Shown here in pieces: positions 1 to 64,000 of a stretch of DNA of 64,000 nt. The stretch lies in NCBI GenBank assembly GCA_002694685.1, contig NZMW01000017.1, positions 124,001 to 188,000 on the forward strand, given 5' to 3'. A program made the position numbers and the translations under genes. The notes under the pieces were generated by a model that saw only the letters and a list, made by a program, of their open reading frames with translations, did not search any database and had not been told where the DNA came from. Every line of letters begins with the position of its first letter. Positions within the stretch are counted from its first letter, which is position 1. Origin of the DNA: Balneola sp. (GTDB taxonomy: Bacteria > Bacteroidota > Rhodothermia > Balneolales > Balneolaceae).

Positions 1-139
1 GTCTGGGGACTGAAATTCGAACCTGCTTTTCTGCCGGATAAACCCGCAGATTTAGATTCTTGACGTTCTTTCGAAGCACATCAACCTGTAAGCCGGCAAC
101 CTGATACTGCTTTTTACTGTAGGTTTTTTTACCGGCCAT
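1..139 (-). CDS. YgjP-like metallopeptidase, N-terminal part (cut by window edge)
   Basis: Translating the reverse strand from the ATG at 139 gives an open frame of 46 codons that runs off the left edge. It holds a segment of the form 'VDVLRKNVKNLNLRVYP' followed by 'VRISVP', which is typical of the N-terminal beta region of YgjP/DUF45 (M48-related) metallopeptidases. The catalytic HExxH region would lie outside the window, so function rests on the N-terminus only. It is followed by the redoxin gene in the opposite order of reading, 11 bp away. Confidence 0.6.
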   Translation of the reverse strand, partial: MAGKKTYSKKQYQVAGLQVDVLRKNVKNLNLRVYPAEKQVRISVPR

Positions 140-150
140 AGTGTAGAGTT

Positions 151-786
151 TTATTCCTCATAATAAGCTTTTGCTGCCGTAAGAAGGACGTCACCATTAA
201 TGCGTTCTCTGTAATTTGGGTTGATATAATTGAACTTCACCATGCCGTCGGTATTCAGAATATAAACGGCTGGAGCTGGAAGCAGGTGATGATCATACCC
301 TGAATCTGCTTCAAGGTCAATACCAACTGACTTATATCTGTCTACTGTTTTTTGATCCACTTTAAAAGCAATGCCAAACGCCTTGGTTGCTTCCATGGGG
401 CTGTCGGAAAGAAGCGTATAATTGAGTTCATTTTCCATTAAGGCTGTTTTTAGCTTTTCGGGTCGGTCGGGACTTATAGCCACCAACTGATATCCAATAT
501 CATACAACTCGTCTTCAATTTTCTGCAACTCAGAAAGGTGGCGGTTGCAGTAAGGGCACCATCCACCGCGATAGAAAACCAAAATGGTTGGCTTCTGAGA
601 CACCATGTTTCGAAGGTTTACTGTTTCTCCTTCAATAGACGTGAGTGACACATCAGGGATCTGTGAACTGATTAGCAGCGGAGTCACTTGATCAGCACTT
701 TCAGCATAATCCTGAGCTTGTAACAGCGAAAGAGGTAACAGAAATAATAAGAATAAAAGCAGGTTTGTTTTTAAAAAGTATCTCAT
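151..786 (-). CDS. Exported peroxiredoxin-like (AhpC/TSA) protein
   Basis: A 211-residue protein with an N-terminal hydrophobic signal (about residues 8-24, cleavage near LLQAQ) followed by a thioredoxin fold. The active-site segment 'FYRGGWCPYCNRHL' places Cys77 and Cys80, as in the AhpC/TSA 'peroxiredoxin-like' family; 'LVAISPD' and 'LLSD' further along match the family's later strands. It probably reduces peroxides or thiols in the periplasm or at the membrane; the electron donor is not known. It is divergent from the MscS-type channel gene at 898, with 111 bp between the two starts. The substrate is an inference from family only. Confidence 0.85.
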   Translation of the reverse strand: MRYFLKTNLLLFLLFLLPLSLLQAQDYAESADQVTPLLISSQIPDVSLTSIEGETVNLRNMVSQKPTILVFYRGGWCPYCNRHLSELQKIEDELYDIGYQLVAISPDRPEKLKTALMENELNYTLLSDSPMEATKAFGIAFKVDQKTVDRYKSVGIDLEADSGYDHHLLPAPAVYILNTDGMVKFNYINPNYRERINGDVLLTAAKAYYEE

Positions 787-897
787 GTGGTTAGTTAAGA
801 AATTAGTATTTCTTTAATGACGATATGAATGGAACAATATCTTACGGAATATCCTTCATAGTAACGTAACTCAATAACAGCAAACAATTTAGACCAT

Positions 898-1809
898 ATG
901 GAAATTGAAAGCATCTACAAACTAGTAACGGGGAAATTAGAAACGTGGCTTAACACCACCATCGAAATGTTGCCCAACCTTGCCGTGGCGCTCTTGGTGG
1001 TTATTGTCTTCTATGCGTTAGCCAAAGTCATAAAGAATTTTGTTGGAAAAGTTCTTTCCAAAGTGACTAAGAATAAAACCGTGACAGGACTGGCTCAAAC
1101 TATAATGGCCGTTCTGGTAATAGGTATAGGTGTTTTCTTTGCGCTAAGTATATTAAATCTCTCCGGAGTAGTTACGAGTCTTCTAGCCGGTGCTGGTATT
1201 ATAGGTTTGGCTTTAGGTTTTGCCTTTCAGGATATCGCCTCCAATTTCATTTCAGGTATCTTACTCTCAGTTCGCCATCCTTTCGGTATTGGTGATATCA
1301 TAGATACTAACGATCACTTTGGTACTGTGATGAAGCTTAATCTTAGAAACACGGTAATCCGAACACCACAGGGTCAGATTATTTATGTGCCCAATAAGGT
1401 AGTATATGAAAATCCATTCAAGAACTATACTAAGAATGGAGAAAGAAGAATCGATTTATCGTGCGGTGTTTCTTATGGTGATGATCTTGAAAAAGCCAAA
1501 AAAATAGCTATAGAGGCTGTTGAAGGGCTTGAAAGTAGAGATACATCCAAAGATGTAGAGCTTTACTATAATGAATTTGGTGACAGCTCCATCAACTTTA
1601 CACTTCGGTTCTGGATTTCATTTCAGGAACTGCCTCAATATTGGGGAGCACAAAGTGAAGCTATTATGGCGCTTAAAAAAGCTTTTGATGAGAACGATAT
1701 TATGATTCCATTCCCAATCAGAACGCTCGATTTTGGAATCAGAGGAGGAGAGCAACTGAGCGCTTCCATGATTTCAAACGGAAATAAAACTCCTAAAAAC
1801 GCGGATTAA
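898..1809 (+). CDS. Small-conductance mechanosensitive channel, MscS family
   Basis: A 303-residue membrane protein with hydrophobic segments near residues 27-48, 65-88 and 92-125. The pore helix region 'GAGIIGLALGFAFQDIASN' is the signature of MscS TM3, followed by the beta domain start 'HPFGIGDII' and 'GTVMKLNLRNTVIRTPQGQ'. Such channels open under membrane tension and release solutes during hypo-osmotic shock. Its size is close to the E. coli MscS (286 aa). It converges with the next gene, and the two stops overlap by 17 bp. Confidence 0.92.
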   Translation: MEIESIYKLVTGKLETWLNTTIEMLPNLAVALLVVIVFYALAKVIKNFVGKVLSKVTKNKTVTGLAQTIMAVLVIGIGVFFALSILNLSGVVTSLLAGAGIIGLALGFAFQDIASNFISGILLSVRHPFGIGDIIDTNDHFGTVMKLNLRNTVIRTPQGQIIYVPNKVVYENPFKNYTKNGERRIDLSCGVSYGDDLEKAKKIAIEAVEGLESRDTSKDVELYYNEFGDSSINFTLRFWISFQELPQYWGAQSEAIMALKKAFDENDIMIPFPIRTLDFGIRGGEQLSASMISNGNKTPKNAD

Positions 1810-3049
1810 TAACGTTGTTGTAAACGGATCCAAAGTTAAATTCAAAGCCAATAGAGCCGCCGTAGTTATAGGAGGTGGCCTGTTGGCGGAGATTTAATAG
1901 AAGCTCTTCTTCAGTGGTTTCACCGGCAGGTAACGCAATTTGATCGTTAATCAGAGAATATCGTGCTGAGAAGAAGACAGAAAAGCCACGTACTATTCTA
2001 ATATTAAACCGTGAGCCAAAGTATACTCTGTTTTTACTAAAGTCATTCATATAGTTGCCGGCATTAATATTTCCATTAATACTTCCCCAAGGCTGGGTGA
2101 AATCCATTCGTATTGAAAGCTCTTGCCGCCACAAGAATTCTTCTGTTTTTTGAAAAATCGTAGGTTCTGTGTACTGATACAGTGATCCAAGTATACCATA
2201 CCTCACGGTAACTTCTCTGCGTGTAAATTCCCGATATGGGAACAAGCTGTATTCAATGGAAGGGGTTACGCCAATGCTTAAATCAATGTTGTCCTGGGTT
2301 GAGGATCTTATTCTTTGGTAAGCTCCAACGGTCCAGTGATCCGAAAGGCTGCGTGCAACAAGGCCAAAAAATCGTTGGCTTTCTGTGATGAACACGTCTT
2401 TTTCTTTATTCCCATCATCATCCGTGGAATGAAAAGTTCGACTGCGATAGTCTTGATTATAGTCTAATCTTATTTTCCACTTGTCGGTTATTCTCTGGGC
2501 TTCAAAACTACCACCAAGTGAAAAGTTTTGCTGTGATTGCTCTCCGCTAAAATTTGTGTTTGCACGAAGCTCAAAAACCCAACTGTTCCATTTATCTTCA
2601 TTAGGTATTAATTCTGTATCAGTAAGAGAGCCGTTAAATATAACATCAAGGTCAGAAAGGATATTGCTTTGCCCCAAAAAGCCTATAAGACCTAATTTCA
2701 CATGCTTTACGAGCTTTGTTCTTCTCTCGTCATCAGTATCCGACTCAGGGCTAATAAACTTGATGACTTGTGACTCTTCTTCATAGGAACCTTTTCCAAT
2801 ATAATTTAGGGTGTGTTCTCTGCCGCCACTTCCCGTGCCCTGAATAGTTACAAAAAGATGAACATCCGCATCGGACTGATCTCTTACAAAATTCACAAAG
2901 GCTATTTCAGTTTGCACATAGCTGCTACTACAGCCCCTGCAATCTAAGTAAACACTTAAAGCGTCTTTATTAGTGCTAATTTCTGTTTGAGCAAAAGAAA
3001 ATACAGGCAATAAAGCTGTGAGGAGAAGAAACAGGTATATTTTTGTCAA
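1793..3049 (-). CDS. Exported protein of unknown function, probable outer-membrane beta-barrel
   Basis: 418 residues with a signal peptide (about 1-20, ending SFAQ). A short segment 'CRGCSS' after the signal is followed by a globular N-terminal region, and from about residue 150 onward there are alternating-hydrophobicity strands with many aromatic residues and a C-terminal end in an aromatic/arginine pattern (NPRF), typical of an outer-membrane barrel. No named family is recognised. Its 3' end overlaps the convergent mscS-type gene by 17 bp. Function is unknown; the barrel call is from composition only. Confidence 0.7.
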   Translation of the reverse strand: MTKIYLFLLLTALLPVFSFAQTEISTNKDALSVYLDCRGCSSSYVQTEIAFVNFVRDQSDADVHLFVTIQGTGSGGREHTLNYIGKGSYEEESQVIKFISPESDTDDERRTKLVKHVKLGLIGFLGQSNILSDLDVIFNGSLTDTELIPNEDKWNSWVFELRANTNFSGEQSQQNFSLGGSFEAQRITDKWKIRLDYNQDYRSRTFHSTDDDGNKEKDVFITESQRFFGLVARSLSDHWTVGAYQRIRSSTQDNIDLSIGVTPSIEYSLFPYREFTRREVTVRYGILGSLYQYTEPTIFQKTEEFLWRQELSIRMDFTQPWGSINGNINAGNYMNDFSKNRVYFGSRFNIRIVRGFSVFFSARYSLINDQIALPAGETTEEELLLNLRQQATSYNYGGSIGFEFNFGSVYNNVINPRF

Positions 3050-3172
3050 GATCTTGAAAAAGCTTAAATTTTATTCCGACGCGAACTTAAGGAACAAAAC
3101 TACAAGGCTTTGAAAAAAGATATAAACGCTCTTATAAAACTTGGTTAAAATGGAGTGATAGTTAAGCGTTCA

Positions 3173-3892
3173 CTACTCACGAATCAGGTTCATGTTATCA
3201 TCCCATTTTGCGACGATGCCTCTTTCACTGTTTTGCACGCACTCTTCCAGCGTTTTCTTGTCGTAAGACATGCCATGTTTTTTGAGAACGTTTTCAGGAA
3301 CACCATCCCAGATGTTAGCCTGATTTCCTTTGTAGTCCATATCTTTAATACCCATTTCTGTAGTAAAGAAGCCGGTGGCTGTCAGGTTTCTCATCCTGTT
3401 GAAGAAGTTTACTCCATATTCCATATCCGGTTTTGCATTATCCGGATAGGCGATGTCGTCTACAAGCTCTAGTTGCTGCTTCGAAGAGGCATTGATAAAA
3501 ACTTTACCAAATCTCTTTTTGGACTCATTATCTAACCACATGATTCCACCACGGGTGGGGGTTTGGAGGTACGGCATATCTTTCATAATGAATTCCATGA
3601 ATTCCGGTACTCCGGCATCGGTAGCACTTCCTGAAACATCATCAGCTGGGATGATGATATCACTTAGTACGGCAACTGTTTTAAGTTCGTGTTCAGTGAA
3701 AAAGGATTCAGCATGTAGCCGATTGTCGCGCTGAACTTCAGCATCGGTTCGGCCATATCCGCCTCCGTTTTTTTCAATGAGTTTTTCACTGGTTTCAAGG
3801 TCTTTCTGGGATATTTCAGAAGGCCCGTTTAGGATAAATCCTGCTCCAAATGAACCTGAAATCAGTAGTCTAAGGTGTTCTCTTCTGTCCAT
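3173..3892 (-). CDS. Gluconate 2-dehydrogenase subunit 3 family protein
   Basis: 239 residues beginning 'MDRREHLRLLISGSFGAGF', a twin-arginine-like export signal. The body matches the small subunit-3 family of membrane GMC dehydrogenases, for example 'HELKTVAVLSDIIIPADD' and 'GVPEFMEFIMKDMP'. In that family the small subunit is needed for export and activity of the flavin subunit. It lies 18 bp downstream of the GMC oxidoreductase gene, in the same direction, so the two form an operon and almost certainly a complex. The sugar or polyol oxidised is not identifiable. Confidence 0.88.
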   Translation of the reverse strand: MDRREHLRLLISGSFGAGFILNGPSEISQKDLETSEKLIEKNGGGYGRTDAEVQRDNRLHAESFFTEHELKTVAVLSDIIIPADDVSGSATDAGVPEFMEFIMKDMPYLQTPTRGGIMWLDNESKKRFGKVFINASSKQQLELVDDIAYPDNAKPDMEYGVNFFNRMRNLTATGFFTTEMGIKDMDYKGNQANIWDGVPENVLKKHGMSYDKKTLEECVQNSERGIVAKWDDNMNLIRE

Positions 3893-3910
3893 AATAACTA
3901 AAGCCTCTGC

Positions 3911-5653
3911 TTATTTTAAGTTCTGTTTTTTGAGTTGATCTACGATGTAGTCAGACGCACGCCATGAGAGTGCAAGAATGGTCCAGGTTGGATTCTTATC
4001 GGCTTGAGAAACAAACTGCCCGGCATCTACCACAAAGAGGTTTTTACACTCATGAGCCTGCGAATGTTTGTTCAGCACAGATGTGTTTGGGTCGTCTCCC
4101 ATACGGGTAGTTCCAACTTCATGGATAATACGTCCCGGTGCAGCCAATCCGTAGTTATCTTCTTCACCCGGCTTGTTACCCAGTAATGTACCTCCCATGG
4201 CGGTCAACACCTCTTCAAACGTTTCCTGCATGTGCTTAGCTTGGTTAATCTCGTGCTCTGTCCAGTTATAATTGAACCGAAGAACCGGAATCCCAAATTG
4301 ATCTACCGTATTGGGGTCAATTTCACAATAATTATCATATTGCGGAATACTTTCACCCCTACCGGCGATACCTACCGTGGAACCGTAGATTTTTCGAATG
4401 TCGTTTTTCAAGCCTTTTCCATAGCCGCCGTTTGGTGAAGGGTTGCCCATTTCATCTTTTATATATTGGCGCATGTTATCCATCCCAAAACCAAATCCAT
4501 AACTCGGCATGCTCATACCACCCCAAAATTCCAGATGGTATCCACGGGTGAAATCTAATTTCTCTCCATCCAGCCACCAAGGTGAGTAGATGTGAGCTCC
4601 GCCTACCCCGTCTTCGTTGTAACGATCCCGGTCAATCAAATCCGGCATAATAGCCCCACGACTCGCTCCGGTTGAATCATGGAGATATCGGCCAATTATA
4701 CCACTCCCATTACCTAAACCATCGGGATGCGCGGTTGACTTTGAATTCAGCATAATGCGGGCCGTTTCACAGGCAGAGGCACCAAGTACTACCACTTTAG
4801 CTTTAATTTTATACTCCTTCATGTCCTCTTTGCTGACATAAGAAACACCGGTAGCCAATCCTTCTTTGTTGGTGGTAACTTCCCGAACCATAGCGTTGGT
4901 ATAAAGGTCCACCGTACCTTGCTGCATAGCCGGTTTCATAAGTGCGGTACTGGAAGAAAAGTCTGCGTAAGCACTACAAGCTCGGTTACATTGGTTACAA
5001 TAAAAACAAACACCCCGCTCGTTATTTATGGGACGGGTTAAAACCGACATACGCATAGGAATAACGGGAACGCCGGCTTTTTTAGCTCCTTTCTTGATGT
5101 ACATTTCGTGAAGTCTTGGCTTGGGAGGGGGAAGGAAAAATCCATCCGGGTCATTTTCCAAGCCTTCATTAGTCCCGAAAACACCGATCAGTTTATCGAC
5201 TTTATCGTAATAGGGTTTGATGTCTTCGTAGCCAATCGGCCAGTTGGCGCCCATTCCATCATGATCTTTGCGCTTGAAATCCTTAGGTCCAAACCGAAGT
5301 GAAATACGTCCCCAGTGATTGGTTCTTCCACCGAGCATTCGGGAGCGAAACCAGTCAAATTGAGTTCCGTTTTTGCGGGTGTAGGGTTCTCCATCAATAT
5401 CCCAGCCTCCCCATGCTGCATCAAAATCCCCGAAAGGTCGGGTAGAGCCGGCGCCTCTCCGTGGAGATTCCCACGGCCAACGCAACTGTGTTCGGTATTC
5501 TTCTTTGGCGGGATCAAAATCACCCCCGGCTTCCATCACAGCCACAGCAAGTCCGGCATCAGCCAGGACTTTTGCAGACATCCCGCCCCCGGCACCGGAG
5601 CCTACAATTACTACGTCATATTCTTTATTGGTTTTTAGTATTTCAAAGCTCAT
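3911..5653 (-). CDS. GMC-family FAD-dependent oxidoreductase (membrane sugar dehydrogenase type)
   Basis: 580 residues. An FAD Rossmann motif lies at about residues 14-44 ('VVIVGSGAGGGMSAKVLADA'), the GMC region 'RMLGGRTNHWGRISLRF' follows, and the C-terminal part holds 'GTTRMGDDP' and 'FVVDAGQFVSQADKNPT', the usual active-site end of the family. A cysteine group 'CFYCNQCNRAC' near residue 220 is common in dehydrogenases that pass electrons to a cytochrome rather than to oxygen. The downstream subunit-3 gene supports this. The likely role is periplasmic oxidation of a sugar or sugar acid. The DUF1080 gene upstream, a family linked to 3-keto-sugar hydrolysis, hints at 3-keto-glycoside chemistry; that link is an inference. 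Confidence 0.92.
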   Translation of the reverse strand: MSFEILKTNKEYDVVIVGSGAGGGMSAKVLADAGLAVAVMEAGGDFDPAKEEYRTQLRWPWESPRRGAGSTRPFGDFDAAWGGWDIDGEPYTRKNGTQFDWFRSRMLGGRTNHWGRISLRFGPKDFKRKDHDGMGANWPIGYEDIKPYYDKVDKLIGVFGTNEGLENDPDGFFLPPPKPRLHEMYIKKGAKKAGVPVIPMRMSVLTRPINNERGVCFYCNQCNRACSAYADFSSSTALMKPAMQQGTVDLYTNAMVREVTTNKEGLATGVSYVSKEDMKEYKIKAKVVVLGASACETARIMLNSKSTAHPDGLGNGSGIIGRYLHDSTGASRGAIMPDLIDRDRYNEDGVGGAHIYSPWWLDGEKLDFTRGYHLEFWGGMSMPSYGFGFGMDNMRQYIKDEMGNPSPNGGYGKGLKNDIRKIYGSTVGIAGRGESIPQYDNYCEIDPNTVDQFGIPVLRFNYNWTEHEINQAKHMQETFEEVLTAMGGTLLGNKPGEEDNYGLAAPGRIIHEVGTTRMGDDPNTSVLNKHSQAHECKNLFVVDAGQFVSQADKNPTWTILALSWRASDYIVDQLKKQNLK

Positions 5654-5691
5654 AGTAAGTCTTGATTATGAGTTAACATTTCAGGCTGGAT

Positions 5692-6351
5692 TTAGTTGAG
5701 GTTTTTGACCCTGATATTTCGATAGTAAACTTTGCTGTCAGGATCATGGGCTTGAAGGGCAAAGGTGCCGCTGCTGAGCTTGACGGTTCCTTCCCTGTCG
5801 TCGGGTTCGGTGAACTCCATAACCGTCTCATCATTAATTTTAAAAGTGATGTTTTTATCTATAACAATGATATGGTAAGTGAACCATTCTTCATCAGGAT
5901 GAGGTGCATTATTCATAACATCATTAACAGAATAGAGGCTTCCCGTTTTACGCGGATCAGGATCATATGTAGCATTAACTTGAGCCTCATAACCCTGTTG
6001 TGGCCATCCTTCTTCCTGGTATTGAGTGTGGAAAAAGATTCCTGAATTGGCATCAGGCAGGGTATAAACCTCAGCTTTAAACTCAAAGTCATTGAAGTTG
6101 GCATCGGCTACCGGTCCTTGATAATAAAGGTGCCCACGGGTTCCATTTACGACAATCTTGCCGTCTTCAACAGAAAAGGCATCCGGATTCTCGGCTGCTT
6201 TCCAGCCCTCTAGTGTTTCTCCATCCCAGATAGAAACCCATTCATTTTCGGGAGATTGATTTTCAACAGGTTTCTCAGTTTTTGTGCAGGCAAATAAAGA
6301 GACAGAAAAAAAGGCAAGCAGGCAGGTAAGCTTGTTGAGCTTGGTATTCAT
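5692..6351 (-). CDS. DUF1080 (3-keto-disaccharide hydrolase-type) lipoprotein
   Basis: 219 residues with a lipoprotein signal (lipobox ending SLFAC, Cys22). The mature part is a concanavalin-like DUF1080 fold: 'WVSIWDGETLEGWKAA', 'GHLYYQGPVADANFNDFEF', 'NSGIFFHTQYQ' and a C-terminal 'VYYRNIRVKNL'. Members of this fold act on 3-keto-disaccharides or bind glycans. It lies 38 bp upstream of the GMC oxidoreductase in the same direction, so the three genes probably act together in oxidising and cleaving glycosides at the cell surface. The exact reaction is an inference from family and neighbours. Confidence 0.87.
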   Translation of the reverse strand: MNTKLNKLTCLLAFFSVSLFACTKTEKPVENQSPENEWVSIWDGETLEGWKAAENPDAFSVEDGKIVVNGTRGHLYYQGPVADANFNDFEFKAEVYTLPDANSGIFFHTQYQEEGWPQQGYEAQVNATYDPDPRKTGSLYSVNDVMNNAPHPDEEWFTYHIIVIDKNITFKINDETVMEFTEPDDREGTVKLSSGTFALQAHDPDSKVYYRNIRVKNLN

Positions 6352-6440
6352 GTTTAAGGCTTTAACTGGTTAAGCACGAAGGCAAATAAATTTTCTAAAA
6401 AAAGCCAATTTAATCGATCAATCAAAATGCCTTTCAGCTT

Positions 6441-7226
6441 TTAATGTCCTATTAAAATCTGGAAGGCACTCATAGCGAGAATGGCTAAGGTTACCCAAAG
6501 ACCAACCTTCTTAGGCTCACACTTCTCCAGGGCCTCAGGGATTAAATCAGCAAAAACCATCCAGATCATAGCGCCTGCAGCAAAGCCTAAGCCGAAGGGC
6601 AGATATTCCTTAAAAACTTCCACAAAAAGAAAAGCGGGCACCGCCATTAGCGGCTGGGGAAGGCTTGAGAAAATACTCCACCAAACGGCCTTAAGAGGAG
6701 AGACTCCTTGTGGAACCATCACAAGGCTGATTGCCAAACCTTCCGGAATATTATGAACCGCGATAGCAATGGCGATGAAAACTCCGAATTCCATTGTGCT
6801 TGAGAAAGAAACCCCTACACTGACACCTTCAGCAAAAGAGTGAACCGTCATGATCCCTAAAAAAAGAAGCATTTGTTTCCGCTTACCGCTTATTAAATCC
6901 TCGACTTCGACATCAGCCCGACCTTCCATCCAAGAGTTAGCGAGTACAACCAAGACCACGCCTGCCAACATACCGCCTAGAGTCATCCATTCATCTATAT
7001 TGTAGCCCTCCATGATGAGGCTATAGCTGGCTGCAAGCATTAATCCGGATGCAACTGCGTTAGAACGACCAAGCAGTGCCGGAGAAATGTCTTTGATGAA
7101 GAAAAAAGGAACTGCTCCCAAGCCGGTAGCTACAGCAGTGAGAAGAGCATATAAAAAAACCTGTATGTAGGGAGTCGAAAGTAGTTCCATAGACATTTGT
7201 TGGTTCTCAAAGATAGAGATCAACAT
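6441..7226 (-). CDS. ZIP-family divalent metal transporter
   Basis: 261 residues and about eight hydrophobic segments. Two ZIP signature helices are visible: 'MTVHSFAEGVSVGVSFS' and 'AVHNIPEGLAISLVMVP', holding the metal-site His/Glu residues of TM4 and TM5. The protein imports Zn2+ or related divalent ions, or moves them across the inner membrane. Start choice is uncertain, since internal Met codons at residues 11 and 13 would give a more typical N-terminus. It stands alone between the DUF1080 lipoprotein and the divergent porin, and is outside the metal island. Confidence 0.9.
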   Translation of the reverse strand: MLISIFENQQMSMELLSTPYIQVFLYALLTAVATGLGAVPFFFIKDISPALLGRSNAVASGLMLAASYSLIMEGYNIDEWMTLGGMLAGVVLVVLANSWMEGRADVEVEDLISGKRKQMLLFLGIMTVHSFAEGVSVGVSFSSTMEFGVFIAIAIAVHNIPEGLAISLVMVPQGVSPLKAVWWSIFSSLPQPLMAVPAFLFVEVFKEYLPFGLGFAAGAMIWMVFADLIPEALEKCEPKKVGLWVTLAILAMSAFQILIGH

Positions 7227-7381
7227 CGTTATTCCCTAAGTAGCGGACCAAGTACCCGTAGTTTAAAAGCAGTCAAAATAAAGATAGCTTAAAAAAAGCC
7301 GATAACTGATAATCGAATGATCTAAAACGTGATCACATTAAAAGGAGTAAATAAAAACACTAGCAGCCTAAGGAGCTTTCA

Positions 7382-8650
7382 TTGAACAACTTCTCCATAC
7401 ATTTTCGCAGAGTATTTATCGCAAGTTTTCTTTGCTTTCTTGTCCATGTAACCAACCCGGCTCTTCTATTTGGTCAGAATACGGCAGGTGAAAACCCTTA
7501 CGAAGTGGGTGCCAGCTATACCGGAGATGTGTTCTCGAATATAGCCGGAGGGAATGATATGGGTATCCGCTATTTAGATAACATTGATGTAGATTTGAAG
7601 GTTGATTTTGGGAAGTTAACATCCGGCCTTGAGGGAACTTCGATGTATCTATATGGAATGGGAAATCAGGGAGGGAGTATTTCGGGACTAGTAGGTGATG
7701 TTCAGGGAGTCAGTAATATTGAAGCTGAAAATTCCTGGCGGATTTATGAATTTTGGGCCCAACAAAAGTTCTTGTCTGCACGGAGCTCGATTTTAGTGGG
7801 TTTGTATGATGTGAATTCCGAGTTCAATGCGTTAAATAGCAGTGCTCTGTTCTTAAACAGTTCTCATGGCATTGACCCAACGATTGCCTTAACCGGAGTG
7901 ACGGGGCCCTCCATTTTCCCATATACATCATTAGGAGCCCGAATTAAAGTGAATCCTTCAAAAGGACTAATTATTCAGGGAGCCGTATTAGATGGGGTGC
8001 CTTCCGATCCGGGAAATACAAAAGGCACTAAAGTATTGCTGAGGAAAAGTGATGGTTTATTTATGATAGGCGAAGTAGGATACCATTCTTCAGGCACCAG
8101 TTTGGACATGCGAAATAGTACAACCAGGCTCAAAAATATACTCGCTCCTGGAATTGAATCTGATAACAATCTTGCTTTAGGTGGCTGGTACTACACCAGG
8201 GAAAGGGCTGAACTCGATAACCCAAACAGAACGGGAAACGAATATGGTATTTATGCTTTGGGTGAATACCAGGTTTTTTCTGATGCCCAGGAATCGCCAA
8301 AGAGCTTAAGGGTATTTACACGAGCTGGATTGGCAAATCCTGATGTTAATTTTTTGGGTCAATTTTTTGGCGCTGGTTTAGTACTTGGAGGATTGTTGCC
8401 AAATCGCCCTTATGACCAGACTGGTTTGGCTTTAGCTTATGCAGCAGCAAGTTCACCTTTTATTGATAGCCGGTTTATTGCAGGTCAACGTCCCGAAAAA
8501 GCGGAAACCAATGTGGAAGTGACCCACCAGTTTATAATAAACGATCATGTTCAACTTCAGGGAAACGTTCAGTATGTCATCAACCCAGGCTTTAATGCCA
8601 CTTTAGATAATGCTTTTGTTGTTGGAACCCGTTTTGTGATTAGCCTCTAA
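7382..8650 (+). CDS. OprB-like carbohydrate-selective porin
   Basis: 422 residues read from a TTG start, which is supported by the ribosome site AAGGAG seven bases upstream. A signal peptide covers about residues 10-33 (ending LLFGQ). The mature protein follows the OprB pattern: 'YEVGASYTGDVFSNIAGG', 'YLDNIDVDLKVDFGKL', an aromatic 'NSWRIYEFWAQQKF' strand, the conserved glycine-rich middle region, and a C-terminal strand ending VVGTRFVISL. It would form a sugar-permeable outer-membrane channel. It is not in an operon and is followed by about 340 bp without a gene. Confidence 0.82.
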   Translation: MNNFSIHFRRVFIASFLCFLVHVTNPALLFGQNTAGENPYEVGASYTGDVFSNIAGGNDMGIRYLDNIDVDLKVDFGKLTSGLEGTSMYLYGMGNQGGSISGLVGDVQGVSNIEAENSWRIYEFWAQQKFLSARSSILVGLYDVNSEFNALNSSALFLNSSHGIDPTIALTGVTGPSIFPYTSLGARIKVNPSKGLIIQGAVLDGVPSDPGNTKGTKVLLRKSDGLFMIGEVGYHSSGTSLDMRNSTTRLKNILAPGIESDNNLALGGWYYTRERAELDNPNRTGNEYGIYALGEYQVFSDAQESPKSLRVFTRAGLANPDVNFLGQFFGAGLVLGGLLPNRPYDQTGLALAYAAASSPFIDSRFIAGQRPEKAETNVEVTHQFIINDHVQLQGNVQYVINPGFNATLDNAFVVGTRFVISL

Positions 8651-8732
8651 AGCTGAGTTTGATGGTAGCGCAGGAATAGAAAACAGATGGCATGGATCTG
8701 ATGGATTTTCGCAGAATGGTTCTTTCCGGTTT

Positions 8733-8790
8733 CGTCCGACCGCTTCAGTAAAGAATCTAAACAGGGATATGATGCTTAAGCGGTCTGACG
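8733..8790. repeat. Imperfect inverted repeat in the intergenic stretch 8651-8987
   Basis: The arms are CGTCCGACCGCTT at 8733-8745 and AAGCGGTCTGACG at 8778-8790, 13 bp with one mismatch, separated by 32 bp. Related pieces (CATCGGACGAACT, GTCGTCAGATG) follow further right. No coding frame is convincing in this 337-bp stretch between two convergent genes. It may be a degraded mobile-repeat remnant or a structured 3' region. Confidence 0.45.
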
Positions 8791-8952
8791 ATTGCCAAGG
8801 ATAGCAAGCTTATAAAGCACGGTATCCGTCAAAAGATGGATGCAAAGTGCTCACCTTTAAGCATTCATCGGACGAACTGGAGTCGTCAGATGAAGTTCTT
8901 TTCGCTATTTATAGTGTATGTCTATAGGAATCAAACCCAGGCATAAAATATT

Positions 8953-8984
8953 TAAAGAGGCTTTACTCTTTATGGGACTTTTTT
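8953..8984. terminator. Possible bidirectional terminator between convergent genes
   Basis: A 7-bp stem (TAAAGAG / CTCTTTA) with a 6-base loop lies at 8953-8972, followed six bases later by a T-run on the plus strand. It sits just before the stop of the minus-strand lgt gene, where convergent transcripts would meet. The stem is AT-rich and the T-run is displaced, so the call is weak. Confidence 0.35.
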
Positions 8985-8987
8985 GAT

Positions 8988-9848
8988 TTAGGGGTTCGGA
9001 TTAGCCATTGAGCTGGATCGCTTCCCCCAGTCTACCTTCTTAAACACGATATATAATCCAATTAGCACCATTGGGATACTTAGCAGCTGCCCCATATTTA
9101 CCGCCCACTCGGTGGCAAAATCAGCTTGTGGGATCTTGGTGTATTCCAGAAAAAATCTTCCTGTAAAAAGCATAATTAAGAAAATACCAAACAAAGAGCC
9201 TTCTGGTGGATGGGCTTTATATCTCTTATAAAGAAACCAGAGTACAGCGAATACAGCAAGGCAGAGCAATGCTTCGTACAGCATAGTTGGGTGGCGTGGA
9301 ATGGTTCCTGCCGGTCCGGGGAGGTTAGCAAAGATTACGCCCCAAGGAGCATCAGTAGCGGAGCCGACAATTTCAGAATTGAAAAAATTACCCGTTCGTA
9401 TAAAAGCCCCTCCAACTGCGGAAGGAATAACCACACGATCAGCTAACCACCAAAAGTTCATTTTTGGGGCTTTTTTGGCTTGATAATATAAAGCGATAAT
9501 GACCCCAACTGCCGCGCCATGGCTTGCCAGGCCTCCATTCCAGATTGCCAGAACCTGATCTAAGTTTCGCAGATAATAGGAGGGATCATAAAAAATGACA
9601 TGACCCAGGCGCGCACCAATTACAGTAGCCACCAAAATCCAGGTCAGGATACTTTCCATCTCTTCGACTTTTCGTCCGGCGTCTTTCCACATCTTCACCC
9701 CAAACATGTAGCCAGATACAAAAGCACCGGCAAAAAGTAAGCCATACCAACGAGGAGCAATAGGGCCAAGGGAGAAAATTTCGGGGTCAATGCCCCAGGT
9801 CAGGTTTTGCAATAATGCGATCATAAAGGAGATTGTAAGAAAGTTCAT
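8988..9848 (-). CDS. lgt: Prolipoprotein diacylglyceryl transferase
   Basis: A polytopic inner-membrane enzyme that moves diacylglycerol from phosphatidylglycerol to the lipobox cysteine of prolipoproteins. Visible family segments are 'PRWYGLLFAGAFVSGY', 'GARLGHVIFYDPSYY', 'WNGGLASHGAAVGV' and 'FIRTGNFFNSEIVG', the last being the conserved Lgt signature region. The frame is open to a TTG at 9890, but that start has no ribosome site, so the first ATG (9848, MNFLTIS) is preferred; a later ATG at 9824 is also possible. A second, divergent lgt copy lies in the island at 49256. This one, next to pcm, is probably the housekeeping copy. Confidence 0.93.
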   Translation of the reverse strand: MNFLTISFMIALLQNLTWGIDPEIFSLGPIAPRWYGLLFAGAFVSGYMFGVKMWKDAGRKVEEMESILTWILVATVIGARLGHVIFYDPSYYLRNLDQVLAIWNGGLASHGAAVGVIIALYYQAKKAPKMNFWWLADRVVIPSAVGGAFIRTGNFFNSEIVGSATDAPWGVIFANLPGPAGTIPRHPTMLYEALLCLAVFAVLWFLYKRYKAHPPEGSLFGIFLIMLFTGRFFLEYTKIPQADFATEWAVNMGQLLSIPMVLIGLYIVFKKVDWGKRSSSMANPNP

Positions 9849-9915
9849 CGGAAAATAAGAGCACAAATGAGAAAGTGAAACTAAAACCAATTTCTTAACT
9901 CATTTTTTTAATCAA

Positions 9916-10620
9916 ATGCCTATACTTGTTTTAAGACAAAAACAGGGATCAAAACAAGGAATTAGTTTGCCACAAGAACGCAGATTTGTCCGGCCGCGGA
10001 AGCAATTGGTAGAAACTTTGCGCAAGAAAGGTATTGAAGACGTGCGCGTACTAAATGCCATTGAGAAGATTCCTCGCCACAAACTTATTGATACTGCACT
10101 CCATTCAAAGGCTTACAACGACACTGCATTACCGATCGGCATGGGGCAGACTATTTCTCAGCCCTTTACAGTAGCTGCTCAAACGGAATTACTGGCTATA
10201 GAAAAAGGGGATAAAATATTAGAAATCGGCACCGGGTCCGGATATCAGTGTATGGTTTTATGTGAATTGGGGGCTAATGTATATAGTGTGGAGCGCCATA
10301 ATGACCTCTATCATAAGGCGAAAGAGGTGCTTCGTGAGTTCGGCTACCGAGCTATGCTGAAAGTTGGAGATGGTACGCTAGGTTGGTCTACCTATGCTCC
10401 GTATGACGGAATTGTTGTTACAGCCGGTGCACCCGTGGTGCCAGATGATTTGGTTCAGCAGCTTAGTGTGGGCGGAAGGCTGGTGATACCTGTAGGTGAT
10501 GATAAAAAACAAATGATGCTTCGAATAACAAGAGTTTCAGAAAATGAATATGAGCGTGAAGAATTGGCTGACTTTAAATTTGTGCCCCTTATTGGCGAAA
10601 AAGGATGGGGTGGATCATAG
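9916..10620 (+). CDS. pcm: Protein-L-isoaspartate O-methyltransferase
   Basis: 234 residues. The N-terminal region 'RKQLVETLRKKGIEDVRVL' and 'IPRHKLID', the substrate loop 'PIGMGQTISQPFTVA', and the SAM motif 'ILEIGTGSGYQCMVL' are diagnostic for the Pcm family, which methylates isoaspartyl residues to start repair of aged proteins. It overlaps the following DUF368 gene by 16 bp, implying translational coupling. Length is close to the usual 205-220 aa with a short N-terminal extension. Confidence 0.95.
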   Translation: MPILVLRQKQGSKQGISLPQERRFVRPRKQLVETLRKKGIEDVRVLNAIEKIPRHKLIDTALHSKAYNDTALPIGMGQTISQPFTVAAQTELLAIEKGDKILEIGTGSGYQCMVLCELGANVYSVERHNDLYHKAKEVLREFGYRAMLKVGDGTLGWSTYAPYDGIVVTAGAPVVPDDLVQQLSVGGRLVIPVGDDKKQMMLRITRVSENEYEREELADFKFVPLIGEKGWGGS

Positions 10621-11762
10621 TGCCTGAGCAAGAACAAGAAGAAACGTCGAATTCGCCTAAAGACACTACCACTTTTAAAGAAGCACCTTTCCTGACTCTC
10701 AAGGGCTTTTTGATGGGCTCAGCTGATATCGTGCCCGGTGTAAGTGGTGGTACCATGGCATTGATCGTTGGGATTTATGAACGGCTGCTGAATGCCATCA
10801 AAAGTGTAAATGGTAATTTCATAAAGCTATTCTTTACGCTGAAATGGAAGCAGGCTTTCAAAGAGATTCATCTGTTTTTCTTAGCAGCTTTATTTCTGGG
10901 TATTTTTTCTGCACTCGCATTTTTCACAAAAGTAGTACCGCTTCAAGTGTACATGTTTACCGAACCTGAAATTGTATACGGCTTATTTTTTGGGCTGATT
11001 GTCGGTTCCATCTACATCCTGATAAAAGCACTAGAGCGTTTTACTAAAACCGAAATGTTGATGTTGGTGCTGGGAATGGCTTTTGGAATCTGGATTGTGT
11101 CTCTGGTTCCGGCCGACACACCCGAACATCCCGCTTTTGTATTTCTGAGTGGAAGTATTGCAATTTGTGCAATGATTTTACCGGGAATTTCCGGTTCCTA
11201 TTTACTCCTGATAATGAGAAAATATGACTATCTGCTTTCTCAAATCGGAAAAATAGGTGGTGTAGAAACGGTTGACGGTTTGCTTGGTCTTCTTCCTTTT
11301 ATGCTTGGTGCCATAGTTGGTTTGGCAGCTTTTTCAAGATTCTTATCCTGGTTGCTTTCCAAATATCATCCACAAACTATAGCGGTTTTAATTGGTTTTT
11401 TGATTGGGTCTTTATACGTAATCTGGCCATATCAGCATCGGGATTTTGTGCAGAAGGCCGAAGTGACTCAGGTTGAATATATGAATCACCCGAAAGTTCA
11501 AGAGCTAATGGAGAATCCTCCAAATACGAATCTGCCTGAGTACGAACGTATCGGTGAAATCAGCAATGCTGAATCCACTTTTGATGAGATGAAGCAGGTT
11601 GAAATTGAAACTGTAAAGAACAAGCTCATTAAATCTGAACCTTTCATTCCGGGTTGGTGGGGATCTAAATCTGATGATGACCCAAATGTATGGGGCGGAA
11701 TAGTCGGTATTCTTGTTGGGATGATGATGGTAGGCGGACTGGATATGCTTCGTAAGAAATAA
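10605..11762 (+). CDS. DUF368 membrane protein (undecaprenyl-phosphate translocase family)
   Basis: 385 residues with many hydrophobic helices. The family signature 'GSADIVPGVSGGTMALIVGIYERLL' region is clear near residues 38-61, and the second, internally repeated version 'ILPGISGSYLLLIMRKYDYL' follows. DUF368 proteins were recently assigned as C55-phosphate flippases that recycle the lipid carrier for cell-wall synthesis. A charged insert (about residues 285-350) lies before the last helix. The gene overlaps pcm by 16 bp. Start could also be the GTG at 10620. Confidence 0.9.
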   Translation: MGWIIVPEQEQEETSNSPKDTTTFKEAPFLTLKGFLMGSADIVPGVSGGTMALIVGIYERLLNAIKSVNGNFIKLFFTLKWKQAFKEIHLFFLAALFLGIFSALAFFTKVVPLQVYMFTEPEIVYGLFFGLIVGSIYILIKALERFTKTEMLMLVLGMAFGIWIVSLVPADTPEHPAFVFLSGSIAICAMILPGISGSYLLLIMRKYDYLLSQIGKIGGVETVDGLLGLLPFMLGAIVGLAAFSRFLSWLLSKYHPQTIAVLIGFLIGSLYVIWPYQHRDFVQKAEVTQVEYMNHPKVQELMENPPNTNLPEYERIGEISNAESTFDEMKQVEIETVKNKLIKSEPFIPGWWGSKSDDDPNVWGGIVGILVGMMMVGGLDMLRKK

Positions 11763-11786
11763 GTATTCCCTTCAAAACCACTGGTA

Positions 11787-11986
11787 CCCTTCCTTGTTCC
11801 TTCCCTCCGGCGCTTAGCGCTTGCAAGGAAGGAGACGCATGAAGAACGGCAGTGTTAGATTCTTATCATAAGAAGCAGAAAGTAGAATAGAGGGAAAATT
11901 TCACCAAAGCGTCCTCTTTCCTTGTCCCGCCTAGCGGGATAGGGAAAGAGACAGAGATAGGGTTCCGGTGGGTAGGGCGCCGCTCT
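11787..11986. repeat. Dispersed hairpin repeat, copy A
   Basis: About 200 bp, one of three related copies (B at 12382, C at 13696). The left half has a stem CCTTCCTTG / CAAGGAAGG around a GCGCTT-rich loop. The right half has a stem CTCTTTCCTT / AGGGAAAGAG whose inner stem is TCCCGC / GCGGGA. Copies B and C have CGGAC / GTCCG in that inner position, so the pairing is kept while the bases differ. The middle of A is nearly the same as that of C. It lies between the DUF368 stop and the DUF559 stop. Confidence 0.85.
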
Positions 11987-11987
11987 A

Positions 11988-12359
11988 TTACTCTTCCAAA
12001 AAAACCAAAATCCTCGAAATAACCCCATCCATATCCTTAAGCTCCTCATTCTTTATTCGTAAAACTCTTAGCCCAAGGTCGTTCAATACCAAATCCCGCT
12101 GGTAATCGCATGCTTTTTGAAATTCATGGACTTTACCATCAACCTCGATAACCAATTTTAACTCAGCGCAGTAGAAGTCTGCTATATAAAAGTATCTGTT
12201 ATTTTGAATCTGCTCATGCACAAATGGTTTTTGACGAAGAAACTTGTAGCCTTTTAGTTGTCTTCTTCGCAGAACTCCCCAAAGTTTTTTCTCTGATGAG
12301 GTTGGAGTACTTCGAAGCTCTCGGGCGATTTCCGTTATTGATTTCCAGGTTATATACAT
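11988..12359 (-). CDS. DUF559 endonuclease-domain (Vsr-like) protein
   Basis: A small protein with the DUF559 pattern: 'ARELRSTPTSSEKKLWGVLR', 'GYKFLRQKPF', 'FYIADFYCAELKLVIEVDG' and 'RDLVLNDLGLRVLRIKNEEL'. The D-x(n)-E-V-D-G part matches the PD-(D/E)xK nuclease core of the Vsr/DUF559 clan. The frame is open to 12446, but upstream codons run through the repeat, so the start is either ATG 12359 (MYITWKS, used here) or ATG 12398. The gene sits exactly between repeat copies A and B, and the 5' end of the longer version is itself shared with copy C, which suggests gene and repeat travel together. Confidence 0.75.
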   Translation of the reverse strand: MYITWKSITEIARELRSTPTSSEKKLWGVLRRRQLKGYKFLRQKPFVHEQIQNNRYFYIADFYCAELKLVIEVDGKVHEFQKACDYQRDLVLNDLGLRVLRIKNEELKDMDGVISRILVFLEE

Positions 12360-12381
12360 GCTAGGAATAGATATATAATTG

Positions 12382-12608
12382 GGGGAATAATCAAGCATCT
12401 CCGGGACCCTTCCTTGTTCCTTCCCTCCTGCGCTTGGCGCTTGCAAGGAAGGAGACCCATGAAATAGATGATATGTAGGTTTATTCCATAGAAATAGAAA
12501 GTAGTATATGGTATAACTCTAACTAACGCGTCCTCTTTCCTTGGCGGACTTTGTCCGTTAGGGAAAGAGACAGAGATAGGGTTCCGTTAAGCAGGGCGCC
12601 GCTCAATT
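12382..12608. repeat. Dispersed hairpin repeat, copy B
   Basis: It shares both hairpins with copies A and C but has a diverged middle. Its left boundary, from GGGGAATAATCAAGCATCTC, is identical to that of copy C over about 20 bp, and this segment encodes the possible upstream start of the DUF559 protein. The right hairpin has the CGGAC / GTCCG inner stem. It ends about 100 bp before the first universal stress gene. Confidence 0.85.
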
Positions 12609-12709
12609 CCTGAAAAAACAACCTCAATACCTTCTCAATATGGAACATAATTGACGACTAACTTATTATATTACTAGAGTTAGTTCTTCACATAAAACAA
12701 GGAGCAGCT

Positions 12710-13690
12710 ATGAAAGTCGATCGAATGTTAATACCTACCGATCTATCCGAAAAGTCAAATGCAGCCCTGCGATCAGCCGATCTATTCATTGAGAAATTTG
12801 ATTGCACGGTAGACCTGATGCACGTTATCCCTTTATCGAAATATTTAGGGGATAGCTTTGATAAGTTGGGCATACCACTTGATATGGACAAAGAGGTCTA
12901 TCCCAAAGTTGTAGAGGATCAGCGTAAGAGGCTTAGCACCTTTGCAAATGAGCATATCAAAAAGAAAGAAAAACGGGGAGAATATTTAATATCAATCGAC
13001 CGTAAGCCCTCAGACTCTATCCTTAAGCAGATTAAAAAAGGAAAGTATGATCTTGTAATCATGAGTGCGAAAGGGGAGCATCATGCTGAATTTTTTCATG
13101 GAAGTGTAACCGACAAAATTATTCGCCGCTCTAAGACACCGGTTTTAACACTTTCTGATAAAATGAATTCAGAAAACATCAACACCATTGTAGTGCCGTG
13201 TGATTATTCGGAGCACTCTATGGCTGCTATCCCTATGGCTTTTGATGTCGCTGAAAAATTCAACGCAAAAATTGAATTACTGAATGTTGTTGAAATGTAT
13301 GCCTACGATATTCAAGACATTGAGCCGGTTGGTATATCAATCGATGAAAAAAATGTTTACGGAGGCTTAAAAGGACGTTTAAAAACTTTCTTTGAAGATC
13401 ATGAGCAGTTCAAGTTTAGCATAGAAGACGGTAAGGAAGATTTCGAAGATATATTAGTCCGCCATGAAGAGGGTGGAGATGTCAAAATTAATTTTAAATC
13501 CGTGATTTTGAAGTCTGTTGTAGCCCATCATGAGATTGTGGACTATGCCAATGAAAACGCAGACTTGGTAGTGATGAGTACTCACGGAAGAACTGGATTA
13601 TCCCGAATGTTACTCGGTTCAACGACAGAACAGGTCATTCAGCATCTTAAAAAACCTCAGATTACTATAAAGCCGGATTTAGAAGAGTAG
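12710..13690 (+). CDS. Tandem-domain universal stress protein (UspA family)
   Basis: 326 residues made of two Usp domains. Domain 1 begins 'DRMLIPTDLSEKSNAALRSA', domain 2 begins near residue 160 with 'TIVVPCDYSEHSMAAIPMAF' and ends with the ATP-binding motif 'STHGRTGLSRMLLGSTTEQV'. The second domain is long, with an insert between its strands. These proteins bind ATP and help survival under stress; the target is not known. A ribosome site AAGGAG lies upstream. The paralogue at 14010 is close in sequence and length, so the pair comes from duplication, with repeat copy C between them. Confidence 0.93.
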   Translation: MKVDRMLIPTDLSEKSNAALRSADLFIEKFDCTVDLMHVIPLSKYLGDSFDKLGIPLDMDKEVYPKVVEDQRKRLSTFANEHIKKKEKRGEYLISIDRKPSDSILKQIKKGKYDLVIMSAKGEHHAEFFHGSVTDKIIRRSKTPVLTLSDKMNSENINTIVVPCDYSEHSMAAIPMAFDVAEKFNAKIELLNVVEMYAYDIQDIEPVGISIDEKNVYGGLKGRLKTFFEDHEQFKFSIEDGKEDFEDILVRHEEGGDVKINFKSVILKSVVAHHEIVDYANENADLVVMSTHGRTGLSRMLLGSTTEQVIQHLKKPQITIKPDLEE

Positions 13691-13695
13691 AGGGC

Positions 13696-13910
13696 GGGGA
13701 ATAATCAAGCATCTCTGGAACCCATCCTTGTTCCTTCCCTCCTGCGCTTGGCGCTTGCAAGGAAGGAGACGCCTGAAGAACGGCAGTGTTAAATTCTTAT
13801 CATAAGAATCAGAAAGTAGAATAGAGGGAAAACTTCACCAACGCGTCCTCTTTCCTTGGCGGACTTTGTCCGTTAGGGAAAGAGAAAGAGATAGGGTCCC
13901 GGTGGGTAAG
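13696..13910. repeat. Dispersed hairpin repeat, copy C
   Basis: It starts 6 bp after the stop of the first stress gene with the same 20-bp left edge as copy B and carries both hairpins. The middle resembles copy A (GAAGAACGGCAGTGTTA). There is no DUF559 gene beside it. It fills most of the 319-bp gap between the two stress-protein genes. Confidence 0.85.
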
Positions 13911-14009
13911 GAACTATCAATTTCTTCTAAATTAAACCCGTTTTTTCTTCATTCAAACTTCACAGTAAATACACACCTTCCGGTAACAACTAATTAACCG
14001 GAGGTTGTT

Positions 14010-14972
14010 ATGAGAGCTAGTCATATTTTGGTGCCCACCGATTTTTCTGAGGCTTCGCTGGAAGCGATAAAAATGGCCGCAAAGTTTGTTGAGTTATTCG
14101 ATAGCACAGTCGACCTCATCCACGTAATTCCCCTTATGAGCTATTATGATGAAAGTATGCAGCATTTGGGAGTTCCGTTTGATATGGAAAAAGATCTGTA
14201 CCCTAAAGTGCTGAAAACAGCCAATCAAAAATTGCATGAGATCGCTGAAGAATTTATCCCCAAAGAACATTGTGGGCAACTTATCAATCTGGTAGGTCGG
14301 AAGCCTTCGGAAGTGATATCCAATAAAGCTAATGAGAGTCATTACGACCTGGTTATAATGAGTAATAAGGGCGCGCATGAATCCGATCACATTAGAAGCA
14401 ATGTCGCCGAGAAAGTTATCCGGTACACAAAAAAACCAGTACTAACTATTTCAAAGGCTTTTGATAAGAAAGACATCCATGAAATCCTTGTTACCGTGGA
14501 TGGATCTGATGACTCCATTTCGGCATTAGTGCAAGCCTTTGACATGGCCAACGCCTTTGAAGCACAAATCACAATGCTTCACATCATTGAGCCATATTCA
14601 TTGGGTATGGAGGTAATTCCTTATGCCGTAGAAAATGATGAAGCGGTGTATAATTCAATCATTAAAAACATCAGCAAGTTCTTTGAACAAAATGAGGAGC
14701 TTGGATTCAAGATGGAACGCACCGGTGTTGATTTCGAAGAAATGCTGGTACATCAAAAAGCAAGTGAAATCCAATCGGTGAAGGTGATCAGTATTGTTAA
14801 GAAAGGCTTCTCAGCCCATACTGAAATCTGTGATTATGCCAATGAAAATGCCGACTTGGTAGTGATGAGCACACATGGTCGTACCGGTATTGCGCGAATC
14901 TTGCTGGGTTCAACCACCGGAATAGTGGCACAGCATTTGAAAAAGCCATTGCTAACCGTACGGCCAACTTAA
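14010..14972 (+). CDS. Tandem-domain universal stress protein (UspA family), second copy
   Basis: 320 residues, two Usp domains: 'HILVPTDFSEASLEAIKMAA' at the start and 'EILVTVDGSDDSISALVQAF' near residue 155. The C-terminal nucleotide motif 'STHGRTGIARILLGSTTGIV' is intact. The ribosome site GGAGG is 8 bp upstream of the ATG. It is similar along its whole length to the protein at 12710, for example 'CDYANENADLVVMSTHGRTG' against 'VDYANENADLVVMSTHGRTG'. A terminator follows. Confidence 0.93.
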   Translation: MRASHILVPTDFSEASLEAIKMAAKFVELFDSTVDLIHVIPLMSYYDESMQHLGVPFDMEKDLYPKVLKTANQKLHEIAEEFIPKEHCGQLINLVGRKPSEVISNKANESHYDLVIMSNKGAHESDHIRSNVAEKVIRYTKKPVLTISKAFDKKDIHEILVTVDGSDDSISALVQAFDMANAFEAQITMLHIIEPYSLGMEVIPYAVENDEAVYNSIIKNISKFFEQNEELGFKMERTGVDFEEMLVHQKASEIQSVKVISIVKKGFSAHTEICDYANENADLVVMSTHGRTGIARILLGSTTGIVAQHLKKPLLTVRPT

Positions 14973-15013
14973 CAAACGTACTAGTTGCTGAAGTTGAAAT
15001 GGAGTGAGTGGAT

Positions 15014-15052
15014 AAAGCCTGTGTGATTCCTTCGGGTGGCGCAGGCTTTTTT
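15014..15052 (+). terminator. Rho-independent terminator after the second stress gene
   Basis: An 8-bp stem AAAGCCTG / CAGGCTTT closes a 20-base loop and ends in a run of six T. It lies 42 bp after the stop of the preceding gene. Confidence 0.8.
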
Positions 15053-15155
15053 ATGTCGAGGCTATATAATTTGATTAAGTTGGAATGAAAGCCAAAAAAG
15101 GCTTTTATCTGGATGGGAAACCTTGTAAATTTGCAGCCCTTTCAAATTTAAGAAT

Positions 15156-15229
15156 GGGCCCGTAGCTCAGTTGGTTAGAGCAGTCGACTCATAATCGAGA
15201 GGTCGCAAGTTCAAGTCTTGCCAGGCCCA
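15156..15229 (+). tRNA. tRNA with CAT anticodon (Met or lysidine-type Ile2)
   Basis: 74 bases fold as a cloverleaf: acceptor GGGCCCG with CAGGCCC (one C-A mismatch), D-arm GCTC / GAGC, anticodon loop CTCATAA, T-arm GCAAG / CTTGC around TTCAAGT, discriminator A. CCA is not encoded. The CAT anticodon serves Met or, after lysidine modification, Ile; the 'GACTCATAATCG' core looks more like Ile2 but the two cannot be separated by eye. An integrase gene follows 225 bp downstream, so the 3' end is the likely island attachment site. Confidence 0.9.
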
Positions 15230-15365
15230 CTTTTTTAATTAACGATCTCAGGGTTTAAATACCCCCTTATTTGTCCTCCTCCTTTAAAAAAAAGCTCATT
15301 TACTTACTTTTGTAATCGAATGGAAGGGAACAAAAGTGTACAATTCATTCCCTAATTTTCCCATT

Positions 15366-15389
15366 CTTGGTGTACATCTTGGTGTACAT
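15366..15389. repeat. Perfect 12-bp tandem repeat upstream of the integrase
   Basis: CTTGGTGTACAT occurs twice in tandem; a third GTGTACA lies at 15336-15342. They lie in the 225-bp stretch between the tRNA and the integrase start. The position suits arm-type binding sites for the integrase or for an excisionase, or an operator for the integrase gene. The rest of this stretch shows no gene. Confidence 0.6.
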
Positions 15390-15454
15390 GAAAAAAGTAA
15401 GTAGTTCAGGTTTTTGAGAGTCGCTTCTAACTCTCAACTAAAAAGGAAACTACT

Positions 15455-16630
15455 ATGGCATTTCTAACAAAACGCGGCAAATATTATTCGATCAACTGGA
15501 GAACTTCTGTTGACGGAAAAGTGAAATCTACTCGAAAAGCATTGGGCACCCGACATAAAGACGTGGCCGAGAAAATGCTTAAAGAACTGGAAAAGCTGGA
15601 ATCATTGGGCAGGATCAATCCCTTCGCAAATGGTTTCGATCCCAAAAAAGAATTGCAAAGAAATACGCAGAAAGAAACTGTTCTTTGCAATACAGTGGGT
15701 GAATCCATTGAATTATTCTACAAATCAAAAAACCATCTTTCCCCGGCAACCATTGGAGCCTACCAGCGAGCTTTAGATCATTTTGTGGAATTAAATGAGT
15801 TATCGGATGTGCATCCAACAAATGTACTGAGCTACCATTTTGAAAATGTAATCTTCAAGAAGGGCATTACTTCAGCAACAAGGCACTACTACTTCCGACA
15901 TTTTCGATCTTGGTGGAAGTTTCTGCTGAAAAAGAACATTGTGGAGAAAGATTATTTCACTATGCTAAAAGAAGATCTGCCCCGAATTAGAGAAAATACC
16001 CGGCCTAAAATGATTTCTGAGGAAGAACTTGGAATTCTTTATAAGAAATTCGATGAAGAGTTATCCAGAAAGAAAGACTTGCCCGAATTTGACCCTAATT
16101 TGGTTCAACATTGGTTCAAGCCTATTGTGTCTTTGTACTTCTATGGTGGACTCCGAAAACATGAAGCGGCTTATGATCCAGAATTATCCTACTCCGGATT
16201 GAAGGGTGAAAATCTGATCTATGAAAATGGAGAGCTAAGCTACATATCACTACCACCCACCAAAGGCCGAAAAGAACGGCTGATTCCAATCATCAATGAA
16301 TTAAAAAAGGAACTGGATGCGTATTTAAAGATTCGTGGTAAGATAAGCCCCAGTGACTATGTGTTTATTTACACGGGTGGAAATACAAAAGGCCAACCGG
16401 TTCGTGGGATGAGAGTGTATCGGGAATTTAAGCGCTATTGTAAGGAAGCTGGAATTCCAACCTCTCGTACTTTACACGGTATGCGACACCAAGCCGTAAC
16501 TACCTGGATTGAAAAAGGTTTTCATACGGCTGAGGCAAGCTATATGGCAGGTCACTCGAGTCAAAAGGTGACTGAAAAGTACACTCATTTAACGGTAAAG
16601 CTTTTAAAAGACAAAATGGACTCAATTTGA
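15455..16630 (+). CDS. Tyrosine recombinase / phage-type integrase
   Basis: 391 residues. An N-terminal AP2-like arm-binding part ('YYSINWRTSVDGKVKSTRKA'), a core-binding domain (about 80-175), and a catalytic domain with all expected residues: Arg234 in 'YGGLRKHEA', Lys270 in 'LPPTKGRKERL', His341 and Arg344 in 'LHGMRHQAV', His367 in 'MAGHSSQKV' and the nucleophile Tyr376 in 'TEKYTHL'. It catalyses site-specific integration and excision. Beside the tRNA it marks the left end of the metal island. It is intact, so the island could still be mobile. Confidence 0.95.
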   Translation: MAFLTKRGKYYSINWRTSVDGKVKSTRKALGTRHKDVAEKMLKELEKLESLGRINPFANGFDPKKELQRNTQKETVLCNTVGESIELFYKSKNHLSPATIGAYQRALDHFVELNELSDVHPTNVLSYHFENVIFKKGITSATRHYYFRHFRSWWKFLLKKNIVEKDYFTMLKEDLPRIRENTRPKMISEEELGILYKKFDEELSRKKDLPEFDPNLVQHWFKPIVSLYFYGGLRKHEAAYDPELSYSGLKGENLIYENGELSYISLPPTKGRKERLIPIINELKKELDAYLKIRGKISPSDYVFIYTGGNTKGQPVRGMRVYREFKRYCKEAGIPTSRTLHGMRHQAVTTWIEKGFHTAEASYMAGHSSQKVTEKYTHLTVKLLKDKMDSI

Positions 16631-16674
16631 CCCAAAGTAGATTCTATTTGTTCAGATATTAGGTAATGAATTAT

Positions 16675-17256
16675 TTAGAGGTGATCAATTGGTTTTCGGT
16701 GATAGAAGCTAGTCTTTTTAAATTTACTAATTGAACAATTTAAATTAGTCCTGACTAAATGCTGAATTTCTTCAAAGTCGTTGAAACCCAAGCTCAAAGA
16801 TATCTCTGTAAATGAATTTTCATTATAGCTAAGTAATTCTTTAAAACGCTCTAGTCTTAATAGATCGAAATAATCTTGTATGTTATACCCATTTATTTTT
16901 TTAAAGAGCGGGTCTAAAACTAAATATTTAGTTTGGAATTTTGACTCCAATAGTTCTTTGAGACGTGCATTGTCCACGATTTCTTCACTAAAATAAATCC
17001 ATTTGATTAGAGTGATTTTTATTTGCTCTGACACCTTTTCGTTGTATGAAGAGATAATTTTGAATCCGTAAGGTTCAATAGCTTTTTCTACTTTCTCAGG
17101 GTATGGCTGGGGTAATTTATCAACCTTGATCGCAGCTTTATCCCAGTCAATACTTTCTATTGATATATCTTCCTGCTTAAAAATATTTCTAATTATTAAT
17201 AAGCAATTCGGGCAAACCATGTTTTTTATATAAATAATTGTGTCCGTTTTATCCAT
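16675..17256 (-). CDS. AraC-like regulator with HMA-like metal-binding N-terminus
   Basis: 193 residues. The N-terminal 70 residues resemble a heavy-metal-associated fold with the pair Cys15-x-x-Cys18 ('MVCPNCL'). The C-terminal part resembles an AraC helix-turn-helix: 'NGYNIQDYFDLLRLERFKEL' and 'TEISLSLGFNDFEEIQHLVR', ending 'CSISKFKK'. Bacteroidetes genomes commonly carry such HMA-AraC proteins beside copper genes. It probably senses Cu(I)-like metal in the cytoplasm. Its promoter carries the shared island box (17302-17319), so it may be part of a regulatory loop with the two-component system. Target genes are not shown by the sequence. Confidence 0.75.
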   Translation of the reverse strand: MDKTDTIIYIKNMVCPNCLLIIRNIFKQEDISIESIDWDKAAIKVDKLPQPYPEKVEKAIEPYGFKIISSYNEKVSEQIKITLIKWIYFSEEIVDNARLKELLESKFQTKYLVLDPLFKKINGYNIQDYFDLLRLERFKELLSYNENSFTEISLSLGFNDFEEIQHLVRTNLNCSISKFKKTSFYHRKPIDHL

Positions 17257-17283
17257 GATTTAACCATTGTTTCATCGCTTAAA

Positions 17284-17319
17284 TGAATATAATACCAGGA
17301 GCTTAAATCAAACTTAAAT
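17284..17319 (-). promoter_or_regulatory. Island promoter P1: 11-bp direct-repeat box and -7 element
   Basis: Two CTTAAAT units at 17302 and 17313 (plus-strand reading) are spaced 11 bp. In the direction of the gene they are followed after 10 bp by TATATTCA (17291-17284). A third CTTAAAT lies at 17278. The box lies 46-63 bp upstream of the AraC-like start. Confidence 0.65.
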
Positions 17320-17361
17320 TATCAAAGAGACAGTTTGTCTATCTAAAACTCACATCATTAA

Positions 17362-17419
17362 GTATTTACCGGTCAAGAAGGCTGCACTGATAGTCTCCTT
17401 ATTTATAACCGGTAAATAC
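17362..17419 (-). terminator. Perfect 12-bp inverted repeat downstream of the cus operon
   Basis: GTATTTACCGGT (17362-17373) and ACCGGTAAATAC (17408-17419) pair perfectly around 34 bp, which contain a further short AAGG / CCTT pairing. It lies just past the DUF411 stop, at the end of the pump operon. It has no U-run right after it, so it may be an mRNA-stabilising 3' structure or a factor-dependent terminator. Confidence 0.5.
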
Positions 17420-17431
17420 GTTTATAATTAA

Positions 17432-17914
17432 TTAATGAGTTGCATATAAAATTGAGTTGCCTTCTTGATCAAAAAGCCTGACCTCGTATGAATCATCTGT
17501 ATCTATATCCATCCCGGGAGAGGCAGCAGGCATACCAGGTGCAGCGATACCTACAGCGTCAGGTCGTTCTTCAAGCATTCTATTGATGTCCTCCACAGGA
17601 ACATGACCTTCCACAATATAGTCATCGACAAAAGCAGTATGGCAGGATGCCAGATTTAAAGGCATATTATTAGTTTCTTTAATCGATATCATTTCGCTTG
17701 AAATGTTCACTGATACAGGATAGCCCTGTTTTCTAAGATAACTGGCCCATCTATCACAACAAGTACATTGTGGGTTCTTGTACATGACTACTTCAGGTAG
17801 ATCCGAATTAATAGACTCAGAAATCCGATTATACTTTTTAGCGAAAGCCCATATTGTAATACCTGAAATGATGATAATACTTAGATAAAGAATTGGTTTT
17901 TTATACTTCTTCAT
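17432..17914 (-). CDS. DUF411 (CopG-like) metal-binding periplasmic protein
   Basis: 160 residues with an N-terminal membrane anchor or signal (about 7-26). The DUF411 core is plain: 'VVMYKNPQCTCCDRWASYLR', 'ASCHTAFVDDYIVEGHVPVED' and 'PDAVGIAAPGMPAASPGMD'. The C-x-C-C cluster and the later Cys-His are the likely Cu(I)/Ag(I) ligands. DUF411 proteins occur in copper and silver resistance clusters. It is the last gene of the pump operon, 17 bp after the PII-like gene stop. Role as a periplasmic metal chaperone is inferred from family and place. Confidence 0.9.
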   Translation of the reverse strand: MKKYKKPILYLSIIIISGITIWAFAKKYNRISESINSDLPEVVMYKNPQCTCCDRWASYLRKQGYPVSVNISSEMISIKETNNMPLNLASCHTAFVDDYIVEGHVPVEDINRMLEERPDAVGIAAPGMPAASPGMDIDTDDSYEVRLFDQEGNSILYATH

Positions 17915-17931
17915 GAGTCTTTAAATCTTTG

Positions 17932-18297
17932 TTAAGAGGTAGGGTTACGTCGTTCATGTTGTAAGAAGTCACTACCCGAGTCTCCTGATCTAATATGAAC
18001 AGATTTACTAACCGGAGTCACATATATAATTCCATCCCCGGGCTGTCCACTGCGACCCTTGTTTCGAATGATTTCGACTACCCGCTCGGTATCTTTTTCA
18101 CTACACACCACCACGAGTTTAACAATGTTAGTAAATCGTTCAGCAATGCTGACTGAAAGCTGGGCTTTTTCCGGGTCCGACATTCGACCCAGTCCCATTA
18201 CATCGATTAGTGTCATGCAGCAGAAACCTTGCGCTTCCAGCCCGTCAATGACTTGTTCTGCTTTTCGTTTGCGAATAAATGCTTTGACTTCATTCAT
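17932..18297 (-). CDS. PII-like signalling protein of the metal-RND-linked type
   Basis: About 121 residues from the ATG at 18297 (MNEVKAFI); the frame stays open to a TTG at 18327 which has no better signal. PII features: 'VKAFIRKRKAEQVIDGLEA' strand-helix, a T-loop-like region 'GLGRMSDPEKAQLSVSIAER', and the C-terminal ferredoxin-like repeat 'KLVVVCSEKDTERVVEIIRN' and 'GDGIIYVTPVSKSVHIRSGD'. A group of PII proteins ('NG') sits next to CusA/CzcA-type pumps. The site for GlnB uridylylation is not seen. It may gate the pump according to a nucleotide or metal signal; that is an inference. Confidence 0.82.
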   Translation of the reverse strand: MNEVKAFIRKRKAEQVIDGLEAQGFCCMTLIDVMGLGRMSDPEKAQLSVSIAERFTNIVKLVVVCSEKDTERVVEIIRNKGRSGQPGDGIIYVTPVSKSVHIRSGDSGSDFLQHERRNPTS

Positions 18298-18317
18298 ACT
18301 TATTACCTTTTTTGTTA

Positions 18318-18348
18318 GGTCTGGCAAGTTTGAAAAACCTGCCAGATC
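18318..18348 (-). promoter_or_regulatory. Hairpin between the RND permease and the PII-like gene
   Basis: A 9-bp stem with one G-T pair (GGTCTGGCA / TGCCAGATC) and a 13-base loop fills the short gap between the two genes of the operon. It could set the level of the downstream PII and DUF411 genes by partial termination or mRNA processing. Confidence 0.5.
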
Positions 18349-18361
18349 TTATTTCTGTTTG

Positions 18362-21300
18362 TCAATTAGTTAATTGTTGATCTTCGCCCGTTGTTTTTGT
18401 CAGTTGTTTCACTTCTCGACTCTTCCAGAGGTAGTACACCACTGGGAGTACAACTAAGCTGAGTATGGTTGCAGTAACCATACCTCCAACCATAGGTGCA
18501 GCAATACGCTTCATTACAGCTGCACCAGTTCCTATACCCCACATTATAGGTAGCAGCCCGCCGGTGGTAGAAAAGACGGTCATAAATATCGGCCGTATAC
18601 GTTGGGCTGAGCCTTCCATAACAGCATGCTTAAGGTCTTCAAGGTTGTTCATTTTGTCATTATATTTGCGTTCGTTGTAAGCATTGTCGAGATAGGTAAG
18701 CATAACCACGCCAAGTTCAGCAGCTACTCCTGCCAATGCAATGGCACCAACACCCACAGCCACACTCAGGTTATACCCCAGGATATACATGAGCCAGAAC
18801 GAACCTACCAGCGAGAAGGGTAATGTCAGCAGCACAATTATACTCTCCTGTAGATTTTTAAAGTTGAAGTATAACAGCAGAAAAATAATCAGCAAGGTGA
18901 TTGGTACTACCACCTGAAGGCGCTTTTTGGCCCTCTCCATGTATTCATATTGCCCACTCCAGGTTAGGCTATACCCGGAAGGCATGTCCAGTCGTTCTTC
19001 CACGGTTTGTCGGGCTTGGTTTACATAGTTTCCGAGATCAGAAGTAGTTAAGTCCACATAAATCCAGCTGGAATAGCGGGCATTCTCGGTTTTAATCACA
19101 GGTGCGTCTTTGCGGATCTGCAGGTCGGCTACGTATTCAATGGGTATTTGAGCACCGGAAGGAGTGGGGATTAACACCCGTCCAAGATCCGTCAGGTTTT
19201 CACGGGTCTCCCGGGCATACCGTACGTTGACCGGATAGCGTTCGAGTCCTTCCACAGTTTCTGTTACGTTCATACCACCGATGGCAGATTGGATTACATC
19301 TTGTACATCACCGGTCGTAAGTCCATACCGGGCAGCTTCTTTACGGTCGATATTGAAGTCCAGGTAATTACCACCCGTGGTCTTGTCAGCGAAGACACTC
19401 AAGGTTCCTGGGACATCTCGTACTACCGAGGCTATGTCCGAACTGAGATCGGATAGCGTTTGAAGATCTGGCCCGGTTACTTTTATGCCAATCGGTGTTT
19501 TTATTCCTGTAGACAACATATCTATTCGTGTCTTGATCGGCATGGTCCAAGCATTAGTAAGTCCCGGTATTTTGATAGCTGCATCCATCTCTTGCTTTAA
19601 CTTGTCGATAGTCATACCCTCACGCCACTCATCCTCAGGTTTTAACTGGATAATGGTTTCAAACATCGACAGTGGTGCCGGATCGGTTGAAGTTTGTGCT
19701 CGTCCTGCTTTGCCAAACACCGATTCTACTTCAGGAAAGGTGGCTATAATTTTATCGGTCTGTTGTAACAGCTCCTTGGCTTTGGTAATACTGATTCCGG
19801 GATCTGTTGTAGGCATGTAGAGAAGGTCACCTTCCTCGATGGGAGGCATAAACTCAGAGCCAAGACGATTCAGAGGAATTATCGTGAGCCCAAGAATGAC
19901 AACAGAGGCAAAAACAGTAGTCCACTTGAAACGTAGGACAAAATTGATCACTGGACGATAAATCCAGATAAGAAACCGGGTAATTGGATTCTTATGCTCC
20001 GGTTGAATTTTTCCACGAATCAAGTAGCCCATTAATACCGGTACCAGTGTAACAGAGAGCAGCGCTGCGGCAGCCATGGCATATGTTTTGGTAAATGCCA
20101 AGGGTTTGAAAAGACGTCCCTCTTGTCCCTCTAAAGCAAAGATCGGGAAAAACGACACCGTTATAATCAACAAAGAGAAAAATAGGGCCGGTCCCACCTC
20201 TTTGGACGCATCAATAACAATTCTCCAGTGATCCTTTTTGCCCCTATCCTGTTCGAGGTGTTTATGGACATTTTCAACCATAACGATGGCAGCATCAACC
20301 ATCACACCAATGGCAATAGCAATTCCTCCCAGCGACATAATATTGGCATTTATACCCTGGAAATACATTACCAGGAAGGCTGCCAAAATACCCATTGGCA
20401 GACTAATAATAATTACCAGTGAACTTCGGAAATGTAATAGGAATATTATTACTATTATTGCTACAAATATACTTTCCTCCAGCAGTTTATCCTGCAGGAA
20501 TTCAATAGCCCGCTTAATCAGGTTGGAACGATCATAGGCCGTTTTGATAGTTACCCCTTCCGGCAGACCGCTTTCAAGTTCCTTCAACTTAGCTTTTACG
20601 TTTTCAATAGTTTGCAGTGCATTTTCCCCAAACCGCATGATGACCACACCGCCTACTGCTTCTCCCTCACCATTCCACTCGGCTACACCGCGGCGCAGAT
20701 CCGGCCCGAGATGTACGTTGGCAACGTTTCTAACGAGAATAGGGGTGCCATTACCATCGGTTCCTATGGGTACATTCTCCACATCTGCTACAGATTGAAT
20801 ATATCCTTTTCCCCGAACCATAAACTCGGTTTCACTCATTTCTACCAAGCGGCCGCCTACGTCATTGTTACTGCGCTTGATGGCCATTTTAACTTTCGAG
20901 AGGGGAATGTCATAGGCCAACAGTTTATCCGGGTCCACTTCTACCTGGTACTGTTTGACATGGCCTCCCACACTGGCTACTTCGGCTACCCCGTCCACAC
21001 TGAGTAGTTCGTACTTCAGGAACCAATCCTGAATGGAACGCAGTTGTTGGAGATCATACTGATCACCGCCATCTAAGACATATTCGTAAACCCACCCTAC
21101 GCCAGTTGCATCCGGTCCAAGGGTGGGCGTAACCCCTTCCGGCAGGCTACTACCTGCAGTATTAAGGTATTCCAGAACCCGGCTTCGGGCCCAATACATG
21201 TCAGTATCATCTTCAAAAATGATATAGATAAATGAAAGTCCAAAAAATGAATAGCCACGGACCACTTTAGATTTGGGTACCGACATCATAGTAGTGGTTA

Positions 21301-21505
21301 GCGGATAGGTGACCTGATCCTCAACAACCTGAGGAGCCTGACCGGGATATTTGGTGAAAACAATGACCTGTACATCACTGAGATCGGGAATGGCGTCCAC
21401 GGGTGTTTGATACATCACGTAGGTACCACCCGCCAGTATCAGGATACTGGCAATAATCACCATAAAGCGGTTATTTACAGATAGTTCAATTATTTTCTGT
21501 AGCAT
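18362..21505 (-). CDS. cusA: Heavy-metal efflux RND permease, CusA-like (monovalent Cu/Ag type)
   Basis: 1047 residues, the usual length for HME-RND permeases. The N-terminus 'VNNRFMVIIASILILAGG' is TM1; TM4 carries 'GGIAIAIGVMVDAAIVMVEN' with the acidic relay residue. Three methionine positions that line the metal path of CusA seem kept: 'EGDLLYMPTTDPG', 'EWREGMTIDK' and 'IKTRIDMLSTGIKTPIGIKV'. This points to Cu(I)/Ag(I) rather than Zn/Co export. It would form a tripartite pump with the adaptor and TolC-like genes upstream, driven by the proton gradient. The operon is headed by the island box at 24433. Confidence 0.95.
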   Translation of the reverse strand: MLQKIIELSVNNRFMVIIASILILAGGTYVMYQTPVDAIPDLSDVQVIVFTKYPGQAPQVVEDQVTYPLTTTMMSVPKSKVVRGYSFFGLSFIYIIFEDDTDMYWARSRVLEYLNTAGSSLPEGVTPTLGPDATGVGWVYEYVLDGGDQYDLQQLRSIQDWFLKYELLSVDGVAEVASVGGHVKQYQVEVDPDKLLAYDIPLSKVKMAIKRSNNDVGGRLVEMSETEFMVRGKGYIQSVADVENVPIGTDGNGTPILVRNVANVHLGPDLRRGVAEWNGEGEAVGGVVIMRFGENALQTIENVKAKLKELESGLPEGVTIKTAYDRSNLIKRAIEFLQDKLLEESIFVAIIVIIFLLHFRSSLVIIISLPMGILAAFLVMYFQGINANIMSLGGIAIAIGVMVDAAIVMVENVHKHLEQDRGKKDHWRIVIDASKEVGPALFFSLLIITVSFFPIFALEGQEGRLFKPLAFTKTYAMAAAALLSVTLVPVLMGYLIRGKIQPEHKNPITRFLIWIYRPVINFVLRFKWTTVFASVVILGLTIIPLNRLGSEFMPPIEEGDLLYMPTTDPGISITKAKELLQQTDKIIATFPEVESVFGKAGRAQTSTDPAPLSMFETIIQLKPEDEWREGMTIDKLKQEMDAAIKIPGLTNAWTMPIKTRIDMLSTGIKTPIGIKVTGPDLQTLSDLSSDIASVVRDVPGTLSVFADKTTGGNYLDFNIDRKEAARYGLTTGDVQDVIQSAIGGMNVTETVEGLERYPVNVRYARETRENLTDLGRVLIPTPSGAQIPIEYVADLQIRKDAPVIKTENARYSSWIYVDLTTSDLGNYVNQARQTVEERLDMPSGYSLTWSGQYEYMERAKKRLQVVVPITLLIIFLLLYFNFKNLQESIIVLLTLPFSLVGSFWLMYILGYNLSVAVGVGAIALAGVAAELGVVMLTYLDNAYNERKYNDKMNNLEDLKHAVMEGSAQRIRPIFMTVFSTTGGLLPIMWGIGTGAAVMKRIAAPMVGGMVTATILSLVVLPVVYYLWKSREVKQLTKTTGEDQQLTN

Positions 21506-21560
21506 TTCTTAATTCTCCAAAATGTTTAAAAAGGTTTGTGCTTTAACTTTGCCCATCGAT

Positions 21561-23054
21561 TCACATATTCATAGTTGAATGGTCGGTAGTGTCGGCTGGC
21601 ATTTCATCATGATTCATTTCCCCGCCGGTCATATCCATATCTGAATGATCAATAGTGTCGACTTGTGTCTCATCGTGGTTCATTTCGCCACCGGTCATGT
21701 CCATATTCTCCATATCAGAGGTATCTTGCTTTTGCTGTAGCATTTTTTGAATCGCTTCCTGCAACCTGCTTTCACTATCGAAAAGGAACTGAGCAGAAGT
21801 AACAATTTCTTCACCCGGTTTGACGCCTTCCAATATTTCAATTTCATTGTTTCGTTCACCGCCTTCCATACCCAAGGTTACTTCGCGAGGCTCAAACGCC
21901 CCGTCTCCTTTGGCAACAAAAACGATATTACGTTCCCCGGTTCTGATGATAGCTTCATTAGGAATAACTGTTACGTTTTTCTTAGGGCGCGTTTGGATAC
22001 GGACATTGGCAAACATCCCCGGCTTTAGTTCAAGATTAGGGTTGGAAAATTCCAGCCGCACCTGAACGGTTCGGGTTTTCTGGTCCAGGGTGGGGTATAC
22101 ATAGGCAACGATTCCTTCATAGGTTTTACCCGGTTGATAGGAAAGTTCCATTTGTGCAGGTTGTCCCTCTTCAATCCAGGGTACCTCGTAGTCGTACACG
22201 CTTGTTTGCACCCAAATGGTTGAAAGATCTGCTATTTTATACGCAGGTGTACTCGCTTTTATATACTCGCCTTCTATGGCATTTTTATGAAGCACTATTC
22301 CAGAGGCAGGCGATTTTAGCGTAATAGCTTTCTTGACTTCCCCACTTTGTTCCAGTTGTTTTATTTCTGAATCAGGAATGTCCCAATATTCTAGCCGTTG
22401 GCGTGTAGCATCAAGTAGGCTACTTCCTCCAGAACGGATGGTTTCAAAACTGCTGGAGGCTACCTTTTTCTGGGTTTTTAGAGCCAACAGGTATTCTCTC
22501 TGAGTGGTCACCAACTCAGGAGAGTAGATACTGAATAGCGGTTGCCCCCGTTGCACCATTTTACCTGTATAATCCACGTAAAGCTGCTCAACCCAACCTG
22601 AAATTTTTGGACTTACAGTAAAAAGTTTTTGTTCATCGTAATCGACTTTCCCAACGGCACGGACGACTGTTGATAAATCTTTTTGCTGAACTTTGGCCGT
22701 TCGAACATTCATATTTTGTACCACCACGGGATTTATTGATATCATCCCTTCCGAGCTGCTTGCTCCATCGGCATATACCGGAACCAGGTCCATACCCATA
22801 CTAGATTTACCGGGTTCATCATAAATTTCACTTGGATTCATCGGAGCTTGCCAGTACAGTACTTCGCGATCTTCCTTTTGCCTGGTATCTGATTCAGCCT
22901 TCGGCATATTCTGCATCTCTTCCGCGGTTTCTGTAGAAGATGCTGAACTGTCAGTAGTTTGTTGTGTTCCCAGCCAGTAACCACCTAGTGAAAAGGCGAC
23001 AACTGCTCCGAGGGATAGTAATATTGATTTGGTATTCATAATGGTTGTACTCAT
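21561..23054 (-). CDS. cusB: RND periplasmic adaptor (CusB-like) with Met/His-rich tail
   Basis: 497 residues. A membrane anchor lies at about 12-28. Residues near 66-93 form a heavy-metal-binding YHS-like patch, 'YWQAPMNPSEIYDEPGKSS' then 'MGMDLVPVY', lacking the usual cysteines. The lipoyl/barrel domains follow ('VGKVDYDEQKLFTVSPKISG', 'LVTTQREYLLALKTQKK'). The last 60 residues contain a twice-repeated 'DMTGGEMNHDE' unit and end 'DHSTMNM', a Met/His-rich extension not present in standard CusB, likely to bind periplasmic Cu(I)/Ag(I). The DNA of the tail is also a tandem repeat (about 21570-21710), so it arose by duplication. Confidence 0.93.
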   Translation of the reverse strand: MSTTIMNTKSILLSLGAVVAFSLGGYWLGTQQTTDSSASSTETAEEMQNMPKAESDTRQKEDREVLYWQAPMNPSEIYDEPGKSSMGMDLVPVYADGASSSEGMISINPVVVQNMNVRTAKVQQKDLSTVVRAVGKVDYDEQKLFTVSPKISGWVEQLYVDYTGKMVQRGQPLFSIYSPELVTTQREYLLALKTQKKVASSSFETIRSGGSSLLDATRQRLEYWDIPDSEIKQLEQSGEVKKAITLKSPASGIVLHKNAIEGEYIKASTPAYKIADLSTIWVQTSVYDYEVPWIEEGQPAQMELSYQPGKTYEGIVAYVYPTLDQKTRTVQVRLEFSNPNLELKPGMFANVRIQTRPKKNVTVIPNEAIIRTGERNIVFVAKGDGAFEPREVTLGMEGGERNNEIEILEGVKPGEEIVTSAQFLFDSESRLQEAIQKMLQQKQDTSDMENMDMTGGEMNHDETQVDTIDHSDMDMTGGEMNHDEMPADTTDHSTMNM

Positions 23055-23075
23055 TGTTTAAATTTTGAAAAAGGT

Positions 23076-24356
23076 TTAAAACTCTGTGCCGGTTAGTGCT
23101 TCTATATCTGCTATAGCTTTATGGTAGTCGGCTAAAAAGCGATGGTAATCCAGGCGAAACTGAAAAAGCGTTAATTCACTATCAAGTAGAGACAAGAAGT
23201 CCACCTTGTCATTCTGATACCCGGCTATTGATGACTCCAGGGATTCTTCGGCCTGAGGAATAATCCCTGTTCTGTACAGTTCCAAGAGTCTCTGGTTTTT
23301 TTCAAGGTCAGTAAGTGATTGTTGAAGTTTTTGTTCAATGGAATTTGCTACATTTTGATAGCGATACTCTATAGACGACTGTCGAATTTGGGTCTCTTGT
23401 ACCTTTTTATTCTGCTTTTTATTTAAAAAGAGAGGAATTTTAACATTGAACATAGCCGAGACAAAATCATAGCCCTGCATCCCGTTTTGCAGTTCATTCC
23501 GTTGGGTATAAGCAACACCAACTGAAAAATCAGGATATCGGTCTTTCAGTGCTAAATCTACCTTTTGCCCGCTTTGCTTAACGGCCGTTTTCCATGCTGC
23601 AAGTACCGGGCTGCTACTGTCGGCTCGCTGAATGAGCGTTTGTAGTTTGCCCGTCCAGGGTTCCGGTTCCATAACAACAGCCTTGCCAAGCGGCGAATCA
23701 GCGGGGTCGTTTAATAGAGTATTAATGCGGGCCTGCACAGCTTCACGCTGTTGGAGAAGCTTGAGTTCTTGATCAATCATTTTTGAAAGAGCTACTTGTG
23801 CTCGAAGTACGTCCGGTTGCGTGCCTTTACCCACACCATACCTTGTTTCGGCTATTTCTACAAATTCCTTGAGCAACTCTTGGTTTTTCGCAACTGTTGC
23901 AAGTGCTTGATCTATGTAATAGAGGTCGTAATAAGCTTGAGAGGTGTTTTTTATAAGCTGATTCTTAAGTTCTCTATACCGATGCAAAGCTATCTCTGAC
24001 TCACTTTTTGCAATATCACCCTTCAGACTAAGTTTTCCTGGGAAAGGGAACGGTTGCATCAGGGATACCTGCTTGCCTGTCATAGGCTCCTGATCAAGTG
24101 CAAAGCTGTTGATCGGCAGGTTCATGATATTTAAACCTAGCGTCGGATCGGGTAATGCTTTTACCTGTGATATCTTAGTTTTGCTGGCATCCCAGTCTTT
24201 ATTTGAAGCCATTAATTCTGGATTTTGTTCTAATACTTTTTGTATAAGCTCATCCAGTAATAATGTGGAGTCTGGTGTTTGAGAAAAACTTAAATTAGAT
24301 GAAACAAGGAATAGTGATATTCCGAAGAAAAATCCCTTTATCATTATTTTTTTCAT
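23076..24356 (-). CDS. cusC: TolC-family outer-membrane channel of the metal pump
   Basis: 426 residues, signal peptide 1-26 (ending LSFSQ). The body is two repeats of long amphipathic helices typical of TolC/OEP proteins: 'LIQKVLEQNPELMASNKDWD', 'FVEIAETRYGVGKGTQPDVL' and 'EESLESSIAGYQNDKVDFLS'. It forms the outer-membrane exit duct for the CusAB pump. It is the first gene of the operon cusC-cusB-cusA-PII-DUF411, with gaps of 21, 55, 64 and 17 bp. The leader has an inverted repeat and the shared island box. Confidence 0.92.
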   Translation of the reverse strand: MKKIMIKGFFFGISLFLVSSNLSFSQTPDSTLLLDELIQKVLEQNPELMASNKDWDASKTKISQVKALPDPTLGLNIMNLPINSFALDQEPMTGKQVSLMQPFPFPGKLSLKGDIAKSESEIALHRYRELKNQLIKNTSQAYYDLYYIDQALATVAKNQELLKEFVEIAETRYGVGKGTQPDVLRAQVALSKMIDQELKLLQQREAVQARINTLLNDPADSPLGKAVVMEPEPWTGKLQTLIQRADSSSPVLAAWKTAVKQSGQKVDLALKDRYPDFSVGVAYTQRNELQNGMQGYDFVSAMFNVKIPLFLNKKQNKKVQETQIRQSSIEYRYQNVANSIEQKLQQSLTDLEKNQRLLELYRTGIIPQAEESLESSIAGYQNDKVDFLSLLDSELTLFQFRLDYHRFLADYHKAIADIEALTGTEF

Positions 24357-24388
24357 TCCTAAATCCTTGGTTTAAAAGGCACAAAGCC

Positions 24389-24423
24389 CGTAGTTTGATA
24401 TATTGTATTTAACCCAAACTACG
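24389..24423 (-). promoter_or_regulatory. Inverted repeat in the cusC leader, overlapping the -7 element
   Basis: CGTAGTTTG (24389-24397) and CAAACTACG (24415-24423) are perfect 9-bp arms separated by 17 bp. The right arm overlaps the -7-like TAGTTTGG of promoter P2. It could be a repressor operator, or fold in the 5' leader RNA if transcription starts upstream. Confidence 0.55.
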
Positions 24424-24450
24424 AGGGGAATGCTTAAATGAAGCTTAAAT
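24414..24450 (-). promoter_or_regulatory. Island promoter P2 for the cusCBA operon
   Basis: Two perfect CTTAAAT units at 24433 and 24444 (plus strand), 11 bp apart with GAAG between. 11 bp further in the gene direction is TAGTTTGG (24421-24414), a -7-like element. The box ends 77 bp before the cusC start. Confidence 0.75.
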
Positions 24451-24576
24451 CATAAGAAGTTTTTATTTCTATAGGTTAGGTGGCTATACCAAGATGGTGA
24501 AACAGAAAAAAGAGAAGGATATTAAGGCTAATTAATTCGATTTTTGGAGCTCAGTATGGCTGAAAATACGAACTAA

Positions 24577-24750
24577 GTGGAGGCCGAGAAGAAGTACCGG
24601 GATGTGATTCACAAAATTGAAGACTTGCAACGGATATAAGGTCCGCTGTTTAATCTCATTGACTCCTGTACTGGCGATGTGGCCAAAAGCGAGTGCCCTA
24701 TTCTTGAGGCCCTGGATGGCAAAAGCGTAGCTGGGGAAAAACTAAGATGA
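24577..24750 (+). pseudogene. Decayed MerR-family regulator, C-terminal remnant
   Basis: One frame from 24577 reads 'VEAEKKYRDVIHKIEDLQRI', a TAA, then 'GPLFNLIDSCTGDVAKSECP' and 'ILEALDG...'. This is the dimerisation helix and Cys-rich end of mercury/metal MerR regulators, with one in-frame stop and no DNA-binding domain upstream, where a TAA directly precedes it. Its own stop TGA overlaps the ATG of the next gene (ATGA), so the two were once an operon. It appears to be a dead relic of an older metal-regulated unit. Confidence 0.7.
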
Positions 24751-24968
24751 ATCCCGATATGGAAGATATAATTTTAAGCTCTATTATTACCTGCCCGGAA
24801 TGTGGAACACATTCGGAAGAACAAATGCCTGAGGATGCCTGCCAATTCATTTGGCAGTGCCCGAATTGTAGTGAGATTATAAAACCGAAAAGAAATGACT
24901 GTTGTGTATTTTGTTCTTTTGGTGATACTCCATGCCCTCCAGTTCAAATGAATAAAAATTGCACCTAA
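24747..24968 (+). CDS. GDCCVxC-domain small protein
   Basis: 73 residues with ten cysteines. The N-terminal half is a zinc-ribbon ('TCPECGTHSEEQMP', 'WQCPNCSEI'), the C-terminal half has 'NDCCVFCSFGDTPCPPVQ', very close to the GDCCVxC motif of a family that in some bacteria is a selenoprotein. The family occurs near mercury and other metal-resistance genes. It overlaps the MerR remnant by 4 bp. Whether it is still expressed without its regulator is not clear. It converges with the NTF2-like gene, 1 bp between the stops. Confidence 0.8.
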   Translation: MNPDMEDIILSSIITCPECGTHSEEQMPEDACQFIWQCPNCSEIIKPKRNDCCVFCSFGDTPCPPVQMNKNCT

Positions 24969-24969
24969 A

Positions 24970-25398
24970 TCAGGACCAATGCAAAGCAATAATTTTCCAT
25001 TCTCCCTTTTCTTTCTTCAGAACTGCTAACTCGAGACTGGTTCGGTCAATTTCTCGTTCATTATAGGTCCCGATCATTTTTGTTTGGGACGATACCCAGG
25101 CTACATTACCTTCGATGGTTATTTGTTCAGAAATTAATTCACGATTCATCGCACTTAGAAACCTACCATCTGAATGAAAGTGGTGAGAAAGGTACTGTTC
25201 TTTTGTTTCACTGTTGTTTCCTTCCAGAATGACTACATCATCATGAAGTAATTTGGAAGCAACTTCCGAGTTATTTTCAACAATGGCATTTTCGAAGTCG
25301 CCCAGTATTTTACTAACAGATTGTTCTTCTGACTGTTGAGCCAGGGCTGTCATGGAAATGCTAATTAGCACTAATGTAAGAGTAAATATTTTATTCAT
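24970..25398 (-). CDS. Exported NTF2-like / DUF4440 protein
   Basis: 142 residues from ATG 25398 (MNKIFTLTL), with signal peptide to about residue 20 (ending ALAQ); an ATG at 25410 is also in frame. The mature part is a SnoaL/NTF2-like fold: 'VSKILGDFENAIVENNSEVA', 'LLHDDVVILEGNNSETKEQY' and 'LAVLKKEKGEWKIIALHWS'. This fold is often a ligand-binding scaffold; function here is unknown. It ends the run MCO-CopB-DUF2231-cytochrome-NTF2, so it may serve copper handling in the periplasm. Confidence 0.78.
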   Translation of the reverse strand: MNKIFTLTLVLISISMTALAQQSEEQSVSKILGDFENAIVENNSEVASKLLHDDVVILEGNNSETKEQYLSHHFHSDGRFLSAMNRELISEQITIEGNVAWVSSQTKMIGTYNEREIDRTSLELAVLKKEKGEWKIIALHWS

Positions 25399-25437
25399 AA
25401 GGTTTACCATATTTGGTTTTAATTGTAAAATTTAAGA

Positions 25438-25902
25438 TCAAAATTTTGCATTCATATTAGTCCACCGATCGTAGGTTTTCTGGTCCCATAAATTTTGTAT
25501 ATAGGCAATAACAGCTATTTTTTCCTCTTCAGAAAGTACTTCCCTGAAAGCTGGCATATTGCCACCATATGGTGCTCCGCCATTATTAATAGTTTGTACT
25601 AATATTTCCATCGGATGATGCCAGGTATGTGCCGTACCATTTAAAGGAGGTGGCGGGAAGGATCCATCAGGGTTTGGCTTCTTCCAATTCTCTACCAATC
25701 CCTGGCCTTTTGTCCCGTGACAACGGGCACAGTTTTCTGAAAATACGACCCTACCCATTTTATATTGTGACTCTGTGTACCACCTGTTATTCTTAAAGGA
25801 GTCATCCACCATTTCGGGTTTGGATCTTTCATTCTCAGAGTTTCCACACCCGATAAGAATAAAAAAAGGCATCAAAAGCAGTAGGAAATCAATCCTTAAC
25901 AT
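25438..25902 (-). CDS. Lipoprotein cytochrome c (mono-heme)
   Basis: 154 residues with a lipobox (ending ILIGC). One heme motif CARCH in 'FSENCARCHGTKGQGLVENW' and a distal Met in 'GGNMPAFREVLSEEEKIAVI'; the final helix is 'AYIQNLWDQKTYDRW'. This is the cytochrome c class I pattern. It probably passes electrons to or from the nearby multicopper oxidase or to a terminal oxidase. It lies 29 bp after the DUF2231 gene in the same direction. Confidence 0.88.
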   Translation of the reverse strand: MLRIDFLLLLMPFFILIGCGNSENERSKPEMVDDSFKNNRWYTESQYKMGRVVFSENCARCHGTKGQGLVENWKKPNPDGSFPPPPLNGTAHTWHHPMEILVQTINNGGAPYGGNMPAFREVLSEEEKIAVIAYIQNLWDQKTYDRWTNMNAKF

Positions 25903-25931
25903 TTCATAAATAATTTACGAGTCATAGTCAT

Positions 25932-27017
25932 TTAATTGAGTTGTGTTAAAGAAATGCTGTCGATGATTACAGTACCGCTTCCGTTTAGCCGGAGTCCAAC
26001 TTTCCCGGTTTCCGGGGCATCTCCATGCCCGTGAACGGCCATCTCCTTGTTAATATACGCTCTGAAATGAGTGCCGTTGACCACTGTACGAACAAACAGT
26101 ATGCCGGAAGCCGAATAGCTTTCCTCACCAAAAATGTTAGTTTCTCCCCCGATTACCCGTCCCTGTGTGATGGTTCCTTCGGAACTAAGGGTGACGAAAT
26201 CGTAATTTTGAGCATCTTGCACATGGTTGACCAGCTCCACCTCGCCATCAAAATTCGACAGATCCAGGTAATAATCGACCTGCATATTTAGTAAAACATT
26301 TCGTACAGTAAAAAAGTTGGGAGATGATTCGGGAGTCAATTGTATTAAGTAGTTATCTCCACTTTTAACAACTGAGGGCTGAAGATCCTGAGGAGCTCCT
26401 TCAAGCCACTGGAACTTTGATAGCAGCGTACTAACACCATTGGGGCCGATCTCCCATGACCAATTCCCATTATCATTGACTGTGAAGGTTGAATTTGACT
26501 GAAGCAAGCTGTCAGTTGTCGCAGAAGCATTCGCAGAACTTTGCTGCTCTAACAACTGTCCGGTTCCAGCTCCATAACCAAATACCAACTTGGCACCGTG
26601 GTCTCCGGTTTGAAAAAGAAGAAACACTCCGGGCAAAGCTATGACAAATGCAAGGATTCTGAGACTAAATTTGTCCATTATTTTATACCAATGAAGCGCG
26701 ATGCGTGCCGCTGCATAAAGTCCAAAATACCAGACAGTCCAAAATGCCCAGTCGGCATGATTGTTTAATACCGATTGAGCTTGAGAGGGCAAAAACACGG
26801 TGTCGGCGGCTGATTGGCCTGTATAATAAGCAGCGATAGCCGCAACCGCTCCCAATCCATATAGAATAGTATTTTTCCCCTCGTCCCACCATTTTTTCGG
26901 AATAAAGAAAGTCAGCAAATTCAGTCCTGCTGCCACAACAAGCAGAGCAATGGGAAAATGCACCACCAACGGGTGGATATTGAGCGCCCATTCGGGTATT
27001 AAATTCATATCAATCAT
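25932..27017 (-). CDS. DUF2231 membrane protein with C-terminal jelly-roll domain
   Basis: 361 residues. The first 150 form a DUF2231 4-TM unit: 'WALNIHPLVVHFPIALLVVA', 'GLGAVAAIAAYYTGQSAADT', 'NNHADWAFWTVWYFGLYAA'. The histidines in the first and third segments are typical of this family, which may bind heme or metal. From about residue 195 a periplasmic beta-sandwich of the LamG/DUF1080 type follows, ending 'GKVGLRLNGSGTVIIDSISL'. Function is unknown; the place between copB and a cytochrome c suggests a role in redox or copper handling. Confidence 0.8.
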   Translation of the reverse strand: MIDMNLIPEWALNIHPLVVHFPIALLVVAAGLNLLTFFIPKKWWDEGKNTILYGLGAVAAIAAYYTGQSAADTVFLPSQAQSVLNNHADWAFWTVWYFGLYAAARIALHWYKIMDKFSLRILAFVIALPGVFLLFQTGDHGAKLVFGYGAGTGQLLEQQSSANASATTDSLLQSNSTFTVNDNGNWSWEIGPNGVSTLLSKFQWLEGAPQDLQPSVVKSGDNYLIQLTPESSPNFFTVRNVLLNMQVDYYLDLSNFDGEVELVNHVQDAQNYDFVTLSSEGTITQGRVIGGETNIFGEESYSASGILFVRTVVNGTHFRAYINKEMAVHGHGDAPETGKVGLRLNGSGTVIIDSISLTQLN

Positions 27018-27182
27018 TTAATTTTATCATTCTCGTGATTAAGTAAGATTACTTCTAATAAATATCTTTTTAAAAATTGACGCATGTAGGGGAATCTGAA
27101 AGAATGTTAGGGATTGGGATTAATTCCCATCGATATTTCCTAAACGATTTGAAACCCAGTTTTATCTATCGAATGTAATGTA

Positions 27183-28007
27183 TTAAAACCACATCCTTAC
27201 GCCTCCCACAACGCCCAAGGTGCTGACCTCACCACCTTCCAGACGGGCAAAGTCAGCGGTGCTACCAAGTTTTTGGTTCCACGATATACCCACATAAGGA
27301 GCAAACTCACGTCGGATCTCATACCTGAGTCTAAAACCAAGCTGAACATTATTAATACCAGAACCGACTCCCCATTCTTCAACTTCCTGCAAGGCCAAAT
27401 TAGTAGCGAAACGAGGTTGTGCAATCAATCTTTGTGTAATAAGCAAGTCTATTTCTCCTTCAAAAGTTGCTGATATATCTCCATCTTCACTAAGTTGAAG
27501 ACTTCCATCCACTTCGAATAAGTAGGGAGCAAGACCTTGAATTCCAACAACCGCAAATCCACGGGTATTATTTTCGATAGAGTTATAGGCAAGGTCATAT
27601 CTTAAACCGGCCTGAATGTCAAAATAGGAGGTTATTGCACGGCTATATAAACCCTGGAATTCCATTTCTCCTTCTTTTTCAGAAGTCAGCGCTTCGCCTT
27701 CAGCTTTATACCAAAATTTATTGATGTCTGTACCGAGATAACCCTGGACATCCCACACAATCGGACTTGGATCCCCAATTGAATAATATTCAAAGCGATC
27801 AGCTTGGAAAAAGAAGTAGGTTTTATTATCCGGCATGATATCATTACTAAATGGAGGGGCTTTTTGGGCAATTACCGAATTTGTCCCCAATAATAATGAA
27901 CACATAAAAAGAGCTAATGCTAATGTTGGTCGAATTTTTTTAATAGTTAAATTCATCAGAGTTAATAGTAATTCAACTTTTATTTTTATTCTTGTTACAA
28001 TATTCAT
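27183..28007 (-). CDS. copB: Copper resistance protein B (PcoB/CopB) outer-membrane barrel
   Basis: 274 residues. A signal peptide ends near VIAQ; a second start (MNLTIKK) 17 codons in may be the real one. The family pattern is visible: 'FFFQADRFEYYSIGDPSPIV', 'DVQGYLGTDINKFWYKAEGE', 'YFDIQAGLRYDLAYNSIENN', and the end 'SWNQKLGSTADFARLEGGEV'. CopB sits in the outer membrane and works with the multicopper oxidase. It overlaps the MCO gene by 4 bp (ATGA). The Met-rich N-terminal part of plasmid-borne CopB proteins is absent. Confidence 0.9.
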   Translation of the reverse strand: MNIVTRIKIKVELLLTLMNLTIKKIRPTLALALFMCSLLLGTNSVIAQKAPPFSNDIMPDNKTYFFFQADRFEYYSIGDPSPIVWDVQGYLGTDINKFWYKAEGEALTSEKEGEMEFQGLYSRAITSYFDIQAGLRYDLAYNSIENNTRGFAVVGIQGLAPYLFEVDGSLQLSEDGDISATFEGEIDLLITQRLIAQPRFATNLALQEVEEWGVGSGINNVQLGFRLRYEIRREFAPYVGISWNQKLGSTADFARLEGGEVSTLGVVGGVRMWF

Positions 28008-29809
28008 TCGTAAATACCTCCATCTTCATCGCTTACTTGAACCACCCTAAACATTCCCATTTCCATGTGATACAGAATATGGCAGTGGAAGGCCCAACGC
28101 CCTTTATCGCGTGGAGTTACTAGGGCTGAAATCCTTTGAGCTGGTTGTACTAATAGCGTGTGTTTTCTCGGATTATAGTTTCCATTTCCATTTTCCAGTT
28201 CCATCCACATACCATGTAAGTGAATTGGATGTTCCATCATAGTGTCGTTGACCAATGTTAATCGCAGGCGTTCATTATGTTGGAATTCAATAGGCCCATC
28301 AACTTCATGGAATTCTTTTCCATCAAACGACCACATGTAGCGCTCCATGTTTCCGGTCAGATGCAATTCTACTTCCCGTTCAGGCTGACGCTTATCTATA
28401 TTTGGTTCAAGACTTTTAAGATCCCTATATACCAGCACTTTTCGCCCATCCTTACCAAGCCCGATGCCAGGTTCATCCAGTCGGTCAAACTGGTAGTTGG
28501 CGATAGCCGCGGCACCAATACCATGGTGGTCCGGGCCGTGTTTAACAGGTTCAGCTGCTTTGTTGGTCATCGACATGCCACTGTGATCCATCTTCATATC
28601 CCCGTGTCCATCATGGCCCATGCCTTCCATGTTCATGCTACCATCCATATCCATGCCGGCCATATCCATTTTCATTCCCATGTCTTTCATGCTGCGTTCA
28701 GGACGTGGCCGTAGCTCGGGCACAGGGGCTTCCATCCCTTCGCGGGGCGCCAGAGTACCACGTGCATAGCCACTTCGATCCAACGATTCAGCAAATATAG
28801 TAAATGGTTTTTCTTCATTGGGTTCGACGATCACATCATAAGTTTCAGCGATGCCGATACGGAATTCATCCACGGGGGTGGGCTCAACATTTTGGCCATC
28901 AGCTTGCACAACAGTCATCTTAAGTCCGGGAATGCGTACATCAAACATGGAGCCGGCTGAAGCATTTATAAAACGTAATCGAACTTTTTCATTTTTGTTG
29001 AACAAGGCATTCCAATTTGAATCCGGCCCCATCCCGTTCATTAAGTAAGTATAGGTAGCCCCTGTAATATCAGCGAGGTCGGTAGCACTCATTCTCATTT
29101 TAGCGAATGAAAGGTAATTCCTCATTGCATCGCCAAAACCATCTTTTTTCACATCTTGGAAGAATTCGCCTAAATCCCGTTGTTGGTAGTTATAGTAACC
29201 CTCAGCTTTTTTAAGCTTACTTAGCACTTTATAAGGACTTTCAAACGTCCAGTCAGAAAGTATAACGGGGTATTCACGGTCAAATTCAACCGGGTCTTCA
29301 TTGGCCGGGTCAATAATCATTGGTCCATAATGCCCCAGTTGTTCCTGTAATTTTGAATGGCTGTGATACCAATACGTTCCATTCTGTTTAACAGGATATT
29401 TGTATTCAAAAGTCTCTCCGGGCTTAATTCCATCAAAACTTACTCCGGGAACGCCATCCATCTGAAACGGTAAAATAATGCCATGCCAGTGAATGGAAGT
29501 ATCTTCATCCAATTTATTCGTAACACGCAAGAGAACCTCTTCTCCTTCTTTTAAGCGGATTAGCGGGCTTGGAACTTTACCATTAATCCCTATTGCTTTT
29601 GATTTTTTACCATCTATTTCAATAGGGATAGATTCAATAGTTAGATTAAGTGTATTTTTAGGGCCTGAAGGAGTCAGTACTTCTTTTTCAATATTAAAAT
29701 TGTTGAAGGCATAAGCAGGAAGAATGGAACTGATACCTGCTACTGCCCCCAGAGAAGCAGTATAGCGAAGGAATTTTCGGCGGGATATAGTTTTCGAATC
29801 TTTACTCAT
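28004..29809 (-). CDS. copA: Copper-resistance multicopper oxidase (PcoA/CopA type), Tat-exported
   Basis: 601 residues. The twin-arginine signal 'SRRKFLRYTASLGAVAGISS' is at the N-terminus. All four copper-binding motifs are present: 'SIHWHGIILPFQMDG', 'GTYWYHSHSKLQEQLG', 'EHPIHLHGMWMELEN' and 'RWAFHCHILYHMEMGMFRVV'. A Met/His-rich insert at about residues 372-413 ('MGMKMDMAGMDMDGSMNMEG') marks the PcoA/CopA group that oxidises Cu(I) to the less toxic Cu(II) in the periplasm. It leads the operon with copB and is downstream of the island box P3; it is divergent from the two-component genes. Confidence 0.95.
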   Translation of the reverse strand: MSKDSKTISRRKFLRYTASLGAVAGISSILPAYAFNNFNIEKEVLTPSGPKNTLNLTIESIPIEIDGKKSKAIGINGKVPSPLIRLKEGEEVLLRVTNKLDEDTSIHWHGIILPFQMDGVPGVSFDGIKPGETFEYKYPVKQNGTYWYHSHSKLQEQLGHYGPMIIDPANEDPVEFDREYPVILSDWTFESPYKVLSKLKKAEGYYNYQQRDLGEFFQDVKKDGFGDAMRNYLSFAKMRMSATDLADITGATYTYLMNGMGPDSNWNALFNKNEKVRLRFINASAGSMFDVRIPGLKMTVVQADGQNVEPTPVDEFRIGIAETYDVIVEPNEEKPFTIFAESLDRSGYARGTLAPREGMEAPVPELRPRPERSMKDMGMKMDMAGMDMDGSMNMEGMGHDGHGDMKMDHSGMSMTNKAAEPVKHGPDHHGIGAAAIANYQFDRLDEPGIGLGKDGRKVLVYRDLKSLEPNIDKRQPEREVELHLTGNMERYMWSFDGKEFHEVDGPIEFQHNERLRLTLVNDTMMEHPIHLHGMWMELENGNGNYNPRKHTLLVQPAQRISALVTPRDKGRWAFHCHILYHMEMGMFRVVQVSDEDGGIYE

Positions 29810-29944
29810 TAAATTGAAACTTTTTTGTTAAGAAGAACAAACCCATAAGTTGAACTTATAATAAGGTTTTTAAATATACTCTTCGATTCTGTGCTTTAAC
29901 ATGTAGGAAGTTGACAGTTAACTCATAGGCTTTTAAGCTAATTT

Positions 29945-29980
29945 GTAATATAAATGGTGAACCTTAAATTAAGCTTAAAG
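29945..29980 (-). promoter_or_regulatory. Island promoter P3 for the MCO-copB operon
   Basis: CTTAAAT at 29963 and CTTAAAG at 29974 (plus strand), 11 bp apart with TAAG between. The -7-like TATATTAC (29952-29945) follows after 10 bp. The box is 154 bp from the MCO start, so the mRNA leader would be about 130 bases. It shares its gap with the divergent response regulator gene. Confidence 0.7.
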
Positions 29981-30038
29981 CAAAGTTATTTGAGGAAACT
30001 TACATTAAGATTTTAAAACTCAGTTAATTTTTAGATAT

Positions 30039-30764
30039 ATGTGGATACTATTAGTTGAAGACGAAAAGCAGCTTGCAAACTCACTAAAAAGAGGCTTGGA
30101 GGAAGAAGGATACGTAGTAGAAGTACAGCACGACGGCGAGGAGGCAGAGCTGCAAGGGTTGGTGAATGATTACGATATGGTGGTTTTAGACTGGAGACTG
30201 CCTCATCGAGACGGAAAAGAGATTTTGGAACACTGGCGCAAAGAAAACAGGAACTTCCCGGTGTTAATGCTCACAGCGCTGGGCGATCTTGACCATAAAG
30301 TATCTGGCTTGGATGCCGGGGCCGATGATTATATGGGCAAGCCCTTTTCTTTTGATGAACTTCTGGCGCGAATTAGAGCATTATCCCGACGGTCTGCCGA
30401 TATTTCAAATACCGAAATAGTTAAAATTGGGCCCATCGAAGTTGACGCACGAAAACATACTGTAACGGTTGGAGGAATGTCTCTGACTTTGAGACAAAAA
30501 GAGTTTGTTTTGCTTGAGTTGTTAATGACCCATTTGGGTACCGTATTCTCAAAAACTCAAATTGCAGAGAGGGTGTGGGGATCGGCCTATTATGTGTCTG
30601 ATAACACAATAGAAGCTACTATATCAACCCTGCGCCAAAAACTAAGCGACATTTTTGAGGATCTTGATGATTATAAACTTAGAAAAAATGATCAGATCAT
30701 AGAAACCATACGGGGAGCAGGCTACCGATTTAACTTTGACTTATTTAAAAATTACAAGGAATAA
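30039..30764 (+). CDS. OmpR-family response regulator (CusR-like)
   Basis: 241 residues. A receiver domain with the acidic pair in 'LVEDEKQLANSL', phospho-acceptor Asp51 in 'VVLDWRLPHRDG', and Lys in 'YMGKPFSFDELL'. The C-terminal winged helix ('LTLRQKEFVLLELLMTHLGT', 'IAERVWGSAYYVSDNTIEAT') is OmpR/PhoB-like. Its gene overlaps that of the sensor kinase by one base. It is the best candidate to bind the 11-bp direct-repeat boxes found at eight island promoters, as OmpR-type dimers favour direct repeats of about 10-11 bp. The link is inferred. Confidence 0.94.
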   Translation: MWILLVEDEKQLANSLKRGLEEEGYVVEVQHDGEEAELQGLVNDYDMVVLDWRLPHRDGKEILEHWRKENRNFPVLMLTALGDLDHKVSGLDAGADDYMGKPFSFDELLARIRALSRRSADISNTEIVKIGPIEVDARKHTVTVGGMSLTLRQKEFVLLELLMTHLGTVFSKTQIAERVWGSAYYVSDNTIEATISTLRQKLSDIFEDLDDYKLRKNDQIIETIRGAGYRFNFDLFKNYKE

Positions 30765-32197
30765 TGAAGCCATCCTTTTCATTTTACAATGAGCTTTCCA
30801 TATCAAAGAAGCTGGCTTTATGGTATGGATTAAGTTTATTTTTGATGCTTAGTTTGTTTGGATATTTTTTATATGAAACGTTTCATCAATCGATCCACCA
30901 TAATTATGATCGTCACCTGCTGTTTGAGGCCGAACAGCTGCTTCCAAATATTCAAGCTGAAGATTCACTTTCCATTGATTTGACAGGGTACAGCAGGAAT
31001 GAAGCACTTAGAGGCGGTGTGGAGTATGGTACGTATGTTCGATTATACGATCAAAAGGGCAATCTCGTTTATAATAGTCCAAACTTCTCTGGTGTTGAAG
31101 AACCACTTAAACGCCAGATACCCAAAGAACCACAGGAAAATTCTTTCAGCAGTGAGTGGCAGTCATTACCTGCTCGTACACTTTACTATCCAATAAAAGA
31201 CAACAACGGAAGTCTGAGCGGCTGGCTGGAACTCACTGGTTTTGAATGGACCCTCCATGAAGAATTAACCAGGTTCAGGCAGTATTTGTTTTTTCTCATA
31301 GCGATAAGTGTTGCTTTTTCTATACTCGGGGGATACTGGCTGTCAAAAAAAGCGTTGTCCCCGGTAGCAGCTATCATCGACGCAGCAAAATCCATTACAG
31401 CCACTGATCTGGATATGCGAATACCTGTAAATTATCAGGTCCGAGACGAGCTTACTGACCTGGCAGAAACCTTTAATATAATGCTCAATCGACTTCAGCA
31501 AGGTTTTGAACGAGAAAAAAGATTTTCTTCTGATGCCTCTCACGAACTTATGACCCCCCTCTCCTCCCTGCAAAGTGAGGCCGAAATCATGCTTAGAAAA
31601 CCCAGATCAATCGAAGAGTACCGGGAAACGATTGAGCGAATGCTGGTGGAAGTGAGACGAATGAGTGAAATGGTACACTTGCTCCTTCAACTTTCGAGGG
31701 TGGAGTCGGTCCACCGAGCAAAGCCAGATACCGTTAATTTTAGTCGCATTGCGGAAGTGGTGGCGGGCAAATACTGGGATGATGCCCAAGAGAAGAATAT
31801 AGATGTTCACTCGCAGATTGATCCCAATCTGGATGTCCGGGCACATGCAGCATATATCGAGGAGGTTATCAACAACTTGCTGGAAAATGCCTTGAAATAT
31901 ACTCCTGCTGGAGGCTCCATTAATCTGGAACTTAAACAATCCAGCAATAAAGCCGTACTTCACCTAAGTGATACCGGTGTCGGGTTTGATGGTGATACCA
32001 GGGACCGCCTGTTTGAACGATTTTACCGTGATACGCAGCAGGAAGTACAAAATCAGCCCGGAAGCGGTTTGGGCCTTCCACTGGTTAAAGCGATAGTTGA
32101 ATTATATAGCGGTAAAATAAGGGCATACAGCGATGGCCCCGGTAAAGGGAGCACCTTTGTGGTGGAACTTCCATTAGTAAAAGAACAAAAAACTTAG
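30764..32197 (+). CDS. Metal-sensing type sensor histidine kinase (CusS-like)
   Basis: 477 residues. Two membrane helices (about 18-37 and 174-196) enclose a periplasmic sensor of some 135 residues with the His pair in 'HQSIHHNYDRH'. A HAMP linker is followed by the HisKA box 'FSSDASHELMTPLSSLQSEA' (His260), N-box 'NLLENALKYTPAGG', G1 'DTGVGFDGDTRD' and G2 'GSGLGLPLVKAI'. It would phosphorylate the regulator encoded just upstream. The ligand is taken to be periplasmic Cu/Ag from the neighbourhood only. The 3' end overlaps the convergent methyltransferase by 4 bp. Confidence 0.94.
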   Translation: MKPSFSFYNELSISKKLALWYGLSLFLMLSLFGYFLYETFHQSIHHNYDRHLLFEAEQLLPNIQAEDSLSIDLTGYSRNEALRGGVEYGTYVRLYDQKGNLVYNSPNFSGVEEPLKRQIPKEPQENSFSSEWQSLPARTLYYPIKDNNGSLSGWLELTGFEWTLHEELTRFRQYLFFLIAISVAFSILGGYWLSKKALSPVAAIIDAAKSITATDLDMRIPVNYQVRDELTDLAETFNIMLNRLQQGFEREKRFSSDASHELMTPLSSLQSEAEIMLRKPRSIEEYRETIERMLVEVRRMSEMVHLLLQLSRVESVHRAKPDTVNFSRIAEVVAGKYWDDAQEKNIDVHSQIDPNLDVRAHAAYIEEVINNLLENALKYTPAGGSINLELKQSSNKAVLHLSDTGVGFDGDTRDRLFERFYRDTQQEVQNQPGSGLGLPLVKAIVELYSGKIRAYSDGPGKGSTFVVELPLVKEQKT

Positions 32198-32853
32198 TGG
32201 GATTTGGTAGCTTTGATCCGTTTAAAAATTCCTCCCATAGTCAAATCTTTTACTTGTTCTATTTTCCATCCCGCAGCTTCCACATTTTCCACCGTTTGGC
32301 GGGCAATATGGACACCACTCAGATAGTGAATAGGGCCATCCAGCTTAACCATCATTGAACTAAATAACGGATTCCGAGAGCGCATATGTTCCAGTAGATG
32401 GTGTTTACCTCCCGGTTTTGTGACTCGTAGGGCTTCTTTCAAACCCAATATGGGATCGGGCACTGAGCAAAAAACAAAAGTGGCCACCACTTCGTCAAAA
32501 TAATTGTCAGGAAAGTCCAAATTTTGGACATCCATTACTTGAAGCCTGACACGTTCATTTGGATAATTGGAAAGCACCGTCTTTGCCCGCTCCAGCATTT
32601 TGGGAGAGAGATCAATACCATTGACCTGAATATTTTTTGGGTAGTAAGATATGTTCTTTCCCGTACCTATGCCTATTTCAAGCACATTTGGGCCTTCTAC
32701 CTTTTTCCAAAGCAGTTTGCGCCATTTGTTATACCATATCCACTCAACCGGCCATTCCATAAGGTCATACACCACCGAACTGACGTTATAGCGTTTTCGG
32801 GTATGTTCGGTTTGTTGGGAAATTTTTTTCGTACTAAAATCGTGAAGTTCCAT
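32194..32853 (-). CDS. UbiE-type SAM-dependent methyltransferase
   Basis: 219 residues. SAM motif I 'NVLEIGIGTGKNISYYP', motif post-I 'VNGIDLSPKMLERA', motif II 'FPDNYFDEVVATFVFCSVPD' and motif III 'VTKPGGKHHLLEHMRSRNPL' are clear. It belongs to the class I group near UbiE/phospholipid N-methyltransferases. Substrate unknown; in metal islands such genes can modify lipids or metalloids, but no arsenite-binding cysteines of ArsM type are seen. It stands alone between the kinase and the porin. Confidence 0.87.
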   Translation of the reverse strand: MELHDFSTKKISQQTEHTRKRYNVSSVVYDLMEWPVEWIWYNKWRKLLWKKVEGPNVLEIGIGTGKNISYYPKNIQVNGIDLSPKMLERAKTVLSNYPNERVRLQVMDVQNLDFPDNYFDEVVATFVFCSVPDPILGLKEALRVTKPGGKHHLLEHMRSRNPLFSSMMVKLDGPIHYLSGVHIARQTVENVEAAGWKIEQVKDLTMGGIFKRIKATKSH

Positions 32854-33092
32854 ATTGACCAGCTAATTCAAAATAGAAAGCGGCAAACCCACTACTGGCT
32901 TGATTTATATTAGTGGGAAAGTTTTGGAGCACATCTTGTCGGTTGAGGTATTAAAGAAGTTACCGGGACTGATAATGCTTTCATGATTAAAATAAAGCAG
33001 TAGGTTGGATTCAGACAGCTTTCGTAGTTTATGTAAAGATATGGCGAAGTTTATCACAGCGCCATAAATGATTGGGATTACAAGCTACTTTT

Positions 33093-34391
33093 TTAAAAAC
33101 TGATGACGGCTTCCATCATTATGCCATTAAATTCAGCACCGGCATAAGGCGAACCGGCATAACCTTCTCCGTCATAGTTCTGAGTTACATATTCCAGTTT
33201 GGCCAGTACATTTTTGGTGAGGAACCAGCCACCGCCAATGTTAATGCGGTCGATTTCGATATTTCCGTTAGCCGTTTCACCGTCAACAAGATTGTATCGG
33301 CCACCGATATAGAAATCTTCCCCGGCACCAAACCGGTAGAGTAGTTCTGCTCCATACTGATTAAAAGTTCGGCGATTGGGAGCTGCTTTCAATTTTCCTG
33401 AGGTATTTTCAAATACTCCGTAAAACTCCAGGCCCTGGTATTTGATGAATGGGTTGATCATTAAAGCAGTCATTTCACCGGGAGCGGAAGGCTGGCCAAA
33501 GCCTGGGGTGAAGCTGGGGGCAATACGACCTGCGCGGAAACCTTCGTCTATTACACTGTAGTAACGGGTACCAGCCCGGTCGCCAGAGTATAGATAAATA
33601 GAAGGCGACTGTGTTATATTGAGGATAGAGCCGGTCAGGCGCAGACGCAGATCGTCATTGATTTGCCTTTCAAACCCAAGTTTACCGTACATTGAGGGTT
33701 TAGTATTAAAACCATTTCCAGTGGCATCGGTAACACTTTGGTTCAATTTTCCGTTGCTAAGGCCAATCATAGCGAACATTGGCCCACTGTAGTAATATAC
33801 CTCACCGGCCACTTCGGTTGTAAACGAATCCATTATGTAATTTCCGACGAACGGGTTAAAAATAGCCTGAGCGTTGTCAGTTCTTCTAAAATGGTTATCC
33901 CCGTAGTTTAGCTCCATATGTCCTACCTTAAAGCGCAGCTTATCCATCAATCCGCCCAGAAAATCTTCTTGAATAAAATCAAGTCGATCGACTTGTAGAT
34001 AACCACCTTTTACATATGCTTCATTATGATTTTGCGATGAAAGGTAGGTGCGTAAGTGCATACGCACACCATTAGCCAGAGCTACATCAAGATCCAAGTT
34101 GGAAGTAGCCAGATTAAAGTTTGATTCCAAATCGGAGAGGGAACCTGCTGCATTATCGTGCCGAAGCCCTTGAAACTGAAGGGTATTTGCCGCGCCAATT
34201 CGTACTTCAATACCCTCAAATTTTACAGTTGTCTTGAATGGCGATTCGAACTGATTGACACCCCGCTGATCCTGATATTTGAAATATTGCAGGTCATTGG
34301 TAAATTGCCCGAAAACGGTTCCCGCACTTAAAAAAAATGCGAAAATCACAAAAGTGACTAGTTTGATGGTGAGTTTCATAGTGGTGTCCAT
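33093..34391 (-). CDS. Outer-membrane porin-like beta-barrel
   Basis: 432 residues with a signal peptide (to about residue 28, ending TVFGQ). The rest is a series of amphipathic strands with many Tyr, Phe and Asn, for example 'LRFKVGHMELNYGDNHFRRT', 'YLQVDRLDFIQED' and the last strand 'EFNGIMMEAVISF', as in OprO/OprP-like porins of Bacteroidetes. The solute is unknown. It is the only gene behind promoter P4, so metal stress probably changes outer-membrane permeability through it. There is no cysteine and no Met-rich stretch that would suggest direct metal binding. Confidence 0.75.
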   Translation of the reverse strand: MDTTMKLTIKLVTFVIFAFFLSAGTVFGQFTNDLQYFKYQDQRGVNQFESPFKTTVKFEGIEVRIGAANTLQFQGLRHDNAAGSLSDLESNFNLATSNLDLDVALANGVRMHLRTYLSSQNHNEAYVKGGYLQVDRLDFIQEDFLGGLMDKLRFKVGHMELNYGDNHFRRTDNAQAIFNPFVGNYIMDSFTTEVAGEVYYYSGPMFAMIGLSNGKLNQSVTDATGNGFNTKPSMYGKLGFERQINDDLRLRLTGSILNITQSPSIYLYSGDRAGTRYYSVIDEGFRAGRIAPSFTPGFGQPSAPGEMTALMINPFIKYQGLEFYGVFENTSGKLKAAPNRRTFNQYGAELLYRFGAGEDFYIGGRYNLVDGETANGNIEIDRINIGGGWFLTKNVLAKLEYVTQNYDGEGYAGSPYAGAEFNGIMMEAVISF

Positions 34392-34496
34392 TAATTATTT
34401 GATGTTGAGTATTAGAATTTTTTTAATTTCCTGATCTTTCCTGTATTCTAATTCCAAGTATGGTCTCGAATGACAATTGAAAATCAAGTTTCCACT

Positions 34497-34533
34497 CAAT
34501 ATTAATACCATTATCCTTAAAACAAGCTTAAAT
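34497..34533 (-). promoter_or_regulatory. Island promoter P4 for the porin gene
   Basis: CTTAAAA at 34516 and CTTAAAT at 34527 (plus strand), 11 bp apart with CAAG between. After 11 bp in the gene direction comes TAATATTG (34504-34497), a -7-like element. It is 125 bp upstream of the porin start. Confidence 0.7.
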
Positions 34534-34878
34534 CAAACAAAAGGTTGATAATATATTTGATTTGATAGTGTAAAGATGAAAATAGTGGCACACCTGGTTT
34601 TTTTGATAGTGATTCTGGCTATAAAAAAGTGGCAAATTTGATAATATTATTTCTATTCAAGAAGTCTTCAGATCAGTCGAAGGGACGGTTTAGTAAGGGG
34701 TATCATGACTAAATCTGGACATATGGACCGACAAACAACAACAAACCCCTGGATGCTTTTGCTAAAATTTTATATGCGCAATTAATTTAAGACAAGCCTT
34801 TTACCAGGAAGAATAGAAGTCTATACCCCTTTTTCGAATGTATTGGCTGCTTCTGTACTCATGGATTTTTGCTTTATC
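34534..34878. other. Stretch of about 345 bp with no supported gene
   Basis: Between box P4 and the GntR stop I see only very short frames (a 21-codon one at 34576-34641 and a 26-codon one at 34704-34784), none with a ribosome site or known motif. The base composition is AT-rich. It may hold decayed gene remains. Confidence 0.4.
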
Positions 34879-35667
34879 TTAGATATTCACAGATGAGTGA
34901 AGCTTACTTACAGCGGTAAGGTTTTGTTTCTTAACATCGGAGTTTCTCCTCTCAGTGCGGATCTCAAAAATCATTCGATCGTTCCTATAATACCGTTTTT
35001 GAAAGTAAACCGGTTTATTCCCAAAAGTATAGGATATTCTGTTGATCAAAAGTACGGGAGTATGTTTTTCTATCTCCAGTTGAGAAGCTAGTGATGCATC
35101 GGCAACCGCAGCTTCCAGCCGATAGCATCCATTATCGACCGGAATTTCAAATTCGTTTTCTAATATTTTGAATAGGGTCGTCTCTTGTAAGTCATATCCA
35201 TCTATAAGCTGCCCGTAGAATACGGGAAGCCAGGTGATGTCATAAGCGATGGGCTGTCCGTTCCCGAGCCGAACACGTTCAAGTTTAACCACGATAGCGT
35301 TTTCTTTAACACCCAGATATGAGCAGATCTCCGGGGTCACTTTCTCTTGCTTAAAAGAGATTACTTTAGAGGATGCTTGCAACCCGGCTCCGGATAACTC
35401 TTCCTCGAAATCCTTTAGTTCGGTAAACGACTGGTGTGTCCGATTATCACTCACAAACGAACCAACCCCTTGGCAGCGGTAAATAAGCTGCTCATTCTCT
35501 AACGTCTGCAGGGCCCGCCTCACCGTAACCCGGCTGACATTGAAAAAATCACTCAGCTCATTCTCGGAGGGTAGCTTTTCGTTTTTTTTGAGCGAGCCAT
35601 CATTGACCTGATTACGCAGCCAATCGCTAATCTGTTTGTGAAGAGGGATGCCTTCTTGTATGTCCAT
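34879..35667 (-). CDS. GntR-family regulator, HutC subfamily (UTRA domain)
   Basis: 262 residues. An N-terminal winged helix ('IPLHKQISDWLRNQVNDGSL', 'LPSENELSDFFNVSRVTVRR') is followed by a UTRA effector domain ('VVKLERVRLGNGQPIAYDIT', 'ETTLFKILENEFEIPVDNGC', 'PVLLINRISYTFGNKPVYFQ'). HutC regulators respond to small metabolites such as sugars or amino acids, so this is an unusual member of a metal island. A 14-bp perfect palindrome 18 bp upstream of the start is a likely own operator. The effector is not known. It does not carry the island box. Confidence 0.92.
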   Translation of the reverse strand: MDIQEGIPLHKQISDWLRNQVNDGSLKKNEKLPSENELSDFFNVSRVTVRRALQTLENEQLIYRCQGVGSFVSDNRTHQSFTELKDFEEELSGAGLQASSKVISFKQEKVTPEICSYLGVKENAIVVKLERVRLGNGQPIAYDITWLPVFYGQLIDGYDLQETTLFKILENEFEIPVDNGCYRLEAAVADASLASQLEIEKHTPVLLINRISYTFGNKPVYFQKRYYRNDRMIFEIRTERRNSDVKKQNLTAVSKLHSSVNI

Positions 35668-35684
35668 GAAATCCAGATTAATTG

Positions 35685-35698
35685 GTTTTAATTAAAAC
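35685..35698 (-). promoter_or_regulatory. Perfect palindrome upstream of the GntR gene
   Basis: GTTTTAATTAAAAC reads the same on both strands. It starts GT and ends AC, as HutC/GntR operators do, and lies 18 bp before the start of the regulator gene. Autoregulation is the simple explanation. Confidence 0.55.
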
Positions 35699-35797
35699 TA
35701 AAATAATCAAACGCTGAAAAAATAACCATACCTGTTAATACAACTTAATAAATGTTGATAATGATGTTATTTGAATTTTTCTACAACACTCTTCCGC

Positions 35798-35833
35798 ATT
35801 TAAGCTTCATTTAAGGTTTGACCTTTATATTTG
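35798..35833 (+). promoter_or_regulatory. Island promoter P5 for the DUF302 operon
   Basis: ATTTAAG at 35798 and 35809, both perfect, 11 bp apart with CTTC between; this is the island box read on its gene's own strand. After 10 bp comes TATATTTG (35826-35833), a perfect match to TAnnTTTG. The box ends 81 bp before the DUF302 start. Confidence 0.78.
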
Positions 35834-35895
35834 GAGTGGTGTTTACTTGTATTAACAAGTAATTATATAACATTAAAACATTAGGAAAGAATAGC

Positions 35896-36282
35896 ATGAA
35901 TTACTTCACTTCAAAGAAAGTAAAACTTTCATTCGATCAGGCCATTGCCAAAGTAACTGAGCTTCTCAAAGAAGAGGGATTCGGTGTGTTGACGGAAATT
36001 GACGTCAAAGACACCTTGAAAAAGAAACTGGATGTAGACTTTAAAAAATACAGAATATTGGGCGCTTGCAACCCCAATTTTGCGCACGTAGCGCTGCAGG
36101 CGGAAGACAAAATAGGGGTAATGCTACCCTGCAACGTCATTGTGGAAGAACATGAGGATGGCACGGTGGAAGTTTCTGCCGTTAATCCGGTGGCTTCCAT
36201 GCAAGCCGTTACCAATGATGATCTGCATCCTATTGCAGGCCAGGTAAGAGATAAATTAGATAAGGTAATCGGCAATCTTTAA
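35896..36282 (+). CDS. DUF302 protein
   Basis: 128 residues, no signal peptide. The DUF302 fold is recognised by 'SFDQAIAKVTELLKEEGFGV', 'DFKKYRILGACNPNFAHVAL' and 'GVMLPCNVIVEEHEDGTVEV'. Members are small cytoplasmic proteins often found in sulfur-oxidation or metal-resistance loci; the biochemical role is unknown. The two cysteines (in GACNP and LPCNV) are family features and might bind a thiol metal. It is the first gene behind promoter P5. Confidence 0.9.
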   Translation: MNYFTSKKVKLSFDQAIAKVTELLKEEGFGVLTEIDVKDTLKKKLDVDFKKYRILGACNPNFAHVALQAEDKIGVMLPCNVIVEEHEDGTVEVSAVNPVASMQAVTNDDLHPIAGQVRDKLDKVIGNL

Positions 36283-36327
36283 TAAATAATTCAACTAATA
36301 ATTAATTCAAACACAAAGGTGACTACT

Positions 36328-36807
36328 ATGAAACGGTTAACACTAATTTTATCAGCTCTTTTTCTTTTTACAAGTATCGGTTTTGCCCAACAGCAAAACA
36401 AAGATATGCAAATGAAAAAACAACAGATGCAGGAAATGATGCAGGATTCCACCATGCGCTCTATGATGATGGATCATATGGCACAAAACCCCGAAATGCG
36501 CAAGCAGATGATGCAAAAAATGGTGGGATCTGTAGGCATGGGTCAATCAGCCATGATGAAAAACATGAAGAATAATCCTGAAATGAAACAGCGCATGCAA
36601 AAACACATGGAGATGATGCAGTCTATGATGGACGGCAATATGGATCAGTCTAAAATGATGGACATGAAGAGCGATTCATCCATGATGAAGATGAATATGA
36701 TGTGCATGCAGATGATGATGCAGGGCGATATAATGGATCAAAAAGGCATGATGGATAAGGACGATAAGGGGTCTGGAAATGGAAATCACGAACAACATCA
36801 CAAGTAG
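36328..36807 (+). CDS. Exported Met-rich protein, likely Cu/Ag-binding
   Basis: About 159 residues from ATG 36328, which follows AAAGGTG at good spacing; an in-frame GTG at 36319 lies inside that ribosome site. A signal peptide ends near residue 20 (GFAQ). The mature protein is dominated by Met in MM or MxxM groups ('MQKMVGSVGMGQSAMMKNMK', 'SMMKMNMMCMQMMMQGD') with few aromatics. Met-rich periplasmic proteins bind Cu(I) or Ag(I) weakly and act as a sponge or carrier. No fold family is recognised. It is 45 bp after DUF302. Confidence 0.8.
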   Translation: MKRLTLILSALFLFTSIGFAQQQNKDMQMKKQQMQEMMQDSTMRSMMMDHMAQNPEMRKQMMQKMVGSVGMGQSAMMKNMKNNPEMKQRMQKHMEMMQSMMDGNMDQSKMMDMKSDSSMMKMNMMCMQMMMQGDIMDQKGMMDKDDKGSGNGNHEQHHK

Positions 36808-36813
36808 AATATA

Positions 36814-36856
36814 ATTAGGAATTTTTCTGGGGCTAGTACCCCGGTCAGTTCCTAAT
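36814..36856 (+). promoter_or_regulatory. Two-part hairpin within the DUF302 operon
   Basis: Outer arms ATTAGGAA (36814) and TTCCTAAT (36849) enclose an inner stem GGGG / CCCC (36829-36842) with loop CTAGTA. It lies 6 bp after the Met-rich gene stop and before the SHOCT gene. It lacks a T-run, so RNA processing, stabilisation or weak attenuation is more likely than full termination. Confidence 0.55.
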
Positions 36857-36879
36857 CCTAAAATAATGGAGCAATTATT

Positions 36880-37113
36880 ATGCATTGGTTTAACGGATTC
36901 GGAGGTGGTTGGATGATGATTTTCTGGTGGATATTGATAATCGCCGTAATTGTGGTACTGGTGAAATGGGCCGCCACATCAACCGGCGGCTGGCCCGGCA
37001 ACGGCAATAACAGGCTAAACAAGAGCGCCTTAGACATCCTGGAAGAACGATATGCCCGGGGTGAAATCGGCAAGGAAGAGTACGAAGAGAAAAAAAAGGA
37101 TCTGATGCGTTAG
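36880..37113 (+). CDS. Small SHOCT-domain membrane protein
   Basis: 77 residues. One membrane helix (about 8-32, 'WMMIFWWILIIAVIVVLVKW') and a C-terminal SHOCT motif 'LDILEERYARGEIGKEEYEE'. SHOCT peptides are short oligomerisation helices found at ends of diverse proteins. Two more single-helix SHOCT proteins lie in this island at 59630 and 63160, each first in its operon. Role unknown; perhaps a membrane adaptor. Confidence 0.88.
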   Translation: MHWFNGFGGGWMMIFWWILIIAVIVVLVKWAATSTGGWPGNGNNRLNKSALDILEERYARGEIGKEEYEEKKKDLMR

Positions 37114-37221
37114 CAAAACGAACTGCACATCTGAATATTGAACAATCAGTTTGTACACAAACAATAAACAACTATGAAATTCTAAATCAGAACTTGAACA
37201 TCAAACACAAAAGCTTTAAAA

Positions 37222-37521
37222 ATGAAAGTACTTATTTTAGCAACCAAAGACTGCAATCATCGCCCTCAATTAGAAATGAGATTGAAGAAAATGGATATAC
37301 CTTATACAGTAAAGTATGTTGAAGAACATCCTGAACTGGCTGCCCGTTTCAATATACGTTCTTCACCAAACATGATCGTTGATGGAGAAGTTGTATTTCG
37401 AGGCGAGCGCGAACAATCTCTTCCCACTAAGCAAGAACTTAAAATGCTCTTCTCTCTGAAATTATTTGATCAGGGCAAAAAAAATCTGCCCCCAAAGACA
37501 GCTTTGAGTAATGACATATAA
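37222..37521 (+). CDS. Thioredoxin/glutaredoxin-like small protein
   Basis: 99 residues. 'MKVLILATKDCNHRPQLEMR' puts Cys11 at the position of the active site of a thioredoxin fold, but the second cysteine is missing (C-N-H-R). 'YVEEHPELAARFNIRSSPNM' supplies the cis-Pro strand and 'IVDGEVVFRGE' the last strands. A mono-Cys member could bind metal or glutathione-like thiols rather than reduce disulfides. It lies in the DUF302 operon before the rhodanese gene. Confidence 0.8.
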   Translation: MKVLILATKDCNHRPQLEMRLKKMDIPYTVKYVEEHPELAARFNIRSSPNMIVDGEVVFRGEREQSLPTKQELKMLFSLKLFDQGKKNLPPKTALSNDI

Positions 37522-37604
37522 AGAAGCATTCAGCTCAATAGAATTCTCAGCAAGTAGTGGAAGAAATATTTAAAAATCAATTCCCAAAATATAGATAAAA
37601 TAGA

Positions 37605-38075
37605 ATGGACAAAGGAGAACAGTTCCTGGAGCGTATCACACAAAGAGAAAAAATGCAAATGATTCCCCGGTATATTTCGGATACTAAGGGATTGGTAACG
37701 GTAGATGTTACGTGGGGAGAAATTCAACCGATTCAGGCCGCCGAAGGAGTACAAACCATCGGTGAATGTGAGATAATCGAGCATCTTGAAAAGGGACTAC
37801 CGGTGGTTGACGTACGGGCTCCCGGTACGCGTCATGGAGTGGGTATCCCCGGAACATCTGCCATTCCCCTTTCAGATATCGTGGACCGTATGGATGAGCT
37901 GGACCGGTCAAAGCCGACTGTTTTCTTCTGCAACGGGCCGCAGTGCCCGCAGTCGCAAAAGGCGATCAATATGCTGCTTGAGGCAGGGTATCCCGCCGAA
38001 AAAATATGGTATTACCGCGGCGGCATGCACGACTGGATCACCCTGGGACTGCCAGTTACCGAAAATGGGGAATGA
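37605..38075 (+). CDS. Rhodanese-domain sulfurtransferase-like protein
   Basis: 156 residues. The rhodanese part starts near residue 60: 'KGLPVVDVRAPGTRHGVGIP', active loop 'FFCNGPQCPQSQKAINMLLE' with the catalytic-type Cys, and 'WYYRGGMHDWITLGLPV'. It may move sulfane sulfur. The second cysteine in the loop (C-N-G-P-Q-C) is often seen in metal- or redox-linked members. It is the last gene of the P5 operon and converges with the minus-strand run, 9 bp between the stops. Confidence 0.9.
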   Translation: MDKGEQFLERITQREKMQMIPRYISDTKGLVTVDVTWGEIQPIQAAEGVQTIGECEIIEHLEKGLPVVDVRAPGTRHGVGIPGTSAIPLSDIVDRMDELDRSKPTVFFCNGPQCPQSQKAINMLLEAGYPAEKIWYYRGGMHDWITLGLPVTENGE

Positions 38076-38084
38076 CGATTCGGG

Positions 38085-38783
38085 TCAAATCAACCGGATC
38101 ACAAAATAGCTGTCATCGTCTTCACTGGTAAATTTTTGCCAGATAATTCCCCGGTCCTTGTCAATGATTTCAATAACACGGTACCCAAATCCTTTCACCT
38201 TAATGCCCATTACATACACACCAATATCTACTCCCGAGTTAATTTGATACTGCTCGGTCTGCAGGGTATCGTTGGATACCACACGCCGTTCGTAGATGGT
38301 AATTTTGCTTTTTCCGCCCAAAAATCCAACCAAACCCTTGTCGATATTCAAAGCAAATTCAATAGGTTTCATCTCCCAGCCGGGCTCGGGAGAAATCGGG
38401 TAGAATGTTTTCGAATCTAACAAATTGACTTTAATTTCACTGCCCTTGCCATAGTCGGTAAAAGAGAAAACATTCAAAAGCACTTGTTGTTCGTCCGGCC
38501 GACAAGTATAAAGAGTTTTGGTACTGTCCTGGAGTTCACCGTTAGCATTATATGAATAAAGTTCAACAGGCAGGCGGTAGGTATTGGTGTTTTCTTGAAT
38601 AGAGCCGACAATTAGCTTTTGGTATGACTCCAATTCTCCCTCTTTGCTATAGTTACATTTTTTGTATCGGTTGCCATCAATTTCAAACAATAGCATTTCC
38701 TCAGATTGTTGGGCCTGAAGGAGGTGGACCGGAAGCAAAACCGCCAAAAGGATAATGCTTAGGAAATAAGTAATGATGCGCAT
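38085..38783 (-). CDS. Exported protein of unknown function at the end of the complex I-like operon
   Basis: 232 residues from ATG 38783, which gives a clean signal peptide (1-24, ending HLLQAQ). The frame is open back to 38894, but that would overlap the upstream gene by about 100 bp, so the later start is chosen, 13 bp after the channel gene. The mature part is a beta-rich fold with 'LLFEIDGNRYKKCNYSKEGE' and 'EMKPIEFALNIDKGLVGFLG', vaguely like DUF3108. No family is sure. Its place as last gene after the channel suggests a periplasmic partner of the complex. Confidence 0.65.
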   Translation of the reverse strand: MRIITYFLSIILLAVLLPVHLLQAQQSEEMLLFEIDGNRYKKCNYSKEGELESYQKLIVGSIQENTNTYRLPVELYSYNANGELQDSTKTLYTCRPDEQQVLLNVFSFTDYGKGSEIKVNLLDSKTFYPISPEPGWEMKPIEFALNIDKGLVGFLGGKSKITIYERRVVSNDTLQTEQYQINSGVDIGVYVMGIKVKGFGYRVIEIIDKDRGIIWQKFTSEDDDSYFVIRLI

Positions 38784-38796
38784 GAGGAATAGGTGC

Positions 38797-39831
38797 TTAT
38801 TTAAAATTGTTTTTGTTCGATTGCTTTTGGTAAACTTCATTCCAGCTCCAACCATTACTACGTAACAATCCATGCAATGAACTTCTGCGTTCATTCATTT
38901 CATAACTATTTGAAGACATGGCTTGATGCTCTTTTAATGGAACATTCCTGGATTTTAGGTATTCAATATCCAGCGGAAACCTATCGATTTCTTCCGGCAT
39001 TTGATGGTAATGACGGCGTGCTGTGTCCAAAAATTTGGTAATCGCGTCTCTGAGCGGTGCAATATCCTGTTCCCGCCATCTGTTTGGTTCAACATAATGA
39101 ATCAAAATTGTTATTGCTTCATCTACATTTACCAAATTGATGGATACTGATTCATCCCTTGCCGTACTGTAGAAATAATGCACAGCCGGGTGGGCATAGT
39201 GATTCTGGTTATGTTTATTGATCATCTCCCTGAGCTTGATTGAAAAATCTGGCAACATTATGAAATGCTCTTCTTCACAAGAATACAGATTGATGAGAAT
39301 TTCTTCAGGTGTATCTCCCATGTTTGCTATAAAAAGGCTGAGATTTCTTTTGTGGATCACCGCCGTGGTCAGGCTCATCAGATAAGTCATGGCGGTAGTT
39401 ATGAAAATAAAGCCGGCAAATGAAAAGGCGGCCATTATAATCTGCCACCCTTCGGAACCCGGTATATAGTCACCTACTCCCAGGGTGGAAAGGGTATATC
39501 CGCTTACATACAGCTTGGTAAGAACGCTTGCGGCAGATCCTGTGCCTGCTTCTACTATAGAGCGGGGATCGCTGACGAGCAGCAGGAAAAATCCGATCCA
39601 TAGAAGCCCAATCCACATTCCAAGTAGAAAAAGGATATGCGTTACCCCGGAGTAGCGCAACGCGTTTCGCCGGGGGATATATCTGTTTAAAAAAAGGAAA
39701 AGGGCCGAGAGGAACCTGCTCGTCAACCGTGACAGGTACCCCGCCCCGTTGAAGGAAAGCGTGGTATAGAAAAAGTCGTAAGCAATTACGACAAGAAGGA
39801 CAATACCCAAAATAAGATAAAATGCATGCAT
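38797..39831 (-). CDS. Two-TM potassium-channel-like protein with cytoplasmic tail
   Basis: 344 residues. A first helix at 3-22, another at about 64-88, then a pore region with the filter 'TLSTLGVGDYIPGSEGW' and a last helix (about 130-155). T-L-G-V-G-D-Y is a variant of the K+ filter T-V-G-Y-G-D. The C-terminal 180 residues are soluble, without an obvious RCK/TrkA domain. It lies 13 bp after nuoN and is cotranscribed with the complex I-like genes, an unusual partnership. Selectivity for K+ is inferred. Confidence 0.85.
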   Translation of the reverse strand: MHAFYLILGIVLLVVIAYDFFYTTLSFNGAGYLSRLTSRFLSALFLFLNRYIPRRNALRYSGVTHILFLLGMWIGLLWIGFFLLLVSDPRSIVEAGTGSAASVLTKLYVSGYTLSTLGVGDYIPGSEGWQIIMAAFSFAGFIFITTAMTYLMSLTTAVIHKRNLSLFIANMGDTPEEILINLYSCEEEHFIMLPDFSIKLREMINKHNQNHYAHPAVHYFYSTARDESVSINLVNVDEAITILIHYVEPNRWREQDIAPLRDAITKFLDTARRHYHQMPEEIDRFPLDIEYLKSRNVPLKEHQAMSSNSYEMNERRSSLHGLLRSNGWSWNEVYQKQSNKNNFK

Positions 39832-39844
39832 GCTTAGTCGATTT

Positions 39845-41206
39845 TTAGGTCAGAAACCATTGAACACCGATCCCCACAACTACCGTTAAGACAAATGTGC
39901 TTATCCATACGAAGGATGTTCCCGGAGCGTAAGTTCTGATTTGCCCATCTTCGGCTTCCTGAAAAAACATGGGTACCACAATCCGCATATAAACTGCAAG
40001 AGAAATTGCGCTGTTCAGGATGGCAACAACCGCCAGCCAGCTATATCCGGATTCTATGGCTGCCCCAAACAGTAGAAATTTGCCGGCAAAGCCGGCCAGG
40101 GGCGGCATCCCTACCAGGGAGAGCAGGAAAATGGTCATACCCACCGCCTGCCAGGGCCGGCGTTTTCCCATGCCTTTAAAATCGTCCAGCCGGGTGCCTT
40201 CGCCCAAAGTAATGGCAAAAGCGCCTGCGTTCATAAGCAGGTATGCTACCCCAAAAACCACCATTGAATCGATCGCAAGCGTACTTTGTCCCACTCCGAT
40301 TACTCCCAACAGATAATACCCTGACTGTGCAATAGTGGAGTAGGCCAGCAGCCGGATCACATTGTCCTGCCACAGCGCTACCACATTGCCAAAGGTCATG
40401 GACAGCGCGGCCAGCACGGCCAGGATCAACGGCCAGTCAACAAGGGAAACCGGAAGATCACGAACCACCTGCGCGAGTGCAAACAGGGCCCCTATCTTGG
40501 GAACTACCGACAGGTAGGCGGCTATGGAGACGGGTGCGCCCTCAAAAGTGTCGGGCGTCCAGAAATGGACGGGAAACAGGGAAGCCGCATAGCCGATTCC
40601 AATTACCAGGGTAATAAAGCCGAACATAACGGCATAAGAGGATAAGTCAGGATTGTTAATCCCGGAAATCAGCGTCGTTCCGGCAAGGCCCGCCCAGAAG
40701 GTTAGCCCGAAAAGCATGATGGCTCCGGCTACTGATCCGTAAATAAAGTACTTCATCGCTCCTTCGCTGGAAGGGTCGTTCCTGGGGTGAGCTGCCATGG
40801 CCATACCGGCAAGAGTACTAATAAGCAGGCCCAGTACAATGAACATGAGATCTCCGCTGCCCGCCAAAATCATGGCTCCCAAGGCTGAAAAGCCCATCAG
40901 GCTGTATATGGTGCCTTCGCGGGCCGAATCTTTCAGCTCCGATCGGCCCAGCAAAGCAAAAAGGATGGTTGCCGGCCCCAGAATGATGACGGCCCACAAG
41001 CTGAGTGCGTCAACACGGAAGGTAGTGGAAAAAGCTGTTGTGTCTGTCCCCAGCATATCTACGGCAACACCGGTGGCTGTGAGCATGCCAACCACCAAAG
41101 CCCATAGTGCAGCCCGGGGTAATCGGGCCATTTCCAGGCATAACACGATAACCGTGGTGGATAAAACAATAAGCTGTGGTGAAATATTCAGTAAATCAGT
41201 TGCCAT
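39845..41206 (-). CDS. nuoN: NuoN-like antiporter subunit of the complex I-like cluster
   Basis: 453 residues with about 14 hydrophobic segments. Landmarks: 'LFPVHFWTPDTFEGAPVSIA', 'VPKIGALFALAQVV' (Lys of the central relay), and 'GMPPLAGFAGKFLLFGAAIE' (C-terminal Lys). At the site usually 'xxIKRLxAYSSI' the protein has 'NVIRLLAYSTIAQSGYY', so one relay Lys is replaced. Length is near the usual 480. It is a proton/cation channel-like subunit and the last nuo gene, 5 bp after nuoM. Confidence 0.92.
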   Translation of the reverse strand: MATDLLNISPQLIVLSTTVIVLCLEMARLPRAALWALVVGMLTATGVAVDMLGTDTTAFSTTFRVDALSLWAVIILGPATILFALLGRSELKDSAREGTIYSLMGFSALGAMILAGSGDLMFIVLGLLISTLAGMAMAAHPRNDPSSEGAMKYFIYGSVAGAIMLFGLTFWAGLAGTTLISGINNPDLSSYAVMFGFITLVIGIGYAASLFPVHFWTPDTFEGAPVSIAAYLSVVPKIGALFALAQVVRDLPVSLVDWPLILAVLAALSMTFGNVVALWQDNVIRLLAYSTIAQSGYYLLGVIGVGQSTLAIDSMVVFGVAYLLMNAGAFAITLGEGTRLDDFKGMGKRRPWQAVGMTIFLLSLVGMPPLAGFAGKFLLFGAAIESGYSWLAVVAILNSAISLAVYMRIVVPMFFQEAEDGQIRTYAPGTSFVWISTFVLTVVVGIGVQWFLT

Positions 41207-41211
41207 CGTTA

Positions 41212-42690
41212 TTACAGTCCGAAGAAATTAGTTGTAGCATGAATCATCGAGAGCAGGGAATCGGGATATACTCCAATCAGTATGGTAGCTAATATCAAAG
41301 GAACAATAGCCCACAGCTCTCGGCTTCCCAAATCTTTAAGTCCGGTAAATCCTTCCGGCAAGGTACCTAAAAATACTTTTTGAATAGCCCTCAGGTACAG
41401 GGCTGTAGTAATCGGCAAGCCAATGATGATGATCCCGACGGCGACCGGGTACACATCAAAGCCGCCTAAAAAGATTTGAAACTCGGCAGGGAAATGAGCC
41501 AGCCCGGGCAGTCCCAGAGAAGCAAAGGCCGCGAGCATAAAAAGTCCGCTTAATATTGGATAGGTTTTTAGCAGACCGGTCATTTCGTTCATTTCCCGCG
41601 TACCAGTGCGATCCTGAAGAGCTCCTACCAGCAGGAAAAGCACCCCTGTAACCACACCGTGGCTTATCATTTGAAGTACCGCTCCGTCCAGGGCAATCAT
41701 TCCGGATGTGGTAGTGGTGACGGCTGCTATGGCCACACCAAATATCAGATACCCCATGTGGTTTACACTGGTGTAGGCCACCATCCGTTTGATGTCGGTT
41801 TGGGCCAAGGCTACGAAAGCCCCGTACAGCGCTGTAAAGACGGCAATGACGATGACGTAAGGTGCAAATTCACGAAATGCATCAGGCGTCATTTGCAATG
41901 GAAAGCGAATAAAACCATAGGTGCCCAGTTTCAGCAACACCCCCGCCAGGATGGCACTTCCGGCAGCAGGTGCTTCGGTGTGAGCCAAAGGAAGCCACGT
42001 ATGGAATGGGAAAAGCGGTGTTTTAATAGCAAAAGCGATAAATAATCCCCAGAACGTAAGCGTAGCTGCAAGTCCGGTTATGGTAGGATTTGTTATCAAC
42101 TGTTGTATGTCAAACGTATTGGTATCGGAAAAAAGATACAGCGCCAAAAACGCCAGCAGCAGAAACAAACTGCCTATCAGGGTATAGATAAAGAAAGTTA
42201 AAGCCGCCTTTTTGCGATGTTCGTGCCCCCATTTGGCTATGATAAAATACATGCCAACAAGAGTGATTTCAAAAAACACGTAAAAAAGGAAGAGGTCAAG
42301 CGAAAGGAATACCCCAAGACAGGCGGTCTCCAGCATCAAAACCAGTTGAATAAAGATATTGGCGCTATCCTTGATCTTTGCAGAAAAAATCAGCGAGGTC
42401 AGGAACAAAAATGCCGTCAACAGCACCAGGGGAAAGCTAATGCCGTCCACTCCCAACCGGTAAGCTATGCCTAAGGATGGTATCCAGCTGAGTTCTTCAA
42501 CTTGTGACAAACTGCTGCCTATACCCTGTATCCAGATCATAATAGCAGCCAACAGGGTGAGTGACGCGAAGGCTATCCCAATACCATAGGCGGTTTTGGT
42601 TTGTTTGGGGCGGAGTACCATAATGACAAGTGCCCCTATAACCGGCAAGAATGTAGTGATTGAGAGCAATGGTAATGATGAAAAATCCAT
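41212..42690 (-). CDS. nuoM: NuoM-like antiporter subunit of the complex I-like cluster
   Basis: 492 residues. The TM5 Glu is kept in 'FYVFFEITLVGMYFIIAKWG', the two relay Lys in 'FAIKTPLFPFHTWLPLAHTE' and 'GVLLKLGTYGFIRFPLQM', the interface motif in 'LAQTDIKRMVAYTSVNHMGY', and the C-terminal acidic site in 'LAHFPAEFQIFLGGF'. This is a complete set for ion transfer, so the antiporter module is not decayed even though the redox module is missing. 3 bp lie between nuoL and nuoM. Confidence 0.94.
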   Translation of the reverse strand: MDFSSLPLLSITTFLPVIGALVIMVLRPKQTKTAYGIGIAFASLTLLAAIMIWIQGIGSSLSQVEELSWIPSLGIAYRLGVDGISFPLVLLTAFLFLTSLIFSAKIKDSANIFIQLVLMLETACLGVFLSLDLFLFYVFFEITLVGMYFIIAKWGHEHRKKAALTFFIYTLIGSLFLLLAFLALYLFSDTNTFDIQQLITNPTITGLAATLTFWGLFIAFAIKTPLFPFHTWLPLAHTEAPAAGSAILAGVLLKLGTYGFIRFPLQMTPDAFREFAPYVIVIAVFTALYGAFVALAQTDIKRMVAYTSVNHMGYLIFGVAIAAVTTTTSGMIALDGAVLQMISHGVVTGVLFLLVGALQDRTGTREMNEMTGLLKTYPILSGLFMLAAFASLGLPGLAHFPAEFQIFLGGFDVYPVAVGIIIIGLPITTALYLRAIQKVFLGTLPEGFTGLKDLGSRELWAIVPLILATILIGVYPDSLLSMIHATTNFFGL

Positions 42691-42693
42691 GAT

Positions 42694-44580
42694 TTACAGA
42701 TAGGTTAGTGATAAAATAATTAAAGCTAAGATCATACCGTACACCGACCATGCTAGTTCGCGGTGAACCAGTCCCGATTGAATGTTCCGCCCGTATTGGC
42801 CCAGTCGCTGGATGGATGCCACCAAGCCGGCAATCCACTCCACAATGCCGCGATCGTCCGTTATTTGGGACCATTGGCCGATGTTCAGATTGAATGTCCC
42901 GATTTGGTCGATCACAAAAGCCATCGCACGGTCCGGCACATTGGCCAGCCAGCGCGCCAACATTAAAAACGCCTTGCCAATCTCAAAGACAGATTGAAGC
43001 AGAAATTGTTCGATCAGGTTTGCGCCGGTTGCCAGCATCTGAAACGGTTGCACGATAACATTGGTGTAGCCGCCTGCTACGGGATAGTTATCCCGGAAAA
43101 ACATCCACACCTGGGTTTTAAAGATGGGAGCGGTGGCAAACCAGCCTGCTGCCAAACCAAGAAAAGCAGCTCCAAGCCCGCTTATCATGGCAATGTTGTC
43201 TTTTGGAATGGAAAAACCTGACGTTTCAACCAAAGGATCCAGAAACAACCAGCCTGCAATAACAGCCGTTACCAGGGTTAGAAATCCGAGATGCATCCAA
43301 GGCAGTTTCTTTGGCTTTTCTTCCGGTTCGCTGTGTCCTTTCCATAAAATTCCGAATGCGCGGCCCATATAGATAGCAGTAAAAAAAGCTCCAATCAGCA
43401 CAGCGGAAAAGTACCATGAGGCCGGGTCGGCCTGCAGGCCTGCCGTCAGGATGGCATCCTTCGACCAAAAGCCGATTAATGGAGGGATCCCGGCCAGGGC
43501 CAGCCCGGACACGGCGAATCCTGAAAAAGCCAGTTTCAGTTTCTTTCCTGAGCCTTTGAGCTTTTCGTAATTTGTGGAATGCATTTCGTGCTGAAAGATT
43601 CCGGCTCCCAGGAACAAGCTGCTTTTCATGAAAGCGTGGGCAATCAGGTGGGCCAGGGCCGCGGCCGGATACCCGGCGCCAATAGCCAGCGCCATAAAAC
43701 CAAGCTGACTTGAGGTGGACGCGGCAAGCATACGTTTGATATCTTCGGAAAATATGGCAGTTGCACCGGCGAGCAGGATGGTTATTCCTCCCACTAAGCC
43801 GATCAAGAAAAGAGCGTCCGGCGGGAAAAGAGGGAAGGCTTTAAGCAGCAGAATAATACCTGCCGCCACCATTGTGGCCGAATGCAGCAGGGCCGAAACA
43901 GGTGTTGGGCCCGCCATGGCTGCCGAAAGCCAGCTCTGGAAAGGAACCTGTGCCGATTTACCCATTACCGCCAGCAGCAGAGCCAGGGTTCCCACTACAG
44001 AAACGCCCTGTACGGGTTCAGCTAAAATCTGGCTGGACCCGCCGGCAAGAATGATCACGAATACCCCGACATAGAGCCCGAGGTCGGCCACCCGGTTCAT
44101 AATAAACGCTTTGTTTGCGGCGTCACCAGCTTCTTTCTTCCAGTACCAGGTGCCGATCAGCAAATAGGAGGCAAAGCCCATAACCTCCCAGGCTATCACA
44201 AACAAGATCCAGTCTCCGGCTAACACCAACAACTGCATGGCCCCCATAAAAAGCGTTATGCCGCTCCAGAAACGGAGTTTTCCTTTTTCTTCTTTCATAT
44301 ACCCGATGGCATACACTAAAATGAAGGTGGTAATCACAGCGACAACCAGAGCAAGTACGGCCGCCATTTCTGTGGCTTCGAGGCGAAAGGGCATTCCCGG
44401 AAGCCCGGTAAATTGCAGTTGAGTAACAGCGCCGTTCAAAGCGGCCATAAAAAGCAGTATCGAACCGGCCAGAGAGCCTGCTGCCCCGGTTAAGGCTGCA
44501 TACCCTATTTTTTTCCGGGTTACGATAATCCAGGCACTTGCCGCCAGTGGAGCTAATATGGTAAGTAATATTGCTGCCAT
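42694..44580 (-). CDS. nuoL: NuoL-like antiporter subunit of the complex I-like cluster
   Basis: 628 residues, close to E. coli NuoL (613). Conserved ion-path sites: Glu in 'DWILFVIAWEVMGFASYLLI', Lys in 'MGKSAQVPFQSWLSAAMAGP', His/Lys region 'LLHSATMVAAGIILLLKAFP', 'SEDIKRMLAASTSSQLGFMA', and 'PLIGFWSKDAILTAGL'. The C-terminal part has enough length for the lateral helix that clamps NuoM and NuoN. It is thus expected to form the distal arm of an ion pump or antiporter. It lies 7 bp after nuoK. Confidence 0.94.
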   Translation of the reverse strand: MAAILLTILAPLAASAWIIVTRKKIGYAALTGAAGSLAGSILLFMAALNGAVTQLQFTGLPGMPFRLEATEMAAVLALVVAVITTFILVYAIGYMKEEKGKLRFWSGITLFMGAMQLLVLAGDWILFVIAWEVMGFASYLLIGTWYWKKEAGDAANKAFIMNRVADLGLYVGVFVIILAGGSSQILAEPVQGVSVVGTLALLLAVMGKSAQVPFQSWLSAAMAGPTPVSALLHSATMVAAGIILLLKAFPLFPPDALFLIGLVGGITILLAGATAIFSEDIKRMLAASTSSQLGFMALAIGAGYPAAALAHLIAHAFMKSSLFLGAGIFQHEMHSTNYEKLKGSGKKLKLAFSGFAVSGLALAGIPPLIGFWSKDAILTAGLQADPASWYFSAVLIGAFFTAIYMGRAFGILWKGHSEPEEKPKKLPWMHLGFLTLVTAVIAGWLFLDPLVETSGFSIPKDNIAMISGLGAAFLGLAAGWFATAPIFKTQVWMFFRDNYPVAGGYTNVIVQPFQMLATGANLIEQFLLQSVFEIGKAFLMLARWLANVPDRAMAFVIDQIGTFNLNIGQWSQITDDRGIVEWIAGLVASIQRLGQYGRNIQSGLVHRELAWSVYGMILALIILSLTYL

Positions 44581-44587
44581 ATAGGTA

Positions 44588-44896
44588 CTATCCTTTTAAT
44601 TCTGCTGATTCTTCCATTTCAACCGTTCCCGAGGTACGGAACCGCTGAGTGGCAATGGCAAAGCCGACGGCTCCTTCCAAAGCCATCACAGTCATGGCTA
44701 CCAGCACAAACATCTGCAAGGAGAAGGCGTCGGGATGAAGAAAGCGCCAAAAAGCTACCAGGTTGATCATGGCTGCTCCCAGCATCAGTTCAATTCCCAT
44801 CATGATCATTACCAAATTTGTCTGACTTAAGGCGCCGTAGAGCCCTATACCAAAAAGGACGGCGGCAATAATAAGTGCTGTAATTAATAGCTCCAT
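44588..44896 (-). CDS. nuoK: NuoK-like subunit of the complex I-like cluster
   Basis: 102 residues, three helices. Both membrane Glu residues of the proton path are kept: 'MMGIELMLGAAMINLVAFW' and 'VMALEGAVGFAIATQRF'. An acidic tail 'GTVEMEESAELKG' is unlike the usual short end. It lies between nuoJ and nuoL in the normal order. Confidence 0.93.
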   Translation of the reverse strand: MELLITALIIAAVLFGIGLYGALSQTNLVMIMMGIELMLGAAMINLVAFWRFLHPDAFSLQMFVLVAMTVMALEGAVGFAIATQRFRTSGTVEMEESAELKG

Positions 44897-44901
44897 AGTG
44901 T

Positions 44902-45420
44902 TTACTTCTCCACGCTGTTTTTAATTGACAAAGCGACTGCGATAGAGGCGATCATTCCGGTAAGAATGGTCACCCCGGCGGTTTCGAAGATCATCATCGA
45001 CCGCTTCAGAATTTCCATACCCAGCAGCCGGTTTTGCTCATGCGGCCCCGGAAACTGAGTAGCTATTGTACCCCAGTCGGTGGTAAGAGCGGCACCGACT
45101 ATCAATACGGTTACAATTACGCCCGCTGCTATGGAGATATTTTTCTGGTGATACATATCCATCTGTCCCAGCCCGCCAGGATCCATCATGTACATCATCA
45201 TAAAGATGGCCATGATACTCATTTCGGTTCCCATCATCATGATTTGCAGAACACCTAAAAACTCGGCTTCCATAACGAGAAATAATATGCCGATGGCCAC
45301 CATGGACGCCAGAAGTGAGAGAGCTGAGCGTACCATGGAGCTGGTCATGAAGACGCGCCACCCGAACCAGATGGCCACCAGGCCGAATATAATAAGTAAT
45401 ATGAGTTGTAGAGATATCAT
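44902..45420 (-). CDS. nuoJ: NuoJ-like subunit of the complex I-like cluster
   Basis: 172 residues, five helices. 'SMVRSALSLLASMVAIGILF' and 'MEAEFLGVLQIMMMGTEMSI' correspond to TM2-TM3 of NuoJ; the usual 'VGAIxVLFLF' segment is replaced by the Met-rich 'IMMMGTEMSIMAIFMMMYMM'. That Met clustering may be a chance of membrane helices or a soft-metal site. It overlaps nuoH by 4 bp. No nuoI gene lies between H and J, where it is normally found. Confidence 0.9.
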   Translation of the reverse strand: MISLQLILLIIFGLVAIWFGWRVFMTSSMVRSALSLLASMVAIGILFLVMEAEFLGVLQIMMMGTEMSIMAIFMMMYMMDPGGLGQMDMYHQKNISIAAGVIVTVLIVGAALTTDWGTIATQFPGPHEQNRLLGMEILKRSMMIFETAGVTILTGMIASIAVALSIKNSVEK

Positions 45421-46319
45421 AACAGCAAGACTACTCCGACTTGAAAAATGTTATAAAGAGCTAAAGGCACCCCGTACTTCCAGTTGTATTCCAACAGGTG
45501 GTCGTGCCGGATGCGCGGCATAAAACGGCCAATGGCAAAAAAGGAGGCCGCCACCAGCAGGGTCTTCAGAAAGGTCCAGGCAAAATCGGGCAGCCAGGGC
45601 CCCATCCATCCTCCCAGGTACAGCACCACTACCGCTGCCGATATGGTGAACACGAGGGTAAGCCGCCCCAGGCGAAACAGCAGCTTGCGGGCGCCGGTGA
45701 GATCAGCCCAGACTCCTCCTGCCAATTCTCCCTTGGCTACCGGCAGGTTGAAAGGAGGAAGAAAGGTAATAGCCAGCGTTGAAATATAGAATAAAATAAA
45801 GCCTACCGGCTGGTACAAGATGTTCCACAGCCCTTGTTGGGATTCCACGATATCGGTTAAAAACATCGATTCGGCACGCATCACCGTAGCCGTCAATGCC
45901 ATAACCACTGGCATAGAGTAGGCGATAAGCTGGGCCAGCGCACGCCACCCCCCTACCATGGCGTACACGCCGTTCACGGCCCATCCGACCATCAGTAGAG
46001 AAACCATGATGTACACCAGTGCCGCATTAATAAACAGGGCACCCGTTCCCAGGTCGATGATCACGCTGTCCCGGCCGAAGGGCAGAATAGAAATGGTGAG
46101 CAGTATCACTCCGATAAACAAAACCGGGGCAGTTTCAAAAAAGACCTTGTCGTGCTTCCGGGTTTTGATCTCCTCTTGGGCAAACAGCAGTAAAAATGAG
46201 CGCACGGGGCCGGCCCAGTTCACGGTCCCCGTCACCGACCAGCGTTCCATTACTGCTGCCACATAAACACCGCTCAAAAACAGGAGGGTAATTATAAAAA
46301 CGGTTAAAAAAGGAGTCAT
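45417..46319 (-). CDS. nuoH: NuoH-like subunit with an altered quinone-cavity region
   Basis: 300 residues, eight or nine helices. 'GWAVNGVYAMVGGWRALAQL' matches the NuoH signature, but the next 'ISYE' is 'IAYS', so the conserved Glu is lost. The first cytosolic loop, normally with QDRxGPNR, reads 'ERWSVTGTVNWAGPVRSF'. The 'FDLPEAExELVxGxxTEYSG' region is changed to 'PFNLPVAKGELAGGVWADL'. These are residues at the quinone tunnel and E-channel. The scaffold is intact but the quinone chemistry is probably not. Confidence 0.9.
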   Translation of the reverse strand: MTPFLTVFIITLLFLSGVYVAAVMERWSVTGTVNWAGPVRSFLLLFAQEEIKTRKHDKVFFETAPVLFIGVILLTISILPFGRDSVIIDLGTGALFINAALVYIMVSLLMVGWAVNGVYAMVGGWRALAQLIAYSMPVVMALTATVMRAESMFLTDIVESQQGLWNILYQPVGFILFYISTLAITFLPPFNLPVAKGELAGGVWADLTGARKLLFRLGRLTLVFTISAAVVVLYLGGWMGPWLPDFAWTFLKTLLVAASFFAIGRFMPRIRHDHLLEYNWKYGVPLALYNIFQVGVVLLL

Positions 46320-46331
46320 AGCTTGCGTCTG

Positions 46332-48596
46332 TTAATGATGAATTTCCCAGGGTGAAATGTCCAGTGAGGCTACGGCCGTCAGTGCATCGGCCAGCTCGTG
46401 CTGTTCGGTTACGTGTTGTATGATGTCCGCCAGCGCGGTCGATGGCGTGTTAAGCTGCATGTGAGCCAGTTTACCTTCATGGATATGAAATTTCAGCGTT
46501 ACGATACCGCGGGGGCTCTCGATGTGCGCAATACCATTTCCCATCCCGGTAGATGGTATGTCGATTTTTTGTGAAGATACACCACCGGAATCATTTCCCG
46601 CCTTGGCTATAAACCGAAGGCTTTGTTCCATTTCGTTCAGCCGTACCATCAGCCGGCTCCAAGCGTTGTTTCCGGCAGCGGTTACGGGAGTCCAGCCGGC
46701 GTGCTGATATACAGGTTCCTCTAAACGGTGATCATTTTCAATACCCGCCGCCCGTGCCACCGGGCCTGTGGTCTCATCCGGCAGCTGGCCGGAAACAGTA
46801 CCGGCATCCTGATCTTTTTCATCTCCGCTCCCATGGCAGTGATCGTGGCTATCATGACCCGCGTGGCCGCTGTGCTCATGGTGGTGATGTTCATCATGTT
46901 CTTCATGGCAGGAATGGGAGCCGTGTTGATGCGAGTGATCTTCGTGGCCGTGCCCTTCATTACCTCCGTGCCCTGAATGTTCATGATCCGAATGATCGTG
47001 TCCACTATGCTTTGAGTGATCATGCCCGCCATGCTCATGATGTTCGTGCCCCTTGTGTTCTTCGTGGCTATGACCTGCATGATGGTGTTCGTCACCCGAG
47101 TGATCTCCGTGGTTATGGCCGTGTCCGCTATGATCGTGGGCCTCATGCTCGTGACCCTGATTGTGATCTTCCATTTCCACCCGGTGTTTTCCGGCGGTGG
47201 ATAATTTTAATTTCAAATAGGGCATCTTTTTTATACGGCCGATAAATTCGGAGAGCCGGCTGGCATCTCCGGCCTCGTCTTGGAAACGGTGATAATGTTT
47301 TACAGCCTGATCCCGCATCCATTGGCTGCCCAGTGCTGTGCCAAAAACAGCCAGCCAGTTCAGATGACTGGTTATCCGCTCTTTTTCCAGCAGCACTGCC
47401 TCTGAAAGGGTAAGTGTGGAATTCGGCGTTTTACCGGAAAAGTTTACCAGCGCTTTTTGTGCCAGAAGCCGGTAGGTAACCTGCGCCATAGGATGGTCCG
47501 CCGCAAGATACTCCGGCAGGGACGCGGGGTCGTTCAGGACGGATGCCGGCAGGTTGTGTCCCAACAGGCCTTGGCTAGCCTCTGCTTTGACGACGGTATC
47601 TCCGTCCAGCTTCATGGAGAGGCGCAGCCCGCCCGGCAGGCCCGGGTGAAAGGGTCCAAACTGTACATCGCTCCACTCCATCGGCAGTCCGTCGGGACTG
47701 CGGGGCAGGTCTTTGGTCATGGCTATCATCGACATAAAGCCCGGGCCGTGGTCGTGCCCGTCATGTTCGTGATCGCCATGCTGAGGACCTCCGTGGTCAT
47801 GTCCTTCATGGCTATGTCCGTGCTCTTCGTGTTGAGAGTGATCATCCTCCTGGTGCTCCTCTCCATGGTTGTGTCCCTTGTGCTGATGCCCTTCATGCCC
47901 GTGATCATGTTCTCCATGATCATGATGTCGATGCCCTTCGTGTTCGCTATGTGAGTCGTGTTGATGAGCCTGGTGGTCATGCTTGTGCTTGTCCGTTTCA
48001 TCATGTTGAAGGCCGGAGTGATTATGTTCTTCGTGGCGATGCTCATCACCTGTATGTTCACTGTCCTTGTGCCCTTCATGACCGTGATCGTGCGACCCGT
48101 GGCCACCATGGCCATGCATATGGCCCTGCTGCTGACCGGCTTCTTCTATTTTGCTGACCAATGGTTCCGGTCGGTACGGCTCCGCCTCATCTGTCCACGA
48201 GTAACTTCTCAGGCATTCTCGGGCGGCAGGCATTGCGGTGTCAAGAAAATCTTTTTCCAGGGCAACGTGAACATCCGGGTGAGGAAGCGGGTCAAGATAT
48301 TCCGGCCCGGCCATAACCAGCACCCGGGGGCGCGGCATCTGTGCGTAAACGGTGGCCGCCCGTTCGGTCAGTTCCGCACTTAAATCTCCAACAACCAGCA
48401 GAACATTGGCCTCTTTGGGACTGTCTGCCAGCCGGGCTTCTCCGTGTAAAGGTTCAGATTGATACATGCGCAACAGGTCGGCACCCGGAACCGGAAATAT
48501 TACCAGCTCCTGTGAAGCGGCTTTTGCCAGCCATCGCCGCCAGAAATTCATGGTTCCTTTTCGTGCTCCGTATCTCATAGTCGTTTCCATTGGCAT
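46332..48596 (-). CDS. NuoB-NuoD fusion, without cluster cysteines, with two giant His-rich inserts
   Basis: 754 residues. Residues 60-130 resemble NuoB ('EANVLLVVGDLSAELTERAA', 'VYAQMPRPRVLVMAGPEY') but have none of the N2-cluster cysteines; the whole protein has only three Cys (128, 563, 587). Residues 305-475 resemble NuoD ('VQFGPFHPGLPGGLRLSMKL', 'LLEKERITSHLNWLAVFGTA') and 625-754 its C-terminus ('NGIAHIESPRGIVTLKFHI'). The HPxxHG quinone-site signature is HPGLPG. Residues 159-284 and 478-589 are His/Asp/Glu/Gly-rich, about 45 His each by hand count. A role in electron transfer is unlikely; binding of Zn, Cu or Ni, or buffering protons, is an inference. The start abuts the nuoA stop (TAAATG). 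Confidence 0.85.
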   Translation of the reverse strand: MPMETTMRYGARKGTMNFWRRWLAKAASQELVIFPVPGADLLRMYQSEPLHGEARLADSPKEANVLLVVGDLSAELTERAATVYAQMPRPRVLVMAGPEYLDPLPHPDVHVALEKDFLDTAMPAARECLRSYSWTDEAEPYRPEPLVSKIEEAGQQQGHMHGHGGHGSHDHGHEGHKDSEHTGDEHRHEEHNHSGLQHDETDKHKHDHQAHQHDSHSEHEGHRHHDHGEHDHGHEGHQHKGHNHGEEHQEDDHSQHEEHGHSHEGHDHGGPQHGDHEHDGHDHGPGFMSMIAMTKDLPRSPDGLPMEWSDVQFGPFHPGLPGGLRLSMKLDGDTVVKAEASQGLLGHNLPASVLNDPASLPEYLAADHPMAQVTYRLLAQKALVNFSGKTPNSTLTLSEAVLLEKERITSHLNWLAVFGTALGSQWMRDQAVKHYHRFQDEAGDASRLSEFIGRIKKMPYLKLKLSTAGKHRVEMEDHNQGHEHEAHDHSGHGHNHGDHSGDEHHHAGHSHEEHKGHEHHEHGGHDHSKHSGHDHSDHEHSGHGGNEGHGHEDHSHQHGSHSCHEEHDEHHHHEHSGHAGHDSHDHCHGSGDEKDQDAGTVSGQLPDETTGPVARAAGIENDHRLEEPVYQHAGWTPVTAAGNNAWSRLMVRLNEMEQSLRFIAKAGNDSGGVSSQKIDIPSTGMGNGIAHIESPRGIVTLKFHIHEGKLAHMQLNTPSTALADIIQHVTEQHELADALTAVASLDISPWEIHH

Positions 48597-48959
48597 TTAT
48601 TGGCGTTTGAGTCCGAGTTGAGTCCAGGTATAAATAAGTCCCAGAAATAAAATCATCAGAAAAACGCCCATGTCCAGCAGGGCCAGAATGCCTACTTCTC
48701 TGTAAACCACTGCCCAGGGGTACATGTAGGCCATCTCCATATCAAAGGCCAAAAAGAGCAGGGCATAGCCGTAGTAGTGTACATGATAACGCAGCCAGGC
48801 CGGTTTGGGCGCCAGGTTTCCGCTTTCGGCGGGGATGTCCTTGCCTGGCTCGTCCAGCGTTTGGCCCAGCGACTGCTTTATAAGATAAAGCATCCACACT
48901 AAACCGGCTGTTGTAATCCCCATGCCGAGCAGGAGTAGATATTGAGTTAAAGGAGCCAT
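48597..48959 (-). CDS. nuoA: NuoA-like subunit of the complex I-like cluster
   Basis: 120 residues, three helices. The loop 'IPAESGNLAPKPAWLRYHVH' corresponds to the NuoA 'YECG' loop with Cys replaced by Ser, and 'YYGYALLFLAFDMEMAYMYP' keeps the acidic TM2 motif. First gene of the core cluster. The His-rich fusion follows without a gap. Confidence 0.9.
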   Translation of the reverse strand: MAPLTQYLLLLGMGITTAGLVWMLYLIKQSLGQTLDEPGKDIPAESGNLAPKPAWLRYHVHYYGYALLFLAFDMEMAYMYPWAVVYREVGILALLDMGVFLMILFLGLIYTWTQLGLKRQ

Positions 48960-49023
48960 ATTACTTAGTCATGATGATAAATTTATAAACACAATAATAT
49001 TCAATTGATTCAAATAACTAAAT

Positions 49024-49212
49024 TCATTCAATAATTTCATATTCTGCCTCTTCCAATTCAGCAAATGCTGTATTTGGTTGATAATCAAAATTTCGCCTGC
49101 TGTATTTCGAGTATTGCCACATCTCAGAAACAGGATTTTTGAGTTTATTAAACCTGTAATATATAAAATACGAGAAAATGAATGTTAGTATAGACCAGAG
49201 TAAGGTTAACAT
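49024..49212 (-). CDS. Small single-helix membrane protein of unknown function
   Basis: 62 residues: a helix at 2-19 ('TLLWSILTFIFSYFIYYRF') and a polar tail 'NPVSEMWQYSKYSRRNFDYQ' ending acidic. There is no clear ribosome site. It lies between lgt and nuoA in the same direction, so it may be an accessory subunit of the membrane complex. No family is recognised. Confidence 0.5.
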   Translation of the reverse strand: MLTLLWSILTFIFSYFIYYRFNKLKNPVSEMWQYSKYSRRNFDYQPNTAFAELEEAEYEIIE

Positions 49213-49255
49213 ATCAGATCAGAGTTGTTTAAAAATAATCAGTGTTAAATTTATA

Positions 49256-50047
49256 TTACTGTGAAGGTTCAACTTTTAAACGCCTGTTTTGACGAAGTTT
49301 CGTAAAATACAGCCACAGGGCTGGTATTATCACTAATAAGCTGATAATCTGTGAGGTAGAAATTAAGCCGTCAAGATAAACGCCCCGGGGATCATTTCTA
49401 AAAATTTCTACAAAAGACCGTGCGACAGAATAAAGCATAATAAAAACCAGGAAGATTTCTCCTTTAAAACGCTGCTGTTTTTGCCACCAAAGCAAAATGC
49501 CAAATACTACCAATAGGACAAGCGTGGAATAGATTTGGGTGGGGTGCAGTGGGATACCCGTTGGGGCCATCGACATTGAATCAGTAAAGGTAACCGCCCA
49601 GGGAAGATCCGTCGGTTTGCCGAAACTGTCTCCCGAAAAGAAGCAGCCCAGTCGTCCAAAGGCGATGCCCAGCGCCAGGCCGGGCGCTGCCATATCGCTA
49701 ATTTGCCATAAGTCCAGATCATGTTTTCGTACATACCAAATCCCGGCTCCTAGTCCGAACAAGAAACCTCCATAGAACGTAAAGCCTCCATTCCAGAGCA
49801 TCAGAATTTTCAATGGATTTTGCAGGTACCACTGCAGGCTGCCATCGAACAGGATAGAGAAAAGTCGCGCACCAATAATGGCCCAGAGGACGACGATGAC
49901 AGCCAGATCCATTATTTTTTGAGGGTCGACGCGGTTTTTTATGGCCTGACGATAAAGCCACCATATTCCTATAAGAATGCCACCAGTGTGAAACAGGCTA
50001 ACCGTATGAATGGTAAACGGGCCGAGTTCAAAAAGAATGGGTTGCAT
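49256..50047 (-). CDS. lgt: Second prolipoprotein diacylglyceryl transferase-like protein
   Basis: 263 residues. Lgt features: 'GPFTIHTVSLFHTGGILIGI', 'IGARLFSILFDGSLQWYLQN', 'WNGGFTFYGGFLFGLGAGIW', and the signature region 'GIAFGRLGCFFSGDSFGKPT'. The last differs from the 'GRxGNFxNxE' norm (C-F-F-S-G-D), a change shared with Lgt-like proteins in metal islands and of unknown effect. It may lipidate island lipoproteins or act on another small substrate. 24 bp separate it from the upstream FAD oxidoreductase. Confidence 0.85.
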   Translation of the reverse strand: MQPILFELGPFTIHTVSLFHTGGILIGIWWLYRQAIKNRVDPQKIMDLAVIVVLWAIIGARLFSILFDGSLQWYLQNPLKILMLWNGGFTFYGGFLFGLGAGIWYVRKHDLDLWQISDMAAPGLALGIAFGRLGCFFSGDSFGKPTDLPWAVTFTDSMSMAPTGIPLHPTQIYSTLVLLVVFGILLWWQKQQRFKGEIFLVFIMLYSVARSFVEIFRNDPRGVYLDGLISTSQIISLLVIIPALWLYFTKLRQNRRLKVEPSQ

Positions 50048-50071
50048 AGTTTTTAAAAAATGAGGTTAATG

Positions 50072-51232
50072 TTAGCATTCTACTTCGGCATAGTCGTGCT
50101 CTCCATGCTTACACCATACGCATGAGCAGTTTTCGTGCATACACTGTTTGTCTTCCAGCCGGGTTTTGAAAGCCCGGTTGGCGACCGGAAAAACAATCTT
50201 TTTATACCAGCTTGGGTTATACTGAGTTCGGAGGGTAGGAATTATATCGTCCTTTTCTGCCAGACGGTCGAGCATAATGGTATATCCCAGGTCTTCCAAG
50301 CGGGTAAACAACCAGCGGTTGGCCAACGACACCTCCATTTTTGGGATGATATGCTCTTTGCACAAGTTAGGATAGGAACGATTCTCGATGATGCTTTGGG
50401 CCGCCAGATATCCAGAGTGCATGGCATAGCGCATGCCGAAGCCAAACAAGGCGTCTTGAAACCCGGCATTTTCTCCCACATAATAGATGCGGTTGTTTTT
50501 AACCAGCGTTTGATTTAGTGAGAAATTGACATAACCGCCAAAATATTTTGAATCCTGTATATCTATCATGATGTGCTTTTTCATTTCACCTAAAGCTTTT
50601 TCAAAATAATGGAGGGACTTGGGAAATTTTTCAAACAAACAAGTCGCAAATGTAGCTTTACCCTCATGTACCAATAAATAAGCATAACCATGTGGGGCAA
50701 TATCATCACCAAGGAAAGCCGCATAGTAATTTTTATGAGTTGTAGAGAAAATGATTCCTTTCGCAATTGCATCACCGCCTTTTGGGCCAGTGCTTATTAT
50801 TACTCTGCCGTTTTCAGGCACCTTTGTTATTTTTGTTCCCCATTCAAAATGAACTCCTGCTTCTTCTGCTTGCCGCCTCAACCCCTGATCCAGGCTCCAT
50901 TCGTTAGAACCTCGTTCAATTAAATAAAAAAGGGGTCGTGACATGCTATAATGGTATTTTTGACCAGAAGGATTAAAAAACTCAACATTTTCGAGGGACT
51001 CAAAGAGATAATTCACTGAAATACCTATACGGCTCAAAAATTCTTGAGTATCTTCTTCGGTTGACCAGTTTTCGATACCCTGGAAATCATGGTTAAAGCG
51101 TTTACCGACCTCATAGTACATTTCATAAACGGTAACCGGAAATCCGGCTTTGGCTAAATTGATAGCAGCTACTAATCCACCAGGGCCGGCTCCAATGATA
51201 TGTATTTGTTCCTTTTTCATACCAACTTCCAA
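50072..51232 (-). CDS. FAD-dependent oxidoreductase, geranylgeranyl-reductase-like, with Cys-rich tail
   Basis: 386 residues. FAD motif 'IHIIGAGPGGLVAAINLAKA' at about residues 10-30, then 'GTKITKVPENGRVIISTGP' and the third FAD motif 'NRIYYVGENAGFQDALFGFG'. It is close to the GGR/tryptophan-halogenase-like flavin group. The last 25 residues, 'QCMHENCSCVWCKHGEHDYA', hold four Cys and two His, a possible metal site not typical for the family. Substrate unknown. It could be the only redox enzyme linked to the complex I-like cluster downstream. Confidence 0.82.
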   Translation of the reverse strand: MEVGMKKEQIHIIGAGPGGLVAAINLAKAGFPVTVYEMYYEVGKRFNHDFQGIENWSTEEDTQEFLSRIGISVNYLFESLENVEFFNPSGQKYHYSMSRPLFYLIERGSNEWSLDQGLRRQAEEAGVHFEWGTKITKVPENGRVIISTGPKGGDAIAKGIIFSTTHKNYYAAFLGDDIAPHGYAYLLVHEGKATFATCLFEKFPKSLHYFEKALGEMKKHIMIDIQDSKYFGGYVNFSLNQTLVKNNRIYYVGENAGFQDALFGFGMRYAMHSGYLAAQSIIENRSYPNLCKEHIIPKMEVSLANRWLFTRLEDLGYTIMLDRLAEKDDIIPTLRTQYNPSWYKKIVFPVANRAFKTRLEDKQCMHENCSCVWCKHGEHDYAEVEC

Positions 51233-51337
51233 TAGGATTTAAAAAATATTTGAATAGTCCTTAATGTTTTAAGAACAAAATGATTTGAAATGCAATTAGC
51301 CGTATCAGGACCAAATGCATAGGGGTTTTTCGGTGCA

Positions 51338-51517
51338 TTAATTAGAAAAACTAAAGGATCTATGACCAGAAATGTAATAGTCAGGTTCTCTTAAGAAAGT
51401 ATCCTCGCAAGACGGACAACAGAAGAATAGCTCCATGCCCTCATATTCTATATGAGGGGAAAGGACAGGGTTATCTATAGTTAAACCGCTTACAGGACAG
51501 ATTGCATGATGTGACAT
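51338..51517 (-). CDS. 59-residue YHS/TRASH-like metal-binding protein
   Basis: Read from ATG 51517, which follows a strong ribosome site GGGAGG, to TAA at 51338. The protein 'MSHHAICPVSGLTIDNP', '...YEGMELFFCCPSCEDTF', 'LREPDYYI' has the YHS/TRASH pattern: one Cys near the start and C-C-x-x-C later. It is a sister of the two genes upstream and of the N-terminal domain of the Cu-ATPase. It likely binds Cu(I) and hands it on in the cytoplasm. Confidence 0.8.
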   Translation of the reverse strand: MSHHAICPVSGLTIDNPVLSPHIEYEGMELFFCCPSCEDTFLREPDYYISGHRSFSFSN

Positions 51518-51540
51518 AAGTACCTCCCAATGTTTTTACT

Positions 51541-51735
51541 TTAGATAGAATAATGTTGAATTTCCTGAATCTTCTTTTCGGCAAACTTAATCAGATGCCG
51601 GTCAAAAATTTCTTTACAGGTAGTAGTACAGAACGCCCATGTATTGCCATTGACACTACTTTTGGGAGAGCTTTGAGGGTTTATTACCTCTTTTCCGGTT
51701 ACTACACACTCTTTGTTTAGATTAAGATGTTCCAT
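51541..51735 (-). CDS. Small YHS/TRASH-like protein
   Basis: 64 residues from ATG 51735 (MEHLNLNKE); the frame is open back to 51777, but the extra residues have no match. 'KECVVTGKEVINPQSSP' and 'VNGNTWAFCTTTCKEIFDRH' follow the spacing of the neighbouring YHS-like proteins, with single Cys at each site (C-V-V-T-G, F-C-T-T-T-C). A metal-binding or chaperone role is inferred. Confidence 0.72.
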   Translation of the reverse strand: MEHLNLNKECVVTGKEVINPQSSPKSSVNGNTWAFCTTTCKEIFDRHLIKFAEKKIQEIQHYSI

Positions 51736-51816
51736 TTTGCAAAAATTAAATCCCTGCCCAAAGATTACCGACCTCATAGATCCAAAGGCAGGGGTGTTAT
51801 TTATTGAATATTGTAC

Positions 51817-51996
51817 TTAGTGATGATGATGGTGGCTACCGTTGCTTCCTATAAAATCGGCGGGATTTTCATCAAATGTTGTTTTGCAATTTTCGCAGCA
51901 GAAGTAATAGGTTGTTCCCTTGTACTCACTGCTGGGGGCGCTTGTTGGGTCTTCGATTTCGTGTCCCATTACAGGGCAGATGTTTTGTGCTTTCAT
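51817..51996 (-). CDS. Small YHS-domain protein with poly-His end
   Basis: 59 residues from ATG 51996, which is preceded at 8 bp by GGAGG lying inside a possible earlier ATG (52008). 'ICPVMGHEIEDPTSAPSSEY', 'TTYYFCCENCKTTFDENPAD' is a full YHS domain, and the protein ends in five His, a natural His tail suited to metal binding. It lies 35 bp after the cupredoxin gene in the same direction. Confidence 0.85.
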   Translation of the reverse strand: MKAQNICPVMGHEIEDPTSAPSSEYKGTTYYFCCENCKTTFDENPADFIGSNGSHHHHH

Positions 51997-52031
51997 GGTA
52001 TCCTCCATGTTATTGGTTGTGATTTATAGAT

Positions 52032-52409
52032 TTATTCAACGATGAGTTTACCTCGCAGCATACCCATCGCACATTGAAATTCGTATTCGCCAGGTGTATC
52101 GGGGATAAATTCCACAGAAATGGTTTTATGCGGGGTTAGCGTAGCCTGCTTTCCGAAGTCCGGAAAGATCACCTGCTCGGAGCAGGCGGCCGTCTCTTCG
52201 CGAAGGAAATTCAACCTCACCGGCTTACCGGCATCTACTACAATAACATTGGGACTATATCCTCCCTTTACTTTAATCAGGGCTTCCTGTAGCCCACCTG
52301 TACCGCTTTGAACACGGGTGCCCTCCGAGCTGGAAAACCAGAAATACCACGCGACAAGCGCGATAAGCAGGATTCCACCGATTAGTACAAAAATTTCATC
52401 AAGTGTCAT
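52032..52409 (-). CDS. Membrane-anchored cupredoxin-domain protein
   Basis: 125 residues. One helix (about 5-26) and a cupredoxin fold: 'LIKVKGGYSPNVIVVDAGKP', 'ETAACSEQVIFPDFGKQATL', and the copper loop 'GEYEFQCAMGMLRGKLIVE' with Cys and Met ligands. It belongs to the group found beside Cu-ATPases, which likely accepts Cu from the ATPase. It lies 18 bp downstream of the ATPase gene. Confidence 0.9.
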   Translation of the reverse strand: MTLDEIFVLIGGILLIALVAWYFWFSSSEGTRVQSGTGGLQEALIKVKGGYSPNVIVVDAGKPVRLNFLREETAACSEQVIFPDFGKQATLTPHKTISVEFIPDTPGEYEFQCAMGMLRGKLIVE

Positions 52410-52427
52410 GATAATCTCCTTTTAAGT

Positions 52428-55133
52428 TTATTTATTAGCTTTTGAAAATTTTGGTTGGAACTTGCGCAGCCGATTAGCATTGGTAACAACTGTTACAGAA
52501 CTAAAAGCCATGGCGGCAGCGGCAATCAGTGGCGAAAGCAGGATACCAAAGAACGGATACAACAACCCTGCGGCAACCGGCAAACCGGCCGTGTTATAGG
52601 CAAAGGCTCCGAACAGGTTCTGTTTGATATTTCTCATCGTCGCCTTGGAAAGCTGGATCGCCAATACCACACCTTTCAGGCTGCCTTTGATCAGGGTGAT
52701 GTCGGAGGCTTCGATGGCTACATCCGTTCCGGTGCCGATAGCCAGCCCTATGTCGGCCTGGGCCAGCGCTGGTGCATCATTGATGCCGTCGCCTACCATT
52801 GCTACTCGTTTACCTTCATTTTGGAGTTTTTGCACATTCAGGGCTTTATCTTCGGGCAGCACTTCGGCCATAACGCGATCCACACCCACTTGGCGTGCAA
52901 TGGCATCAGCGGTTCGCTGGTTGTCGCCGGTTATCATGACGACCTCCAGTCCCATGTTCTTAAGTTGAGCTATAGCTTCTTTGGAATCGGTTTTTACGGT
53001 GTCGGCTACGGCCACGATTCCGGCAGCTTTTCCGCCTATTGCAACAAACATTGGAGTTTTACCTTCATCGGCCAGTTTGGTGCTTTGATCCAGTAAATTG
53101 CCTGTATCGATGCCGTTATCTCTCATCATTTTAACATTTCCGAGAAGTACCTTTCGTCCGTTCACTTCGGCTTCTACACCGTGACCGGGCACGGCGTTAA
53201 AATTTATGGGGTTCAGAAGAGTAAGTTCTCGTTCTTCTGCTCCTTTTATGATGGCTTCCCCCAGCGGGTGTTCGGAAGCGCGTTCCACGCTGGCACTCAT
53301 ATTCAGAATCTCATCCTCGCTAAAGCCGTTTGCGGTAACAATGTCGGTCAGCTTGGGTTGTCCTTCTGTAATGGTACCCGTTTTATCTAAGACAATGGTA
53401 TCAAGTTTCTGTGCGGTCTCCAGCGCTTCTCCGCTGCGGATCAGGATACCATTTTCAGCTCCTTTGCCTACACCTACCATTAATGAAATTGGAGTTGCTA
53501 AGCCCAGAGCGCAGGGGCATGCAATGATCAGTACCGTAACGGCAACAACCAAAGCGTAAATTAGTGCCGGGGCAGGCCCTATAAGATACCAGACAACGAA
53601 AGCAGCGATAGCCAGGATAATGACAGCAGGGACAAAATAACCTGAAACTTTATCCACTACACGCTGGATGGGTGTTTTGGAACTCTGGGCTTCCTCGACC
53701 ATTTGTACGATCTGTGCAAGTGCCGTGTCTTTGCCTACTTTGGTGGCCTGGAATTTAAATGAACCCGTTTTATTGATGGTGGCGCCAATCACCTCATCAC
53801 CCTTATGTTTTTCAACCGGGATGGATTCCCCGGTGATCATCGATTCGTCAATAGCCGAAGAGCCTTCCACGATTTCCCCGTCAACCGGTATCTTCTCTCC
53901 GGGGCGAACCACAATAATATCGTCTAATACTACTTCTTCAACGGGTATATCTTGTTCCTTCCCATCACGTACTACACGGGCTGTTTTAGCCTGTAGGCCC
54001 ATTAGTTTTTTAATAGCCTCCGAACTCCGACCTTTTGCTTTAATCTCAAGAGCTAAGCCCAGATTAACTAAAGCAACTACAACAGCGGTAACATCATAAA
54101 ATACTTCAGCCAATGCTTCAGTTGGAAAGATTTCCGGGAATAATACAGCTACCGTAGAGTACAGCCAAGCTGCCGTAATACCCACTGCAATGAGGGTATG
54201 CATATTGGCCGACCGGTTTTTAAAAGCTGCCCAAGCTCCGGTATAGAAATGTGAGCCTGCCCAAAACATTACCGGCAACGTTACCACGCCCATGGAGAAC
54301 CAAATCCAGTACAGCAGGTCGGTACCCCGTTGGAACTGGTCTGGAAGTCCAAGGAAATCAGGATAGCTGAAAATCATTACCGGAATAGAGATAACCGCTG
54401 AAAAGATGAATTTCCACATCAATGATTTATATTCTCTATTCCGTGCCTGTTCATTTTCATCTACAGGGTCACTACTACCCTGATTTCCCTCTGCGGTGTT
54501 TTGGGTATCACTCCCGTTCTCATCATATTTATGGGAAATTTCTGATACCTGATATCCCATCCGTTCAATGATGTTTTTAAGAGCAGGATAATCAACTTTT
54601 GAGGGGATATATTTTACAAGGGCTGCCTCAGTCCCAAGGTCTATGCTCGCACTGAGTATGCCCGAAGTACCTTCAAGTTCCTCTTCAATTTGCGACACAC
54701 ATGAATTGCAGTGCATTCCGGAAATATGAAGCCGTAACTTCGCATACCCGGTTCTATAACCTGATTTTTTTATAGAATCAATTATTTTCGAAACAGAAAC
54801 CTCAGAACCTTCATATTCAACATAGGCGTTTTCGGTAGCACCATTAACGACTGCTTTCTTAATGCCCGGCAATTTCCGGAGTTCTTTTTCAATGGTTGTG
54901 GCACAGGAAGCACAATGCATATCTACAATAGGCAATTGAATTTTTTCAATACCATTTGTCGTTATTTGGTAGGTAGCCGGAGAATCCTGATGCCTGGCAA
55001 CATACTTTTCTGGATTCTCATCAAATTTTGTTTTGCAGTTTTCCGAGCAGAATTTAAAGGTCTTATCCTTATAGGTACTTTGATATGGAGAATCATTATC
55101 AACTTCCATTCCGCATACAACATCCTTAGCCAT
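52428..55133 (-). CDS. copA: Cu(I)/Ag(I) P1B-type ATPase with YHS and two HMA domains
   Basis: 901 residues from ATG 55133 (MAKDVVCGM), which has the ribosome site GGAG at good spacing. The frame continues to 55199, but the -7 element of promoter P6 lies at 55204-55197, so that longer start would be at or before the transcript start. Order: YHS domain (1-45), HMA1 with C-A-S-C, HMA2 with C-N-S-C, then the P-type core: '[17 protein letters not shown]', the CPC motif '[13 protein letters not shown]', phosphorylation 'DKTGTITEG', 'SEHPLGEAI' and '[14 protein letters not shown]'. It exports Cu(I)/Ag(I) from the cytoplasm. It is the first gene of a long minus-strand run to 38085. Confidence 0.96.
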
Positions 55134-55196
55134 TGGTTTCTCCGTTATAGGTTTTAATTCGACTTTTTCATCAAGCCTCTTTTTCAAGTTTCTACC

Positions 55197-55233
55197 CAAT
55201 GATAATACCTACTACCTTAAGACAACCTTAAAT
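55197..55233 (-). promoter_or_regulatory. Island promoter P6 for the Cu-ATPase run
   Basis: CTTAAGA at 55216 and CTTAAAT at 55227 (plus strand), 11 bp apart with CAAC between. After 11 bp comes TATCATTG (55204-55197), a good -7 element. It is 83 bp upstream of ATG 55133, the same distance as in P2, P5, P7 and P8, and this supports that start. Confidence 0.72.
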
Positions 55234-55288
55234 GAGCTAAAGAATCTGAAATTAATATTTAGATTGATATACTGAGAAAGATGGTTTT

Positions 55289-57718
55289 TTATTTAGACCT
55301 GAAAGGTGAGCCTGATGCTGGTATGTAGTAAAAAAGCAGAGAGGCAAATAGATAAAGTCCTCCACCTGCAATTAAGACTTCTGTAAAACCCCATTCAATG
55401 CCAATGATCATCGCTGTGACAGCTCCTGCGACCGAAGCCAACCCGTTGGCACCCCACATCGCCGCAGTAAATTTCTCCAGTCCATGGTTATTCATCATTC
55501 TCAGGGTTAGCGGAAAGGGGAAGCCCATGGCAAAACCAATAGATCCGGTGAGTAAGCCAGCCTGCAATGGCACTGAGGCCGCCGACGCAAGAAATTTGTC
55601 AAGGAAAAAGTTATAGGTCAGGCTAAGGAAAAACACAGCGATGGTGCTGAAAATAACGGCGAGTGAAAGACGATCAGTTATCCATGCACTACTTAAGCTT
55701 CCTACACCAACTCCGAGTAGTAGTGAAAATAATAGTACAGAAGTGGCTGAGACGGGATTGCCGAGATATAACGACAATTTTTGGAAAAGAGCAATTTCCA
55801 GCATCATGAACCCTACTCCAAGCAACAGAAACACCAATAGGAACCACTTCATTTTCTTATGGCGGGCAAACGGCTTGACAAACCCGATTTTTACCTGATC
55901 CGGAGATTTTTTGACTGATACCACCATCACTACCACCCCAAGCCCAAGTACAAGCAACCCGTAGAGCTGGCGGAAGGGAGAGGGTAAGGTCTTATCAAAA
56001 TTATAGAAGAAAGGATTATCATCATAAACCGGAGATATATTGAGGGGAAATTTTTTAGCAAAATTCTCCATAGTCATAGTTCCGTCAGAAAGATCATATA
56101 GGTTTTGATCAAACATGCTCCATTCTATGGTGGAAGTTGAATCATTCGGAACAGGTAACAAATAGGAGGCTTGTTCCTGAAAGGGTACAAAATAGTCACC
56201 CTGATCATATCCCAACTGATGCAGGGCAGCGTGCCTTTCCTGCATGTCTTTGCCTTCAAAAGGTGTTTTTTTAACTACTAAGGCAGGCATATTATGTTTG
56301 GAAACCGAGTAGAGATGATTCATCGCTTGCTGGTTGGGAATCCCTCTTTTTTCAAAAGCTTTCAGTGCCAGCCCTAACAGCCGGTAGAGTTCGGCATTAC
56401 CATGTGTAACAAAAATAATTCTGCCCTCGGGAGTAAGCCGATCCAGGTAGTCGCTGAAAGCCTCTACGGTAAACAGGTAGTTTTCGGTTAAAGCATAGCC
56501 GTCGATGCTTCGGCTGCTTTTGGTTACCGGCAGAGCCAACATGAGGAGATCATATTTTTCAGAAGTATTTCGGATAAAACTGCGCCCTTCAACTACTACT
56601 ATTTCAACATTGGGCAGTTTTGTATATAAACCGCCATTGAAATCCTCATAATCTTTGACTATTTGCACCAAGTCCGGGTTTACTTCAACACCAGTGATAG
56701 ATGATACGCCGCCGAAAAGAGCTACTAATATGTCTCGCCCGCCACCGGGACCTATAATTAGGGCGCTGTCTTTTTCATTCTCATTTAAAAAGTAAAATGG
56801 GAAAAATTGCCCGAAGTTGGAGGTCAAATCACTTCGTAATGTTGAATCATTTAACAATGCCTGAAAACTGAACATAGAAGTGCCAGCGGCTCCGTCAACA
56901 TAAATCATTTTTTCATCAGGTAATTGGTCGTTCTCAACAAGAGTTGTTTGGCCGAAAGCGCTCCATCTTGTTTCGATAACCCGGCCGTTACCGGAAGCAT
57001 CATACAATAGCCTGTTGATATCCTTGCTTTGGTTATTTTTGATGGGAAGTATGCCTTGAGGGGCCAGCCAGATACCGCCTGCCGCAAAAAGAAGGGTACT
57101 TAACCATAGTATGGATGTACTCCATTTGAGCGATTCGGCTGTCATCAGGATGATCGAAGCCGCCGCTAATACAAATACAACAATGAAGGCCGCTGTGGTT
57201 GCCGGAACTGAATTTAGCAGAGAAACTGTCAACAGGGCAGCTAAGGCACCACCGGCAATGTCAAACCCGTATAACAGTGAACTCCGCTCCGGGGCTTGTT
57301 GAAAAAAAGATGCGATAGTCATACCGAAAAACAGGAAGGGTAGTACCGGAAGGAATAAGACGGTGTAGGTGATTGGTGTACTCCATGAAGGGGAGGCTGC
57401 CTGTGTGAGGTAAAGGATTAGCGCGGTAATTATACCAGCAGCAAGGGCCGTAGAAAGGATGAGCTTGTTTGTACTGATGGAGGGCCAGATTACCCCGCCT
57501 TTTTTCAGCAGCAGTCCACCCATACCCAACCCAAGCAAGGCAAGAGACAAAATGGCGAACACGTAATGATAGCTCAGGATAACCGCAAAGATGCGCATCA
57601 ATACAATCTCATATATTATCATGCCGAACGAGATTAGTGCCAGCGAAATAAGGGTGCGCGTTAACCGTAGAGAATCCAATCCAGGGTTTTTCGGCAACTC
57701 AGGTATCATATTATTCAT
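55289..57718 (-). CDS. Membrane-embedded spermidine-synthase-like protein
   Basis: 809 residues: about seven helices at the N-terminus, a soluble SpeE-like Rossmann domain in the middle ('ALIIGPGGGRDILVALFGGV', 'ITGVEVNPDLVQIVKDYEDF', 'VVVEGRSFIRNTSEKYDLLM'), and a second set of helices at the C-terminal end. Such fusions occur in diverse bacteria and are not well studied. The domain normally binds decarboxylated SAM or SAM; the substrate here is unknown. It is the last gene of the P7 operon. A link to polyamine or metallophore-like products in metal stress is speculation. Confidence 0.8.
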   Translation of the reverse strand: MNNMIPELPKNPGLDSLRLTRTLISLALISFGMIIYEIVLMRIFAVILSYHYVFAILSLALLGLGMGGLLLKKGGVIWPSISTNKLILSTALAAGIITALILYLTQAASPSWSTPITYTVLFLPVLPFLFFGMTIASFFQQAPERSSLLYGFDIAGGALAALLTVSLLNSVPATTAAFIVVFVLAAASIILMTAESLKWSTSILWLSTLLFAAGGIWLAPQGILPIKNNQSKDINRLLYDASGNGRVIETRWSAFGQTTLVENDQLPDEKMIYVDGAAGTSMFSFQALLNDSTLRSDLTSNFGQFFPFYFLNENEKDSALIIGPGGGRDILVALFGGVSSITGVEVNPDLVQIVKDYEDFNGGLYTKLPNVEIVVVEGRSFIRNTSEKYDLLMLALPVTKSSRSIDGYALTENYLFTVEAFSDYLDRLTPEGRIIFVTHGNAELYRLLGLALKAFEKRGIPNQQAMNHLYSVSKHNMPALVVKKTPFEGKDMQERHAALHQLGYDQGDYFVPFQEQASYLLPVPNDSTSTIEWSMFDQNLYDLSDGTMTMENFAKKFPLNISPVYDDNPFFYNFDKTLPSPFRQLYGLLVLGLGVVVMVVSVKKSPDQVKIGFVKPFARHKKMKWFLLVFLLLGVGFMMLEIALFQKLSLYLGNPVSATSVLLFSLLLGVGVGSLSSAWITDRLSLAVIFSTIAVFFLSLTYNFFLDKFLASAASVPLQAGLLTGSIGFAMGFPFPLTLRMMNNHGLEKFTAAMWGANGLASVAGAVTAMIIGIEWGFTEVLIAGGGLYLFASLLFYYIPASGSPFRSK

Positions 57719-57765
57719 GAATGTTTTTATTGCAACCTGATATAATCAGATGGACAGAGATTGTC

Positions 57766-58032
57766 TCAGTCTGTTTTCAGTCCCCATCGTTTGTAGAAAA
57801 AGTTATAAATGGGTACATAAACCAGCCCGATGTACGCGCCCCAGGCAAAACTCTCGATAAGTCCGAGGAAGAAACTACCGACCGTAATCCATTCGAAGGC
57901 GGGTAATACAATTTCCAAGAACTGATGCATGTGGACGCTTTCGGGTGTTACTAAACCATAAATAACGCAGAAAATAAAACTGACTGCTGTAAAAGTACCT
58001 GCTGCCCAGCTTACAATTTTAATATTTAACAT
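57766..58032 (-). CDS. Small DUF5676-like membrane protein
   Basis: 88 residues with helices at about 8-27 and 46-82: 'VSWAAGTFTAVSFIFCVIYG' and 'LGLIESFAWGAYIGLVYVPI'. The second half 'LxLxxxFxxGxxxGxxYxxxYNFF' resembles DUF5676, a family common beside copper genes. Role unknown. It lies between nhaA (36 bp) and the SpeE-like gene (47 bp). Confidence 0.7.
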   Translation of the reverse strand: MLNIKIVSWAAGTFTAVSFIFCVIYGLVTPESVHMHQFLEIVLPAFEWITVGSFFLGLIESFAWGAYIGLVYVPIYNFFYKRWGLKTD

Positions 58033-58068
58033 GATGAATCACCTTTTATTTTGTTATTGATGTTGATA

Positions 58069-59427
58069 TTAGAATCCATTTTTATGTATCGGTTTTACAG
58101 AATGATATTGGGAACTTGACCTTGAGGACACCCAAAGCATCAAAGAGCCACTTATACCGGCCAAAATAGAAGTAATCAGGATGCTTAGCTTGGCAATATA
58201 TCTAAGTTCTTCACTTTGGAACGCCAGATCAGTAATAAAAAAGGACATTGTAAATCCAATGCCTGCAATCAAAGCCACACCGCAAAGTTGCCCCCATGTT
58301 ACTCCTTCTCCAAGTTGTGCAATGTTTAGTTTTACTAAAATCCATGAAAAGCCAGCAATCCCTATAAATTTGCCAACTATAAGTCCTGCCATGATGCCCA
58401 AGCTGATTTGCTGACTCAGAGTATTCAGAATATCACCATGAATATGGATGCCCGCATTTACCAGGGCAAAAACAGGTAGTATAAAAAAGCCGACGATAGG
58501 CGATAATCCATGTTCTAATTTTTGTAATGGGGTTTCAGCATCATTGGTTTTACTTTTAATTTTTTCAAGTATCTCCAGTTGACTTTCAGAAATGAAGCTT
58601 CCTTTAATGGGAGTGGTTTCTATAAATTTCCGGTGAAGGATCGTTAAATTTTTCAAATAATCTTGTTCCTTAATTTTTACTTTTCCAGGGATGGTAAAAG
58701 CGATAAGAATACCGGCAACGGTAGGGTGAACACCTGAAAAGAAAAAGGCCAGCCATACCCCTCCAATACCAATAATGAAATAAAACCAGGCACTCCTGAC
58801 TCCAAAATAGTTACCTCCTACAAGTACCAGGAAAAAAAGGAAACCATGGAGTAAATCCATTTCAGATATTCCCGAAGTATAGAAAACTGCGATCACCAAT
58901 ACTGCCCCCAAATCATCTACAATAGCAAGAGCAACTAAAAAGACTTTAAGCGAAACTGGCACTCGATTTCCAAACAGAGAAAGTACACCCAATGCAAAAG
59001 CAATATCGGTGGCCATTGGTATTCCCCAACCACTTTGTCCAATACCATTACCATTAAAGAATGAATAGATTAGTGCCGGGACAAGCATTCCGCCCACGGC
59101 GGCCCCAATCGGCAGTATGGCTTTACGGGGATTCGAGAGTTTTCCACCGAGTATTTCACGCTTTAACTCTAAACCAACAAATAGAAAGAATACGGCCATT
59201 AACCCATCATTTACCCACAGCAGCAAGGGCTCAGATAAGGTATTTCCATTTAGCCCAATGAAAATTTCCATATGAATAAATTCATTGTAATATTCTTTTA
59301 AAGGAGAATTTGCCCATAGCATAGCGACAATGACTGCCAATAAAATTGCAATACCGGCCCCTGCCTGATTCTTTCCTTTTAGGGATTCCAAAAAAATCAC
59401 AAGAGGATTTTGCTTTAAAGGTTTCAT
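58069..59427 (-). CDS. nhaA: Na+/H+ antiporter NhaA
   Basis: 452 residues, twelve helices. The two ion-binding Asp are in 'LVALAIVDDLGAVLVIAVFY'; other landmarks are 'WVNDGLMAVFFLFVGLELKR', 'PMATDIAFALGVLSLFGNRV' and 'WGQLCGVALIAGIGFTMSFF'. The loop after helix 8 is somewhat long. It expels Na+ or Li+ in exchange for protons. It is under the island box through P7, so sodium/proton balance seems to be part of the metal response, a point in line with the complex I-like cluster. Confidence 0.95.
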   Translation of the reverse strand: MKPLKQNPLVIFLESLKGKNQAGAGIAILLAVIVAMLWANSPLKEYYNEFIHMEIFIGLNGNTLSEPLLLWVNDGLMAVFFLFVGLELKREILGGKLSNPRKAILPIGAAVGGMLVPALIYSFFNGNGIGQSGWGIPMATDIAFALGVLSLFGNRVPVSLKVFLVALAIVDDLGAVLVIAVFYTSGISEMDLLHGFLFFLVLVGGNYFGVRSAWFYFIIGIGGVWLAFFFSGVHPTVAGILIAFTIPGKVKIKEQDYLKNLTILHRKFIETTPIKGSFISESQLEILEKIKSKTNDAETPLQKLEHGLSPIVGFFILPVFALVNAGIHIHGDILNTLSQQISLGIMAGLIVGKFIGIAGFSWILVKLNIAQLGEGVTWGQLCGVALIAGIGFTMSFFITDLAFQSEELRYIAKLSILITSILAGISGSLMLWVSSRSSSQYHSVKPIHKNGF

Positions 59428-59447
59428 GCTTATTCCCTTAAGTCAGG

Positions 59448-59633
59448 CTAATGATGTTGATGTTTGTTTGTGTCATTTTCAGGGTGGTTGTGGTCTTCTG
59501 GCGAGTTCTGGCTATGTCCTCTTCCATGCCCTCCGTGTCCACCATGGCCATGACCGAACATATGCATGACTATGAAAAGTATAGTTATTAGTAATAGGAA
59601 CCAGTTTTCAGCTATCCATTCCATAGTATTCAC
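59448..59633 (-). CDS. DUF2933-like small membrane protein with His/Gly tail
   Basis: 61 residues: one helix ('WFLLLITILFIVMHMFG') followed by 'HGHGGHGGHGRGHSQ' and a His-rich end (KHQHH). This matches DUF2933-type proteins near copper and other metal genes. It may bind metal at the membrane face. It overlaps the SHOCT gene upstream by 4 bp. Confidence 0.8.
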   Translation of the reverse strand: MNTMEWIAENWFLLLITILFIVMHMFGHGHGGHGGHGRGHSQNSPEDHNHPENDTNKHQHH

Positions 59634-59920
59634 CTTATCAGTTGTTTCTTGTTTTTCCGTGCCTTCACACGCGGGATTGGTTTTCGTATATTAGTTGTCT
59701 TGATATGCTTTTCAAATTCCTGTAAATCATGTTTCAATTCCTTAAAATCATCCAGGCTTATTTCACCACGGGCATAGCATCGGCAGAAATGTTCCATTTG
59801 GATTTTTAAGGGATCTTTCTCCAGCTTTCGTCTTATAAATGACACCACTATAAATAATATGAATGCGGCAAGTAAAAACCACCAAAAGAGTGGGATGTTC
59901 CATATATAGTCTAACCACAT
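59630..59920 (-). CDS. Small SHOCT-like membrane protein
   Basis: 96 residues: a helix at about 9-28 ('NIPLFWWFLLAAFILFIVVS') and a SHOCT-like segment 'HFCRCYARGEISLDDFKELK', then a basic tail (RKNKKQ). The Cys pair C-R-C is an odd feature compared with the other two SHOCT proteins in the island. It is the first gene of the P7 operon. Confidence 0.8.
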   Translation of the reverse strand: MWLDYIWNIPLFWWFLLAAFILFIVVSFIRRKLEKDPLKIQMEHFCRCYARGEISLDDFKELKHDLQEFEKHIKTTNIRKPIPRVKARKNKKQLIR

Positions 59921-59981
59921 ATGTGCCTCCTTTTATTTTTAAAAAATTATTATTCAGAGGGTGCTAAGTTTTTGTCTAACT

Positions 59982-60018
59982 CAATAATACAATAGGAAGG
60001 CTTAAATGAAGCTGAAAT
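59982..60018 (-). promoter_or_regulatory. Island promoter P7 for the SHOCT-DUF2933-nhaA operon
   Basis: CTTAAAT at 60001 and CTGAAAT at 60012 (plus strand), 11 bp apart with GAAG between. 11 bp further is TATTATTG (59989-59982). The box is 81 bp before the first gene start. Confidence 0.7.
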
Positions 60019-60051
60019 TTTATAGCTTACTCCTGAAGAATAAGTATTCAA

Positions 60052-61293
60052 TTAACCTATAACGTTGAGATTTTTTTTAACCAAGTAAAATGTTACGTAG
60101 AACAGAAATAATGAAAATGTGAGATAGGGAAGATGAATATTTATTACGTACAATCCGGAGCCTATAAATGAACCGGTTGCAAGTCCCAAGCTGCTTATAG
60201 ATGCCAAGATTCCCATTCTTTCGCCAACATAATTTTTATTTATTTTGCTGGTAATAGAAGCCAAAGCCGGGCTAATTAATGCCATTCCCAACGCAAGAAT
60301 GCTCACTACTATTATGATAAGGGTAAAAGAACTTGCCAGCATCAAAAACAACAGAGCTAACCCCACCAAAAAATATCCGATAGGCAACAACCTCTCTTCC
60401 CCTAATTGGTCAATTAAATATCCCGTAAAGCCAATCTGACTAATACTCATTCCGAGTGCACAAGCCATGAATATATAGCCCATTTCAATTACACTGTAAC
60501 CCATAATTTGCTGTGAATGGAGCGCATAAGTACTTTCAAACATGGCTAATGCTGCTTGTGCAATAAGTGCATAGAAAAGAATCGGGAGCATTTCCCCCTT
60601 TATAATACTCAATAAACCAAATTTACTTGGGGGGTTGCTATTGTTTACGACTGGAGATGGATCACCTGGCATCCATATTATCAAAGCTGCTAGAGCCAAC
60701 AGCGAAAAACTTCCTGCAAATATAAATGGTACAGTGTAAGGGGTTGCAACCAGCAGCTTCCATGACCATTCGGTAAACCAGCCAACGTCCATAAAGAAAG
60801 AACTCAGTACTGGTCCAAAAATTACCCCCAAGCTAGCTGATCCACCTACCCACGCCAATAGTTTACCTCTATTTTTTACTGTGCTCAGATCCGTAACCCA
60901 TGAGTTAACTGTGGGGAGAACAGAGGCTGAAAATAGTCCTCCTACTATTCGAAGCACATAAAGCAAGACCAAGTCGTTAGTCCACCCAAAAAAAATCAGC
61001 GAGAGTGCATAACCGCCCATACCTGCTGTCAACACGGGAAATCGGCCAATACGGTCGGACCAGCGTCCCCATAAAGGGGCAGCAATAAACTGCATCAGCG
61101 GGAAAATGCCTGTCATAAGACCTACATGCACGGCCGGTGATAGAAGGAATAACTCATTTGAACGTACTGATTTTTCTACAAAAAATGGAAGAATTGGAAG
61201 GGTTAGTCCGTAGCCGATCATCACTAGAAACAGACAGATCAGCAGGATGCCAATCTGTTTATTAATCCTGAGTATTGATGATCTACTTGTCAT
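60052..61293 (-). CDS. MFS transporter, drug:H+ antiporter-like
   Basis: 413 residues, twelve helices. The motif 'PLWGRWSDRIGRFPVLTAGM' between TM2 and TM3 and 'VLRIVGGLFSASVLPTVNSW' in TM4 are those of the DHA1/TetA group. The substrate is unknown. It is the last gene of the P8 operon, behind a GAPDH and a methyltransferase. The pairing GAPDH plus MFS recalls the arsenate system GapDH-ArsJ, but this MFS looks more like a drug pump, so the idea is weak. Confidence 0.88.
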   Translation of the reverse strand: MTSRSSILRINKQIGILLICLFLVMIGYGLTLPILPFFVEKSVRSNELFLLSPAVHVGLMTGIFPLMQFIAAPLWGRWSDRIGRFPVLTAGMGGYALSLIFFGWTNDLVLLYVLRIVGGLFSASVLPTVNSWVTDLSTVKNRGKLLAWVGGSASLGVIFGPVLSSFFMDVGWFTEWSWKLLVATPYTVPFIFAGSFSLLALAALIIWMPGDPSPVVNNSNPPSKFGLLSIIKGEMLPILFYALIAQAALAMFESTYALHSQQIMGYSVIEMGYIFMACALGMSISQIGFTGYLIDQLGEERLLPIGYFLVGLALLFLMLASSFTLIIIVVSILALGMALISPALASITSKINKNYVGERMGILASISSLGLATGSFIGSGLYVINIHLPYLTFSLFLFYVTFYLVKKNLNVIG

Positions 61294-61391
61294 TTTAAAT
61301 TTATAGTCTTACGAAGTATTTATATGGCGGATGATTGTTGGTTGAAGGCTTTTTATTTCTAATAAAATTTTTAACAAGCAGTAAATCGATA

Positions 61392-62063
61392 CTAATCAAG
61401 CTTGTTTACAGTATTTCCTGATCGTTGAATGAACTGCTTCCATTTTCCTTTCATCGGAAGAAAAGCCGGGACGTTCCGTTTGTATTTGAGATATTCTTCA
61501 CCAAACTCCTCGATCACTTTCTTCTCTTCCCTTTTGGCAAGCAGGACATAAGCGATAACGATGACCGGGAACAGGCCTACGGAGAATATGGTGGGCCAGT
61601 GAATGACACCCTCTCCAAAAAGCCCGATAAACAACCCCGTATATTGGGGATGCCTAACCAGCCCGTATAACCCGTCGGTAGCAAGCCTGTTTTCCTGTTT
61701 GGCGCGATACAGTTGGCGCCAGCCCTGGATGAAAATGCCAAATCCACCAAAAAGAAGGATATAGCCCGCAATCATCGAGATCATCATCCCCGTTTCACCA
61801 ACGCCCACTAAAGTAGACCAAAGGTTGGCGTTTAGATCACCACTACCACTATCCAACCCCAGGAACCGAACCATCAGATAAATGGTAAGCGGGAAGCCGT
61901 ACATCTCCGCATACAATGCGATGATGAAGCCCTGAATCAATCCTGCTCCTATCCACTCCCTCCAAGTTTTTGGGGCCAGATATTTGTATAAAAGCCAAGA
62001 CGCAATAACGATAACAAAAAGTGCTAACACCCAGGCACCTGAATGTTCAATTCCTCGTTCCAT
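61392..62063 (-). CDS. Isoprenylcysteine methyltransferase-like membrane protein
   Basis: 223 residues, five or six helices. The C-terminal half has the ICMT/PEMT signature: 'RLATDGLYGLVRHPQYTGLF' and 'KREEKKVIEEFGEEYLKYKR' then 'NVPAFLP'. These bind SAM at the membrane face and methylate lipids or small thiols. Substrate unknown. Related proteins are frequent in bacterial metal islands. It lies 51 bp after the GAPDH gene. Confidence 0.85.
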   Translation of the reverse strand: MERGIEHSGAWVLALFVIVIASWLLYKYLAPKTWREWIGAGLIQGFIIALYAEMYGFPLTIYLMVRFLGLDSGSGDLNANLWSTLVGVGETGMMISMIAGYILLFGGFGIFIQGWRQLYRAKQENRLATDGLYGLVRHPQYTGLFIGLFGEGVIHWPTIFSVGLFPVIVIAYVLLAKREEKKVIEEFGEEYLKYKRNVPAFLPMKGKWKQFIQRSGNTVNKLD

Positions 62064-62114
62064 GTGAATATTCCGTTTAGATTAAATGTATGTTAGGAAT
62101 GAAAATGGTGTTGT

Positions 62115-63146
62115 TTATATGAACCGCTGTGTAATGCCCAGCGAATGGTTCGTTTTGGTAATGGATTTTTGAGGATCCGACTCGGTGCCGGTAAGCGCTC
62201 GGATGGCGTCGATAGTTTCGGGAATAACGATGGCCTGATTATCGACCAGGTAGGCGTAATACAACTCATCGCCTTCCACTTTGAGCATATCTTCCCAGAT
62301 GGCCACTTCGTACATATCGCCGTGCGGGCGTCCCAGGTCCAGCATCAGCTCCTTAACGGCGTTATTGGCGGAAAGGTCGTCGCTCATATTTATAAAGGCC
62401 GTTCGGGTAGAAGTGCCGAAAGCCTCCAGGACTTCCTCTTTAGATGCATTTTTGGTTAATTGCACGGTCCAGTAATGCATATGGGAAAGTGTTTGGGGTA
62501 CTTTTACCGCGGCAGTTACCACGTCCAGTTCGGGATCTACGCTCTGGGCATCCGGGCCCTGGTGACTGGGAATTTCCGGTTCAGGAACCATTGTATTCAT
62601 GATACCGTTTTTGTGGCTTTCCCACGGATCGGTAGCTCGGCGCAACAGCGTACCACGTGCTTTATTCAGTAATCCCGCTCGTTTTAATGCGCTGAGGGTC
62701 CGTACGATAGAGGTGGTGTTGCAGGAGACCACGCGGGTACTTTCCCGATTTAAAGCAGAGGCATAATTATTTTCCGCGCTGAAGGAATGCCCGGTCGTCT
62801 CGTGCTTTTCCCCGCCCTGCACAATAAACTTCACACCGGCCGTTTTGTACCGTTCGGCATTCTGGGTACCGAACTTTTTGGGAGCGCAATCCACCACCAG
62901 GTCAGCGAGCTCAAGCAGGTCATCAAGATCGCCGGCTACCGGAATATGTTTCTCCCTCATTGTCTTGCGGCCTTCTTCGGTATTGGCAAACACGGCGTAT
63001 CCTTTAGCTGCCGCTGCCTTTATTCTCCAGTCGGCAGCTACATCACCGATGCCCACCAGTTCCATATCTTCTTGCAAGGTTACTGCTTCCGCCACTCGTT
63101 TTCCGATGACGCCATATCCGTTTACGGCTATTTTGATCTTTTCCAT
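62115..63146 (-). CDS. Type II (archaeal-type) glyceraldehyde-3-phosphate dehydrogenase
   Basis: 343 residues, the usual length for the archaeal form. Rossmann start 'IAVNGYGVIGKRVAEAVTLQ', catalytic Cys142 in 'VVSCNTTSIVRTLSALKRAG', phosphate and substrate region 'LLRRATDPWESHKNGIMNTM', and C-terminal 'ETIDAIRALTGTESDPQKSI'. It would oxidise glyceraldehyde-3-phosphate with NAD(P). Bacteria normally use the type I enzyme, whose active thiol is a known target of copper. A second, unrelated GAPDH induced with the copper genes may keep glycolysis going; this is an inference. It follows the SHOCT gene by 13 bp, behind P8. Confidence 0.92.
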   Translation of the reverse strand: MEKIKIAVNGYGVIGKRVAEAVTLQEDMELVGIGDVAADWRIKAAAAKGYAVFANTEEGRKTMREKHIPVAGDLDDLLELADLVVDCAPKKFGTQNAERYKTAGVKFIVQGGEKHETTGHSFSAENNYASALNRESTRVVSCNTTSIVRTLSALKRAGLLNKARGTLLRRATDPWESHKNGIMNTMVPEPEIPSHQGPDAQSVDPELDVVTAAVKVPQTLSHMHYWTVQLTKNASKEEVLEAFGTSTRTAFINMSDDLSANNAVKELMLDLGRPHGDMYEVAIWEDMLKVEGDELYYAYLVDNQAIVIPETIDAIRALTGTESDPQKSITKTNHSLGITQRFI

Positions 63147-63159
63147 TGTTGTATTTTTT

Positions 63160-63375
63160 TTACTTGTTTAGTTTTAAAACTTTTTTACGCTCCTCAAACT
63201 CTTCGCGTTCTATTTCTCCACGAGCTAACCTCTTAGTCAGTATACCCATTGCGTCTTCCCGTACAACTCTACCGCGCCAATATGGAATCAAATCCAAAAA
63301 AACCAAAAGGAGTCCTATCGAAATCACAATCCACCAGATCCAGTGCATGCCAAAAAAGTGGTGATTGTAAAACAT
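63160..63375 (-). CDS. Small SHOCT-domain membrane protein
   Basis: 71 residues: a helix at about 11-31 ('HWIWWIVISIGLLLVFLDLI') and the SHOCT motif 'MGILTKRLARGEIEREEFEE'. It is the first gene of the P8 operon, before the type II GAPDH. The N-terminal 'HHFFGMHW' adds possible metal ligands. Confidence 0.88.
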   Translation of the reverse strand: MFYNHHFFGMHWIWWIVISIGLLLVFLDLIPYWRGRVVREDAMGILTKRLARGEIEREEFEERKKVLKLNK

Positions 63376-63433
63376 GATTTTGTAATATTTATTTAACTAA
63401 AAATGTAGTAATCGGTTATTTAAACGATTATCC

Positions 63434-63470
63434 GTAAGATAGATGCAAGTGCCTTAAATAAAGCTTAAAC
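63434..63470 (-). promoter_or_regulatory. Island promoter P8 for the SHOCT-GAPDH operon
   Basis: CTTAAAT at 63453 and CTTAAAC at 63464 (plus strand), 11 bp apart with AAAG between. 11 bp further comes TATCTTAC (63441-63434). The box is 78 bp before the SHOCT start; the divergent gene at 63580 begins 110 bp to its right. Confidence 0.7.
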
Positions 63471-63579
63471 CAAAGAATGAAGTTTATGTCTCCTGATATA
63501 TTCAGATGTGAGATAACCATTGCGTATGTAGAACATACACTACACTAAAAACAAAAATCCATAATCAAAAGGATATAAA

Positions 63580-64000
63580 ATGACAGAATTAAAGCTCACT
63601 CAGTTTATTATTCCGGTGATAGTATTGCTCATTATTACAGCCAGTTATATTTATTATTCAAGAAAAGTCTCAGAGAAAAATGTGTTCAACAAACTCCTAT
63701 TAAAAATCAGCGGCCTGGCTTTTTTGCTTAACCTTGTGTGGGAGATCGCCCAGGGACCGCTTTATTCGGGCTATGTCTATGATTTAAATCATATTTCTTT
63801 TTGTGCATTGGCATCCGTAGCCGATATGTTGATGGTATTGCTTCTTTATTTTGCTTTTAGCCTGTTTTATAAAGATCCGTATTGGCTAGGCAGAATGACC
63901 ATCCGTAACGTGATCGGTTTGGTTCTTATCGGCGGGGTAGGGGCCATTTTGGGAGAACTCAGACACCTTGCAGCCGGGAGCTGGAGCTACTCTGATGCAA
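63580..64000 (+). CDS. Multi-helix membrane protein, N-terminal part (cut by window edge)
   Basis: An open frame from ATG 63580, with ribosome site AAGGA nine bases before, runs to the right edge (140 codons). There are four hydrophobic segments: 'FIIPVIVLLIITASYIYYS', 'ISGLAFLLNLVWEIAQGPLY', 'ADMLMVLLLYFAFSLFY' and 'NVIGLVLIGGVGAILGELRH'. No family is named with confidence. The acidic and His residues in the second and last helices (W-E, E-L-R-H) may be functional. It is divergent from the P8 operon. Confidence 0.7.
   Translation, partial: MTELKLTQFIIPVIVLLIITASYIYYSRKVSEKNVFNKLLLKISGLAFLLNLVWEIAQGPLYSGYVYDLNHISFCALASVADMLMVLLLYFAFSLFYKDPYWLGRMTIRNVIGLVLIGGVGAILGELRHLAAGSWSYSDA

Follow-up and report, generated by a model that had tools for sequence, protein, structure and literature searches.

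A complex I-like operon resembling the locus described here is that of Marinobacter atlanticus CP1 where, in the passages available from Eddie et al. 2021 (PMC8233155), nuoADHJKL and a hydrogenase-III-like gene lie within a copper operon, these complex I-like genes are co-expressed with copper genes, and M and N are reported missing. Lost redox sites, metal domains, a methionine (Met) ladder and a wide distribution go unmentioned in the same passages, and a full-text literature search, as far as the retrieved text extends, returned no report besides this one on Marinobacter. In the Marinobacter loci that were obtained whole, M and N are present, and the M. atlanticus operon, likened here by its partial description and not by alignment, very likely belongs to the same family. 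Mrp-type Na+/H+ antiporters share with our locus the non-redox use of antiporter subunits and a carboxylate in the NuoJ-like third transmembrane helix (TM3), which in our locus aligns three residues away from the Mrp one. In the excerpted text of PMC7419157, the Mrp cation path is proposed to run via the J/K region and to use a NuoJ-like Glu706 at the Tyr59 position, an H-like subunit is absent, and the J-like part is fused to MrpA. Compared with Mrp as described in that excerpt, our operon has H, A and a metal-binding BD protein, and J (172 aa in the window) is separate from L (628 aa), with no MrpA-style fusion; none of the window ORFs to which Pfam gave a name was MrpE/F/G. To our knowledge, Mrp also lacks A, B and D. 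Membrane-bound hydrogenase and sulfur reductase, with which the energy-converting hydrogenase-related Ehr complexes are grouped as related systems, include the top PDB sequence match of a profile of 11 BD proteins, MbhL (6cfw_L, E 8.5e-25), and the same profile matches the B part to chains of MbhJ and NuoB with E of 3.5e-7 and weaker. The operon differs from them in lacking NiFe or Fe-S Cys columns and in having complex I-like A, J, K, L, M and N as well as metal domains. Respiratory complex I has homologous A, B (as a fragment), D, H, J, K, L, M and N and has the same core relay residues in L, M, K and A; relative to it, the operon lacks E/F/G/C/I in the cluster, the N2 ligands, the quinone motif, the H loop and E157, and adds the BD metal domains and a Met-rich J TM3.

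In the window, i.e., the whole 64,000-nucleotide stretch of DNA analysed, ORF coordinates bear out the first-pass annotation of A, BD, H, J, K, L, M and N in this order on the minus strand, with intergenic gaps of 0-12 bp and a 4 bp overlap of H and J. The features are as follows (E. coli residue numbering for A).

48597..48959, minus strand: NuoA-like subunit; PF00507, 87.7 bits; Asp79/Glu81 kept inside a DMEM motif
46332..48596, minus strand: BD fusion; NuoB-like part at about aa 1-150, His-rich linker at about aa 155-285
C-terminal portion of the BD fusion: FMSM motif and NuoD-like domain, aa 287-754, carrying another His-rich insert at about aa 467-600
45417..46319, minus strand: NuoH-like subunit; PF00146, 195.8 bits; without the QNRYGPNR loop and the E157 equivalent
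44902..45420, minus strand: NuoJ-like subunit; PF00499, 62 bits; methionine-rich TM3, gating Tyr replaced by Met, new Glu66
44588..44896, minus strand: NuoK-like subunit; PF00420, 65.6 bits; two Glu, both retained
42694..44580, minus strand: NuoL-like antiporter subunit; PF00361, 201.4 bits; core relay residues retained
41212..42690, minus strand: NuoM-like antiporter subunit; PF00361, 240.5 bits; core relay residues retained
39845..41206, minus strand: NuoN-like antiporter subunit; PF00361, 166.6 bits; K247 and K395 retained, K217 lost
38797..39831, minus strand: accessory two-TM ion-channel-like protein; PF07885, 21.6 bits, marginally below the cut-off of 22.5

The ion-channel-like gene starts 13 bp after N, falls inside the range 38797-48959, and was detected at 7 of 61 loci, in Balneolota only. 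Pfam cut-offs are passed by A, H, J, K, L, M and N; the D part of BD scores weakly, yet above its cut-off (58.9 against 24 bits), and the B part scores below (13.8 against 27 bits). Among the NCBIfam matches listed (the best 25 for L, M and N), curated cut-offs are exceeded by M, with TIGR01972, and by K, with a single model, and by none of A, BD, H, J, L and N. An anti-phage function was considered and rejected, PADLOC giving no match for BD or the ion-channel-like protein.

The first-pass annotation had proposed a search for BD relatives with mapping of their neighbours, and this yielded 87 loci, whose linkers and neighbourhoods are detailed below. They come from four phyla (Balneolota, Bacteroidota, Pseudomonadota and Actinomycetota), where the operon lies in copper-resistance islands and on plasmids. 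The complete A-BD-H-J-K-L-M-N order on one strand is found at 62 of the 87; the remaining 25 are incomplete in the same order, mostly because of a contig end or the edge of the stretch examined. Two operons are interrupted, L090 having no called K and L and L106 no M and N. Repeats of places found twice (L035, L037-L040), contig-cut genes and short or split ORFs were excluded from the counts, and seven extra plasmid loci (L198-L204) lie outside the 87-locus set. At the sequence level purifying selection on the genes is strong, with dN/dS of 0.015-0.19 against L060 and of 0.015-0.34 in two pairs involving the window; decay into a pseudo-operon was rejected on the latter values and on the conserved lengths and order.

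The redox side of the machine is missing in the relatives examined, as alignment with NuoB and NuoD, the ligand-residue comparison suggested at first pass, confirms. In the structure alignment, cut down from 54 to 49 rows, the B part has no column with Cys in at least half of the rows, and the claimed absence of the N2 cysteines extends to these relatives; four rows carry 6-12 Cys, probably because their ORF starts were called too far upstream. The D part of the window indeed reads HPGLPG where complex I has HPxxHG, most relatives reading FPGLP; 69 of 72 proteins have either HPG[LM]P or FPGLP at the hairpin, the search pattern being silent in L079, L080 and L134. Group 4 NiFe hydrogenase large subunits carry NiFe-binding CxxC motifs; the D part has a single Cys column (37/49), itself missing from the window, and hence no conserved NiFe CxxC. 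NuoH was said to have lost its conserved Glu and its conserved loop. The QNRYGPNR loop is deleted in all eight aligned rows, and the loss of Glu holds for E. coli E157 (Ala or Ser in 87/87) but not for E36, which is retained in the eight-row alignment, a gap there in the larger alignment being an alignment artefact.

Nor were electron-input genes found to serve the cluster. As stated at first pass, C, E, F, G and I genes are absent from it in the window, and a tblastn search with B, C, E, F, G and I as queries over the 87 loci, many of them short-flanked, returned only separate canonical genes flanking L102 and L109. Canonical nuo genes occur elsewhere in the host, nuoA-H on contig C1 and J, K and L on C13, with canonical I, M and N not seen among the stretches examined; the idea that the operon supplies the membrane arm for the respiratory complex I of its host was rejected given these separate genes. 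Canonical genes in the host and beside the two Marinobacter loci would suit an otherwise ordinary but divergent complex I, or a group 4 hydrogenase, served by electron-input subunits in trans. We regard this as very improbable: the operon's own subunits lack the N2 ligands and the quinone motif, the flanking Marinobacter genes include their own nuoA, B and C, and a NuoH tree places the family in a clade of its own.

The core ion-transport residues, in contrast to the redox sites, are kept in L, M, K and A, in agreement with the earlier proposal that selection has retained the former side and not the latter. NuoL retains E144, K229, K342 and K399 (76/76), and NuoM retains E144 and K234 (75/75) and K265 and E407 (74/75 each); the claim that all checkable charged relay residues of these subunits persist thus stands for the core residues of both and fails for M E108 (0/75). 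Both NuoK glutamates are present as described, E36 in 85/85 and E72 as 82 Glu and 3 Asp of 85, and NuoA keeps D79 and E81 (70/70). NuoN had been credited with the loss of one relay Lys; K217, Lys in 65/74, is changed in the window, but the losses go further, E133, K295 and H305 (E. coli numbering) each being retained in 0/74, and K247 and K395 are retained throughout (74/74).

Metal-binding motifs and gained Met residues are found in BD and J. The B and D parts are joined by a linker that carries a CPMHPE-type heavy-metal-binding motif (HMBD-type) in 64 of 72 BD proteins; in the remaining eight this linker is rich in His or Met. Pfam HMBD was found in 8/10 BD proteins scanned. An FMSM motif precedes the former quinone hairpin in 72/72. 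A crude hydropathy scan marks a TM-like segment in 19/72 BD ORFs, not in that of the window. Fold searches, which aligned chiefly the D part and barely covered the B part and linker, match BD models to the D fold of complex I: for a relative, Z 36.5 with 313 residues at rmsd 2.0; for the window, Z 33.0 with 314 residues at rmsd 2.6. In NuoJ, 11 columns have Met in at least 95% of 86 family rows and in less than 10% of 48 canonical rows, the latter drawn mainly from the phylum grouping of the host plus E. coli. These columns span TM3 and the next loop (window J61-J89) and include the gating Tyr59 column, Tyr in the canonical rows. Glu66, aligned three residues after the Tyr59/Glu706 position, is Glu in 85/86 rows, with a gap in the remaining one. 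Met gain in conserved columns is 17/268 in A+H+J+K versus 4/453 in L+M+N (Fisher 4e-5; by length, 17/694 versus 4/1573 residues). Outside J it is weak (A+H+K 6/202), with M74 and M76 gained in A. An earlier count of columns at 80% gave J 16/100 and K 8/73 versus L+M+N 29/784, with A 5/85 and H 7/165 not significantly different from L+M+N. The BD metal motifs with FMSM, the J Met ladder and Glu66, together with the copper neighbourhood, are added here to the first-pass observation.

The coincidence of the Met cluster with exactly the gate helix of complex I, and the position of the metal domains on a soluble arm that sits above a proton arm whose core relays are retained, also agree with a copper-gated ion pathway, in which Cu(I) on BD and J would switch H+ (or K+) flow via L/M/N so as to readjust the membrane potential or pH during copper stress, the copper itself staying put. 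The ion-channel-like gene that continues the Balneolota operons fits such a gate as well; however, it was not found beyond Balneolota in the loci seen, and 11 Met positions at 95% along TM3 and the following loop exceed what a switch requires, leaving this reading rather unlikely.

The neighbourhood of the operon in the window is rich in copper genes, with an integrase near their edge.

52428..55199, minus strand: copper-type P-type ATPase with YHS and two HMA domains, upstream of the operon on the same strand
18362..24356, minus strand: CusA/CusB/outer-membrane efflux genes (context)
27183..29809, minus strand: CopB and multicopper oxidase (context)
15455..16630, plus strand: phage-type integrase, near the edge of the copper genes

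Across the family, copper genes lie close to 22 of 38 loci versus 0/20 control windows, a lower bound of unknown depth since the probes were BLAST searches with proteins from the window and three plasmids; with these limited probes the flanks of 16/38 loci gave no copper gene. The controls were 20 stretches from 8 host genomes at round-number positions chosen by hand, and an rpoB search served solely for contig coordinates. For all loci with at least 5 kb of flank the count is 32/61, and 10 of 12 plasmids bearing the operon carry copper or heavy-metal genes. The tie to metal stress suggested at first pass is thus real and copper-like, and the metal domains of relatives, the J Met ladder, FMSM and the plasmid spread shift the reading from a metal-stress ion pump to a Cu(I)-handling machine, probably powered by the proton gradient. 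Ag, Zn, Ni, Co or Cd could be handled by the same machine: HMBD and His-rich linkers bind several metals, the HMBD name says only "heavy metal", and His-rich stretches prefer Ni, Zn or Cu(II). The neighbours, however, are CopB, multicopper oxidase, CsoR-like, CusA and Cu ATPase genes, and Met ladders and FMSM are better suited to Cu(I)/Ag(I), which makes a different metal improbable. A copper-responsive operator upstream of A was rejected, any pattern occurring at no more than 1/68 loci: CueR and CopR patterns in 0/68, a CsoR pattern in 1/68, where shuffles predict 4.75, and another CopR form in 1/68 versus 0.15 expected.

It is highly probable, in our view, that the operon encodes a non-redox, copper-linked complex I-like machine. 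Its most likely identity is that of a copper-linked non-redox member of the complex I/Mrp superfamily that would act as a proton-driven Cu(I) exporter; Cu(I)/H+ antiport on a complex I chassis is a plausible, if tentative, mechanism. From the sequences we infer assembly into one complex, copper as the metal, and the path, coupling and direction that follow. BD, a soluble protein, would capture metal through HMBD or the His/Met-rich linkers and present Cu(I) at the invariant Met motif beside the former quinone/NiFe hairpin. Cu(I) would then enter the chamber formed by D, H and A, be handed along a Met-lined path, mainly in J, whose TM3 Glu lies one turn from the Mrp cation-site Glu, and exit to the periplasm as protons flow inward via L, M and N. 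The complete conversion, in which metal domains would occupy the place of the N2 part, the quinone chamber would have become a Cu(I) entry and the NuoJ gate helix a Met ladder, with spread on plasmids and islands across four phyla, is possible, though somewhat doubtful.

Several observations argue against antiport. Retention of H, which Mrp lacks, and of A, B and D, which it is not known to have, requires the assumption of an entry path; the J Glu is three residues off the Tyr59/Glu706 position, not at it; and N has lost E133, K295 and H305 in 74/74, the TM5 Glu being part of the Mrp coupling site. The concentration of Met gain in J, the Cu ATPase and CusA already in the island, the 16 loci without a probed copper gene, the lack of a CueR/CopR/CsoR-like operator standing out upstream of A, the TM-like segment in some BD ORFs and the interruptions at L090 and L106 point the same way. 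A copper redox pump, in which BD would oxidise Cu(I) (or reduce Cu(II)) to power outward ion pumping, was raised as a possibility for Marinobacter in the available passages of Eddie et al. 2021 (PMC8233155), where the co-expression with copper genes agrees with it. With N2 cysteines and quinone motif absent in the rows examined, no electron path or acceptor is visible. Met ligands, moreover, favour Cu(I) and are suited to transport or storage over fast redox cycling, and a redox pump appears quite improbable.

The proposed Cu(I) exporter bears on a long-open question of complex I, namely how events in the quinone chamber are coupled to distant proton pumps. A homologue with the chamber subunits, the gate helix and the pumps, with no visible electron transfer and seemingly a metal ion instead, would separate the coupling step from redox chemistry. 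On plasmids, the operon genes carry ordinary NADH-quinone oxidoreductase annotation, and genome-based respiratory predictions can therefore be misled where the operon occurs. For the bacteria that carry it, the operon would represent a new class of copper-resistance machine moving on plasmids.

In the 3.95-Mb host genome (G000, contig C17), eight consecutive minus-strand genes encode the complex I-like subunits A, BD (a NuoB-NuoD fusion), H, J, K, L, M and N, neighbours being 0-12 bp apart or, in one case, overlapping by 4 bp. Every subunit was supported by Pfam, the sole part under the cut-off being the B part of BD; a profile of eleven BD proteins matched this part to MbhJ and NuoB chains and the D part to MbhL/NuoD chains. 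The predicted structure of a relative's BD (556 aa; mean pLDDT 81.6) aligned through its D part with solved NuoD (Z 36.5, rmsd 2.0, 313 residues), as did the model of the window BD (mean pLDDT 68.4, both His-rich stretches below 50) with Z 33.0 and rmsd 2.6 over 314 residues. Two further features were observed here:

46332-48596, minus strand: BD gene; a second His-rich insert inside the D domain (aa 467-600) is shared by the window and its closest relatives and absent in Fodinibius salsisoli (L061) and F. sediminis (L063).
38797-39831, minus strand: two-TM ion-channel-like gene after N, found in the seven Balneolota loci and in none of the 54 remaining loci whose flank is at least 5 kb.

The operon belongs to a widespread family. 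A tblastn search of 72,556 plasmid records with H yielded 12 matches at 48-63% identity, the next being ordinary NuoH at 36%, and all 12 records hold this operon; the hosts are Rubrobacter tropicus and R. marinus, four Sulfitobacter, Roseovarius, three Paracoccus, Thioclava and Nitratireductor (BD is annotated as two pieces in Sulfitobacter dubius, as is H in R. marinus). An eight-row H alignment, used for one pattern scan over 84,980 species genomes, returned 139 stretches encoding a relative, the best 80 of which, from Fodinibius, Gracilimonas, Spirosoma, Hymenobacter, Marinobacter, Alcanivorax, Halomonas, Brevundimonas, Afipia, Mesorhizobium and others, were combined with the window, the congeneric locus L036 and five plasmid loci (L054-L058) into 87 distinct loci. 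The order A-BD-H-J-K-L-M-N on one strand is complete in 62 of the 87, and the remaining 25 are incomplete with the order unchanged, most being cut by the end of a stretch or contig. Broken copies occur in Afipia birgiae (L090; K and L not called inside the stretch) and Pseudogemmobacter bohemicus (L106; M and N missing inside the stretch, BD in two ORFs), and a few further loci have a single gene split. In the host's phylum the family is rare (3/394 genomes at E 1e-60). A quick NuoH tree (24 family members, 40 canonical sequences), for which the program warned of long branches, set the family apart at a branch with SH-aLRT 100. Other nuo clusters were also observed: six loci of the host's family or order (L041-L044, L046, L047) carry another divergent one, with a NuoD-like frame of ~385-400 aa and a separate branch in this tree; two Marinobacter loci carry canonical nuo genes, including their own nuoA, B and C, downstream of the operon within the flank (L102, 17-21 kb; L109, 16-21 kb); and the host carries its canonical complex I genes on two contigs, A-H on C1 and J, K, L on C13.

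Between the window and L036, dS is 0 for K and L and 0.011 for A, yet 0.95 for BD and 0.83 for H, so that the BD-H block (45417-48596) was probably swapped through recombination. The same mosaic pattern was seen for N between the Alcanivorax loci L127 and L095 (dS 1.07 vs 0.09-0.35 in the others). The A, K and L proteins of the window are 100% identical to those of L062, in a genome assigned to a different genus (G083), which points to recent transfer, or possibly to mis-binning of this 81% complete draft.

The loss of redox sites described in the first-pass annotation extends across the family. No Cys column of the B part, said to lack the N2 cysteines, reaches half occupancy in 49 BD rows, and the D hairpin, the old quinone/NiFe site where HPxxHG was reported replaced, is HPG[LM]P or FPGLP in 69/72 BD proteins, the search pattern matching nothing in the remaining 3. 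NuoH has Ala or Ser in place of the conserved Glu (E157 in E. coli numbering, used below) in 87/87 and, in the eight rows aligned, is without the QNRYGPNR loop, again as annotated. The relay residues, whose roles we take to be those of the E. coli subunits, are largely kept in L and M, for which all checkable ones had been called retained: L E144/K229/K342/K399 and M E144/K234 are invariant, along with K E36 and A D79/E81, and M K265 and E407 are retained in 74/75, but M E108 is not. N was said to lack one relay Lys; K217 is indeed changed in the window (and gone in 9/74 overall), but the equivalents of E133, K295 and H305 are also gone in 74/74, while K247 and K395 are retained. With the core pumping residues kept and dN/dS low (0.015-0.19 for the window against L060, 0.05-0.34 against L059), the operon is a maintained machine, not a relic.

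Metal binding by BD is predicted from its domains and motifs. In plasmid relatives it is annotated 'heavy metal-binding domain-containing protein', and the corresponding Pfam domain, HMBD, scored above cut-off in 8 of 10 BD proteins scanned. CPMHPE...CPKCGM-type motifs, one to five per protein, lie in the linker behind the B part (pattern positive in 64/72); the eight proteins without them are seven from Balneolota with a His-rich linker and one from Hymenobacter with a Met-rich linker. FMSM lies directly upstream of the D hairpin in 72/72, and Met288, Met290, Asp302, Met306, Phe313 to Pro315, Pro318, Gly319 and Pro321 (window BD numbering) are invariant in 49 rows; the old catalytic spot, now with methionines, ranks among the most conserved parts of BD. 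A crude hydropathy scan found no TM-like segment in the window BD, which is thus read as soluble; the same scan marked one in 19 of 72 family BD ORFs, in part probably owing to over-long ORF starts.

Copper genes surround the operon, bearing out the proposed tie to metals. Near it in the window lie CusA/CusB/outer-membrane factor, CopB, multicopper oxidase, a two-component pair, a Cu-type P-ATPase (HMA and YHS domains), a cupredoxin and an integrase. When the neighbours of BD-fusion loci were mapped, using as BLAST queries these window proteins and proteins of three plasmids, a core copper gene was present at 32/61 loci whose flank reaches 5 kb or more; where the flank of a genome locus reaches 8 kb or more, 22/38 had one vs 0/20 control windows (20 kb each, from 8 host genomes). 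Copper or heavy-metal genes occur in 10 of 12 plasmid stretches, the fetched stretches of Thioclava and Paracoccus sediminicola having none and that of Paracoccus aerodenitrificans a heavy-metal P-type ATPase only. The region upstream of A shows no prominent match to a known copper operator. Other genes observed in the neighbourhood are:

36319-36807, plus strand: small, extremely Met-rich, probably secreted protein, possibly a periplasmic copper sponge.
49024-52008, minus strand, between A and the Cu ATPase/cupredoxin: Lgt and an FAD oxidoreductase (each at 7/61 family loci, window counted) together with small proteins that contain Cys and look YHS-like by eye, one of them with five terminal His.
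58069-59427, minus strand: NhaA-type Na+/H+ antiporter gene near the copper genes.

In Marinobacter atlanticus, according to Eddie et al. (2021, PMC8233155), nuoADHJKL-like genes lie within a copper operon and are co-expressed with it; the authors consider M and N missing there and suggest energy from copper redox, or redox-cofactor replenishment. Copper redox pumping is one rival reading of the present family, to be set against the lost redox sites. Full-text searches of a library that lacks most subscription papers and preprints listed no further paper whose title and first abstract lines point to this family.

The methionine signal resides mainly in J. Its median Met content is 8.9% vs 3.6% in 48 canonical J proteins, TM3 reads near LQIMMM[AG]TEMS[IV]MAIFM[VM]M[FY]MMDPGG in most rows viewed, and Met61, 62, 63 and 67, like Glu66, occur in 85/86 rows each, with a gap in the remaining one. 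Columns with Met in at least 95% of family and under 10% of canonical rows number 11 in J (including the place of gating Tyr59), 2 in A, 3 in H, 1 in K, 1 in M, 3 in N (one being the start Met) and 0 in L; among conserved columns, the gain is 17/268 in A, H, J and K, near the BD arm, vs 4/453 in the antiporter subunits (Fisher 4e-5). In Mrp antiporters the cation-site Glu706 occupies the Tyr59 place, according to Steiner and Sazanov (2020, PMC7419157). In a profile alignment the new J Glu is offset from it by three residues, so the parallel is suggestive.

In the mechanism considered most likely, proton-driven Cu(I) export, soluble BD would collect Cu(I), the Met site next to the former quinone hairpin would pass it to a chamber beneath D/H/A, methionines, chiefly those of J, would conduct it, and proton influx via L, M and N would pay for export; beyond metal binding, we infer every step. 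The residues lost from N, the centring of the Met signal on J and the offset of the J Glu stand against Cu(I)/H+ export, and copper-gated ion flow is a rival reading, as is another soft metal in place of copper. The family lacks defining features of complex I and of group 4 hydrogenases, and, among those of Mrp, the MrpA-J fusion. By sequence, it would function like the ion-translocating arm of complex I, and very probably represents a new non-redox, copper-linked variant within the complex I/Mrp superfamily.
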